Shown one piece after another: positions 1 to 64,000 of a stretch of DNA of 64,000 nucleotides. This DNA is from Membranipora membranacea (Eukaryota > Bryozoa > Gymnolaemata > Cheilostomatida > Membraniporidae). A program made the position numbers and the translations under genes. The DNA lies in contig OU612067.1 in the NCBI GenBank assembly GCA_914767715.1, forward strand, positions 4,526,001-4,590,000, given 5' to 3'. The stretch's first letter is position 1, and every line of letters starts with the position of its first letter. Below the pieces are notes generated by a model that saw nothing but the letters and a program-made list of their open reading frames with translations, did not search any database and was not told the DNA's origin.

Positions 1-2801
1 CATTGTAGTACCATGTGACAGGCTGGGGTTGATAACCAAGATCAAAGGATTGACTCCCAGGATAACTTCTCATCAGATGGGTACCACCATGAGACTCATA
101 TGTCCAATACACAATCTATTTGCGTATCATCACGTAATCCATTTTTAAAGAAATTCCAGGTATTTTGGGTACGTAGTAAATCTTATGAATTCGTCAATTC
201 TGTTTAGTGGTGTTTTAGTTAGCCAGCATCCAACTCTGCTGAGTTAAACTAGGTAGCACCTCACGCAACAGACATAGTAGAGTCAGATACTGAAAAGGCA
301 TGTTTGTGTGAAGCTCCCAAGCTTCCACCTAGATAATCCCATGTCTATGCATATTGATTACAAGGCAAAAAGCAGCTCCCCTGAGCAGATTTTTTAATAT
401 TACGGCAGCATCACCGTTCACATGTGGTAATAGAGAGATGGCTACATAGATAAAGTTTCCCCTTAGGTATTTCTAAAGCCTCGATTATAATGCTTTGAGA
501 CAATATGAGTGACCAGAAGTATACCCTCATACCTCTCATCTGGTCATAACTGCCCTGATAATCACTCTCTATCGTCATGTCCAGTCAGATAATTAAAGTA
601 TCAATGTCAATGAAATCTGACAATCCACATTCTTCTCTAACCAATGTAAGGATTTGCATATGAAGAGGAATCAGTGAAAGACTTCTGAGTATAGTTTAAT
701 CTGTTCTTAATGACACTCATCTCAGAATTTCCACCTGACCCACCCTTGCCAAATTTAGATTTGGAAACGACCATGACACTGCTCAAATCACTACAACCCA
801 CAGTGGATGAAAAACTCAACCAGTCAAACAGAAAGCAAGTTATCTGTCGCATTCAAGAGTCATTAATTTTGTCTCCTATATCCGCCTAGATCAAAGCAAC
901 ACCAGTTGGTGTGCAAGTCCATAACCCAGCCCACAGTATCATTTCCTACTGTCATGACCAAATATTAGGGTGTCAGATTTGGACAGGTGTGTGGGGGTTA
1001 GGGTGGCGTACCTTGCCTGCCAGATAGTTATCACCATAAACATATACATAGTATTTACATGTTTATAGGGATCATTGTCCAGTATCACTAAACTTACCAT
1101 AGACAAGTCCTTAATTTGCTTGAGTTTTATCCTGTTCTGATCTTTTTGTTTAATCCTCTGTACCAGCAGCTCTTTTGTTTTACAGTAATTACAGCAGCAT
1201 TAGTATAGTGTGCAATGCATTCAGCAGCTGTAGCCTGTAGGGAGCATGCCACTCCGCTCAACCTATCACATGAAAGAAAACAATACAGCTATAATAATGA
1301 CTCTGACAGACTTTGTTGTGTGAAGTGAAGTCAGATTACAGATGGCTAAACAGATAAGCCAAATGCCAAACTTTCCCTCAACACGGCCAAGACAAGTCAA
1401 TCAATGCTTCAAGCATAAACAACACCGATGAGAGTTAACTACAGATTGGCATGAACAAATTGCAGTTTTCTGTATCGTAATATGTGCTAAAGAATGTCAA
1501 TTTACACCACTTAGCTGAACTGAAATATGTAAATTTCAGGCAGTTGGTGATATTAGATAAAACTGTCGTCTGCCAAATGAATTCGTAATGCACATCATTA
1601 CCAAGAAGAAATCTTGTCAGTCAATGCAGAATGCAGAATACAATGCGACAGTGAAATAATGAAATGCTAGGAATAGACAGTCATAGCATCAGCGCGTCCA
1701 TGTTTATGCCAAACAATGTCACGGTAGACTACCAACCTACCATTGGAAAAGTGATAAAGAATGATAGTTAAACTGCAAGGTTTTTGCTCTAGTAACCTAC
1801 CTGTCACCAGCTGTTACAAGCACATCAACATTTTTTATTACCACTGCCAGAGCACGATAAACATTAATTCATTTGTGTGTTTATATATATACTATAATTT
1901 GTCTAAATCAACTTTGTATTGACCTCTATGCTGGCACGGATAGCTATAATCAGCTTGACCAACGGTTATTGGTCTCCTAGAAATTCCAGCAAGGCGCCAA
2001 ACCACCAGTCCATCAGAGGTCGAGTGCCTAAATTGAAGCCCGGGCAGCTATCTCTAGCCTCAAGATGTCTTTCAGCTGCAGAAACGCTGTGTAACCAGAG
2101 GCTATAGATATATCTATAGTCTCTGGTGTAACTATCAATAAACAACCGTATCATTGCTATGAAAGAAAACACTTACATGCGACCTCACTATAGCCCAGGC
2201 GCAGCGGTTGACATTCACTTCCACTTGTAAAGTTGCGATGTACTATACGATGGCTGAAGCGTATGAAGTCAGCAGTTAGTCCTAATGTTACACTAGTATA
2301 GATATTAAACCATCTCGTGCTGTGGTAATGTGATCAATAAATCAAAGTAATATACAGTTACCGTACTACAGTAACTGTGCTTCAGAGTCTACCCACTCAA
2401 GTATTCAATAGATTATTTTTTGATGACAGTATGGTTAGGTTACAGCTATGCTATCCTTACTTGTTGGTAAGTGGTGTCGAGTAGAATTAGAGCCCACTTA
2501 CTCTATATCACCACAAAGATCATAGCTTGAGTTGAGTAACAGTCCGAGAAGAAAGTATTATTAATCACCCAAATATATCTGATTGTTCACGCTCTGATGG
2601 TAATGATGATGCAGGGATAAATTTGTGAAGTTGACATGGACAGGATAATAGTGTGTGAGTGTAAAGTGGGGGATGCTATGGAAACGGAAAACACAGCTGC
2701 AATTGTTAAGCCACTATTATGATACTCCGACTCTGAGGTCATGTCGGCTATAATACTGCAGTTATTTTAGTACCTACCTAAGCAGTCAGTATCACCAGAG
2801 G
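1..2801. other. Unique left flank without a recognised gene
   Basis: This stretch lies left of the first duplicated copy and shows no similarity that I can see to the rest of the window. The best coding candidate is a minus-strand open stretch at about 645-770, which ends near a GTTAGA that could be a splice donor. It is rich in Ser, Gly, Lys and Asn, and I recognise no domain. No SINE head or long tandem repeat is visible apart from the palindrome at 2094-2127. Confidence 0.4.
2094..2127. repeat. 34-bp near-perfect palindrome (CTATAGATATATCTATAG core)
   Basis: The two halves are reverse complements of each other with one mismatched pair (GGCTATAG against CTATAGTC). The same core forms a perfect palindrome at 42349-42374, and a related TATCTATAGTC string sits at the very end of the window. 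The motif is therefore dispersed, which suggests an end or remnant of a foldback or MITE family rather than a chance hairpin. Confidence 0.7.
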
Positions 2802-4027
2802 TCATAAAAGGTTATCACTACAGTTTAATATCCTTACTCATAATTAATATCCAATTTCAACCCTCCTAACCAATGAACTTATTATCAATTACACTACCAA
2901 TAACTTTATTTTAATTTATACAATTTCCACTCGACATAGGCTGGGGGTGGTACTGAACCCTGGTTACTGATTACTTCCCTAGGCACATCCTTACTCTGTG
3001 ATATAGAGAGGGCTCATGGATTGGAGTAGTTTAAGTGCTTAAACTGGGTGAGGAAAGTGGTTGATAATGACACGCTACTACCAGCTACCCCGGCACAGTT
3101 TGAGAGCTTGAACTAGGATTAGAGGGGTGACGTCACTCCGCAAAGTTGATTTCCGGCTTATATTAGCAGCTGCCTGTTGAATTTTTAACAACTTCTTTAT
3201 AATTAAGTCTTTAATCTCTGGGGCCAATAGGGCTTTAGGAATGACCACACACAGTATCAGTCCAGTACTGGTTTGTGGTTTTAATCATGAGACAATCAAT
3301 AAAACCTCAGTAATTACAGTTACTCTCTCTACAGTTTTACCACTAATCTCATGTTTAATACAGTTGAGCCTTCCTGAGAGAACATGGTCACGCGGCTTAC
3401 AGAGCCGAATATAGCCCATCTAGCAAGAACATCGAGAGCCATGTACAGTCTTGATATTATGATGTGAATTGTGAGTAGAAAAACTTACACATTAAGCAGT
3501 TCGCTATATGTGTGATGCTTCTCAAATAAAGAGAATAAAATAGACGTAAACAAACAATTTTTATTATGGGTCTTCAATCAGCTAAATATAAGATAAATTG
3601 CACTGCCAGAATATCCATAATTAGCTTTGATCAAAACATGATGCCAATTAACCTTCTAATAGGTAATATTTTAACAAAATTTTGATTGAGCAGATGTTGT
3701 GACTAGCTTAGTTTAATTATTTGCTATGGGCACCAAATTATGGAATTATGGAAATTTCCAACATCATAATCTAAAATACGCCACCGTACGTAAAAAAATG
3801 TAGAAAATTGGGGTTGTCCACTCTTAATCTCATAGATTCAGCATGTCCCGGATAAAAGAGTATAAAAAATTATTTTGAGGCCGTAGAAAGAAAACCTTTG
3901 CAGTAGTAAACTATTTCAAATACCACAACATAATTATGAATCATTATGAACATGTTCATTATAAAGCTCAGTCATATTTCCCTCTGTGCGAGGATAGATG
4001 GATAGAGATTAATCTAAAGCTGGAAGT

Positions 4028-5292
4028 TTACTGGTCTGTGAAGGGTACGCAGCGCTGGAATAGCATCAGAGGGTGCAGGGTATGTCCCAGAGGGGGCAGG
4101 TAGGTGATGCAGCAGACGGGAAGGGTATGTAATCTCTCAGATTCTTCATATAGTAGTATGTTCGTGTTGTAATTGGTGACACTCATCTTGGATAAGGTCG
4201 GGCAACTCCTACAAATATACAGACACTTTAACTAATAAATATATGCTCTCAACCCTAACCAATAGTGTACAATTATGTATATTATAACAGGGCGGCTTAT
4301 AATACCGCAGCCATATATAGCAGCAGCAGAGAAAAAGGGCTCAAACTTAGCCCAGGGATGATGCTAGTAGCTTTCATTATCAGCCACAATTATCAACCCT
4401 GACTGAGGAGTGGTTGATAATAAACTGCTACCAATGAACTAAACCTAAAGGTTTAGTTCATTGCTGCTACTGCCCTAATCAATGAACTCCCTCTTCAGAA
4501 GTTCGGGAGTTCATTGCCCCAATGCACATTAAAAACTATATCTCATACATGTAATGACTGTAGCTTGTCTTTCTGGCTTGCCTATTCTTATAATTTATTT
4601 ATTAGGGCCTCACTATGAGCCATATTCATTGGCAAGTTGAACCTCATCAAAATATTGTATAGCCTTTCTAAGTACCAAATAAAAGTAGGTACAAATAAGT
4701 TCTTGTGATGTGATTTATTAATTAAAATTAAAATCAGGAGTTGCCCGATCGCAGATGTAAGGGAGGAAAAGTAGATGATTGATGTATTAAATGCTTTTCA
4801 GGAGCATCCAGAAACATTGCAGGTCTATATTAATCACATATGCTCAATCAAACATAAATATACTTGGCCTTGTATTACGGAAACTGGCAGTTAGATCAAA
4901 AGCAGAGATGGGAATATTAACAAGGTATTGTGACTGTCACAGTTTGTTATAGAGTTTTTCCAGAAAAACTTGCACAATTTAAAGAGCGCATAGTACGCAA
5001 ATTCAATTCCGGAACTTATTACATCAATACTCATTGGCTGGTAGCTGTTGTTTCTGACATGGATATTGAATAAAACTACGTAACGTGACCACACAGAGAG
5101 GACAAACAGAGGATATGATAAATCATCTTACTCACTGATCTGGAGTAATGTGATTGGTTGTTTCTTGTGGAGAGGCGGAGGTGATTAGATCAGATTTTCT
5201 CCCGTTCTCGCCACGGTACACATTTGTCATGTCTTCTAGAGATTTATCTGAGCTGGTTGATGATAGAACAAAAGTGGAGGACTTGTTTTTAT
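4028..5292 (-). pseudogene. Detached copy of the last two exons of the ITPRID-like gene
   Basis: Two minus-strand exons, 5136-5292 and 4028-4208, are close copies of exons 40692-40846 and 39788-39850 of the ITPRID-like gene. All upstream exons are absent here, so this is a gene fragment unless a local promoter drives it. The splice sites are kept (TTTTCAG acceptor, GTGAGT donor, TTTGTAG acceptor). Copy A has two extra bases near 5171 relative to copy C. The phase therefore changes, and the last exon reads open for about 60 codons to a TAA at 4028-4030, instead of stopping after 20 codons as in copy C. Which version is ancestral is unclear. Confidence 0.7.
4427..4523. repeat. Copy-A-specific pair of stem-loops
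   Basis: Two successive hairpins are present in copy A and missing from the matching place in copy C (about 40066-40080). The first has 13-bp arms (4433-4445 with 4450-4462) and a 4-base loop. The second has AATGAACTCCC paired with GGGAGTTCATT. Both use the outer arm AATGAACT/AGTTCATT, so this looks like a small palindromic insertion. Confidence 0.6.
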
Positions 5293-5614
5293 CTGAAAAT
5301 TCTACAAAGGACATAATGCGTCTACCGTGAGAGAAATAAATACAAATTTTTGTTGCAAGACAATGCCAGCCAATGCCAAGTTTTGGAACTACCGCTGCGA
5401 TTTAAAACATATATTAAAATTTCAATGACTTGGACTTTGAAACAATAACACATATCAACATTGCGATGTCAGGGCAGTTAAGCTAGGGAGTTAGGACAAA
5501 ATCCCTGGTCTAGCCAGGGAGAATGGTCTAGCTCACCCGGAGCTGATAAAAAAGGGGGCCACAACTCCAAACTAAATTGGGGAGGAATCTAGATACCAAT
5601 TTTGTCATCATCTG

Positions 5615-7366
5615 CCACTAGGAAAGGCTAAAAACGCATATCTGACACATTTGTCTATATTCTATTTTACTCATCACTTATTTTGATTGAGCAAAAAATA
5701 CATAGAAATATTGATTGATATTGATTGTAAATATAATCCTGATACTTAGTACCCATTGGAGCCTAAATCGTGGTACTGAACAGTTTGAAAATGAATGTAC
5801 CTGAGCGGTACACTGTCTTATCTTGAAGGCGATGATAACATATATAGCTATTTGCACTCGGAATCAAATCGAGCAACGTTTTTTTTAGGAATATCCAAGG
5901 GCAAGGTTATCCATTAAATACAATGATTTGAAGAATCGTTTGACATAATGCCTTAAAAAAAATCATTTGGTATGTATTATTTATTTTATAAGACAACTGC
6001 TGATCACTGGGTCACAAAAACCTTGCTGAAATATACCATAATACATAAGTAGTGGTTTAATTCTCATCAGTATATAATATCATTAAAGACTTTCTCCCAA
6101 CCCCCTCAAAGCTCACTATTTTGTATTGTTGGAAGAATGTCATCTTCCCATATTATGCTCCAATTGTTTCATGGGATAATTTTCAGGTTTTGTTGTAAAG
6201 GATTTGATCTGCTAAAATTCTATAATAGATGTTAGGTAATAATCATTAGCCACGAATTCTACATTTCCTAAAACATGACTGAGAACAGGGTCACAATCAC
6301 CTTGCAGCAATATCCAATAATGCATTGTGGTTTGGTTCTCATCAGTATTATAATAGGATTTAGGATTTTCTTCTGATCCCCTTTAAAAATTCCAATCTAG
6401 AATTGCATTGTGGGAATCCATCTTTCACCATACAATTTTACAAGATCATCTTGTGCGTTGGACTAGTTTATGCATCAGTTTAATTAAGCCAAGTATGTTT
6501 GAATGACCCCCGACTGTCTTGATAAACTTGTTGAACCACCTACCCCACAACAAAGCTTGCGATAACAGGCTAGACCACCACATGCTATTTGTTACAAGCA
6601 AAAATATAATTTCTATGGTTGGTATATGCTTGTATTGATATCCCTAAGTGTACCAGGCTGGCTGCTCATTATTAGTTCTTATTATACATATTTTTTTAAG
6701 GTGAATACATTCTTAGAAGTCAAAAAACTAAACTGCTCTGAGTGTGCAGACTTTTTAAGTGCAACTAGTGATCCCTCAGCAGCGGACTGCTCTCTATTCG
6801 GCCGCAAGAATCGGGAGGCCTCAAACCAAGGAGTGCTCAACTCACTAACCCAGTTGTAGATACAAATTTCTATGCAGCAGAAAGGGCAGTCCAACACTCT
6901 ATTGGTACCGTAGTGCTTGCTCCAAATTTGACTAATATGGTTGTCACCCGTACATTATCATACGTATTACTTTAAATGTGCATCCCACTGTACTTCACTC
7001 TTTAAAACTCTTATTCTGCGGTATGCTCTGATTCCCAGCCATCACAAAATAACAAAGCTAGCCTTAGAAAAACGATGCTCGGCTTGATTCCAAGTGCAAA
7101 TAGCTATATATGTTATCATGGCCTTCGAGATAAAATTATTTGGGATCAAATATGCGTTTTTAGCCTTTCCTAGTGGCTAGAAACGCTCTCAGAGCATCAG
7201 CGACCGGGTTCTATCCCTGACCCTGACGTTCGATATCACTGTAAATTGAAATCTCCCACTTTTGAATTTAGATTACTTGGCGAGTATGATATGCTGTTTA
7301 ACTAATAGTTCTATGCCATTTTTGCTTAATCGAAATATGTGATGAGTTAGACAGAATATAGACAAA
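5615..7366. repeat. Foldback region with interleaved inverted repeats (copy A)
   Basis: Three blocks on the left recur as reverse complements on the right: GCCACTAGGAAAGGC at 5617 with its complement near 7149-7177, the block at 5648-5696 with about 7321-7366, and the block at about 5818-5890 with about 7065-7130. Inside, a diverged direct duplication is visible (about 5995-6150 with 6275-6430), sharing GGTCACAA and TTCTCATCAGTAT. The order of the arms is not simply nested, which points to a rearranged long-TIR element. Short reading frames at 6626-6897 on both strands have no recognisable domain. Confidence 0.65.
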
Positions 7367-8357
7367 GCTGTGACCTGTGCTGCAGAAGATCGCTGCTGCT
7401 ATTCTGTATCAAATTCTATAAAATCTATAAAAATATCTGCATCAAAGGGAGATTACTCCGAAAAACACATGCATCATTGCTTTTTGTACCACAGTGAGAT
7501 GTCGTTGCGTCACAGCATTTAATGAGGACACTTTTTGATAGGATATTTACTACACAGTGTCCAGTCTAGTGTTGTGTGTTTTGTCTACGGGCAAAGCAAT
7601 GAAAGGAAGGTAATGACCTTTGCACCTCAATATGTATGTAGTTGGTTAGCCAATCAGGATCACATACCAGACTTCGAAGTAAGTTTTTAGACATTAGTCT
7701 ACATGGACTGTGCTCCATTACAGACACACATATCAGGAGGGGGGGGGGCTGTGAATCAAGGAGGGCCAACTCCAAAATATACAACAATTTAAATCTAAAA
7801 AATCCATTTTGCAAAATGTTAATTTTTTGTCAACACCATAGCTACTACTTTTGTTTATTTACCGATTCGCATTCCATCAAGTCCGTCCATTTCACTTTGT
7901 ACCAGTGAATTGACTTTCTATTTCTGAGTGACTGAACATTCATTTCATATCTGATCTTTTGTATCTGCTTCTCCAAATGTTAGTATAGTCCCAACCAGGA
8001 GAGTGAACAAACTCAACTCAAGGATACTAGTATCTATGTACCAAAGAGAAAATGTCACGAAGTGGTCCATTGCACTATCCACATTTTGCTCGTGAAGCTT
8101 CCTATTTCAACTATGTTAGAGAACAACTATCAGTTTAGGAACACAATACATTCAACCAAACTAACCAAAGCTGTTGTGCAATAATAATCAAACTGAGCTG
8201 ATTTGTCCAAATCACTATTTCACCTAGCATGTCACTGCATCCTACTACAGCTAAGGTGACAGCAAATCACCCATAAGTATTCAGTAAATAATAAACAGAT
8301 ATCCTGATTTAGTAGTAATTCACTTTTATTTCATTGTTGAATTTGTATGACAACAAA

Positions 8358-10478
8358 CTACCAATCTATGGGGCTGGCCGGCTGGGGTCCGCAGTAAGAT
8401 TGCTCTGTTGATGATGCAGGGTGCCAACAGGTTTGGCCGCTTGGGCAGTTCCTACAACAAAAATTAATAATAGTGATCAAGAAATATATTTATTATATAT
8501 CAATCATCATGGTTGTCAGGATCAAGCTTATCATTCAATTCTTTTTTTGTTCAACTCAAGTCTCTAAAACCTGTCATCTCAAATAGTGCATTCAATGAGT
8601 GAAGCGGGTCCTTTTGAGATTGTAGCATCTTAAATTTTGAAGAGAAGCATCATCAAACTCAAATAAAGAATATCTCATATTTCATGAACTGTTAAACAAG
8701 TATTTAAACAATATCTTTAATATTTGAGATCTGACATTTAAGGGTGCAAGATGATTTAAAAAAAATGTGTCCAACAATTTTTAGGCTATGTCTTGCATTT
8801 AAAGTTTTTTATTGTCATTTCTAGCTGTGAATGTTGATAAATATTATAAATTATGATTTGTTTTACTTTCCTTCATGATTTATTAAGTTGACTTTTAATG
8901 CATTGGCACTATTGATTTGAACACAGCTAGGAAGTCAACTTGGTTAAGTTCTGAGCCAAAAAATGTCTGCCAATCATACCTGTCAACATGGGCTAATATT
9001 TTTGAGGGACAAACCAGGCCGGGGGTCCAGGGGGCCGCCTAGGCCAACTGGCGGGGTCTGGGGCAGCGCCCCGGCCGCCGAAGCTTTTGAGCAATTACAA
9101 AGCAAAAAAGACCAAAATCCAGGCATTTTATGCTATTAAGCTTACTCTGAATATAGATACATGGATATGACAGAGAATGTCCCACACAATCGTACAGACA
9201 AATGAGTAAACAGATTCAATAGATATGGCTGTTGTAATGTAATTATTATTTACTGGTCTGTACAGTCTTGGCCATCTCCTTATGTTTCTTGCCAAGTGTG
9301 TGTCTAAACACATCATTAGATCCACCACCAGTTATATTAATGTCACTTTTACAGTAGTAAGTACAATGGGCATAGCCCATCCCCTGCACACTTTTCTTTA
9401 GAAAAGGGTAAGTGGTATTCCATGCATCTAAGTATTTGCATGACCTCTTTGCTTTAGGTTATGGTATTGTCTTTCTTTGATGAGATGAGAAGAATTGGAC
9501 AAAAATGTGCAGAGTGTGAATTTTATATTTCCATAACTAAAGAAAAAACTTGTGAAGAGATTTTACTATTATCAAAATCATTTCTTTAGAAGTGGGACTT
9601 AGCTAGTACAATGAACAGTGAACAGTGAACAGTGAACAGTGAACAGTGAACAGTGAACAGTGAACAGTGAACAGTGAACAGTGAACAGTGAACAGTGAAC
9701 AGTGAACAGTGAACAGTGAACAGTGAACAGTGAACAGTGAACAGTGAACAGTGAACAGTGAACAGTGAACAGTGAACAGTGAACAGTGAACAGTGAACAG
9801 TGAACAGTGAACAGTGAACAGTGAACAGTGAACAGTGAACAGTGAACAGTGAACAGTGAACAGTGAACAGTGAACAGTGAACAGTGAACAGTGAACAATG
9901 AACAATGAACAATGAAGTTCATTGGCTAGTAACCACTCTTATCTTATCTTTTATCACAGTCTCTAACAGATTGAATTAGGGCTACACTACACTTACAAAC
10001 AATAGACATACACATCATAGTAAAACAATGTATCATCAATGTCAAAATAGTGTCATGTCCATTGCTGTTGCCAGGGCAATTGAATAAACATAATAACAGC
10101 TATTCTAACATACATGACCGATTTTTAAGCATACATAAATCATTTCCCTGGACATTTGAGGGACATTAAGTGCTTGAGGGACGATGAGCATAATCCCTGG
10201 ACAATCCCGTGAGATCCGGGACAGTTGACACATATGCTGCCAATAGCCCTGAACTGCGCTGATAAGAATATTGCACAATAACTTACATGACCGATTTACA
10301 TTTGGTTCTACAATCCATTCCAACCACTGCCATCAGAGCAACAATGATGGTGGCAATCTTCATCTGCGGAAAAGTAAGAAAAACTGTCAAAAAGTAACTC
10401 AATAATAACAATCTTTATAAATACAATACAATACAAATAGTTGACGGAAGCACTCACATACATGCCAGTGGTCATCAT
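8358..10478 (-). CDS. Secreted cysteine-rich peptide, copy A (three exons)
   Basis: Three minus-strand exons join in frame: 10458-10478 (seven codons starting ATGATG, donor GTGAGT), 10287-10363 (acceptor CAG, donor GTAAGT) and 8358-8451 (acceptor TTGTAG, stop TAG at 8358-8360). Exon 2 opens with ATG and encodes a signal peptide, MKIATIIVALMAVVG. From that Met the product is 56 residues with Cys at 18, 22, 28, 34 and 46, and a CWHP motif. If exon 1 is translated, seven residues precede it. The last intron is long because a transposon (8975-10236) sits in it. The partner copy is at 27651-28487. The role is unknown; a secreted defence, venom-like or signalling peptide is an inference from size, signal peptide and cysteines only. 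Confidence 0.7.
8975..10236. mobile_element. Non-autonomous DNA transposon, hAT-like, 1262 bp
   Basis: Copy B has the empty site: GTCTGCCAATAGCCC near 28245. In copy A this is split by 1262 bp flanked by the 8-bp direct repeat CTGCCAAT (8967-8974 and 10237-10244). The ends are short inverted repeats (CATACCTGTCAAC on the left, CATATGTGTCAAC read inward from the right). An 8-bp target duplication is typical of hAT-type transposition. No transposase reading frame is visible. A GC-rich block at about 9018-9085 lies near the left end, and the heptamer minisatellite lies inside. Confidence 0.85.
9613..9913. repeat. Heptamer minisatellite (GAACAGT)40 plus (GAACAAT)3
   Basis: Forty uninterrupted GAACAGT units occupy 9613-9892 (280 bp divided by 7), followed by three GAACAAT units to 9913. 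Since 7 is not a multiple of 3, all three minus-strand frames stay open and read as a repeated FTVHCSL, so the reading frames here are not genes. The array lies inside the hAT-like insertion. The perfect units suggest recent expansion. Confidence 0.97.
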
Positions 10479-10706
10479 TTAGAGTTCAAATCAGTGTAGA
10501 CAATAACGTCCATAATAACATGAGGCAGATAGTTTTTGCCTAAAAAATACCTTAATTTTTGTGCTTTCCTGCTTTGGTCTTCAGAGATGAATGTGACAAC
10601 CTTAACTGCACCACTGTTTTATACTGGTCTCATTATGACCTTGTTAGGAGGTTGTGATAAAAAATTATCAGCACTGCTGCAGAGGCCAGGGTTGTATCGG
10701 ATGATG

Positions 10707-11095
10707 CAGTGGCGTATATTTGCAATCATGGCCCACAGATTGCCGTGAATGGTTGAATAGCTCAGTGTGTAGAGCGGCAGCCTAATATTCACTGATAATA
10801 AGATTGTCGTGGGTTCAAATCCCATCTAGGTCAGTTTTTTTTCAAGTGGGTGCTTTATAACTGGAGCATTTTTACCGTAATCTTCTACTGCTATTGAGTT
10901 GTTTTCTGAAAGTACCCAACAGCTCAGTGAGCTATTGAAATACCTCTCTGCTTGCACTATTTTGCTACCGATATGCAAAAATTTCCGTGGTGGGAGGGCA
11001 GTTAAGCGCCCCTCCCACACCCTCCCCGCCCGCCCAATCATTATGCTCATCTCTAAAAAGTCAGTGAGTGAAATTTTTTAGAATATACGCCCCTG
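10707..11095. mobile_element. 389-bp hAT-type MITE
   Basis: Copy B has the uninterrupted site (ATCGGATGATGTACCATG near 28728). In copy A the insert starts CAGTGGCGTATATT and ends with the reverse complement of CAGGGGCGTATATT, giving 14-bp terminal repeats with one mismatch. The flanking 8-mers are GGATGATG (10699-10706) and GAATGATG (11096-11103), an 8-bp target duplication with one change. CAG-type ends and the 8-bp duplication fit hAT. No transposase is encoded, and a tRNA-like segment lies inside. Confidence 0.85.
10751..10833 (+). repeat. tRNA-like segment (SINE head) inside the MITE
   Basis: A pol III A box (TAGCTCAGTGTG, 10758-10769) and B box (GGTTCAAATCC, 10812-10822) are spaced as in a tRNA, followed by a T run. 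The acceptor ends do not pair well and the anticodon arm is irregular, so this is a tRNA-derived repeat rather than a working tRNA gene. Its place inside a DNA transposon suggests either a nested SINE or capture of a tRNA-like sequence by the MITE. Confidence 0.6.
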
Positions 11096-11650
11096 GAATG
11101 ATGTACCATGAATAATTATAAAATGTCCAGGGTAAGGAAAGTCCTTGATCAGATAACAGCAGACTGAAGGCTGTTATCGGAGAGTCAGAACAAACATTCC
11201 TCCAACTGTTTTCTTCTGGTAGGGTGCATAGAGCATCCTTAAAAAGGATATATGCACTTTATTGATCATTTCTGTGGCCTTCACAAATAGGCCACACCAA
11301 TCTATTTGGTCCTTTTAACAACAAATAGTATGTAGGGTCATATCTCATGTATCTTTGCAGCAAATTTCAAATAACTTCCAATTCTGGCACCGTCACTGGT
11401 AAAAACAAAAACTCTACCCTAGTTGTTTGAATGGTAATGGGCCCTTTTGCTCCTCATTACTGGTACTGAGGGCTGCAGATCAGGGCAGGTGACATAACTG
11501 CAGCTTTTCATGGAAATTGTGTTTTGTTAAATTCCAATTCTTTTTACTTGGACGCTAGATCGCTGTCGCAGTCGCTCCGTATATGACTTATCCTAATCCA
11601 GAGATAGAAGTTTACAAAGAGCTTCTCAACTGATGAGAAAATTTCAGACA

Positions 11651-11753
11651 TAACACTGACACATCACAGTGAACGGTTGTTGGGTGGTTTCTACATCCCT
11701 GAAACTCGATTGAGTGTAAGCCTTCAGATAGAAGTACTTTTATAGTGCATCAG
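11651..11753 (+). pseudogene. Broken copy A of the plus-strand exon seen at 29532-29723
   Basis: This segment matches the second half of the open exon at 29532-29723 up to the GTATGT donor. Its first half is gone: about 280 bp are missing relative to copy B, joined at the ATTTCAGACATAA region. Two extra bases (CTTTTATAGTG against CTTTTAGTG) create a stop just before the donor. The copy can therefore not encode the same protein. Confidence 0.55.
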
Positions 11754-12836
11754 GTATGTGTGATGTTGGGTGCACTGTTATAAAGTAAAGGAATTTGCAT
11801 CCTGCTGATCTTGAGCTAAGGTTGCAGATTACACCTATAGATGTACAAGTGTACTGACGCAATGTCAGTTCAGTATTAATTCACTGATATTGTCATGAGG
11901 TAAATTATATCACAAGCAGCATACATTGGAATTGCAGTAAAACGAAAAATCAAAAAGATCAACAAGATTCCATGACAGAGACTGTGAAGAGAAAAACAAA
12001 TTTTGCAGTAACTCAGCAACTATTATTATGTAGTTAAAGTGTTCAGGAGAGCGTAGCATAGCAATTAATTGAATGATATAACTGATTAAAAAATGCAATA
12101 ACCCAGGATCTATAGTATGTCATCTCCGCTGTTACATACTAACACTAGAACATCGTAGACTAGGCTACCTTTGACCAAGAGACTCAAACCTCTAACTCTG
12201 ACTCTAACCTCTTGCTTTGACCATTACTGTTTTGTGATAGTTTCTGATAGTTTATTTAGTGGCCTGGTAACTGTTCTAGGCAAGCTAGGGCTAGGTTTAT
12301 TGTTATTCTGGTGGTGGGTCATCTTTGGACTGTTTATTTGCAGCTGGGGAGATAACATACCTTCTAGACCTAAGGTTTTTGCACTTTTAAATCGGTTACA
12401 TCATTCAATTATGTTCTTGTGTGAGTTAATTTATTTTTATTGTTCATTGCTATGATATTACAGCAATATGAACAGTATGTAGTTGTTTTTTGCTTTCCTA
12501 AAGAGTCGACTACCCTTTGATGTTGCTGATACTTCTCCTTACACCATGTATTTGGCATCCGTCTTAGTCAGGTCAGTCAATTTTTATTCGGTTGAGGCAG
12601 CACGATATTACTCTACACAATCCATTGGCTTGGACATACACAATAATGGCAACGAGGATGGGATATAAAAAATGAACAATGAGAAAGGAGTAGACTCAGT
12701 AAGACAGCAAAGTTGACTTATTAACAGCAAGCAGTAACAGTTTCTCCAGCCTGACATTTGATATATGGTACAAGGAAAGCTCCCAACGAGTTGAGTTTGG
12801 TAGTAAAGTGAGGGTTTTGTTGCCTGATGTAGTGTA

Positions 12837-15179
12837 AGTGTCAGGGTGACAATTCTTAAAGCATACACCTTGATATATTTCTTGAGATTCGTTATCATAC
12901 AGGATGAATACCAGACAGAATTACTGTACTGGAGGAATAGCAAAAAACCGACAATAACAACTTTCTGCGGTGATAGCTCAACCAGAGAAAATGTTTTCAT
13001 CACCATATCTGAGGGTAGTCGCTACCATGATAAAATCATATACAGGGATCTTGGTATTACTAGAATTTTTCGAGAGGTCTAAACCAACGCTTCCAACTTC
13101 ATACAAATAACTATGCTTGATCCATGGAAAAGAAGCTAGGGTGGTGAAAGTTGCTGACGTGTTTGAGCGTGGCAAAAATTCTACGAATTCTACACGAGGT
13201 GATGGTACAATGTATAATCCATAAGTCCATAAATCCATATCCATATCCATATCTAAATCCATAAATCCATAAATCCATAATCTTATAAATATTAATGATT
13301 TTACACTATAGTTAAATTTTAAGGTGTTGGGATTTTATTGTGAAACTAACGTTGAGTTTAAAAGTACACAGAATTATTAACAGCCTATCAGTAGATAGGA
13401 TTTTATTTAGATAAAAACAACACTTAATGGTGTTTTATTACAACTGTAAATTAACCTTGGTTTGCGGAGATTTCTATTTTAGCATCAGCTTAGTATTACA
13501 TCCCTACCTTCTGCTATATGTATGATGACCTGAACGCCAGAGCTATGAACGAGAATCGAAATAATATCATACTACACACCATCACTCCTAGTAAAAGAAG
13601 AAAGAGAATACAATTACCAGTTACCATCAACCTCAGTAACACTTGCACCAGCTGCACCTGAGTGTACAACACTATATCATCAAAGTGAAACCACCTACCA
13701 AAAGACTGTGTCACAGGTACATCAGTGGCACAGCAATACGTATAGACAGCAGTTAGCATTAAGACAGGAAAGCAACAGGACCGTTGTCCTATTCAGCAGT
13801 GTCTTAGATTGTAAAGTGAAATAATTAATTGTATCATATAATATATTATATTGTTGTGTTATTCGGAGTAATATCAGCTTATCTGTGCTATCAGTGTTTA
13901 AATCAGCTTTCATCTGACATTCTATATACCCAAGGATACGAGTGCAGAGACGGTCAGGTCAGAATATTTAGAACACCTTTTAATATTTTTAACCTTATAT
14001 AAATATTTTATACGTGTATTTTGTCTCAATTGAATTAAATGGTCAGGGTAATTAAATAAATAATCTGATACTAAACAAATTAGGTTTATGCCTGTCTGGT
14101 TGACACAAATAATTGGTAATCTCAGCCACTTGACTCTTTAGTAGTCACAATTGTGTATTCAAAGGCTATCCAAAACCTCACGCACTTGTAGACGGCCTTG
14201 TCGGCACTTTCATGTACTAGATCATAAACAGATATCAAAAGCTGCAATATATATAACTTGTGATGATTTAAATAGACTGTGTATTATAATAAGCTTGAAT
14301 TAAATTTAAGTTAAAACTTGTGACGACGTCTAGCGCATTGAGCTCATGTGGAGTAGATAAACAGTGCGTGTATTAAATTTTTGTCAGGAGATTAATTGAT
14401 ATCGTTCATTGATGACCATCAGAATTTATCGGAACAGTGTAGTATTGTGTATCAGCCTATCGTAGATCAGTGTATCGCTTATCAGTGTATCTTTGAGACC
14501 CTTCTGTGGGTTATATAATGATTTCATAATTCAAGCGAAGGCTCTCAGTGCTAAACTAAATAGAACCCAAAACAAAATAGAAAAGCCCACTCGCTCATCA
14601 GAGTAGACTCGGAGCAAGCTAACTACACCTTGTTGTGTACACGGCCCAGTCCGTTTCTCACATGGAGGTCCGACCGAGACGCTAACACTTGATTCTTAAT
14701 CCCGCATTGAACACGGATTAAAATTCATACCCCTATAAAATTCATTGATATCCCACAATAATTTAGCAATTCATTTTAAGAAAAGTTCTTAACGTATTTA
14801 GCTTAAAGTAGCATCCTATAAACTCTCTGCGCCGGTTTTATTTACCTATTATAAAGTGAATATTTGGATTATATAATAAGTCAATAATCAGTGTATTATT
14901 GATAACGATCATAGGTCAGTCATTAAACTTATTTAAATCTTCACAGCACATTATAATCTGTCATACATACTGTTTTAACCCCAGCTGTATTGTGTTTAAC
15001 CCTTGAAGGCATTCATATCGCTTTTGTGGCTAATCATAAATTCTATTTACAGCTATCGCATTCAATCTTACCCAAGTCATTGTACCCGATTATATCGTAT
15101 CTAAATTTATTGTTACCCCTGTTTCAACATTCATCCATCGTATTCAGGCCGACAAAGTCAAGCTAAGGTTAGTTTGAGT
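12837..15179. other. Region between copy A and the gag reading frames
   Basis: No supported gene is visible here. A short simple repeat built on TCCATA units lies at 13218-13285. The part from about 14500 to 15179 may be the leader of the gag element that follows, but I could not identify a long terminal repeat or a convincing tRNA primer-binding site, and I found no direct repeat of this stretch downstream of 18875. Confidence 0.4.
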
Positions 15180-18100
15180 ATGTCTGCTCTTCGTAGCACT
15201 TTCAATTCAATGGGACGTTTGTTCGTTTCCCCTTCCTCTTCTCATAAGACAAAGAAGGAAAAAGAGAGGTCCAAAGAGCTGAAAGCCCTAGACCATTGGG
15301 GTAAAGATGACCTTTCAGAAACAACAATGATAGGTGGCAAATCTTTAAGATCTCGTAAGTCTAAAGAAAAGTCATCCACACTGTCTGATTCTGCCCCTCA
15401 ATCCGCTCCGTTCAATCAAGAGATTGATACAACACTAAGAGCTGCAACAGCCAGTAACGAGTTTGAATTTGACGTCACAAATCCTTTTAGGACAGAATTG
15501 ACCTCGACCTCGCTATCACACCAAGAAGATCAAGATACAATTCAAACTCAGTCTGCTAGTAATGAAACTCTAGCACCCAAGACCCCACCGACCGAGCCAT
15601 CCTTAACAGATGCACAAGCTAGTGGTGCAATCCCAAAGAGATATGAAACCAACCTTCCACCCCATCCTATACCTGACAGAAAAGTTCAGTTTGATCTATC
15701 AAAACAAACCAACACAAGAAAACCCTCGTTAGCTCCAAAACCACCTACACCCCCAACACTAAAACTTCCAAAACCTCCAACTCCCCCACCCATGCAGCAG
15801 AATACACTAATAGAAAACATGACAACCCCACTACAAACTATTTTGAAGTCGCAGACAAGGATTAGATCGAACCCACTTGATGAGGAACAATTAGATGGCT
15901 GTTTTGATACAGAGGTGAAACCAATCAATAAATCTATTCATTTTGAAAAGAATCTTGAAGAAGAAGACCAATTATTAATGGAAACCCCCGTCCCCGCTTC
16001 AAAAAACATTCTAACCCCAACTCACCTAATCTCTCACATCGAACCCAACCCACATCACAGAATCCAAAGTCCTGCTCAGGATGAATTCTTTACCCCAGCT
16101 GCTGAACTCCCAACATTCACTCGAAGATCCCGACCATCCTCACATAGGTCAACTCCTCATGCTACTGGATATAACAGGGAATCCAAGTGTTTCAACAGAA
16201 GCATCATCGTGAAGCGCCTTCAGCTCGGCCCCCAGTACAATCGTCGGCATACAATAGACCGAGGGAATTTTCCCAACATGCCAGGGTAAACTTTCCTAGC
16301 TCAGAGGGCCATGTTTACAATAATTACCTCGAAGGTGAGGTGGACATGGATGCTCAAAGTGACGCAGGTGAATTTTCATCTGGGCAACCTCTGCATCATA
16401 GTTCAGGGGACCATTTACCCCCACATACTCAATCCAATGTGTTCAATGGCCCCCATTGGATGCAAAGGAGTAATCACAGTGAGACTTATGGTAATGAGAA
16501 TAAAAGTGTACCCGCACTACAAGGCGGCCATGGTGAATTTCCACCACTAGCCGCCCATAGCGCAGGAAATCAACACTATAATTCACACAACCATGTACAA
16601 CCTCAACTTGGCTCAGCACCTACTAACCCACAAATGCCCAACGATTTTGGACAAGGCAATAGAGAGCGCCTCTCTGGGTCAAAAAGTGACTTCGTTACAC
16701 TGAGCGATAATAGTAGAAGTCGAGATGGTGAGAGACATCAGAGATCAAAATTAAACACCTCTCGAAGGCCGCAACCAGGCGATAATAGTCCTGATGATGA
16801 TGGAGATGACAGCGATGATAGTCGTCATAACAATAAACATCGAAAGGATAGGAGAGTCTTAGATAATTTGAGCTCCGTGATCAACCTAACCACTTTTCAT
16901 GGACGCACCCCTGAACTCGAAAAGTTCACGAACACATACCTGGACAAAACCAACTTCACGGAGTTTATTGACCAGTTTGACCTTCATTGCCTGGGGTTAG
17001 GCATCCCAAGACAAAACCTGGCCCGCCTCCTGCCAATGTATTTCTCAGATGGTGCCCTTTTGGTCTACAAAAAGGTTATTGATAAGGCAGCAGAGCTAGC
17101 GGATGATTATCCTAAGCTGGTTTTTGCTCTGAAAGCCAAGTTCGGCAAAAAGAGTGGAGTGCCCGCCAATGAATTGGCAAACATAACAAAGAGGCCGGAT
17201 CAAACAAAATGCTCTTTTTATAATAAGGTCAAAACTCTGGCCCAACAAGTCTACCCTAATATTAGTAGAGAGGCCCTCAATGCGATTATCAAGACACATT
17301 TCATCGGAGGTCTCGATGAGGCAACACAGATATATTTTATGGACCGAGAGGACCCTGTTACCGCCCATGACGCCTACCTGATGGCTGAAAGAAGGGAAAA
17401 ACTCTAGAAAGATAGTACGGACAAAAGGAAGAGGAAATATTTGTGCCATAAACCTAGAAGAACAACTAAACAGCATCCAAACACAACAAGCCCCTGCCCA
17501 AGAAGATTTGAACCGTCATTCATACACCAATCAAACCCCAGTATATTCTAACCAAGGAAACAGGCCAAACAAACCAAGGTATAACTATCAGAATCAAGGT
17601 TTCAAGGGAAATCAAGGCCATCCAGCACAAAGCATGCCACCCAATCAGGTCAGAAATGACCAATACAACCCAAACTATCACCCAGTTATCAAAACTATCG
17701 CCAAGGTAATCAAAACTTTCACCAAGGTAATCAAAACTACAACCAACACTTCCAGGGCAATAGCAATAACTCAAACTCTTACAGAAATAACAATGGCAGC
17801 CGAAATTGGAGAAATGATAATAACTACAACAATTTTTCCATGTACGGCCCCCAGCCAAACCACCAATACAATTACAACCATCAGGAAAATGGAATGAGAG
17901 GCACCATAGATATGCCCTGGAGAAGACGATTCACATCAGACGGACGTCCAATCTGTGATTATTGTGGGATCGAGACTCATATAGAGTTCAAATGTCAGCA
18001 AAAACGCAGAGATCAGCAGCAAGCCACTGTCCACCCTAGGCCAACATCTCCAGTACCAAGGAAAGTAGAATATGAAGAGTATACTGGAATGATAGGGACT

Positions 18101-18874
18101 ATTTTCCCGTCATCTGCTTTCCCTGAAAAGAAGATAGAAACCCATGGACATCTACAGGAGAAAAAGGTGGTGGAAAGTTTTTGTGTAAAAACAGAAAGTG
18201 ACAGTGAAAAGAGCTCAGAGATCAGGTGTTTTCTCAAACCAGTGAGAATGATGCCCTCATCTTTCATAGCACTTATGACTTTCATTCTGTTAGTAGGCAG
18301 TAATATGGCTGCCGCAGCAAACCCTATTTTTGGCCCATTCTCTCATAGACAAGGAACCAAGTCACATCTGCTACTATCCCTTCCTGGACCCCAGCCTCGT
18401 TTCCAGTTTAAAGCACAGACAAATAGTGCAGTACTGCCAAGCAATCTGCGATATGATGGTATGCAAGCCCTTACTGAACAAAGTCACTGCTATTTATGGT
18501 GTAAATCTGACCAAGAAGCAACTGCCAGGGAAAAGAAGTCCATGCATGACAATGCCCTAAAAAATATTGTGAATTCTTCACACGATAGCATGAACAGCTC
18601 AACAGACCAACAGCTCAATCACATAGCAAACAGGAAACTCGCCGTTTGTGAATCCAGGCGTAATCTGCTCAGCACATTGAATAACCTGTGCATCAAAACA
18701 AGTGTTGCCGGAGGTCCGGTTATCTTAGTACGATCTTATTTGGTTCTTGAAGTTGAGAAAAGTGCCAATCAAGCTCAGTCTTCATGCAGTGATCACATCG
18801 CAATTTCATTCATGTTTCAGGGAACAGCAATGCTTTCCATGCCCAAAGATACCAAGGCATTAGCAGCAATATAG
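15180..18874 (+). pseudogene. Decayed gag-bearing retroelement with env-like tail and no visible pol
   Basis: Reading frames with retrotransposon gag character follow one another but lie in alternating frames. They run from ATG 15180 to 16289 (Pro/Ser/Thr-rich), about 16187-17407 (capsid-like domain, with conserved-looking hydrophobic and DxF motifs near 16900-17390), about 17400-17690 (Asn/Gln-rich) and about 17700-18874. The last frame has a CCHC zinc knuckle of the form CX2CX4HX4C at 17954-17995. It continues into a hydrophobic signal-like segment (about 18265-18315) and a Cys-containing tail that resembles a secreted or envelope-type region. No protease, reverse transcriptase or integrase is seen between knuckle and tail. 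The three frame breaks (16187-16289, about 17395, about 17690) mark it as inactive or as a frameshift-bearing assembly. The TTG six bases upstream is not the likely start. Confidence 0.7.
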
Positions 18875-20300
18875 ATTGGCTGCCAATGCTTCTTTTATTT
18901 TACCTGAATCAATTATTTTATTCACATTAAATATTTTATAAATATTACATATTACCACAGGGCTTGCTTCGATAACAGAATTTTATTGTTATCAATACAG
19001 AGAGCTACTGGTAAATTTAATATAGTATCTTTTTTATTTTTCCTAAAAATGTCATTGTAATGATAGGCATGATACATTTTCATCAAAACAAAATGCAAAG
19101 AAACTGTCTAGCTACAGTTTGGATGCATAGTATTGATGGTCCAACATGTTTTTTTAAGTACGTAATAATAATAATCAAGGATAATATCGATCCTAAGATT
19201 GACGGTAAACATGATGACCTGTCATCAAAGTGCAAAGAAACTGTCCCGCTACAGTTTGGATGCATTGTAATGATGATCCAACATGTTTTATTTTAATTAT
19301 AGTAAAAATGAATTGTTTAGTGATAAATCAATCCTAAGATTGAGGTGAACGGGTAACCTATCATCAAGATGCTCAGAAACTGTCTAGCTACAGTTTGGAA
19401 GCATTGTAATGATGGTTAAACACGTAATACTTACAATTGACAATAGGAGTCATGAACAGCATACTGCCTGTTTTGTTTGTCATTATTTTATTTACTGTTA
19501 TTCTTACCTTTGTGTCTAGTGTCTACAGACACATCAATTATCCTGATAAAGGGAACTCCTATTAGATCCCTGCTGCACAATGATCAATGCTGCCTCTACA
19601 CCCTAGGCCTATCGACCTTTCTACCATCTAATAAGTCAGCACATTATCTGTGCACTTTGTATTCTATGCATTAGTATATTAAAGAGCTATTTTCCATGAA
19701 TTTTAATATGAAAACCTGTGTTATAAAATGGGTTGCAAATCAGTGGATGTACTCCAAACTTAACTGCAAACAGGTTAATTCTAATAGCTTTTGAGTTATT
19801 TAAGATTGAATAATTCTTTGCATGTTATAGTTCACTGGTGACTAAGTTTATAAATCAATCATTACTCAAAAGGTTTACTCCTTTTATTTATAAAACTATA
19901 TTTATCAAATCATCTGTTCTTCGCCGCCAAAATCTTTCTTTCTTTTCTAAACTGCGGACCTACTGTCAAGCTTCACCATAGTCTTTTGTAACAATCAATC
20001 CTGCAATCAATTATGACATGTGACAGTGTGCTTTTACATAGGTCATAAATTAGCCTATCCAATGAGGTTATAATTTGTGGAATCAGTGGGCAGGATTTCG
20101 GTGAGGTGAAGTGAAGCGCACTTGTCTCATCCCCTGCCTCCTTTAGATGTTTCGCATAGTTTTGTATGTATTGTGGACAGAGTACATAATATTGTTGCCA
20201 TCATTAATCATGGGGCAGCGTACTCCACACTAAAGATTGTCTAAAAGTTTTGACTTACGATTTCCTCCCCAAACAAATATCACAAGAATATATGGCCAAT
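18875..20300. other. AT-rich flank between the gag element and copy B
   Basis: No gene is supported here. The stretch contains the three-unit tandem repeat at 19068-19440, which is annotated separately. Short open stretches near 19477-19674 have no visible splice structure or domain. I found no long terminal repeat matching the 5' side of the gag frames. Confidence 0.4.
19068..19440. repeat. Three diverged tandem units of about 138 bp with an internal hairpin
   Basis: The string AAACTGTC...ACAGTTTGG, followed by ATGCAT or GCATTGTAATGATG, occurs at about 19098, 19239 and 19376, giving a period of 137-141 bp. Each unit has the inverted repeat AAACTGT/ACAGTTT around a 6-base loop, then a shared ATCCTAAGATTGA block (in units 2 and 3) and TCATCAAG. 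It lies just 3' of the gag/env-like frames and may be part of that element. Confidence 0.7.
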
Positions 20301-20601
20301 ACTCTGGCTGTCTGTGATAGGGCCCGGTTGTTCCCACTTCTGAGTATCATTGTTTTACAACAAGAATTGTCAAATTTATGAACAACTTGTTATCGTGAAT
20401 TTTTTTAGGAGGGTTCAGTTGAGATTCACCGTCCATTCACATCAGTAGGAGCCCTACTAGATAATCTAAAATTTCACAAACAGAAACGACTGTAACATAA
20501 ATTGGTCAGTTGACGCTAGCACGGTTAAGTAATTGGACAATCATATTCACTCAGCCATCTCAACAAAGTTGAGCCGTGATCACAAACTAATGGTGATGGC
20601 A

Positions 20602-20830
20602 GCAGTAGAGTTTTGGTACTGGATGAGTAGAGGCGCTGGTCTGAAGAGTGAGGACATCTTTCACATCTTCTGTCTTGGTTATGCATTTTATGTAGGCTCT
20701 CTCATTCCGCCTCACTTTGTCAAATATGCATTGGTCCATACAACAAACATCCATAATGATGTGGCCAAGTGTGAAATCTCCCACAGAGACACTCTTCTTT
20801 GACTGGCCTTGAAACATAGACTGGAGGCTA
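20602..20830 (-). other. Conserved open segment shared by copies B and C
   Basis: After a TTTATAG acceptor-like site at about 20831, a minus-strand frame is open and reads MFQGQSKK...GDFTLGHIIMDVCC onward. Copy C (34339-34569) keeps the same frame for about 55 residues. A 7-bp difference (GAAGAGTGAGG against GAGG) then puts the two copies in different frames. I do not recognise the product, and it may be a non-coding repeat that happens to be open. Confidence 0.25.
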
Positions 20831-22739
20831 TAAAAGGAAGAACATTACATAGGGACGCAATCAAAAGATGCAGTATTATTGACTGAAATTTAATTGTGTT
20901 TGTACGATGAAATGCTTGTGACAACTCATAACTCTTCTAGGGTATTCATTCAAAGCTCATTAGGCGCTGATCCATCATGTCACCAAAATGAAGACGCTAT
21001 GACTTGGTAGTACAATTAACTGGTCAAGGCGAGCTCACATTTAAACCATCATCAACTTCTCCAGATGGCAGTGGAGATGCTACCTTTTCATATCATTAAA
21101 GCATAAAAACTTGATCAAACACAATGAAATTCGATGTGAGGAAGGGTGGTGTCTTGAAATAAACAGCTAAATTTCTTTTGCAAAAAAATTCCATATATAT
21201 ATATATATTAAGTTATTATATTAAATATATAATTGTTTTGTATTACAATAACATTTAAAATATAGCTGTTATTCTGAATTTCTTTTCTGTTATCAATATT
21301 TGCAGGTTGGGTTTATATAATATTCAAAATTCAGAACTGGATTATTATTATTTCTCTTAATTTTAATGATAAATTTATTATATTATATGATATAATAAAT
21401 ATCAAATTATATTTGCAGTCAATTTTTGTCTCATTAAGTGGGTCAGCCTGATCCGCCTATTTAATTCCGCTCATTTTGTTTCTATCTTAATTTCCCTGGC
21501 TGCCAGACCAAAAAGTGTGATCTTCTCCAATGTATGCTTATAAAAAAGAGTGCAAATTTATGGTCTCATCTGTTCAGCGCCCCCTATAATGAGGGACAAC
21601 TCCTGACACAGCCCCATAAAAACGAACGACTCGGCAATCTATCGCTGCCTAAAGTAGCTAGCCTCCTGCCTTCTAACTTCAATGGCCACTTCATCACTTG
21701 AGAATGACCATCCTCTATAATCACACATAATGCCTTCATTGCAACATGATAAGCCAAGATAGGATGGCTTTTTAGGAAATGACAATTGACAAACTTTAAA
21801 CTTCAAACTTCAAATAGTATGTGATATTCTGCATCACCTTCATCGAATCAGAATACTTGATAGGTAGGATTTTATAATCATTTGAATGCTGATGTTAGGA
21901 TGAGAAAATGCAAATAAACCAAGCTCAAATCATTTTAAATAAGAGAAACTAAATGTTAGACAGCATTGTTTTTTGATTAAGACCATGTCCGCCATAAAAT
22001 CATAGACAGTAATATACAGGTAGCTGGCCTTTCTCAATGACATGTGTGATTGACTCCTGTATTGAGTAAACAATCGCAGAACTAGGCTTTTTATCATAAA
22101 TTCAAATTATAAGGATATTGTCACGAGGCTTTTCAAACGTTTGCAATGTATCGTTTGTGAGGCCTTAGGAGCATAGTTGATAATGGTTTCGAAAATCAAC
22201 AGAATGTAGCATGTGACTTTGCACCATGTGATAGAATTTATTTATAACAGGACCCTAACTGCACTGTGTTCACTAGAGTGGCGGAAATTCTTTATTTGTT
22301 TGACGGGAATCATTAATATAGATCGTAAGGGAGTAAAGTTAAACTAAATCAGTCTTCAAACCAAAAAACCAGCCTCTGAAGGCAACAAGCTTCAATCGAA
22401 CAATAAATGCAAACAAACTGCGGTAGTTTTTTGATACCTTGCAGCTCCAGCTCAACCAGTTGAAGTTAATGGACATTATTGGCTTACTATAGCTGCGCAG
22501 TGCTGTATAAACTCTTTATTCACAGGGGTCAACAAAAAACATATGTTTTTTCCACAGCGGGACTTGCTTCTGTACTCATTTGTATCAAAATGGTAAAAAA
22601 TGTGTTGGCTTCTCATGGTATGAACTGAGAAAGCTCTAAAAGGTTAGATTCTAGACTGAGTTATAGAAAGTTTTGTTCTCATTAAAATTTGTAAATAATA
22701 ACCAATAACTGCTGAATGCTGAATTTCTTTATATAAGGA

Positions 22740-23010
22740 GTAGGAGGTAGCTCAGTTGGTTAGAGCGCCGGTCCTTCAACACATAAGTGATGAAGGTCAT
22801 GGGTTCAAATCCCACTGCAGTCTATTGACTACTCGGGTTTGGTTGACCCCCAGGTGTGCCCCCAGGTGTGCTCCGACCTGCCTGCAAACTGAGAGCAAAC
22901 TGGAGCGGAAATTGCGGCCTTGCCATTAAGGCAAAATAATATTTCCCCGCCCAGTTTCGCGATGTGGTGTGTGATATGACATCCGATTTTAATCAACCTT
23001 TAATCTTCAA
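22740..23010 (+). repeat. tRNA-derived SINE (copy B)
   Basis: The head has a pol III A box (TAGCTCAGTTGG, 22748-22759) and B box (GGTTCAAATCC, 22802-22812). The body reads CCGACCTGCCTGCAAACTGAG and GGCAAAATAATATTTC, and the tail is AATCAACCTTTAATC. The same family occurs at 37167-37435, duplicated together with its flanks, and on the minus strand at 47119-47376 as an independent insertion. The body and tail show that these are SINEs and not tRNA genes. Confidence 0.9.
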
Positions 23011-23517
23011 TCATAATTTTAATATATAGGATCCAGAACTAACAAGGAAATATGTAATTTGAACCAATTTTATCAGCAACATGGTCGAGGGTGAAGGCTA
23101 TGCAGGAGTTGCCCTTCCACTAACCATGTTGGCAAAACCCCTAACCCCTAAATAAATGTGCATGAATTAAGACATGGATAATCTCAAGTGATTGAATAAC
23201 AGAATCTATTGGTTTGATAAGGTCTATGGCTAGAAGCCTGGAAACAAGAATATATGTATTTAACGCCTTTAAACATTATGCATACTAAGGAGGTGAATCA
23301 CATGAAAACAAAGTTATCAAAATTTAATTGAATTGAGCAATAAAAACAAAGTTTTTGATCCTTATAAAAACTTATTATATGGAAGCTGCAAACAATAAAT
23401 AAGGTAATAATGTTGAAGTTTATATCCTGATGAATGAGCAAGGATATGGTGCGATGTCTGTTCTGTTATTGATGTTGGTGAAGAGAGGCAGCCAGTCTTG
23501 ACCACAATTGGAGGTAG

Positions 23518-23635
23518 TTAATCCCATTGGGTTTGTCTCTGTTTCCGTCTCCATCTCCAGATATTAAATAGTATTACTAATATGATGACAATAGGGAAAA
23601 ATATCCCAGAAACTACCACGACTATCTTTCCTCCA
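23518..23635 (-). CDS. Terminal exon of a single-pass membrane protein (copy B)
   Basis: After a TTTGCAG acceptor, this minus-strand exon encodes a strongly hydrophobic segment, IVVVVSGIFFPIVIILVILF, followed by a basic stop-transfer tail (NIWRWRRKQRQTQ) and TAA at 23518-23520. This is the usual end of a type I membrane protein with a short cytoplasmic tail. Copy C has the same exon at 37947-38064 with three amino-acid changes and no frame break. The preceding exons would lie at higher coordinates; I could not identify them, so the ectodomain is unknown. It may be a remnant. Confidence 0.45.
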
Positions 23636-24825
23636 CTGCAAACAAGATAAATAAGCTACATATAAATATGATATTTAGTTTGCTTAAATATTGTGGATAC
23701 TATAATTTTGTAAAAAGATACATTCAATGGGATGAGTAAAGGCTGGTTTTGAAACACAATAAAAGCTCACCGATAAAACTATATCTAATCTAACACTGCT
23801 GGTTTTGCCTACAAATCAGGGCATGCTGAATATACTGTTTTATTCGCAGGCAGATGGTACTCAGAGTGCTCATTGTCTAGAAGATTTAAGTTAGGTCAAA
23901 TGAGCAAGAAGTCATAAAAGGTTATCACTACAGTTTAATATCCTTACTCATAGTTAATATCCAATTTCAACCCTCCCAACCAGTGAACTTATTATCAATT
24001 ACACAACCAATAACTTTATTTTAATTTATACAATTTCCACTCGACATACGCTGGGGGTGGTACTGAACCCTGGTTACTGATTACTTCCCTCTATATGTAA
24101 GAGCCGTCAAACAGGCCTGAGTATGAAGAGGCACATCCTTACTCTGTGATATAGAGAGGGCTCATGGATTGGAGTAGTTTAAGTGCTTAAACTGGGTGAG
24201 GAAAGTGGTTGATAATGAAACGCTACTACTAGCTACCCCGGCACAGTTTGAGAGCTTAAACTAGGATTAGAGTGGTGACGTCACTCGGTGAAGTCGTTTT
24301 CCGGCTTATATTAGCAGCAGCAACTGTTCATTTTTTTTAAATTGTTGTATAATTAAGCCTTTAATCTCTGGGGCCAATAGTGCTTCAGAGGAAAGACCAC
24401 AAACATCAGTACAGTGCTCAGTTTGTGGTTTTAATCATGAGACAATCAATAAAACCTCAGTAATTACAGTTCTCATCCTTAATTTCACCAATAATCTCGT
24501 GTTTAGTACCGTTGAGCCTTGACAACCCCTTATACTATCAATTTTCTGAGAGAACATGGTCATGCAGCTTACTGAGCCAACCATAGCTCATCTAGCAAGA
24601 ACATCAAGACATATACAGTCTGGGTGTATGATGCGAGTACAAAAACCGCTGTGAAGCAGTTCGCTATACCAATGAAATCCCTCTCCCTCATTGGCTATAC
24701 GCATAATGCTGCACTATTCAAATAAAGAGAATAAAATGGACGTAAACAAACACCCGGAGCTGATAAAAAAAGGGGCCACAACTCCAAACTAAATTGGGGA
24801 GGAATCTAGATACCAATTTTGTCAT

Positions 24826-26660
24826 CATCTGCCACTAGGAAAGGCTAAAAACGCATATCTGACACATTTGTCTATATTCTGTTTTACTCATCACTTATTT
24901 TGATTGAGCAAAAAATACATAGAAATATTAGTTAAACAGTGATTGTAAATATAATCCTGATACCTAGTACCCATTGGAGCCTAAATCATGGTACTGAACA
25001 TTTTGAAAATGAATGTACCTGCGCGCTACACTGTCTCATCTCGAAGGCGATGATAACATATATAGCTATTTGCACTTGGAATCAAATCGAGCAACGTTTT
25101 TTTTAGGAATATCCAAGGGCAAGGTTATCCATTAAATACAATGATTTGAAGAATCGTTTGACATAATGCCTTAAAAAAAAAAATTTGGTATGTATTCTTT
25201 ATTTTATAAGACAACTGCTGATCACTGGGTCACAAAAACCCTGCTGAAATATACCATAATACATAAGTAGTGGTTTAATTCTCATCAGTATATAATATCA
25301 TCAAAGACTTTCTCCCAACCCCCTCAAAGCTCTCTATTTTGTATTGTTGGAAGAATGTCATCTTCCCATATTATGCTCCAATTGTTTCATGGGATAATTT
25401 TCAGGTTTTGTTGTAAAGGATTTGATCTGCTAAAATTCTATAATAGATGTTAGGTAATAATCATTAGCCACGAATTCTACATTTCCTAAAACATGACTGA
25501 GAACAGGGTCACAATCACCTTGCAGCAATATCCAATAATGCATTGTGGTTTGGTTCTCATCAGTATTATAATAGGATTTAGGATTTTCTTCTGATCCCCT
25601 TCAGAAATTCCAATCTAGAATTGCATTGTGGGAATCCATCTTTCACCATACAATTTTACAAGATCATCTTGTGCGTTGGACTAGTTTATGCATCAGTTTA
25701 ATTAAGCCAAGTATGTTTGAATGACCCCGACTGTCTTGATAAACTTGTTGAACCACCCACCCCACAACAAAGCTTGCGATAACAGGCTAGACCACCACAT
25801 GCTATTTGTTACAAGCAAAAATATAATTTGTATGGTTGGTATATGCCTGTATTGATATCCCTAAGTGTATCAGGCTGGCTGCTCATTATTAGTTCTTATT
25901 ACACATATTTTTTTAAGGTGATTACATTCTTAGAAGTCAAAAAACTAAACTGCTCTGAGTGTGCAGACTTTTTAAGTGCAACTAGTGATCCCTCAGCAGC
26001 GGACTGCTCTCTATTCGGCCGCAAGAATCGGGAGGCCTCAAACCAAGGAGTGCTCAACTCACTAACCCAGTTGTAGATACAAATTTCTATGCAGCAGAAA
26101 GGGCAGTCCAACACTCTATTGGTACCGTAGTGCTTGCGCCAAATTTGACTAATATGGTTGTCACCCGTACATTATCATACGTATTACTTTAAATGTGCAT
26201 CCCACTGTACTTCACTCTTTAAAACTCTTTTTCTGCGGTATGCTCTGATTCCCAGCCATCACACAATAACAAAGCTAGCCTTAGAAAAACGATGCTCGGT
26301 TTGATTCCAAGTGCAAATAGCTATATATGTTATCATGGCCTTCGAGATAAAATTATTTGGGATCAAATATGCGTTTTTAGCCTTTCCTAGTGGCTAGAAA
26401 CGCTCTCAGAGCATCAGCGACCGGGTTCTATCCCTGACCCGGTTGGGGGATCACAATGCCCTCAAACCCCCATGTGGATCGCTCGGGTATTTCGCACCCT
26501 CGGATCATTGCGATGACGTGCGGTATCACTGTAAATTGAAATCTCCCACTTTTGAATTTAGATTACTTGGCAAGTATGATATGCTGTTTAACTAATAGTT
26601 CTATGCCATTTTTGCTTTATCGAAATATGTGATGAGTTAGACAGAATATAGACAAAGCTG
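24826..26660. repeat. Foldback region (copy B)
   Basis: This matches 5615-7366 of copy A, with the same inverted blocks (GCCACTAGGAAAGGC near 24830, its complement near 26365-26395). Copy B has about 70 extra bases at about 26443-26520, rich in CCC/GGG, that copy A lacks. The reading frames at 25828-26114 match those at 6626-6897 and show no domain. Confidence 0.6.
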
Positions 26661-27650
26661 TGACCTGTGCTGCAGAAGATCGCTGCTGCTATTCTGTATC
26701 AAATTCTATAAAATCTATAAAAATATCTGCATCAAAGGGAGATTACTCCGAAAAACACATGCATCATTGTTTTTTGTACCACAGTGAGATGTCGTTGCGT
26801 CACAGTATTTAATGAGGACACTTTTTGATTGGATATTTACTACACAGTGTCCAGTCTAGTGTTGTGTGTTTTGTCTATGGGTAAAGCAATGAAAGGAAGG
26901 TAGGTAATGACCTTTGCACCTCAATATGTATGTAGTTGGTTAGCCAATCAGGATCACATACCAGACTTCAAAGTAAATTTTTAGACATTAGTCTACATGG
27001 ACTGTGCTCCATCACAGACACGCATATCAGGAGGGGGGGGGCTGTGAATCAAGGAGGGCCAACTCCAAAATATACAACAATTTAAATCTAAAAAATCCGT
27101 TTTGCAAAATGTTAATTTTTTGTCAACACCATAGCTACTACTTTTGTTTATTTACCGATTCGCATTCCATCAAGTCCGTCCATTTCACTTTGTACCAGTG
27201 AATTGACTTTCTATTTCTGAGTGACTGAACATTCATTTCATATCTGATCTTTTGTATCTGCTTCTCCAAATGTTAGTATAGTCCCAACCAGGAGAGTGAA
27301 CAAACTCAACTCAAGGAAACGAGTATCTATGCACCAAAGAGAAAATGTCACGAAGTGGTCCATTGCACTATCCACATTTTGCTCGTAAAGCTTCTTATTT
27401 CAACTATGTTAGAGAACAACTATCAGTTTAGGAACACAATACATTCAACCAAACTAACCAAAGCTGTTGTGCAATAATAATCAAACTGAGCTGATTTGTC
27501 CAAACCACTATTTCACCTAGCATGTCACTGCATCCTACTACAGCTAAGGTGACAGCAAATCACCCATAAGTATTCAGTAAATAATAAACAGATATCCTGA
27601 TTTAGTAGTAATTCACTTTTATTTCATTGTTGAATTTGTATGACAACAAA

Positions 27651-28487
27651 CTACCACTTGGGCATGGGTCCGCAGTAAGATTGCTCTGTTGATGTTGCAG
27701 GGTGCCAACAGGCTTGGCCGCGTTGGCAATCCCTACAACAAAATAAATATTAGTGATCAAGAAATATATTTATATATATCAATCATCATGGTTTTCAGGA
27801 TCAAGCTTATCATTCAATTCATTTTTTGTTCAACTCAAGTCTCTAAAACCTGTATTCTCAAATAGTGCATTCAATGAGTGAAGGGGGTCCTTTTGAGATT
27901 GTAGCATCTTAAATTTTGAAGAGAAGCATCATCAAACTCAAATAAAGAATATCTCATATTTCATAAACTGTTAAACAAGTATTTAAATAATATCTTTAAT
28001 ATTTGAGATCTGACATTTAAGGATGCAAGATGATTTTAAAAAAAATGTGTCCAACAATTTTTAGGCTATGTCTTGCATTTAAAGTTTTTTATTGTCATTT
28101 CTAGCTGTGAATGTTGATAAATATTATAAATTATGATTTGTTTTACTTTCCTTCATGATTTATTAAGTTGACTTTTAATGCATTGGCACTATTGATTTGA
28201 ACACAGCTAGGAAGTCAACTTGGTTAAGTTCTGAGCCAAAAAATGTCTGCCAATAGCCCTGAACTGCGCTGATAAGAATATTTGCACAATAACTTACATG
28301 ATCGATTCACATTTGGTTTTACAATCCATTCCAACCACTGCCATCAGAGCAACAATGATGGTGGCAATCTTCATCTGCGGAAAAGTAAGAAAAACTGTCA
28401 AAAAAGTAACTCAATAACAATCTTTATAAATACAATACAATACAAATAGTTGACGGAAGCACTCACATACATGCCAGCGGTCATCAT
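27651..28487 (-). CDS. Secreted cysteine-rich peptide, copy B (three exons)
   Basis: The structure is the same as in copy A, without the transposon in the last intron. Exons are 28467-28487, 28298-28374 and 27651-27732 (stop TAG at 27651-27653), with donors GTGAGT and GTAAGT and acceptors CCGCAG and TTGTAG. From the exon 2 Met the product is 52 residues, with the same 18-residue start and Cys at 18, 22, 28, 34 and 46. The C-terminus is shorter than in copy A. Relative to A the mature part has K19, E23, I25, D27, Q29, R30, A33 and T39. Splice sites, phases and stop are all intact, so both copies may be expressed. Function is unknown. Confidence 0.72.
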
Positions 28488-29531
28488 TTAAAGTTCAAAT
28501 CAGTGAAGACAATAACGACCATAATAACATGAGGCAGATAGTTTTTGCCTAAAAAAATACCTTAACTTTAGAGAGAATACAGCTTTTCAGAGTGCTTTCC
28601 TGCTTTGGTCTTCAGAGATGAATGTGACAACCTTAACTGCACCACTGTTTTATACTGGTCTCATTATGACCTTGTTAGGAGGTTGTGATAAAAAATTATC
28701 AGCACTGCTGCAGAGGCCAGGGTTGTATCGGATGATGTACCATGAATAATTATAAAACGTCCAGGGTAAGGAAAGTCCTTGATCAGATAACAGCAGACTG
28801 AAGGCTGTTATCGGAGAGTCAGAACAAACATTCCTCCAACTGTTTTCTTCTGGTAGGGTGCATAGAGCATCCTTAAAAAGGATATATGCACTTTATTGAT
28901 CATTTCTGTGGCCTTCACAAATAGGCCACACCAATCTATTTGGTCCTTTTAACTGCAAATAGTATGTAGGGTCATATCTCATGTATCTTTGCAGCAAATT
29001 TCAAATAACTTCCAATTCTGGCACCGTCACTGGTAAAAACAAAAACTCTACCCTAGTTGTTTGAATGGTAATGGGCCATTTTGCTCCTCATTACTGGTAC
29101 TGAGGGCTGCAGATCAGGGCAGGTGACATAACTGCAGCTTTTCATGGAAATTGAGTTTTGTTAAATTCCAATTCTTTTTACTTGGACGCTAGATTTTGCT
29201 ATTCTCATGTTTTATATGTAGAATTACCTCCTCAGGAAGACATTTGACGTTCATGATAAATGTGCAGTCGCTCCGTATATGACTTATCCTAATCCAGAGA
29301 TAGAAGTTGACAAAGAGCTTCTCAACCGATGAGAAAATTTCAGACATAAGGACTCTAAGCTGTAGACAGCTATTTCTTGGCCATAAGATACTGAAATGTT
29401 TCATATTTTGCCAGGGGCTATCTCACAATCTAAAGTCAACCAGAACAGGTTTGTTCTTGTAGCATATTGTCAAGCAACAATAATACTGTATTTAGCTTCA
29501 ATCTTACAAATGAGTTGATATTTGATTATAG

Positions 29532-29723
29532 AATATTATTCTGCACATGGTAAATGCAATCATCAAGTGGTTTGAAGTGTCTCACAATGTACAAGGCCAT
29601 GGTCACTTTGCCAACATGAATATAACACTGACACATCACAGTGAACGGTTGTTGGGTGGTTTCTACATCCCTGAAACTCGATTGAGTGTAAGCCTTCAGA
29701 TAGAAGTACTTTTAGTGCATCAG
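29532..29723 (+). CDS. Candidate internal exon of an unrecognised gene
   Basis: Between a TTATAG acceptor and a CAG|GTATGT donor, 64 codons are open in phase 0 on the plus strand (contains WFEVSHNVQGHGHF and NMNITLTHHSERLLGGFY). An upstream stretch at 29222-29332, after TATGTAG, is open for 36 codons and could be related, but it ends in a stop without a donor. The matching segments in copy A (11651-11753) and inverted copy D (about 32060-32215) are interrupted. I recognise no family; a gene fragment carried by the duplication is the likeliest reading. Confidence 0.3.
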
Positions 29724-30811
29724 GTATGTGTGATGTTGGGTGCACTGTTATAAAGTAAAGGAATTTGCATCCTGCTGATCTTGAGCTAAGGTTGCAGATT
29801 ACACCTATAGAAGCACAAGTGTACTGACGCAATGTCAGTTCAGTATTAAATCACTGATATCGTCATTAGGTAAATTATATCACAAGCAGCATACATTGGA
29901 ATTGCAGTAATACGAAAAATCCAAAAGATCAACAAGATTCCATGACAGAGACTGTGAAGAGAAAAACAAATTTTGCAGTAACGCAACAACCATTATTATG
30001 TAGTTAAAGTGTTTAGGAGAGCGTAGCATAGCAATTAATTGAATGATATAACTGATTAAAAAATGCAATAACCCAGGATCTATAGTATGTCATCTCCGCT
30101 GTTACATACTAACACTGGAACATCGTAGACTAGGCTACCTTTGACCAAGAGACTCAAACTCTAACTCTGACTCTAACCTCTTGCCTTGACCATTACTGCT
30201 TTGTGATAGTTTCTGATAGTTTATTTAGTGGCCTGGTAACTGTTCTAGGCAAGCTAGCGCTAGGTTTATTGTTATTCTGGTGGTGGGTCATCTTTGGACT
30301 GTTTATTTGCAGCTGGGGAGATAACATACCTTCTAGACCTAAGGTTTTTGCACTTTTAAATCGGTTACATCATTCAATTATGTTCTTGAGTGAGTTAATT
30401 TAGTTTTATTGTTCATTGCTATGATTTTACAGCGATATGAACAGTTATGTAGTTGTTTTTTGCTTTCCTAAAGAGTCGACTACCCTTTGATGTTGCTGAT
30501 ACTTCTCCTTACACCATGTATTTGGCATCCGTCTTAGTCAGGTCAGTCAATTTTTATTCGGTTGAGGCAGCACGATATTACTCTACACAATCCATTGGCT
30601 TGGACATACACAATAATGGCAACGAGGATGGGATATAAAAAATGAACAATGAGAAAGGAGTAGACTCAGTAAGACAGCAAAGTTGACTTATTAACAGCAA
30701 GCAGTAACTGTTTCTCCAGCCTGACATTTGATATATGGTACAAGGAAAGCTCCCAACGAGTTGAGTTTGGTCATAAAGTGAGGGTTTTGTTGCCTGATGT
30801 AGTGTAAGCAC

Positions 30812-31215
30812 CAAGAGCAGATCAGCAGTTTCGCGACAGAGTTGCAGAGTACTTCTACTGGCAGTCCTACAGTTCTGATGATGACTTCTGCTTCCGAGTC
30901 ATGTTGCACCAAATCTGTTTTTACTCAGCATCCGCCAACCATTTGTTGGTATATTGAGATCTTTGAGACTCCTCTTGACTGTACCCTTGTATCGCAGCTT
31001 CAGTCTACCTCTGCTCTGAAGAGTATTTGATTTGGTAACAGGTTGTGATTTTGCCTTTAGACATGACAGTTGCATCTCAGTGTTCGCTGTCTAAGGATGT
31101 CATACATGCTGGCAAAGCCTGTTTTTTTGAGTATTGTCTCGTTGCTTAGGCGGTGCCACCATTTCATCTTGGATATGTGCCTAAGATGCAAAGTACAAGT
31201 TCGCATATCGAAGGG
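30812..31215 (-). mobile_element. LINE remnant (C-terminal part of a reverse-transcriptase ORF)
   Basis: Read on the minus strand with a few stops, the segment gives MKWWHRLSNETILKKTGF, then SMYDILRQRTLRWNCHV, then further on NIPTNGWRMLSKNR. This is the pattern RxxNxxxLxxxGxxSMxxxLRxRxLRW that follows the RT domain in many invertebrate non-LTR elements, with the basic NGWR-type tail. It lies exactly between copy B and the inverted copy D. It is decayed and cannot encode a protein. Confidence 0.65.
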
Positions 31216-31436
31216 AACTCGATAATGAGTAAAACTAAGTCTGACTACATTACAATCTGGTGCCAGTACAAGTTACAAATTTGAGTGGTCCTAACATGAC
31301 CCTGAGAAGACCTGTGTTTGATAGAAATGCTAGTAAACACAAACTGGTGCTTACTTCTGTGATTGCTTCTGTTACAGCAAGTGGTGTCAATGCGGGCAGT
31401 TCGGAGGCCCTCTGCATCTCTTTTGCACTCCAGCTA

Positions 31437-33530
31437 ACACTGCATCAGGCAGCAAAGCCCTGACTGAGCTCCCAAAAAAAAACTCATTCAAGCTTTCCTC
31501 ATAAAAAATATCAAATATTTTGCTCAAGTAACAGTTACTCCTTGCTGTTAATTAGTCAACTTTACTGCCTCACAGAGTATTGCACTTCTCTACTCTATAC
31601 TCTTACCATTAATGTGTATGTACAAGCCAATGGATTTTTTAAAGATCAGATCCAGTAATACCTGCCATGTCTTCACCGGAAAAGGCTATTGTCTGACTTT
31701 AATATGATGGCTGGCAGATAGATAAATAAATGTGTCAAGGAGTGGTTTCCGTAATATCAAAGGTCAGGCAACTCTTAACTACATTACAATTGTCGTCTTC
31801 ACAGTAGCTGCCATAGTATCTTATCTTGTTGATTATTTGGATTTTCAGATTACTGCAATTTCAGTGCAAAAAAGTATAGTTCTTGAAATCCTTTTCCTTT
31901 TGCTTAATTCAGTAAATTAATACTGAACTGCAATTGCGGCAGGGCTTTGACTGTAAAGCTAAAGGAGTTAACAGCGACCTTAGCTCAAGACCAACAGGAT
32001 GCAAATTCCTTCACTTTATAACACTGACCCTAGCATCACCCGTACCTGATGCACTAAATATACATATGAAGGCTCACACTCAATCCAGTTTCTAGGTTGT
32101 AGCAACCACCTAGCAACCAATCACTGTGATGTGGCAGTGTTATATTCAGTCGGAAATTTTACTATGACCTTGTGCATCGTGAGATACTTCAAACCACTTG
32201 ATGGTTGCAATTAACGAACACAGAAGAAATATTCTATAACAATACCAAACCTGTTCTAGTTGTCTTATGATTGTGTGATAACCACTGGGAACTTATGATA
32301 CCTTTCTGTTGGTCGTTATGGCCAAGATATATTTGTCCACAACCTATACTATCGCCTTTATGCCTGAACTTTTCAGTTTTGGGAACTTTATTTGTAAACC
32401 TCTATCTCTCCACTATATTATCAGCCATCTACTGAGTGACTGAACATTTATCACAATCTTTTATGACTACCTCTCTAAAGTCTTCCTGTGGTGGTCATTA
32501 CTCACATTGAACAATATAACAGCAAAATCTTGCGTCCATGTAAAAAGAAGTGGAATTAATCAAAGTTTGCGTTCCAGGAAGCTAACTGTATGTCCTCTGC
32601 TATGATCTGCAGCCCTCAGAACCAGATAAGAGGAATAAAAGGGTAAGATCTGGGGCTACTTTATTTGCCCTGATATCTCGAAACAAAACTTAGCAACTTT
32701 ACTGTTCAACCAACTAGAGTGTGCCTCTACCAGTAACCATACTCATAATTATTAGAAATTATCTGAAATTCAATGCACAGACAATTCAGCTACTACTACA
32801 TAGTTGGACCCTCCATATTATTGTTTACCCACAACCCTAAAAGACAGCCTTTCAATATTTATTATCTGTCATACAAGCTCTGGTAGGTCAACTTGCTAAT
32901 TTTTTCAGGTAAAATGACCAAACTTATTGGTATGTATGCTTATCTATGAAGGGCACAGAATGATCATAAAAGTATATGTATCCTTACTAAGGACACTCTA
33001 CACCCTTCCAGCAGATAAAAGTCAGTGGAAAATTTGTTCTGAATTTCCACTAGCTGTATACTGCACACATGGAATTAATTGATAAATATCTTTTAGCTCC
33101 GTTTTTGCTCGTTGATGTGACCTGTTCAAGGGCATTCCTAACCCTGGAGGTTTAATGATTATCATGGTACATCATCTGATATCCTGGCTTCTGCAGTGTG
33201 TTGATATTACGTTGTATCATAACCTTCAAACAAAGCCATATTGAGTTCAGTCTGAACCAGTGTTGAAGCGCAGGTTGGCACACGTCTTGAAAGAACAGAA
33301 CAGAGTTATTTAATTCAGGGAAACTGTTGTTGGCATGTATATGAGTGCTTCATCATGTATTGTGTTGAATTGTCAATAAGTAAAGATGATTTAATTTTAA
33401 ATTTCTGCAGTTGAAGATCATCATCATTGTTGTTGCTACTATGGCAGTTGTTGGGATGGCTTGTCATCGGGATATCCAAGACAGTTTTCAGTGTCCTGCG
33501 ATAAAAAGTTTAGACTCACAGGCTTGAAAA
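31437..33530 (-). repeat. Inverted, diverged duplication copy D
   Basis: Read as reverse complement, 31437 onward matches the right end of copies A and B, starting at the same boundary (CTGCATCAGGCAGCAAA against TTGCCTGATGTAGTG). Further matches follow in order: AGTCAACTTTACTG near 31556, CCAATGGATTTTT near 31628, TTGTTGATTATTTGGATTTT near 31827, ACCTTAGCTCAAGA near 31978, TCAAACCACTTGATGGTTGCA near 32193, and the peptide exon at 33411. Divergence and indels are much greater than between A and B, so D is older. Confidence 0.75.
33332..33530 (+). pseudogene. Relic of the secreted-peptide gene in copy D
   Basis: After a CTGCAG acceptor, TTGAAGATC at 33411 starts a stretch that reads LKIIIIVVATMAVVGMAC, clearly the signal peptide of copies A and B with ATG changed to TTG. 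Downstream the cysteine pattern is lost and a TGA closes the frame at about 33525. The first exon is represented by GGCATGTAT at 33332-33340, followed by ATGAGT where A and B have the donor GTGAGT. It is probably inactive. Confidence 0.6.
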
Positions 33531-34077
33531 GCACTTTTCAGACTAACCATTTGGCTACCGCTTTCAGATCAAACCTAAATATAGTATTTGAGTTAGGTAT
33601 GCCAGTACAGTATCAATAAGCGTAACATGGTGATCAAAAGTACTATTTTAAATATTAAAGAACGACTGAAAAAATTGAGTAGGTAGCACTTTTCCTGCAC
33701 AGTGCACAGTATAGCTTATATTCTATTGGATCTATCTTTAGAACATTATGAACTTGTAACTTATAATATTTGATCAACGATCTTTGAAACACTATGTAAT
33801 CTGAATTTGTGCTCAATGATGCTCTCTCATCATATTGAACATGCTACAATCTCTATCACGTGGCGTTTGACAGGACGCATGTTGAAGAAAAATCATTATG
33901 ACAATGTTTACCCATCAAAGTAGAATTTGTGGATGGTAGGGCTGGAATGGGTATTAACTCCATAGGTCAGGACCGGGTCGTGTCCAGTTCGAGCTCTGTT
34001 ATTACCCACTCACTCTGAAATGAGATATGTAAGCAGAAAGTCGCTGCTGTCTCTTACACAATCTACAGATGCGGTCC
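33531..34077. other. Spacer between copies D and C
   Basis: No gene is supported in this stretch. A short GC-richer patch at about 33935-34020 contains CCAGTTCGAGCTC, which resembles a pol III B box, but no A box was found at the right distance. Confidence 0.4.
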
Positions 34078-36115
34078 TCTGGCTGTCTGTGATAGGGCCC
34101 GGTTGTTCCCACTTCTGAGTATCTTTGTTCTACAACAAGAACAACTTGTTATCGTGAATTTTTCTAGGAGGGTTCAGTTGAGATTCACCGTCCATTCACA
34201 TCAGTAGGAGCCCTACTAGATAATCTAAAATTTCACAAACAGAAACGACTGTAACATAAATTGGTCAGTTGACGCTAGCACGGTTAAGTAATTGGACAAT
34301 CATATTCACTCAGCCATCTCAACAAAGTTGAGCCGTGATCACAAACTAATGGTGATGGCAGCAGTAGAGTTTTGGTACTGGATGAGTAGAGGCGCTGGTC
34401 TGAGGACATCTTTCACATCTTCTGTCTTGGTTATGCATTTTATGTAGGCTCTCTCATTCCGCCTCACTTTGTCGAATATGCATTGGTCCATACAACAAAC
34501 ATCCATAATGATGTGGCCAAGTGTGAAATCTCCCACAGTGACACCCTTCTTTGACTGGCCTTGAAACATAGACTGGAGGCTATAAAAGGAAGAACATTAC
34601 ATAGGGACGCAATCAAAAGATGCAGTATTATTGAGTGAAATTTAATTGTGTTTGTACGATGAAATGTTTGTGACAACTCATAACTCTTCTAGGGTATTCA
34701 TTCAAAGCTCATTAGGCGCTGATCCATCATGTTACCAAAATGAAGAGGCTATGACTTGGTAGTACAATAAACTAGTCAAGGCGAGCTCACATTTAGACCA
34801 TCATCAACTTCTCCAGATGGCAGTGGAGATGCTGCCTTTTCATTATCATTAAAGCATAAAAACTTGATCAAACACAATGAAATTCAATGTGAGGAAGGGT
34901 GGTGTCTTGAAATAAACAGCTAAATTTCTTTTGCAAGACAATTCCATATATATATATATGAAGTTATTATATTAAATATAGAATTGTTTTGTATTACAAT
35001 AACATTAAAAATATAGCTGTTATTCTGAATTTCTTTTCTGTTATCAATATTTGCAGGTTGGGTTTATATAATATTCAAAATTCAGAACTGGATTATTATT
35101 ATTTCTCTTAATTTTAATGATAAATTTATTATATTATATGATATGATAAATATCAAATTATATTTGCAGTTGCAGTCAATTTTTGTCTCATTAAGTGGGT
35201 CAGCCCGATCCGCCTATTTAATTCCGCTCATTTTGTTTCTATCTTAATTTCCCTAGCTGCCAGACCAAAAAGTGTGATCTTCTCCAATGTATACTTATAA
35301 AGAAAAATTGCAAATTTATGGTCTCATCTGTTCAGCGCCCCCTATAATGAGGGACAACTCCTGACACAACCCCATAAAAACGAACGACTCGGCAATCTAT
35401 CGCTGCCTAAAGTAGCTAGCCTTCTGCCTTCTAACTTCAATGGCCACTTCATCACGTGAGAATGACCATCCTCTATAATCACACCAAAAACAACAGATGA
35501 TAGAGCCCAAATAAGTGCAGGTCAACAAAGATATAAAATACTTTTTTTTAACATTATTATATGGGATAATTTAATCCGAGATTTTTTTGCCTTCATTGCA
35601 ACATGATAAGCCAAGATAGGATGGATTTTTAGGAAATGACAATTAACAAACTTTAAACTTCAAACTTCAAATAGTATGTGATATTCTGCATCACCTTCAT
35701 CGAATCAGAATACTTGATAGGTAGGATTTTATAATCATTTGAATGCTGATGTTAGGATGAGCGAATGCAAATATACCAAGCTCAAATCATTTTAAATAAG
35801 AGAAACTAAATGTTAGACAGCATTGTTTTTTGATTAAGACCATGTCCGCCATAAAATCATAGACAGTAATATACAGGTAGCTGGCCTTTCTCAATGACAT
35901 GTGTGATTGACTCCTGTATTGAGTAAACAATCGCAGAACTAGGCTTTTTATCATAAATTCAAATTATAAGGATATTGTCACGAGGCTTTTCAAACGTTTG
36001 CAATGTATCGTTTGTGAGGCCTTAGGAGCATAGTTGATAATGGTTTCGAAAATCAACAGAATGTAGCATGTGACTTTGCACCATGTGATAGAATTTATTT
36101 ATAACAGGACCCTAA

Positions 36116-36690
36116 CTGTAATGGTGGGTAGGTTGCATAACTCTGGGGCCTCTGCTAGGATTTTTTGAAAACTTCTTCTATTATCATTATTGAGCGACAG
36201 GCCTAAACTTTCCCCTGATTAGTAATTGTTTTGATATTTTTCTTACAATGGTGCAAAAGAACGATTGTAGCTTAGTATATGTATATAAACATTCCAAAAG
36301 TTTGAGTAGGCATTTATTTATCAATCCCTGACGACCATCCATCCTCTTGTGAATGATTGTGGAATTGGAATGCCATTACAAGCAATACTGGCAACATTTC
36401 AGTACTAAAGCCTGTGATATGATACCAGTTGCTACTAAAATGTTCTCTCAAACTCAAAAATGTATTTCGACAATTATTTGACAACAGTTAGCAATCAAAC
36501 AGGGTCTGAGTTTAGAATGAGATCATGCAGGGAATTGAAACCAATGCTTCCCAATCAAGGGCAAGCAATGGTACCATTAAACAAAGAGTTTTTACTAGTA
36601 GCTGCTAAATGGTGTCATTGTACTATATACCTACCTAATACTAAAATTGTAGCTTACTGTGATAAATATCAAGATGACCTAGAGGCTGCA
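36116..36690 (+). other. Segment of C absent from B, with a 104-codon reading frame
   Basis: At CCCTAACTG copy B jumps directly to CACTGTGTTCACTAG, while C has about 575 bp in between. The short CTG shared at the edges fits a deletion in B. In C a plus-strand frame from ATG 36460 to TAA 36774 is open for 104 codons, with Cys and Trp residues (AAKWCHCTIYLPN). I recognise no domain. It could be an exon or chance. Confidence 0.35.
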
Positions 36691-37166
36691 CTGTGTTCAC
36701 TAGAGTGGCGGAAATTCTTTATTTGTTTGACGGGAATCATTAATATAGATCGTAAGGGAGTAAAGTTAAACTAAATCAGTCTTCAAACCAAAAAACCAGC
36801 CTCTGAAGGCAACAAGCCTCAATCGAACAATAAATGCAAACAAACTGCGGTAGGTTTTTGATACCATGCAGCTCCAGCTCAACCAGTTGAAGTTAATGGA
36901 CATTATTGGCTTACTATAGCTGCGCAGTGCTGTATAAACTCTTTATTCACAGGGGTCAACAAAAAACATATGTTTTTCCCACAGCGGGACTTTCTTCTGT
37001 ACTCATTTGTATCAAAATGGTAAAAATTGTGTTGGCTGCTCAAGGTATGAACTGAGAAAGCTCTAAAAGGTTAGATTCTAGACTGAGTTATAGAAAGTTT
37101 TGTTCTCATTAAAATTTGTAAATAATAAGCAATAACTGCTGAATGCTGAATTTCTTTATGTAGGAG

Positions 37167-37435
37167 TAGGAGGTAGCTCAGTTGGTTAGAGCGCCGGTCG
37201 TTCAACACATAAGTGATGAAGGTCATGGGTTCGAATCCCACTGTAGTCTATTGACTACTGAGGTTTGGTTGGCCCCCATGTGTGCTCCGACCTGCCTGCA
37301 AACTGAGAGTAAACTGGCGCAGAAATTGCGGCCTTGCCATTAAGGCAAAATAATATTTCCCCGCCCAAGCTTCGGGATGTGGCGTGTGATATGACATCCG
37401 ATTTTAATCAACCTTTAATCTTCAATCATAATTTT
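37167..37435 (+). repeat. tRNA-derived SINE (copy C)
   Basis: This is the duplicated counterpart of 22740-23010, with the same A and B boxes (TAGCTCAGTTGG, GGTTCGAATCC) and tail. It sits in the same place within the duplicated block, so one SINE insertion predates the B/C duplication. Confidence 0.9.
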
Positions 37436-37946
37436 AATATATAGGAACCAGAACTAACAAGGAAATATGTAATTTGGACCAATTTTATCAGCAACATGGA
37501 CGAGGGTGAAGGCTATGCAGGAGTTGCCCTTCCACTAACCATGTTGGCAAAACCCCTAACTGAAAAGCACACACACCAACATAAATAAATGTGCATGAAT
37601 TAATGGATAATCTCAAGTGATTGAATAACAGAATCTATTGGTTTGATAAGGTCTATGGCTTGAAGCCTGGAAACAAGAATATATGTATTTAACGCCTTTA
37701 TACATTATGCATACTAAGCAGGTGAACCACATGAAAACAAAGTTATCAAAATTTAATTGAATTGAGCAATAAAAACAAAGTTTTTGATCCATATAAAAAC
37801 TTATTATATGGAAGCTGCAAACAATAAATAAGGTAATAATGTTGAAGTTTATATCCTGATGAATGAGCAAGGATATGGTGCGATGTCTGTTCTGTTATTG
37901 ATGTTGGTGAAGAGAGGCAGCCAGTCTTGACCACAATTGGAGGTAG

Positions 37947-38064
37947 TTAATCCCGTTGGGTTTGTCTCTGTTTCCGTCTCCATCTCCAGATATTAAATAG
38001 TATTACTAATATGATGACAATAGGGAAAAATATCCCAAAAACTACCACGACTATCCTTCCTCCA
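37947..38064 (-). CDS. Terminal exon of a single-pass membrane protein (copy C)
   Basis: Counterpart of 23518-23635: acceptor TTTGCAG, a hydrophobic helix of about 22 residues, the tail NIWRWRRKQRQTQRD and stop TAA at 37947-37949. The frame is intact in both copies, and the changes (K to R, S to F, W to R) keep the membrane segment. Upstream exons were not found. It lies downstream of the ITPRID-like gene on the same strand, but the phases do not demand that it belongs to it. Confidence 0.4.
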
Positions 38065-39787
38065 CTGCAAACAAGATAAATAAGCTACATATAAATATGA
38101 TATTTAGTTTGCTTAAATTTGTGGATACTATAATTTTGTAAAAAGATACATTCAATGGGATGAGTAAAGGCTGGTTTTGAAACACAATAAAAGCTCACCG
38201 ATAAAACTTTATCTAATCTAACACTGCTGGTTTTGCCTACAAATCAGGGCATGCTGAATATACTGTTTTATTCGCAGGCAGATGGTACTCAGAGTGCTCA
38301 TTGTCTAGAAGATTTAAGTTAGGTCAAATGAGCAAGAAGTCATAAAAGGTTATCACTACAGTTTAATATCCTTACTCACAATTAATATCCAATTTCAACC
38401 CTCCCAACCAGTGAACTTATTATCAATTACACAACCAATAACTTTATTTTAATTTATACAATTTCCACTCGACATACGCTGGGGGTGGTACTGAACCCTG
38501 GTTACTGATTACTTCCCTCTATATGTAAGAGCCGTCAAACATGCCTGAGTATGAAGAGGCACATCCTTACTCTGTGATATAGAGAGGGCTCATGGATTGG
38601 AGTAGTTTAAGTGCTTAAACTGGGTGAGGAAAGTGGTTGATAATGAAACGCTACTACTAGCTACCCCGGCACAGTTTGAGAGCTTAAGCTAGGATTAGAG
38701 TGGTGACGTCACTCGGTGAAGTCGTTTTCCGGCTTATATTAGCAGCAGCAACTGTTCATTTTTTTTAAATTGTTGTATATTTAAGCCTTTAATCTCTGGG
38801 GCCAATAGTGCTTCAGAGGAAAGACCACAAACATCAGTACAGTGCTCAGTTTGTGGTTTTAATCATGAAACAATCAATAAAACCTCAGTAATTACAGTCC
38901 TCATCCTTAATTTCACCAATAATCTCGTGTTTAGTACCGTTGAGCCTTGACAACCCCTTATACTATCAATTTTCTGAGAGAAAATGGTCATGCAGCTTAC
39001 TGAGCCAACCATAGCTCATCTAGCAAGAACATCAAGACATACAGTCTGGGTGTATGATAAGAGTACAAAAACCGCTGTGAAGCAGTTCGCTATACCAATG
39101 AAATCCCTTTCCCTCATTGGCTATACGCATAACGCTGCACTATTCAAATAAAGAGAATAAAATGGATGTAGACAAACAATTTTTATTATGGGTCTTCAAT
39201 CAGCTAAATATAAGATAAATTGCACTGGCAGAATATCCATAATTAGCTTTGATCAAAACATGATGCCAATTAACCTTCTAATAGGTAATATTTTAACAAA
39301 ATTTTGATTGAGCATATGTTGTGACTAGCTTAGTTTAATTATTTGCTATAGGCACCAAATTATGGAATTATGGAAATTTCCAACATCATAATCTAAAAAT
39401 GTGAGAAGCCACCATACGTAAAAAAATGTGGTAAATCGGGGTTATCCGCTCCTAATCTCATAGATTCAGCATGTCGCATAAAGAGAAAATAGTATAAAAA
39501 GTATAAAAAGATATTTTGAGGCCGTAGAAAAGAAAACCTTTGCAGTAGTAAACTATTTCAAATACCACAACATAATTATGAATCATTATAAAAATGTTCA
39601 TTATAAAGCTCAGTCATATTTCCCTCTGTATGAGGATAGATGGATAGAGATTAATCTAAAGCTGGAAGTTTACTGGTCTGTGAAGGGTACGCAGCGCTGG
39701 AATAGCATCAGAGGGTGCAGGGTATGTCCCAGAGGGGGCAGGTAGGTGATGCAGCAGACGGGAAGGGTATGTAATCTCTCAGATTCT

Positions 39788-42700
39788 TCATATAGTAGTA
39801 TGTTCGTGTTGTAATTGGTGACACTCATCTTGGATAAGGTCGGGCAACTCCTACAAATATACAGACACTTTAACTAATAAATATATGATCTCAACCCTAA
39901 CCAATAGTGTACAATTATGTATATTATAACAGGGCAGCTTATAATACTGCAGCCATATATAGCAGCAGAGAAAAAGGGCTCAAACTTAGCCCAGGGATGA
40001 TGCTAGTAGCTTTCATTAACAACCACAATTATCAACCCTGACTGAGGAGTGGTTGATAATAAACTGCTTCTGCCCTAATGCACATTAAAAACTATATCTC
40101 ATACATATAATGACTGTAGCTTGTCTTTCTGGCTTGCCTATTCTTATGGTTTATTTATTAGGGCCTCACTATGAGCCATATTCATTGGCAAGTTGAACCT
40201 CATCAAAATATTGTATAGCCTTTCTAAGTACCAGATAAAAGTAGGTACAAATAAGTTCTTGTGATGTGATTTATTAATTAAAATTAAAATCAGGAGTTGC
40301 CCGATCACAGATTTAAGGGAGGAAAAGAAGATGATTGATGTATTAAATGCTTTTCAGGAGCATCCAGAAACATTGCAGGTCTATATTAATCACATATGCT
40401 CAATCAAACATAAATATACTTGGCCTTGTATTATGAAAACTGGCAGTGAGATCAAAAGCAGAGATGGGAATATTAACAAAGTATTGTGACTGTCACAGTT
40501 TGTTATAGAGTTTTTCCAGAAAAACTTGCACAATTTAAAGAGCGCATAGTACGCAAATTCAATTCCGGAACTTATTACATCAATACTCATTGGCTGGTAG
40601 CTGTTGTTTCTGACATGGATATTGAATTAGACTACGTAACGTGACCACACAGAGAGGACAAATAGAGGATATGATAAATCATCTTACTCACTGATCTGGA
40701 GTAATGTGATTGGTTGTTTGTTGTGGAGGCGGAGGTGATTAGATCAGATTTTCTCTCGTTCTCACCACGGTACACATTTGTCATGTCTTCTAGCGATTTA
40801 TCTGAGCTGGTTGATGATAGAACAAAAGTGGAGGACTTGTTTTTACCTGAAAATTCTACAAAGGACATAATGTGTCTACCGTGAGAGAAAGAAATACAAA
40901 TTTTTGTCGCAAGACAATGCCAGCCAATGGCAAGTTTTGGAACATTATGAATATATGAATTATCTCCATGACAATTTATATGGGACTGTTTCTATAGCTC
41001 AACAATGCACACCAGCTGCGAGAAAATGGAGGTTATACAAGATGGGCATACACATTTATCACGTGCCTGGTCTCGTGGCATCAAAGGAAAGAGTACCACC
41101 ATAAAAATAAGCACTGATAAATAACAGCCAAAACCATTAAAATGTTTTGGGGAGTTCAAAGGAATGAAAAATCACTTTTTTCATTATCTAACCTGGTTCT
41201 GTTTGCGTTGATTGGGTCTTGTTGACTAGTACTGGCTGAATACCACCACACCCACGGCAAACATACTTGCATTTATGATCCTCGCAAAACACCTCCTGTC
41301 CTAGACCAGAACCATTTGACTGTGTACTAAAGATCTGCAGAGCCTCCTCTGTGTCTACGATAGATACATTATCAGGCTGCTTTACTAGACGTCTCAGACT
41401 ATGATTGGATAGCCTCTTAGTGAGACAAGGAACACCATTTGGGACACTCTGTGACAAATCACTGACTGTATGATATGACAGTACTTCTTCGGTCACAGCA
41501 GGTGCCAGATATGATGGTAATAAATCATTCTGTAAACTTTTGGAATCGTTTAGGTCAATATTTGGATCATCAGTGTCACTTAGGATGTCTTTAGACTGTG
41601 GCAGGTCGATTCCATTGTCTGTAGTTCGAGAGGAGTTATTGCCACTTCTCTGGAGTTTAGGATTTTGTTTCACCACATGCTCAGGTGTCACTAACTGACG
41701 ACTCCAGTGATCTGGTGGAACAGTAACTTCATTCTCCCAATGAGCATTAGGTTTGTCTGCTATATAATCATCCTCAAACGATCCTGAATCTATTGACAGA
41801 GTTTTTCTTAGCTGACTGTGTCTCTTTGCAGGAGAGACGAGACATATACCATCTTCTTCGTCACAGTCATCAATAGAATAGAATTTGGATTCCCCTAGGC
41901 TGCCTAGTTTATGTGCCGAATTTGTCTTATAAAATTGTTTCTGTTTTAGCTTAATCTCAGAGGATGAGTGCGGTTTATCACCTGACCCTTCCGGGTCTGC
42001 AGCAGTGAACACCTCACTGGATGGTGTGCTTGCCTTTTGACCATCCACAGTTAAAGGTTTGCTCATACTGTTAGCAGCTAGTTGATCTATAATTGAGTCC
42101 TGGGACAGCACTCTGGCGGGTAGGCCAGGGTATGAGATAGAGTCCTGGGATAGCACCGCTGGTAGTGGGTATGAGAAGGCTGGTATTCTACTGTTTAGTT
42201 GAATAGGTGACAAATCATCATCAGATTCGTCTGTGACATCACATGAGGACAGAGATTGAGCAGTACTCGCCCGAGAGATTTGAGCTGACACTAAAACAAA
42301 CAAACTGATTTTAAAGTCAATCAATCTTAAAAAAATAGAGTTGAGTCAGAGACTATAGATATATCTATAGTCTCGGGTTGAGTCATGAAAATGTACACTA
42401 AGTAATAAGGGATTGCCTTTTCAGTGTACAGAGCAACTTAACAACCTTGCCTCTGCAAAAACATCCATTGTTTATTTTGCTAATATAAACTGGGAACAAG
42501 ATATTACGCTCAATTAGTTTTACCTATATGCACTGAATTCTCTGAGTGTATTTGATTGAATTTCATCCACACGATATTGATGCTTCATAAATTTTGGCAA
42601 AATGACAGAGGACTATTAATTTGAGATGGTATTTCTTCATACCAGCAGCAATAAAAAATAGCATATTTGACAAAGCTGTACTCGGAAAAACATGCAGAAC

Positions 42701-45168
42701 GCAGACAGATATCCCAGGTGCTGGATGGACCTGCAGATGTTGGATATTGGATGAATGCTGGTGGCCATATTGAAAGCTTTATTTCCCATATTCAGATCAT
42801 GATTTTATCGAAAAGTGTCTCAATGTGGAATCAACTCCTCCTAACAGACTTCAAGGAAGCAATAATATTGGTATGTTATGATGTAGGCCTAGGTTTTATT
42901 GCTTCAGTTTCCTGTACATATAGAGATATTGATATTAAGATCACTGATAGTGGGTTCAATGACTAGATAATAAAGGAAGAAGTGACACAAACATCCTCAA
43001 TAAGCTTCTAGGGCAATCCTGATAATCTGCCTGACCAAGCATTTTTTATTAGTAGTTTAGACACATTGTGGTTATTTTAGAAAATTAAATATGGAGTAAA
43101 TATTAGCTAGTTCTAAAGGTTTGAGTTTATATAAAGTTTTGGTAAAATCGGGATTGGGTTGCAAATGAGGATGAGGCAGGGTAGATGTTATATTCTAATA
43201 AACTTTGATATTTCAAGCCTGTGCAAGAAGGACGTGGCTTCTCTTCTTTTTCTCCTCTCTAGCGAGGGCTACTTACAAGGGATTCTTTCTCCGATGGTCT
43301 GCAGAGGTTTGGACTTTCGTCTAGATGCGAGTGACTTGGCCCTCTCCACGGGGGGTTTATGAGGTCTCACTTTGTTCTCAGATACAGATGTAGCGCCTCT
43401 CCGCAGTCTCTGTTGGACTACTGGAGAGTTAGATGCTACTACATTATGCAGAGAAGTACATTCATCTACACTGTCAAGGTGGTGGAAGTATAGTGGCAGC
43501 TTGCTGTAGATTTCCAGAGCCGCTGTAAAACAAAACGTTAGACAGTTAGCTATAGCCTAGACCATCTTTGGTCCATTTGCCTGCATTTGGAGTTGCTCCC
43601 TATCCACTGGTCAAGCCGAAGTGACCAGTGGAAGGAAGCAACTGGAATGCAGTCAATTAGATTAACCTTGATCTAGTTACAATAGCCCTGCAAACATGCA
43701 TTTATAAAAATGTACCTGCTAAGCATCATCCCTCATAACTAGAGCATCAAAGTATGGAAACATGAAGGGTAGGTTGTTTTTGGCTTAATTGCTTTGGCAG
43801 TGGGACACGGTGTAGGGCACGTGGGTATTTAAAATCTGTTCAAACTTGACTATTCATGGCCAAACCCGACCAAAATCAAGTCAAAATGATAATTTAGATT
43901 TATGTTTGGGCCTTAAATCACATCCAAAAGTTAGTTTACTGCAGCATCAACCAACTAACTGCGTCACACTGACATTAGATGTGGTTTGGAGAAGTCAATA
44001 TCAGTTCATATCTCCAAATGTTTTGTGGGGGAGTAGATTCATTGGGATTCTTCTAGGAAGGTTTTTTTTGTACTAGTTCAATCTCAGATGAACTCCCTTC
44101 CCCTTGGTTGTCTAGTTGGATGATAAACAGTGGATCTCGCATGCTGGTTGAATATCACAAAGCTTTGGAGATTTTACAGATACAATATTTTTGTACTTTT
44201 TACCCCACAGTAAGTTGTTAATGGGACATGACGATGCACTCTTTTTGTTTTTCTTCATCAAAAATAAATAATAGTGAGAGAGAGACATCTTATCTCTTTT
44301 AACTTATCTTCTCTGTGGCCTTGAGCTTCATCATAATGTATGAATAATCACAATATATGAGGCTTTGATAGTATTTACGTCAGGTTCATAGGACAAACCA
44401 AGGAAACTTGCAGTTAGCAAACTTTGACATTTTAATGTGCACCAAGAATCCGCTGGCACCACAGCAGAAATCCGCAGGGTGATAGAAGATAACCGCTGTG
44501 ACCCAGTCATTACACAATACTGAACAGTATAATTATGTAAGAGCCGTATAGCGACCCTGTGATTTCACAGCATGCAATCTGGTTTTGTTGATTTGTTAAA
44601 TCGCAGGGTAGCATTCTATACTTTTTGGTATGTGTACTTTCATGTCACTAACCATTGGTCAGAATGTCAGTGTCTTACATCAGACAGCTTGTCGCCACAG
44701 GGCAATTACAACTGTTCACTGAAGTTTTGCTTTTTACTGAAACTCAAAGTTTGGTTATCGGCACTATTGGAAAAGTGAATTGAAAGTACACAACCCCCCC
44801 CCCCTCCGCATGTAACCATAGTCATATATCAGCTTCACATAACAGATGATTGTTATGGACAGAGGATTTATGACAACCAAGGGATATCAATCGGTTTTCC
44901 TTCCTTCTTAGAATAACAACACATATATTTAGTACCTGCCCAAGCCTCAGTCTGCTCCATGTTTTTGAACTCAGGATGAGAGATAAGAAAGCTGTCGAGC
45001 ATGTGACCATGCAGAGCATTGTGCTGCTGAGGGATCGTCTGTTGCTGTAGAAATCTGGTGGGTAGCCTCGTCATGAGTGAGTGATCGGGTCCTGAGAATC
45101 CGAGGTTATGTAGAAACTTCTCTGGATCCATTCTCTTCCTGTCAAGAATCTCAGTAATACTTATACCG
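39788..45168 (-). CDS. ITPRID/KRAP-family protein (IP3-receptor-interacting), partial at 5' end
   Basis: Five minus-strand exons join in phase: 44936-45168, 43277-43522, 41193-42290, 40692-40846 and 39788-39850 (TGA at 39788-39790), about 599 codons. The first carries ITEILDRKRMDPEKFLHNLG, then GF..., then LMTRLPTRFL, which matches the DPEExLxxLGF...RIPxRFL signature of the KRAP/SSFA2/TESPA1 (ITPRID) family. These proteins bind inositol trisphosphate receptors and position them in the cell. The large third exon is acidic, Ser-rich and probably disordered, ending with a Cys cluster (CKYVCRGCGG) and STQTE. The 5' end is missing: the first exon needs two bases from an upstream exon. Copy C carries the last two exons, and copy A has detached versions with a different C-terminal frame. 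Confidence 0.65.
42349..42374. repeat. Perfect 26-bp palindrome
   Basis: GAGACTATAGATA is followed directly by its reverse complement, with no spacer, in an intron of the ITPRID-like gene. It shares its core with the palindrome at 2094-2127. No larger element was recognised around it. Confidence 0.75.
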
Positions 45169-46529
45169 CTGAAACAAAATAGTAAGAACAATCAGCTCAG
45201 AGAAAGTGACATTTCATGGCAGCCAGAGTTTGTAGCCAACTTATATTCAACATCGATGGACTCTGATGGACTACCGCAATGACATAGTACATTATAACCA
45301 GAGGAGACGCAGCAGATCAGTGGTGTCTTGTTAACCTTGACCTCCAGACAAGGTTATTAGAATGTTAAACTGAGATACTGACTTTGGTATGAAAATTTCA
45401 ACATTGCAGCAGAATTGGTGCACAGACTTCTAGAGTTAATTGCTTGTAATTGACTGATAATGATGTAGTTAATTCAGAGCCTCTCTATAGTGACTGACTA
45501 GCTATGTTAATCTAAGATGACAGTGTTACAAGGCCATATAAATAGGCTGTCAGATGTTTCAGTGCCTATATTAATACAACACATGTACTGTCTGTCTTAT
45601 ATTATTATATGTGTTTACACAAACAAGGTATTTGAGATCAGATGGAGGTATTTGAACTCCCCATACACATGTATAGAAGAATAAATTATACATGCAGAAT
45701 GCAAATTAGCAAAAAATACTTTTGAATGAAAAAAATCAGTCCAGTGCCGGATCATTATGCAATACTGATCACACACAATTTGTCATTAATTATGGCCAAC
45801 TCAACACTGTTTACAAAACCTTGTGTGTCCTATTGCATCGGACCATAAGGGACAGCCTGTGTCGCAAACTGAACAATTATCTCATCGGACTATGGTACCT
45901 GAGAATCAGGTATAACAAAAACGTGTAGCATTTTGGTATGTTGATATAAGGCTGATTGTTGTTATGACACATGAAATGCCGTTGCTATACTAGAATGTCA
46001 GTCATGAGAGAACCTTGGCGAACGAAAACGTATCATGTGCATTTGCAGGAAAAGTGAGATATTTATCACTGCATTCCATTACTAAATTGCTACAAAGCAA
46101 TGAATGAATGATATGCAGTCACATGAAAGCACTTTAGAGATCATCATCAGCCAGGATTGAGGATGTAGGTTAGCACATTCAATGTGGCACACAAAAAGCA
46201 CAAATCAATTATTGGGATGGAGCATCCAACATTTATGATCTACCAAAAGATAATTAACTGCAGTTCAACCAGAAGAAGCGTAAGCAGGTTTGTCGATTTT
46301 AGAGGATGGGGTGAAACACTTTGCCGCCTTATACAACAGTGGCTGGCTTAGACTTACTGTGTTCCTGCCATGTCTGTAATAATCCCAACAGAAATGGTAC
46401 AGATACAACGATGCACATACCAGTCCCACCCAAGTATACAGACAACATGCTTTTCAAATTTAGGCTTAGAGTGTTGCGTCTGCTTAACATTTTATGATCC
46501 AACAGCCACCATTGGTAAAACTAAAACTA
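45169..46529. other. Probable intron upstream of the first firm ITPRID-like exon
   Basis: No exon was identified in this stretch, although the phase-2 start of the exon at 45168 requires at least one upstream exon. Reading frames such as 45722-45928 on the plus strand show no splice logic or domain. A short C/T-rich run at 44797-44814 lies just outside. Confidence 0.35.
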
Positions 46530-46770
46530 CCCTATAGGAGTTTAATTTAGCTAGAGTTTAATTTCGCTATCTGGACCTGGTACTAAATTTCGCTAGTACT
46601 AAATTTCGATTGCACTACACCACACTACCTTGCATGCATAGTTAAGGCGTATTCCTGTATAATTGTACATTGTTTATGAAACTATGGTGAGTGAGTTTAA
46701 TTTAAGATACACTAAATTTCGCTACTTAGGCAATAACGCCGATAGCGGACAAAACTAAACTCCTATAGGG
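46530..46770. mobile_element. 241-bp MITE, Tc1/mariner-like, TA target site
   Basis: The terminal inverted repeats CCCTATAGGAGTTTA (46530-) and TAAACTCCTATAGGG (to 46770) are flanked by TA on both sides. Inside, ACTAAATTTCG and GTTTAATTT recur several times. The TA target duplication and the small size without an ORF fit a non-autonomous Tc1/mariner-type element. Confidence 0.8.
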
Positions 46771-47118
46771 TATATTGGTTCATTAATTTATGTTATCCTC
46801 ATTTAAACTTCACAGTCACATAATTGTTAGGAACTAAAAATACAGTGATTGAGCAATCTGTAATTGAATACGACCCACACAATCTGCGGTGACAAATTGG
46901 GTTTTGAAACGCACAGGAAGTAGAAATGATAATAAGAGACTTTGAACAAAGTTATCAGAGCAATCTTATTAACAACACTACTGGGATTATAAAAAATTCA
47001 ATCAATTGACTCTTAGCATTACTACCCATCCATTATAGGAGAACATTTTCAACATTATCAAATTCGACCAAAAATTCAAAGTGAAGGTCACACAATGATT
47101 GTGTCTATCAGGTTGATT

Positions 47119-47376
47119 AAAAAGGTTGATTAAAATCAGATGACATATCACACGCCACATCCCGAAGCATGGACGGCGAAATACTAGTTGCCTTAGGGGC
47201 TAGGCTGCAATATCTGCGCCCATTTGCTCTCAGTTTGCAGGCAGGTCGGAGCACACCTGGGGGTCCAACCAAACCCCAGCAGTCAGTAGACTTCAGTGGG
47301 ATTCGAACCCACGACCTTCAACATTTGCATGCTGAAGGGGCGGCGCTCTAACCAACTGAGCTACCTCCTACTCCTA
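47119..47376 (-). repeat. tRNA-derived SINE on the minus strand
   Basis: Read on the minus strand, this has the A box TAGCTCAGTTGG, the B box GGTTCGAATCC, the body CCGACCTGCCTGCAAACTGAG and a tail with two AATCAACCT units. It belongs to the family of 22740-23010 but inserted independently. The plus-strand frame starting at 47169 is only its shadow. Confidence 0.9.
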
Positions 47377-48653
47377 AGCTCTTTAGGTATAAAGGGAAAA
47401 AGCAGTAATTACATGAGGGTGGAAATTGAGAAGTATACGAGCAAGCTTGCTTGATCTTTGGGCAGTATTGAAACTGAGACCGGATAGGTAATAGTCTGTG
47501 CAAGAAAGCCTGAACGCTGATTGGAACAGCCATTATTAACTGCTGTAGACGCAATACCTACACTATGGTGCAGAGTGAGGATGCTGATTAAAATGAAAAT
47601 GGATTAGTAGTAAGAGAACAAGATGTGAATGTGATCGGAGACTGAAGACACAACGGAATATGCCTTGCTATCCAACATGGTGGTTAAGTTGTCAGATTTG
47701 GCACGCAGGATTGATATACTCCAAAATTTATGCTAGCAGTGCCATCCTGAAATATAGCCAATGGCCCATCTATAGCTCTGAAATAGTTGGGATCAACATG
47801 TGTCAAAGAATCGAGTACGTACCTGCGGTCCATTTCAGGGATGTTGGAGTGGTGTGCTGGATTGAAGTCAGATTATCCAAGGCATTGACAATAAAATCCC
47901 AGAGAACGCTGTGAATGACTATCTCGACTCAATTTGGTTGCCTGAATAATGACAGTATCCTCGTTAACATGAAAAACCCATAAATCACTTTCAGCCACAG
48001 CTCCTATAGCATGCTTTTAACAGGGCATCAGCGTAAGTGATGAGACAGGACCATAGCTTGTCTGGATGGCTATCGTGGTATGTTATGAGCGATCCCTGTA
48101 TGTAACGAGTACGCAGTCTCAATGCTCGTTCATCTGTGACACAACAATGAGATCAGATGAAATAATAATTACACTAACACTGACTGGAACTGCTCCAGTG
48201 TTGTTACTGGATACGCTGGATCGTCAAATATATATAATAAATGTATCTGAGATTTGAGGAAACCACAGACAGGGCTATTTTGTGATACTTGATACTGAGT
48301 TTCTGTTATCTATAATGTCATCATTTCAGTGAAAGTTCATCAAGGCGGTGATCACAATAGTGACGGTAATTATCACTCGGAAAAATTTGATAACAGAGTG
48401 AGCAAGAATGCAAAATACCAAGATTGCATGCTCGTAATTATATAAACTTAAATTCTCAGGATCCTCCCACTGCTAATCGTCCAGCAATGTAGCTCAAGCT
48501 ACACATGAAGTAGAAACGACTGTGAACATCAATCTCAGAAATCACAGTTATAATCAAAGCTAGATTTCGCCAGATATTACTTCATAGTTTAGTTATAAAA
48601 CATGTGACATAGATAGTTGATGTAACTATAAGTTTTCAGTATCTCTGTCTTAC

Positions 48654-48750
48654 CTTCAATGGAGGTTGTGCTGAAGTGAAGCTCGAATGGTGACTCAACA
48701 GCAGCTGATGGTGGTGATGTGACGATAATGTAGATGACATTATACGACAT
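48654..48750 (-). CDS. Possible first coding exon upstream of the ITPRID-like gene
   Basis: A minus-strand ATG at 48750 opens 32 codons ending at a strong GTAAGA donor (phase 1). The peptide starts MSYNVIYIIVTSPPSAAV and then ESPFELHFSTTSIE. It lies on the correct strand between COPS4 and the ITPRID-like exons. The phase does not fit directly to the exon at 45168, so at least one exon is missing if they belong together. A second exon-like stretch at 47823-47908 (donor GTACGT) also does not connect both ends. Confidence 0.3.
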
Positions 48751-50132
48751 GAGAACGGGATACAGGCAACATTAATTAGCTTTCGATTAATGAATTATTG
48801 ATAGTGTCGTATCCTATATGTATCCGCCAAAGAGATTCTTTTTGGTTTATGTTAAAAATGGGAACACAAATTTTATTGCCTGGAAGTGCTGATATTGGAT
48901 TACAATTTGCACTGCTATCATATCACACCATATCTCCATAATCGGATGTTAAATCAGAGAAAATATATGAGATGGTAATGAAATTTATGCCGAGTGGTAT
49001 GCACTCAATCATAATGATAATAGGGGAGGGGTGTTATTAACCATGGAATATGATCTTATTACTGCCCAAGTCCTTATTTTACCATCAAAGGCTAATTCAA
49101 ATAGAGGTGTGACCAATAATTTGCATCAATATTGCTAGTTTAGCATCCAAGCTAAAATTACATTTAGTCTCAAAAGATAACAAACATGAGCTGTTTTGTA
49201 ATCTGTAACATATAGCTGAGATAAGTCATACAAGGCTACTTGACCTGACTAGTTAGGGGTGATACAGATTTGATTCAATAGGGAAAAAACTTGGCATTGA
49301 AAAATAAACAGGATCAAGAGGTTGTCAGCTGATATTTAGATTACTGAACTCATGAATGGTATGCTGGCATTCTTCTGGTGAATGAGTTTCAAGACATCGA
49401 TCCTTGACCCCAATATAAGCATCACTCTCTCAATCACACAAACTATTTTTAAATCCATCTAATCTTGTTTCATCATGAGGTACACATCATATAATTTCCA
49501 GGATCCCTTTCTATAGTCCTGTTTTTGCAATAAAGACATACAAGATTGTATTGTTATGAAGGTTATAGAAACAAAGTTTGGTATGACACATCTTCGTGGA
49601 CTGTTATCACAGTAATCCCTTGGTATGATGATTATTATTTCATGAAGGCCTGACACACTGGATAATGATTTTAATATTTTTATTGTGAGATAATGCAAAC
49701 ACAGGAAAAATAGATCTGTTCGATCAAAGAGTCAACCAACTCCTCCTCTAATGAGTTGAAAAATAAAACAACTTTTATGTCTGATCTGTGCATAGATTCT
49801 GACATGTTTTGGTCTAGCTGTTGTACAGTATAGTTGTATTTCAATAAGCAGGGTCAAACTGACTTTCCATAGCAATAGGTGCAAGAAATTGTCATTCCTC
49901 AATGCTATGGATACTACACATCATCATGAAGGTGGTAGAGCCGCCCGATGACATGTCATGATAGGTCAACTTCCTGAGCCTACAAGCAACCCTTTACATC
50001 CATCCTGCATATTTTTACATACATATCCATAGCAGTAATCATCCGGCCTGTATTTATCATCTCTCATAGAGCTTACCTCTGAATACAATGTAGCAATAAA
50101 ACTGAGTGTCAGTTATCTTACATTGCTTTGCG
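48751..50132. other. Intergenic region downstream of COPS4
   Basis: No gene is supported here. A TTTATT near 49680, which is AATAAA on the minus strand, could be the COPS4 poly(A) signal about 450 bp past the stop. Confidence 0.35.
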
Positions 50133-53100
50133 TCACCCTGTAAACTCAGCAGTAGCTTTGACTAACCAGTCAGGGTTCTCGTGTCCGATCATATCTATTA
50201 TACTGTTCACCTGTCCACATAATCCCTGTATCTGAGAGTCCCATGTTATCAATGGCTCCTCAACTAAACAATAAAATCATAAAAAAACTATTATCTTTTA
50301 ACTGCAATAAGAGCTTTACTATAGATAGAGAAAAGGGATAAATTTCCGGCAGGTCATGTGTCTCAGAAAGTAGCCTTATTCAGGGATATTGGATTCAGTA
50401 TATGTGACAGAACTGTGTTAATCTCATACAAATCAGGTTTTAAACTACAGGTATAAAAAGGAAACATACCAAGGAAATGTACGACACCGTTCAGTTGATC
50501 GATATTTCCTTCCATTCTACCTTCTGATATCATATGAGAGGCTATCTTCTCAGCCTATAATAGAAATGCAGGGAAATGAGCACGAATATACAGGCTGCTA
50601 TCTTTGTGATTAAGGAAGCAGAGTCGTCACGTTTGTACACAGGCTGGGAAATCCCAAACTCCTTGTTTACAATCAGAGTTATCCTCAATGGTGGGAGAAC
50701 TCCAAATCATGCTCAGCTCACTATAGTAAATTCAGTAAACTAGGGAGATTCGGACAAAACGCCCTGAGTAAACGTTGTCCGGTGTTGACTCAAGTCCTGA
50801 TATAGGACCAGGTAGCCGCTTAAATACTATGTGACATACATACTAAATAAACATTCTCTGAGTGATCAACAGTTTCTCTCTGTGTTATGTCAGTTTTACC
50901 ATATAATACATACCTTAGCAGCGTCAATCTCTAGTAGAGAGCCGAGCTCTTGAAATGAGATATTATTGTACATTTTACTGGCTGATAAGAGGTTGTGTTC
51001 TATCACTGCTCTGTCTAATATTGTAGTTGAACCTGAAACACGTAAATTCAGGAACTACTACCGTTAGTTTGCTTGACATCTGTACTTTTGAAATGCAAAA
51101 TAATACTGAATCAGGTGTTCACAATGAGGGCAATCACTATTCATATGAATGACAGATTATGACGAATATCATATCGTCTTAATTTTAAGGTAAAGACAAC
51201 AACTTATTCGTTGACTCAAACATCTTTTGCGTAGGATCAGCCTTCTTTACCATCAGCTGTGAGAGCCTTTTGATGATCCATGAGTACGGACTCAAACTCA
51301 GCGAGATCTTTACGTCTGATCACCTGATCTAAGTACATCTTCTCTAGTATAGAATGTGTGGGCAGCTGGGAACATCTCTCATCTTTAAATAATGTGGCTA
51401 ACATCCTCGACCGCTGCTGACCTGTTGAGAAAGAAAGATAATAATAAATGTGTATTTTGCTTTATTTTGATAAAGATCAGTGGTTACCATAAGAGATCTC
51501 TCGATACACTTCAAGAGAATATCCAAAATAACAGATGACAGAAGTAGATTGGTTGATATTCGGTTTGCAGGGGAATTTGATCTTAGACGTTTTCACCAGA
51601 TGTAACAGCTGTACTGAATATGACAGCTTGTGTGAGTCCAATAGTAACAACTGACGAATCATATTTCTTGAATTTAATGGTTGTGCTTTAATTTCACTAG
51701 CAAGTAAATGCAGTTTCATAAGAAAGAACAATTAACGCCTACTCTGTAACGGGACAATATGTTGAGATATATCTGGAGAACAAACCTGCTGATGCTAGTA
51801 TTGTACAGATGAGTGTTTTCTCCAATGCTGCCTGTCGTTCCGCCTCATCAACAGCAGTTTTAAATGACAGCTCGTGGTATCTCTGAGCAGCTTCTATAAA
51901 CTTCCGCCTGTAGTCTAATACTCGAGCATAACATGCCTGTAAAATATAACATAGATAGTCAGTTACTGTAGGCCTGAAGTAATCACTGATCAATATGATA
52001 TTCCTATGATTTTTAGCTGAACACCTTTGATGTCAAGCTGAAAGACTGTATGTTATACACAGAAAAAAGCAATTTATCTGGTGAATTTCAGCCTTTATAG
52101 TGATCAAATGGCAGTTCACTGGGCTAGTTTGGTACAGTCCGTAGTTGCCTGACTAAAACTGGTCTAGCCTATGCGCAGTCTTTGAATTGAATAACATGTG
52201 GATCATTCTACCCAAACATACTTTGTAGTAGATTTGTAATTTTTCGTCTTTAGTATCAGCTTGTAAGTGAGAAGCTCTGTTTATAAAAGCTTCAGCATTT
52301 ACAGGATCATCATCCTCCAGATAAAGACGAGCCACCTTAACGTATGTGTCCAGTTTATACTCTGTAGTGTACTGTCTGAAATAACAATAATACTTCTACT
52401 AAAACACAGCGCGGTACTGACAGAGGCCTGCACAGATAATGTTCCACATAAACAACATTATCAGTAATATTTAGACAATATAAATACACATATATAAAAA
52501 TTATATGAAGACTAATATCAGCAGGGTAACAAACAATACTACCTCACAATTACACCTTCTCGTTTATTTATTGGTTAAGGGAGCACTTGAGAGGGTAAAC
52601 AATTCACCTTCCTATATCGACTTTATAATTCTTGTATTCACCAGCATAGTCACCAATATTGACTTCCTTGCAGTGAGGTCACTACACACTTACTTTTGAC
52701 CAGTCTCTAGAGGAATACCAGTAAGAGCCTGAGCTGCCTCTTTCCATCTCTGCTGCTTCTCATATAAAGTCGCTAAATGCTGCCTGATCAACACGGCCTG
52801 AAAAAATAATGACAAATAATCAAAAAAGTATACTGCTGTAATCTTAAAATATGCTTATAATATTGACTAATTCTGTCTGGTGAGAAGCCGTAGCTGTAGT
52901 AAACTGTTGTTACTCCAAATTGACAGTTATATAATTGACAGGAATAATGAGACAACAATATTGTTCTTTCATCAAAATATAATTTAATAAAATACTTAAG
53001 AGCAATTACCTGATCTTCAAATGAAATAACACGCTGCTGTATTTTCTCGAGTATGAAGCGACCTGTTGCCTCGCTGACAGTGTCTTCTAGATTAGGCAGT

Positions 53101-54833
53101 GCAGTACAAAGCTCTGTCAGCACATTACGTGACACCATCAGACTGACATCATTTGTGAACACTAGAAATATATACCCATTATAACACATGATCATAAATG
53201 AAAAAATTTCCTATTTTTAGACACCAATGTACCAAAGTATGCAAGTTCTGTGATTGATTTCTTAGAATAATCTACAGTCAAACTTTTCCCGTTTCCGTGA
53301 TGGTATGTTTACTACAAAAGCATCAGTTTATCTTCTCTGATAATATGGGTTTACTTATTATAGCTGGAGTAATTAAAACTTAGGCGAGGTCCTGGTGTGA
53401 CTGTTAGGAATCTTAGAGCTCTCACTTATAACATAACTGCTTAATATACTTTACCTGCCTGTATGAAGTTCTGCAAAGTCTCCTGTAAGTCTGTTGGAGA
53501 TAGGGCAAATATCTTGTTGAGTATCTGTTTATATCTGTAATGTAAATTGTAATTCTGCTACATTGCCCAATATGCGCAAGCGCTGCTGGTTGATACTTAC
53601 TAAGAATCTCAAATTATGTTTAACCTACGAGGCAGCCTTCAACTGAAACAATGCCTTTCAAGACAGGCTATGTCTAAGCAAGGAGGTCCGCCTTGGTCTA
53701 AGAAGGGTGTTACAAAGAAGAGATTTTGCCCCTTCTTGCACCTATCATTCATATATCATATTCACCACTCCAATTACTTATTACTTCCCAATTAATCCTA
53801 GGAGCCAGTTCGAGGCATATATGATATTTAACCAGTTTTAAGACCATTGCGGTTAACTTGAAGGAATCTTCCGATTCTTCCGATAGGTTGATCGCCATCG
53901 GAGTAGTTGTCTCCTTTCAAGGGCGATATGCTGTGTAGTGATAACAGAGTGAGACTTGATTATCTGGATGTAAAAAATAGTATATCAGTCATCGGAGATG
54001 TAACAGTTAGGTGTTTTGTATAGCTTCACAGCCACGACTCGCAAGGGATCAATTCAAGGGGGGTTTTGGCGTCACATTCACAATCGCAGGGTTTTCAGCA
54101 GTGGGTTGTTAACATATAAGGGGGAGGATAAGGAAAAACTGACAGACAACTTTTGTTAGTAACCTGGGACAACACTGTAGGGGTTTCCAGTGGATTATCA
54201 GACACCAGGCCACACTGCACTCGAGACCAGATCAGGGTAACAAGTCCTTGCCCATACACTAAAGTCAACCGCAACAAGGCGCCGGGAGCCGAGCACGGGG
54301 AAGGGGGCTGGGTACCCTCGAAAACACGGTAACATATGCACAATCAAAACAGAACTGAGTACTTGTTTCATGAGGTGGTAAATATTGTTGGAGTTGAGTA
54401 AGACGGGAGCAACAAATTACAAACGGAGTAAGGATGGAAGAGCTGTAGTTAGAATGTGTGTCACTGTTACCCATTATAATTATAATTTATTGAAATATAT
54501 ATAGATAGATAGATAGGTTCCATTATCACACTATTTAAGTCCAATTAAAATTATGTTTTCTTTCAGATGCTGATTACATTTTATCCACCAAACCAATGCA
54601 CTCCCTTCAGTACCTCACACCCACAACACAAGTCTAATCAAGGAGTTATAATTGAAAATACTACATATTCAATAGTATTTCTACAAATTTAATTAATAAT
54701 AATTATTATTTATTACTTCTGTCCTGAATAAAATTACTTACTTTTCAAGTAATTCTTTGTGAGATGCACTGGAACCAGAAGCAGCAACCAGCCTCTCCAC
54801 CTCCAGCATGAGTTGTGCCTTACTTTGTGACAT
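50133..54833 (-). CDS. COPS4: COP9 signalosome subunit 4
   Basis: Ten minus-strand exons join without a frame break: 54742-54833, 53455-53534, 53010-53161, 52694-52797, 52222-52375, 51786-51936, 51251-51421, 50914-51032, 50470-50554 and 50133-50263 (TGA 50133-50135). They give 412 residues, against about 406 in human. Highly conserved stretches include [46 protein letters not shown] and [12 protein letters not shown]. The protein is a PCI-domain scaffold subunit of the COP9 signalosome, which removes NEDD8 from cullins and so controls cullin-RING ubiquitin ligases. The helical repeats fill the N-terminal half. The PCI winged helix lies at about residues 210-360 (exons 6-8), and the C-terminal helix contributes to the helical bundle of the complex. 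The start is the first ATG, giving MSQSKAQL. The gene is head to head with LIN54. Confidence 0.97.
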
Positions 54834-55370
54834 TTTCTACAAGTTGGTTGTATAAGAGAGTAGAATACAGTGCAGCAAGCTCTATCACTGTCTCTATCTA
54901 GCTTGGTTTCAATACTGGATATTCCTTCTTGATCACTGATGGATTGAGCTCTTCTTCTTTTTGTCATACAAATAACCCTGGCTTCAAACAATGTCAGAAA
55001 TACATCAATGTATTTGCTGCTTGACTATGATCATTGACATAGACACTCTTTTCATTTCTCAATGATCAGTCAATCTCATAAATAATGTCTGTTGGACATT
55101 AAAAACCGCTGACTTTAATTTTGAGAAGAAGTGAACTGCTCCAGCAATGTAACTGTTGACAGGAATGAAAACTGACTTGAGTATCATAAACTCTTGCATA
55201 TTGTAGTCATCAAATTAAGCCCCCTCCCAAAGCCTTTTAGTGTTTATACCATACTTGGTCCTTTACTGGCTATGCTTGATATAATAGTGCCTTACCTGGA
55301 AAATGTTTGACCAGGGAGAACGGTTTGTATTTGGATGACCAATTCCATGCCTTGGTGGTCAGACTCAATC

Positions 55371-55436
55371 AAAAGACTCCTTTAATTGGCCAGTCAAAGG
55401 AGTACTCCTTTGACTGGCCAATTTAAGGAGTCTTTT
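55371..55436. repeat. 66-bp palindrome, 33-bp arms, no spacer
   Basis: The left arm starts AAAAGACTCCTTTAATTGGC, and the right arm, from 55404, is its reverse complement with one mismatch. Each half contains a CCAGTCAAAGGAG/CTCCTTTGACTGG block. It could extrude as a cruciform or be a small foldback insertion. Confidence 0.85.
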
Positions 55437-55492
55437 ACTCCTTGGTCAATTATTGCCTATTCTGATTTAATTCCTGTTTCATTGTTCTTCTT

Positions 55493-55536
55493 GTGTATAT
55501 ATATATATTATATATATATATATTATATATATATTG
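55493..55536. repeat. AT dinucleotide-type microsatellite
   Basis: Runs of TATATATA interrupted by single TT or AT steps, lying just upstream of LIN54. Confidence 0.85.
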
Positions 55537-55892
55537 ATAATGTGATTGTATGTACAAACAACCAGGGAGTAAAAGACTTGGTACAACCACCAGTCCAGTG
55601 CAAGGAGTGATGGCTACTACTTCCCTAGTTACCTATACTATGACCATACCAAGGTGTCACACCTGTCACTCCATGAACATACCAGGAACACACAGTAAAC
55701 ATATTTTTATGCACTTACAGGAGTAATGTGGTTGCTCCTTGTTCTGGAAGTTTGAGACTAGAAAAAGGGATGATGCTGTAGACGCATGCGGTAGATGATT
55801 AAAAACACTGCACTAGATGATTTTATCATTGATTGCATGATAATTTAATCTGTTATTTCGCACAGGTTGCATATGGTTAAGAAACTAGAGAG

Positions 55893-58800
55893 ATGGCATC
55901 AAACTTTGGTCTCAGTATACCAGAACCTTCAACACCTACTAAATCAGTGACAGTCTCTACAGATCACTTATCGCTATCCTCCCCCTCCAGTGTGAGGTCT
56001 GGAAGTGACTCGTCTATAGTTAACACTGGTGGTATACCTATAGCCACATTGAGGACACCTACAAAAGGCTCTGTCAATCTAAATATTGCTCCAAAACAAC
56101 CGATAATGATGTCACCTCCGAAACTGTACATCAAGGTGAGTGACTGACTGAGTGGCTGACATCCAAGTCTAGGTCATAGATTTTATAGGCTGTGTAAAGT
56201 GGTCCATAACAAAGAATTGTGGAAAATTTTGTTAAAATGATGTGTCGCTCGTCTCATAATCACCCTGTGCATAGTCTAATAATATCATGCAGTTGGAAAT
56301 ATTTATTGTTTTTTTCTTTATTTAGGGAACACTGGGAGGCGTAGGAGGTACATCAGTAGCACAGCTAATACGCACCACCTCTACGAGCTCGGGCGGTGGT
56401 CAGACCCCCGTATACCAGGCAGTCAGTAACAACCAGAACGGCAGGGTACAGTATGTCAAGCTTGTCACCGGTAAGTGTAGATATCAGAGAGAGCAGATCT
56501 GATAATGTTTCTTCTATATTAATTAAAACCTCCCAGGGTTGTTCGAGGTGATTAAAAAGTCTCATACCGTAATACCTCACTTAATATTTTCACAGATTCT
56601 TTATACCAAGCATGCTCACAGTGCAAAAAGAAGTTGCCAGCAGACAGTCAGCAGTGCAACTCACTGGAATGCCTCCAAGTATGATTATGTGTCATTTCAT
56701 TATGAAAAGAATGATAGTGGGACGCCACAAAATCTAAATTAGGGCTGTTAGAGTCCTCAAATTATATGTCTGCTCATGAACGCAATAAATTGTATAATAG
56801 ACTCACTGTCAATAAACTAACATTGTTGTTCTCTTCTACAGACAGTAGTTCTGGTGCTGTACCGACCCGACAGATAATCACACAGGTGAGACCCTTACAA
56901 CACAAGGTTGTAACCACGGCAACGGCTAGTAACGGCTCCACACAACAGCAGTTTATACAAAATATTCTACAACCAGGTGCAGCTCAGATAAGACAGGCCC
57001 CCACAACTACAGTGGTCAGACATCAAACAGGTAGCGCATATGAGGACATAGTCTTTGTTCTTGCTGTTTAAATGTAAACAGATTGTTTTATGGTAAAATC
57101 TGACGGAATAACTCAAATAAATAGATCAAGGTTGATCCAATTTGAGGCCCTTTCATTCTACTGTGGGCCATCGCATTTTGCAAGAGACCTACTGAAATGC
57201 AGGCAAACTGGATCCAATTTTATCACATCGTTGAATGATATGTACTATAAACACTATATAGAAAATGTATTATCTTACCAGATTAAAACATACATATATT
57301 TTGTAGAATTGCTCTGTTCATTACTCTTATTTGATTTTAGGCCATAAGGATACATAATATTTATGATTTTAGCTGTGACTGCAGGAGGACAGAGAGTTAT
57401 CCTCCCTGCAGCTTCACCACATCAGACAATCAGGATAACAGGAGCCCAGTCATTGGCTCATATTAAATCACAGCTACCTGTCGGAGCCACTATACTATCA
57501 AGTAATGACTCATCCGGACAGATGTTAGCCTTCCTACCAAACAACCAATCTCTCATACAACAGAAGGTAGGCTATCATAGATAGTTTACCATTCCAGCAA
57601 CATTTAAACATTTCATTCAGTTTTTAATTAGCTCAAAAACATTCAGTTTAAACCGACATAAACTGTTTGAAAGATTCACTACTGATTAGCCCAGGCGACA
57701 ATTTCCATATCTACCAATGATTATAAAATAATGATTACCAAATAATAATTTTATATTGTTGATGATTTTGATATCAGAACCCTGGACAAAATAATCAAGA
57801 TGCTGAATGAAATGAACCACTATAAGTTGTTTTCCATTCTCTCTGATACCGCATATCATTCTCATTGAAAATATTATTCAACAGAAATGCCTATAACTAC
57901 GCGAAATTTGGTTTCAGTTACTGTACTGATATTTCCTTTTTTCAATTAATCAGAAATTCAGAAACATTTTTAATCACAAGCGCTGGTTAAATAATATTTA
58001 TGTTTATATACAGGCCCCAGTAGTAAGGCAGGGCTATCCAGGAGTAGCCAATGTACAGCAAACTCCTCGTCTACAGGAAGTCAAACAAGAGTCACTGCTC
58101 CACCACACACAACAACACAGTAATGAGAGTCCGTCCTTACATCTACAAGTCCCGCCCACCACAAGCTCTGAAGTGAAACAGAAGAAGCCTTGTAACTGTA
58201 CCAAGTCTCAATGTCTGAAGCTGTAAGTGAACTTTTCATTTGTCTTGTCATGATCTAACTAACCATATTAGGACCATTAGGAAATGAAAATTGACTATTA
58301 TATTTTGGTCCATAATAGACATGTACATCATACTTTATCAAGAGAGGACAATTTCTAAGGCTATTCATATATTTTACCACGAAGAGCATGGAATTCTGCA
58401 TGTTCTCTGTAAAAGTATTGCATGTTTGCAGCAGGTCTAATCGCCTGACTATGGAGTGTTTTGGTATTTGTGTTATCTGTAGGTCTTTATGTAAATTAAG
58501 GTATTTTTAAGATTTACTTGATTTAATTGCTGGTTTCAATATAAAAAAAAAACATCCAAATATTCACCAATTTGCTGCATTATACTGCGTTGATTACATA
58601 TTTAATTGATTCGGTCATTGACTTTGATGACAATGATCGTTATGAAAAAGCGATCTGACCTCTTGATCGCCATTTCAGAAGCATCATAGTCATCTAAGTT
58701 GATTTGATATATACATTTCACACTCGCTCTCCTTATTGCGCTCTCACAATTTCATGTAGGGAAATTTTGTGTAGGATTTTGGAGTTGCCAATGAGCTCCC

Positions 58801-61723
58801 CATAATCCGATAAATAGAATTCAAACTCATACTTTGTAAAGGATAAACTAGAAAGATAAATAAAAAATAGAATGATTAGCTCAAAAAGTCTTGTTGTGTG
58901 CAGACTTATGCCATACCATGCATATTAATAAAAGAACATTGTTGGACTTTTAGATGGTTATACATCTTACCATATCACTTCTGTAGAGTGTAGAGTGTAG
59001 ACTCATAGGATTATGCTGGTGAACGTTTCAATTCAACACTTTGTATTGGTCTCCCCTCAAAGCACAAAGTTGTGACTATCATGGCACTTTATTATTGCAG
59101 ATACTGTGATTGTTTTGCTAATGGTGAGTTTTGTTCTAACTGTAACTGTCAGAACTGTTTTAATAATCTGGGACATGAGGAAGAGAGACAGAAGGCCATC
59201 AAACAGTGTCTGGATAGAAATCCGCTAGCATTTCATCCTAAAATAGGTAAGTCTAACATTAACCCCCCTCCCCCCCCCCCGTCTCTCTGCATTATGTAGT
59301 TTTCTGCAGCAGAATAGTTTTATAAAGAAATCTTTAAAGACTACCTGAAGGCCAATGCATGTTATAGTCAGACAGTTACTTATGTGCTTGTTTCTTGTAT
59401 TGCACATATTGTTGATAGTGACATCATAATGCAGAGAATGAGAGTTACCTTCCTTTATGAGAGGCACTCTTTCCACCATTGATAGTTCAAGCCAAGTAGA
59501 GTATTGAAATCTGACATAACTTTATCATACGTAACGTAACATAACGTAACCGCCTGACTATAACATGCATTGGCCTTATGTTAGTCTTAAATGAAGTAAA
59601 TTTCAGTCAAAATAGACGAGATGATTTATGGAGATGATTTATGGAGATGATTTATGGAGATGATTTATGGAGATGATTTATGGAGATGATTTATGGAGAT
59701 CTTCCTCATGACAAAAGTCCTGGCTTACAGATCCTGCTGTGATCCACTATTAGTTATATTAGTTATATTAGTTATATTAGTTATATTAGTTATATTAGTT
59801 ATATTAGTTATAGTAGTTATAGTAGTTATATTAGTTATATTAGTTATATTAGTTATAGTAGTTATAGTAGTTATATTAGTTATATTAGTTATATTAGTTA
59901 TATTAGTTATATTAGTTATATTAGTTATAGTAGTTATAGTAGTTATATTAGTTATATTAGTTATATTAGTTATATTAGTTATATTAGTTATATTAGTTAT
60001 ATTAGTTATAGTAGTTATAGTAGTTATATTAGTTATATTAGTTATATTAGTTATATTAGTTATATTAGTTATAGTGCACCTTTTAATTTCCTTCTTTTTT
60101 CGTCTATGAGTGACATTAATAGATATTTGGCATTTTCTATCAAAAGTTTGTTGGCCTGCATTCAAAGTACATTGATCTCTTATCTCAACATTATTGATTG
60201 AGTGGTTTTCAATTACTTTGTGACAATGACAACTGACACGTTGGTTTAGTAGAATTTCGTTAACTTGTTTCCGAGAAACTTTTGGAGGAACAAGAACCTA
60301 TCTAGCTAGCCTATTATCGGTCATATATCAAACATGTAAAAGTTAGCTACCAAGCCTTATGTAGATGAACTGGTGACATTTTGTACCACCTTGAATTTAC
60401 ATTTTTTAGGTAAAGGCGCAAAGACAGATGGAAGGAGACATCAGAAGGGTTGTAACTGTAAAAGATCTGGTTGTCTCAAGAATTACTGTGAATGTTTTGA
60501 GGTTTGTCCTACAAATGCTCTCAGTGGTGTTTTCAGTTATCCAAACTCTTAGGCATTATATGTTAAACTATACCTTAACTCACGATCATTTTAAAGAGGA
60601 CCACAATTTCTAGATATTTGCCTTTCAGACATTGCCGCCAGAAATCAGGATTCAGATACTAGGTTTAATTCACCAGGACTTTCCGACAATAATAATAGGC
60701 AAAGAGTTGTTTTTACATAAGCTCCACATGGCTAATTATGTAGGATCACAACATCATTGATAATACTGTGAGCTATGAACCCCAAAAAAGGGATCCTATT
60801 ATGTTCACCTCCTGCCATTAACAGGTAAAGTGTAATAATGATGAATTAAATGCGTTATAATGATGAAGCGCTTCACATGAATCCTTTAGATCCTATTGCC
60901 CAGGTCACATATAACTTCCTTGTCTTACAGGCTAAGATCCCATGTGGTACAATGTGTAAGTGTGTAGGATGTAAGAACTATGACACGGAGAGTAAAAGTC
61001 TAATGTCTCTGGCTGATGCTGCCGATCTGAGACATTCTCAGGCAGCGACAGGCAATCATAGACTACCTTATCACGAGCTTCAGCAACCAGTACAGAGTCA
61101 GCCGTAAGTGATAATTTACACGCTCATGTCATATAGTGATACAAGCTAGATTTAGGATTAACACCTCAGATAGCATCACTTGTGATTTGCTGAGGTCTGT
61201 CACCTTCTGGGATATGAGTGTGCTAGATGTGGCTATCAGGGCTTAATCGACTTATTTTCATACAACTTTGTTGATCAAACTTGGTCACTGGTTTTGATTT
61301 CTTGTACCTAGTTATGGTAGTCTCCCTGTTCATAGCAAGGGTAAATTGTGTTTGAACGTTATCGCTCTCAGAGGACTACTTCATGCTGCTTCTGAACGTG
61401 TGTAAAGAATAATTTTAAAATATTTGCTTTCGTCAGTAATGCTAATCGTCTCTACTGTGACTGAAAAAAATCCTGACAAATGTAACAATCATAATAACCC
61501 TCTGACTGATTACCAAATCATGTATATCATCTTATATAGGAGCCCACATACATATCTTAAGAAGGATGTGATCGGAGCTGTGATGGACTGTCTCATAGCT
61601 CAGTGTCGAGAGGCTGAATCAGCTAAGTGTAAGGAGGGCACCACTGAAAAGGTCATCCTAGAAGAGTTCGGTAGATGTCTCAATGATATCATTAAAGCAA
61701 GTTCCCAACAAGGCCAACAATAG
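55893..61723 (+). CDS. LIN54: LIN54, DNA-binding subunit of the DREAM/MuvB complex
   Basis: Nine plus-strand exons join in phase: 55893-56135, 56326-56470, 56842-57030, 57373-57566, 58014-58222, 59101-59246, 60410-60501, 60931-61103 and 61540-61723 (TAG), giving 524 residues. Two tesmin/CXC domains are complete: CXC1 at about 314-348 ([11 protein letters not shown], then [19 protein letters not shown]) and CXC2 at about 388-422 ([16 protein letters not shown], then [13 protein letters not shown]). Each keeps the YCxCF tyrosine that contacts the CHR element of cell-cycle promoters. CXC1 is split by an intron after LKL, and CXC2 after CECFE. The N-terminal half is Ser/Thr/Gln-rich. At about 749 residues the human protein is longer, mainly in the N-terminus. 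The C-terminal helices (from [20 protein letters not shown]) bind MuvB partners. The donor of exon 3 (GTAGCG) is weak. Confidence 0.95.
59620..59700. repeat. 13-bp tandem repeat (GATGATTTATGGA), about 6 units
   Basis: Six near-perfect units in the sixth LIN54 intron (59247-60409), 50 bp before the 9-bp array. Confidence 0.95.
59750..60073. repeat. 9-bp minisatellite, 36 units, with higher-order pattern
   Basis: Units are TTAGTTATA or the variant GTAGTTATA. The G variants come almost only as pairs, separated by runs of three, six and seven T units. Because 9 is a multiple of 3, both strands give long open frames (LVI/VVI and ITN/ITT repeats), which are artefacts of the array. It lies in a LIN54 intron. 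Confidence 0.95.
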
Positions 61724-61976
61724 TTATGTCTAATTTATTCCCGAGTCTATTAATTTGATAACACATATCACCCTGCTGTGCAGGTGGAAAATGAAGTGAC
61801 TAATTTGCTTTTCTAGGTATCCTCAAGACTTCACTTTTTGATCTCATGATTTTGTAGATTGTAAATATAGTTTGAAACTGTATATAGACAAAAAATAGAC
61901 TGAGCTACATAATAATTATAAATGATAGTATTGAGTTTGAAATGTGCCCAACCTTGAACAAAGTTACCATTACAGC

Positions 61977-61982
61977 AATAAA
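61977..61982 (+). terminator. Likely LIN54 poly(A) signal
   Basis: AATAAA lies 254 bp after the LIN54 stop, in the gap between LIN54 and the convergent Maf gene. Confidence 0.5.
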
Positions 61983-62258
61983 TGGAGAACTCTGTTCATA
62001 AAAAACTAGTGATTGCTGTACTTAAGCGTTGAAATATATGTAGATATTGTAATGAGTCAGAATACCCACTGGTATATGTATGCAGTATTGCATAGTGGTA
62101 GGTGAGATGTGCGGTCTGAACAAATAATTTTCTCTGGTTTCGAAAAAAAGAAACCAGCTGTGTTGATAGATTGGGGGAAACTATTGAATGTAAAACCTAT
62201 GTACAATATGATAATATAAAGATTATAGAGGTAATGGTTGGCTGCAGTATTAGCCGGT

Positions 62259-63619
62259 CTATTTTGGTTTGGTCATTCGATGAAGCTGCTTTGACTTGAA
62301 GCGTAGGAGAGCAGCATATTTCTGATTCATCTCCCCAACCTCTTTTTGCATATGCTGAGTTCCTTTCTGAAGACCGTCTATCTCTTCTTCCAGAGCTCGC
62401 TTCTCATTCTCGAGAATGTCTTTTTGAGTAAGTCGCTTTTCTCGACAGTTGGCGGCATAGCCTCTATTTTTCAGAGTACGCCTTCTCTGCTTCAGGATTA
62501 GTACTTGTTCTTTATTTTTGCCTTTTAAAAGTTTGTTTAAATCTTTGACCGACAGACCAATGAGATCATCGTCCGATATCATCATCTCTGACGCCGCATG
62601 AGCATCCTGAAATGACAAACCTCTAATGATTACTCGGGCTTAAGGGATCAATGACTGACTCATCATATTTATGAGGGTGTTGTTTTACATATGGAACATT
62701 GTATTAACCAGTTCTGACCATACCTGACAAGTCTCCCTTTTTGGTAGGGAGCCTCCCAGTTTTTAGGGGTATTTTCCAACTCCTCCCTATCTCCCTTTTT
62801 CCTCCCTTTTTTCAGCTGCCTTCACCCAGAAGACTTTTTAAGCTTCTTGTTGCAAGAAAAACTATATTTTCCTACCCCCACAGCACATATACCTAGATAT
62901 AATTGCCTATTAACATACCATCTCTCTTCGTTCGGATAAAGTGCAACAATATAATTTGTAAAATCAGGTAAAATTATGCATTTCATAATATGAACGCTCT
63001 AGTTTTGGCTTAAAACAAATGACAACAACGGCCAAATTACACCTTCACTGCGGGACGCACAGAGTGGTTCTCCGGGTTGGGAGTTCGTCCGCGGAGACCT
63101 CCTGATTTCTTGGTCTACCAACTTGTCATGTATGGTTCTGACTGGATTTTGACTGGGGAGGAGAGCAGCACCTGGCAGGCTTAACATCTCTGGAAAAACT
63201 CCTTTTTAAAGAAGAGAAGGTAGGGTTATGAGGTCTTACATCTGAGCTGTTTAATTAAAATTTATTTATCTGGCTAGATTTAAGATTTAGGAAAATAGTG
63301 TAGCCCACCAAAAGTTCTTTCATTAGTCTTTGGGGAAAAATAATTCATTAATCTATCAACTTGAGCTCAAATATATTTCACTTATAACTGACAGCTTGTC
63401 ATGATCATGGTGAGTCAGCAAAAATAATTCTAGGCTAGTCTAGAACACAAAATTATGGAATTAAATTTTGTGATTTCAGTCATTACAATGCAGAATCTAG
63501 CTAATAATCATATTCTTAGCACCAAACAAACTCTAGTCTGCTGTTCATTTGATGATTTGTTAACATACTTGACTTAGAACTTCTGTTTTGATCTTCTTGG
63601 TTTTGTTTTTACTAGCCAT
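62259..63619 (-). CDS. Small Maf bZIP transcription factor
   Basis: Two minus-strand exons, 63569-63619 (ATG in a CCATGG context, 17 codons, donor GTATGT) and 62259-62606 (acceptor TTTCAG, TAG at 62259-62261), give 132 residues. The extended homology region (DDDLIGLSVKDLNKLL) and the Maf basic region (LKQRRRTLKNRGYAANCREK) are clear, followed by a leucine zipper of about five heptads. There is no transactivation domain, which marks a small Maf (MafF/G/K type). These proteins act as homodimers or as partners of CNC/Nrf factors at MARE/antioxidant elements. Where Maf proteins usually have NRGYAxSCR this one has NRGYAANCR; the Asn is typical of CNC proteins. It is convergent with LIN54. Confidence 0.9.
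63000..63187. other. GC-rich island inside the Maf intron
   Basis: About 190 bp are clearly richer in GC than the surroundings. On the minus strand they are open for 62 codons after a TTTTTCCAG acceptor-like site. Joined to the Maf exons the phase fails: the acceptor gives an immediate TAA in frame, and the possible donor GTGTAA leaves phase 1. It might be an alternative 5' exon, a captured fragment or a structured RNA. I do not recognise it. Confidence 0.3.
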
Positions 63620-64000
63620 GGTCTCTGAGGTACTGCTTCCTCTTCTGGTCTTTTCTCTCTAGTTGTGCAATTTGTTATGATTGGATAATTATCATATCAT
63701 AACCAGAGAGCTAATGAAGTAGGTGAGGGCCTGTACTGTCTACCCTTCTCAGGTTCAGAACTAGGTCTATATTCAGTGCGGACTGAATGTAAATGGCTGA
63801 CACCTGAATTTTTTTCTGTATGGTCCATTAGTAGATGAGCTCATGCATCCTGTTCATATGGTTGGTTTGAATTTGAATGAATAAATTCATGAGCATGTCA
63901 TTTTCAACTAAAGTTGAAAAGACAACATATTTGTGATTATTTCAGGAATCATTGGCTGAATCAAGGAGTAAGTAACAGGTTACTATCTATCTATAGTCCT
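63620..64000. other. Upstream flank of the Maf gene
   Basis: This should hold the promoter and 5' UTR of the Maf gene. No TATA box or other site is clear. The last bases (CTATCTATAGTC) resemble one half of the palindromic repeat seen at 2094 and 42349. Confidence 0.35.

Follow-up and report, generated by a model that had tools for sequence, protein, structure and literature searches.

A small family of genes in the bryozoan Membranipora membranacea, predicted to encode short secreted peptides rich in cysteine, contains duplicated copies in which coding change is confined to the codons of the mature peptide. Two such pairs were compared: copies A and B, which lie in the window (the 64,000-nt stretch of contig OU612067.1 that was analyzed), and copies D1 and D2, which belong to a separate duplication ~26 Mb away. 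Non-silent substitutions are in excess in D1/D2 and in the two pairs pooled. The pattern is probably explained by strong diversifying selection on outward-acting secreted peptides, with some exchange of segments between paralogs.

Both genes in the window were found to be intact on the minus strand, copy A at 8358-10478 and copy B at 27651-28487, as a sequence-only reading had proposed. Each has a TATA box, GT-AG introns and a poly-A signal (Table 1), and the spliced frames of exons 2 and 3 are open for 56 aa in A and 52 aa in B. The promoter block shows no A/B substitution over ~122 aligned nt. Because an ATG already opens exon 2, the putative exon 1 (21 nt) is only putatively coding; it holds one extra A/B substitution (Ala/Thr) that had not been included in the earlier count. 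The inverted copy C appears by eye to have lost the TATA motif, the exon 1 donor (GT to AT) and the exon 2 start codon (ATG to TTG), and no exon 3 was recognized in it. It was considered as a third-copy outgroup and rejected as too degenerate.

Table 1. Features of copies A, B and C and of the duplicated blocks, in window coordinates.
Feature	Position	Strand	Remark
Copy A exon 3	8358..8451	-	second mature part, three of five Cys; stop at 8358-8360
Copy A exon 2	10287..10363	-	ATGAAG start, signal peptide and first mature codons, two Cys
Copy A putative exon 1	10458..10478	-	ATGATGACCACTGGCATGTAT, then GTGAGT donor
Copy A TATA box	10617..10623	-	TATAAAA; by eye
Copy A poly-A signal	8325..8330	-	AATAAA, ~30 nt past stop; by eye
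Copy A intron 2 stretch	8975..10236	n/a	~1.26 kb, absent from B, holds ACAGTGA array
Copy B exon 3	27651..27732	-	stop at 27651-27653
Copy B exon 2	28298..28374	-	
Copy B putative exon 1	28467..28487	-	one Ala/Thr difference from A
Copy B TATA box	28648..28654	-	TATAAAA; by eye
Copy B poly-A signal	27618..27623	-	AATAAA; by eye
Duplicon with copy A	5534..12838		aligned parts ~98-99% identical to B duplicon, insertions apart
Duplicon with copy B	24751..30808		
Further duplicated block	20302..24752		aligned parts 98-99% identical to 34077-39178
Second copy of block 20302-24752	34077..39178		starts shortly past relic C
Copy C	33282..33500	+	inverted degenerate relic of exons 1-2

Realignment of exon 2 and the alignable part of exon 3 returned the nine A/B substitutions counted previously, eight of them changing an amino acid and one silent. 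The first 18 codons of exon 2 are free of substitutions, and all five cysteines are conserved. The C-terminal tails differ by 5 more substitutions in 15 aligned nt and, as had been noted, in length, here by 12 nt. The impression that the introns are closer than the mature exons was borne out by the counts (10/644, 1.6%, vs 9/92, 9.8%; Fisher p=1.6e-4), and the mature part likewise exceeds the non-exonic block (97/5425, 1.8%; Fisher p=5.8e-5). The ratio of non-silent to silent change is nominally above 1 (pN 0.113, pS 0.053), but it hangs on one silent change and the excess is not significant (N vs S, Fisher p=0.39), so that this pair taken by itself is no proof of dN/dS>1. In any case, the combination of equal intron and mature divergence with a dN/dS not above 1 is not what this pair shows. 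Clustering of the A/B substitutions is not decisive by itself either, because the duplicon holds a second cluster of 9/92 at ~24930-25022, where no gene was recognized.

Further copies were sought in the animal's own genome, and the family was found to form two clusters on one 35-Mb contig, at 4.53-4.57 Mb and 30.23-30.41 Mb of C3. A search with D1 DNA from which most of intron 1 had been left out gave 15 matches, 10 of which were family pieces on contig C3; the remaining 5 were short, on C2 and C5, and fell within intron 2. Intron 1 of D1 carries a repeat that dominates a whole-gene DNA search (92 matches; the best 40 of 1161 candidates scored). D1 and D2 are ~116 kb apart, with ~61 kb separating the repeats that contain them, and this intervening stretch has no match of at least 600 nt to those repeats among the matches listed. 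Over the 10.3-kb block, non-exonic sequence differs at 124/10125 positions (1.2%), with intron 2 at 14/684 and the 3'UTR at 2/93. The signal part of exon 2 is unchanged (0/48), the signal peptide is identical and all four cysteines are conserved. The mature part of exon 2, on the other hand, differs at 8/32 positions and exon 3 at 30/80, with 16 changes over the 60 nt up to the last Cys and 14 in the tail, where the alignment is uncertain. Up to the last Cys, 23 non-silent changes over 68.8 N sites stand against 1 silent change over 21.2 S sites (one-sided p=0.006), and pooling of both pairs gives 31 N and 2 S changes (one-sided p=0.008); dN/dS in the mature part is thus significantly above 1 for D1/D2 and for the pooled set, and only nominally so for A/B alone. 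Mature divergence exceeds background ~5-fold in A/B and, in D1/D2, ~22-fold to the last Cys or ~28-fold with the tail. The proposal of a conserved signal and cysteine frame around a fast-changing mature part is therefore supported, and strengthened by the independent D1/D2 pair. The same duplication also carries internal controls: an orphan exon 3 (E1/E2) differs at 1/80 positions, a relic exon 3 adjoining D at 0/63 and relic F at 9/1317.

A total of 60,402 aligned nt in 22 blocks of the duplicated sequence of both clusters was scanned in 60-nt windows, and the diverged end tract of the second duplication (from reg 55.4 kb on) was set aside in the ranking. Exon 3 of D was the top window with 25/60, followed by reg 55044-55103 at the edge of the diverged end (9/60) and by three windows at 8/60 each, namely A/B exon 3, D exon 2 and reg 3042-3118. 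At 25/60 against 9/60 for the runner-up, D exon 3 has no equal, and A/B exon 3 ranks high without being unique. Chance was rejected for D exon 3, as its nearest rival outside the diverged tract falls far short; for A/B its rejection rests on the intron and flank comparison, one non-family window in the scan being equal and one higher. Homogenization of the introns as the sole cause was also rejected because kilobases of flank are just as similar between the copies as the introns are.

Pieces of the mature exons might also have been copied in by gene conversion from diverged paralogs, in place of point changes selected singly. Signs of such exchange are present in the second cluster: exon 3 of D1 is a mosaic whose second half resembles E, A and B (1-2/33 differ), D2 differing from the other four at 9-10/33; the D2 tail, together with a 10-nt stretch past its stop, recurs in the neighboring units U1/U2; and D exon 3 is followed, ~80 nt downstream, by a second relic exon 3. 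However, an 88-nt assembly search for a donor of most of D2 exon 3 matched only itself, at a sensitivity that also missed D1 exon 3 and would miss an equally distant donor. Since this search returned no donor, exchange as seen accounts for part of the change only. Conversion tracts would moreover have to end at exon edges twice, given that change is confined to the mature codons of two exons ~0.7 kb apart, around an intron that differs at 14/684; old donors should carry silent changes, of which D1/D2 have one; and outgroup E assigns the A/B changes, by eye, to both lineages. We regard conversion in place of selected point changes as an unlikely account of the pattern. Each pair could also represent alleles of a hypervariable locus under balancing selection that the assembly has put side by side. 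The ~1-4% divergence of the blocks in both clusters falls in the heterozygosity range of some marine invertebrates. The units of the window, however, form a mosaic (A and B blocks, 20302-24752 doubled at 34077, C inverted), and together with the ~61 kb between the D repeats, as judged from the matches listed, this arrangement exceeds a simple haplotype repeat and makes an allelic origin decidedly improbable.

A mutational hotspot or targeted hypermutation of these exons would fit the very large excess over background in D1/D2, as well as the richness of the D changes in transversions (19/25 vs 64/124 outside, p=0.03). The transversion excess is lost, however, once A/B are pooled (p=0.10), A/B alone having 6 transitions and 3 transversions, and silent changes are too few for this process (2/33 pooled, p=0.013). 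In addition, the orphan and relic exon 3 copies of the same duplication have changed at the background rate, which is evidence against a hotspot intrinsic to the sequence. Mutation thus appears very improbable as the driver, and selection is presumed to be acting on these codons.

The reading that we favor combines diversifying selection with a measure of segment exchange. On this view all four genes (A, B, D1 and D2) would be functional, forming a small clustered family that is expressed as short precursors with a signal peptide of ~16-17 residues and a mature peptide of 35-40 residues. The mature core is fixed as C-x5-C-x5-C-x11-C, with A and B adding an N-terminal fifth Cys, and its cysteines would form disulfides. 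Copies would originate by segmental duplication, after which the residues between the cysteines would be replaced under strong diversifying selection and exon 3 segments and tails would be partly swapped between paralogs via ectopic recombination. The peptide would be released extracellularly and act on a changing or varying target. Microbes, foulers, predators or parasites are the likeliest candidates, ahead of a partner in mate-recognition or self-recognition. By analogy with the systems discussed below, a role in defense or antifouling is tentatively given a nearly even chance, and a role in other recognition is possible, if unlikely.

The core cysteine spacing is 5-5-11 in all four copies; A and B, with five cysteines to the four of D1/D2, extend it N-terminally to (3-)5-5-11. 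Database comparisons gave no assignment. A search of 5.8 billion proteins with A and with A and B aligned returned no homologue, although short relatives can escape this word-based method, and no relative of B, the sole query, was found among solved structures. With A, B, D1 and D2 as queries, no Pfam family passed its cut-off. Lustrin_cystein (PF14625, cut-off 27 bits) reached 17.4 bits with A (E=0.0055) and did not match B, D1, D2 or E1 exon 3, and late nodulin (PF07127, cut-off 30.4 bits) reached 14.1 bits with D1 (E=0.062) and did not match D2, A, B or E1 exon 3. Rfam gave 0 matches, and bacterial promoter and tRNA scans were uninformative on the gene. A knottin (inhibitor cystine knot) was rejected since it needs six cysteines and three disulfides. 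The hydrophobic N-terminus has a mean Kyte-Doolittle value of 2.9-3.0 over its best 12 residues, and the mature peptides have a computed charge of -1.6 to +0.7 and a pI of 5.5-7.9, near-neutral to acidic, whereas typical antimicrobial peptides are usually cationic. The defense or venom type suggested by the sequence-only reading is accordingly kept as an analogy.

As a kind, not as a homologous family, the genes resemble rapidly diversifying secreted Cys-rich families: the signal and cysteine frame are conserved and the mature part diverges faster than introns and flanks, in two pairs. A literature search for this pattern or for relatives returned analogues, which does not show the pattern to be unpublished. 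The signal sequence of conotoxins is conserved. Their gene superfamilies also share with the present genes duplication, a division into several short exons and a mature part that diverges within a Cys frame, and conotoxin mature exons are reported to show ~3 times the divergence of flanking non-coding sequence (PMC10561478, citing Phuong and Mahardika 2018). The excess here is larger, no separate propeptide was recognized and the mature part spans two exons; the word-based protein search above, which short relatives can escape, gave no candidate homologue. Among marine invertebrates, the Mytilus CRP-I family is described as having four clusters, of which three lie on one chromosome at distances of megabases, with pseudogenes interspersed among the genes; its peptides combine a conserved signal with a Cys-rich mature part that is hypervariable and positively selected (PMC10138031). 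Clustering, signal and variable mature part are alike in our genes. Unlike CRP-I, which has six Cys, an adjacent CC and a mature peptide in the last exon (PMC10138031), A, B, D1 and D2 have 4-5 Cys, no CC and a mature part in two exons, and the CRP-I array C(X3-6)C(X1-7)CC(X3-4)C(X3-5)C in one last exon was not matched. Sponge disulfide peptides (barrettides, asteropsins, stryphnines) are short, stryphnines with a signal peptide; barrettides have two disulfides, and antifouling action is reported for barrettides and stryphnines (PMC13418204). The likeness is one of description: the knottins among these sponge peptides have six Cys, and the four of barrettides (disulfides I-IV/II-III, beta-hairpin) fit D1/D2 in number, not A/B.

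Snake venom proteins offer a further parallel in accelerated segment switch in exons (ASSET), in which short exon segments are exchanged for others but the cysteines and introns remain similar, by a mechanism that the authors leave open (PMC2711939). The proteins and animals differ, and here a duplicated orphan exon provides an internal control. A bolder reading, which we rate as quite unlikely, is that the peptide codons of the expressed copies are rewritten near-wholesale while the surrounding DNA changes by ~1%, through a process that is directed at those codons or tolerated nowhere else. This could be repeated replacement of short segments from a donor pool that lies mostly outside the assembly, in other haplotypes, or a balanced set of hyperdiverse alleles encoding a ligand for outward recognition. 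If true, this would be a natural system in which a venom-type exon segment switch could be observed beside an unselected copy of the same exon. Secreted peptides that evolve fast show where an animal meets its enemies, symbionts, prey or mates, and they also supply new bioactive scaffolds. With coding and non-coding exon copies in one duplication, selection, hypermutation and segment exchange should be separable with reads from a few individuals. The D1/D2 case is unusually clean for this purpose, its hyperdiverged coding exons and its non-coding copies at background rate lying in one and the same duplication.

Genes A and B, two near-identical predicted secreted Cys-rich peptide genes, each read as having GT-AG introns and a frame open after splicing, and by eye each has a TATA box and an AATAAA ~30 nt past the stop. 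From the exon 2 ATG the predicted peptides are MKIATIIVALMAVVGMDCRTKCKSVMNCPSGQTCWHPASSTEQSYCGPQPASPIDW (A) and MKIATIIVALMAVVGMDCKTKCESIMDCQRGQACWHPATSTEQSYCGPMPKW (B); the putative exon 1, if translated, would add seven residues, with one Ala/Thr change between the copies. The sequence-only reading had placed amino-acid change in the mature part, the codons after the signal peptide. A recount of exon 2 and alignable exon 3 bore this out: of nine substitutions, eight alter an amino acid, the first 18 codons of exon 2 are untouched, and both copies keep five Cys. Introns were indeed more alike than the mature part (10/644 versus 9/92 differences, p=1.6e-4), as was all non-exonic sequence of the duplicon, the duplicated block holding A or B (97/5425 versus 9/92, p=5.8e-5). 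With the C-terminal tails included, 14/107 positions differ. For A/B alone, the proposed dN/dS comparison upheld the intron-versus-mature contrast but not an excess of non-silent (N) over silent (S) changes, which was not significant (p=0.39). One other substitution cluster in the A/B block (9/92, near 24930-25022) lies outside any recognised gene. An ACAGTGA 7-mer array (9608-9916, x44, 99% matching) sits within an intron 2 stretch that A has and B lacks. Some 390 nt upstream of A (10707-11097), missing upstream of B, look like a recent SINE insertion; a tRNA-like stretch was seen there by eye, and the tRNA scan made no call there. In the third copy, relic C, TATA box and donor are altered, exon 2 is without ATG, and no exon 3 was found.

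The 339-Mb assembly (18 contigs; the window is bases 4526001-4590000 of the 35.04-Mb contig C3) was searched with B DNA, B protein, and D1 gene DNA minus most of intron 1, giving at least 6, 7 and 15 matches, respectively, all lower bounds. The further copies sought since the sequence-only reading were found: the matches place family members on C3 alone, grouped in a first cluster at 4.53-4.56 Mb and a second at 30.25-30.40 Mb, and the only hits elsewhere are five short stretches of intron 2 on C2 and C5. Duplication has also doubled the second cluster, as ~58 kb repeats 116-121 kb apart; most of their pieces are 92-99% identical, and one end is more strongly diverged. Apart from that end, the large duplication mostly shows 1-4% divergence. 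The end (C3:30285400-30289700, or 55.4-59.7 kb counted from C3:30230001, "reg", and its repeat) differs at roughly 10-30% of sites in each 100 nt, a range measured up to reg 57.8 kb, with later pieces 77-85% identical; it would be of another origin or an older copy. The first cluster lies nearly as far from one end of C3 as the second does from the other end, a pattern that a large inversion might leave. An interspersed repeat lies within D1 intron 1 (L009 ~6822-7172). It recurs many times, on several contigs and at 75-78% similarity, and is often adjoined by a shorter match on the other strand, in foldback-like fashion.

Family members and relatives (A-C, window positions; D1 and D2, positions on C3)
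Feature	Coordinates	Strand	Description
Copy A	10458-10478, 10287-10363, 8358-8451	minus	exon 1 putative
Copy B	28467-28487, 28298-28374, 27651-27732	minus	exon 1 putative
Relic C	33282-33500	plus	degenerate third copy
D1	exon 2 30257264-30257343; exon 3 from 30258029		second gene pair
D2	exon 2 30373726-30373805; exon 3 from 30374491		second gene pair
E1, E2			orphan exon 3, one per repeat; no exon 2 found nearby
F1, F2			gene relics: promoter and intron pieces recognised, exons 2 and 3 not recognised
U1, U2			upstream 2.3-kb units; only exon 3 end and some upstream sequence recognised

The extreme case is D1/D2, with predicted peptides MKITTIVVVAIMAVAGMTFAKECSTILDCPWPEVCLHPASSREQSYCKKLDY and MKITTIVVVAIMAVAGMNAVKECSSYRDCRFPKFCMVTETSGDKAYCVLIIP. 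Exon 2 carries substitutions at 0/48 signal and 8/32 mature positions and exon 3 at 30/80 (16 within the 60 nt ending at the last Cys, the other 14 in the uncertainly aligned tail). The counts are 14/684 in intron 2, 2/93 in the 3'UTR, 1/564 in upstream sequence plus intron 1, and, for everything outside exons in the 10.3-kb block, 124/10125, a rate exceeded ~22-fold by the mature part to the last Cys and ~28-fold with the tail. To the last Cys, changes are N 23/68.8 sites versus S 1/21.2 sites (one-sided p=0.006), and where a residue is kept its codon is almost always unchanged; both pairs pooled give 31 N and 2 S (p=0.008). A scan in 60-nt windows covered 22 duplicated blocks of both clusters, 60,402 aligned nt in all. 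With the diverged end (from reg 55.4 kb on) left aside, D exon 3 ranked top (25/60). The second-ranked window (9/60) lies at the edge of that end; three windows tie at 8/60, namely those of D exon 2, A/B exon 3 and a stretch at reg 3042-3118.

A mutational hotspot could also concentrate change in exon 3. Within the same duplication as D, orphan exon 3 of E1/E2 differs at 1/80 positions, the relic exon 3 downstream of D at 0/63 and relic F1/F2 at 9/1317; this sequence class evolves at background outside recognisable genes, which disfavours a simple hotspot. The D changes are transversion-rich (19/25, p=0.03), as a hotspot might produce, but transversions make up only 3/9 in A/B, and significance is lost on pooling (p=0.10). 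Silent changes are also scarcer than expected from a blind process (2/33, p=0.013). Segment exchange bears on D2, which alone deviates in the second half of exon 3 (9-10/33 versus A, B, E1 and D1, themselves near-identical at 1-3/33). Since U1/U2 share D2's tail, plus a 10-nt stretch from after its stop, a portion of the D1/D2 difference probably derives from a paralog. Exchange alone is probably insufficient, because exon 2 changed while the intron between stayed, and because an 88-nt search, of such short reach that it also misses D1, found no other assembly site as donor for D2 exon 3. Members of either pair may also be alleles instead of paralogs.

In the likeliest mechanism, diversifying selection would act on surface loops of a secreted peptide with two disulfides, the loops varying while the frame is kept; the fifth Cys of A and B would perhaps serve dimers. 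Computed mature charge is near-neutral to acidic, which disfavours a classic membrane-active antimicrobial peptide; given this charge, the role could be antifouling, ion-channel- or enzyme-directed defence, or recognition. By sequence the family appears to belong to none of the known families tested. A protein search with A and with A+B gave no homologue; it works from 5-residue words common to query and target, and short relatives that have diverged may escape it. Lustrin_cystein matched A only and late nodulin D1 only, both below cut-off. The Cys pattern of knottins, for which the sequence-only reading proposed a search, is not that of the family, nor is the CRP-I pattern. There are parallels in conotoxins, whose mature exons likewise outpace flanks, at ~3x their divergence (PMC10561478), mussel CRP-I (PMC10138031), sponge antifouling peptides (PMC13418204), and the snake toxin exon segment switch, a mechanism not yet understood according to its authors (PMC2711939).

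Elsewhere in the window, a domain search placed a small Maf transcription factor (bZIP gene) at 62259-62639, which marks the DNA as animal; among the best 120 of 328 matches, named relatives come from molluscs, echinoderms and other animals (48-60% identity) but include no sponge, and closer ones (69-89%) are without organism name. A frame at 52788-53210 weakly matches the PSMD12/CSN4 N-terminal domain, below cut-off, and presumably resembles a COP9 subunit 4 exon. Long overlapping frames span 15105-18874, one weakly matching Retrotrans_gag (E=0.007, below cut-off), and the 9-mer TATTAGTTA recurs x36 at 59748-60073 (97% matching). The tRNA scan made a single call, at 47286-47382, to which it gave no amino acid; the call overlaps a repeat at 47121-47382, perhaps a SINE, with further copies at 22736-23001 and 37161-37416.
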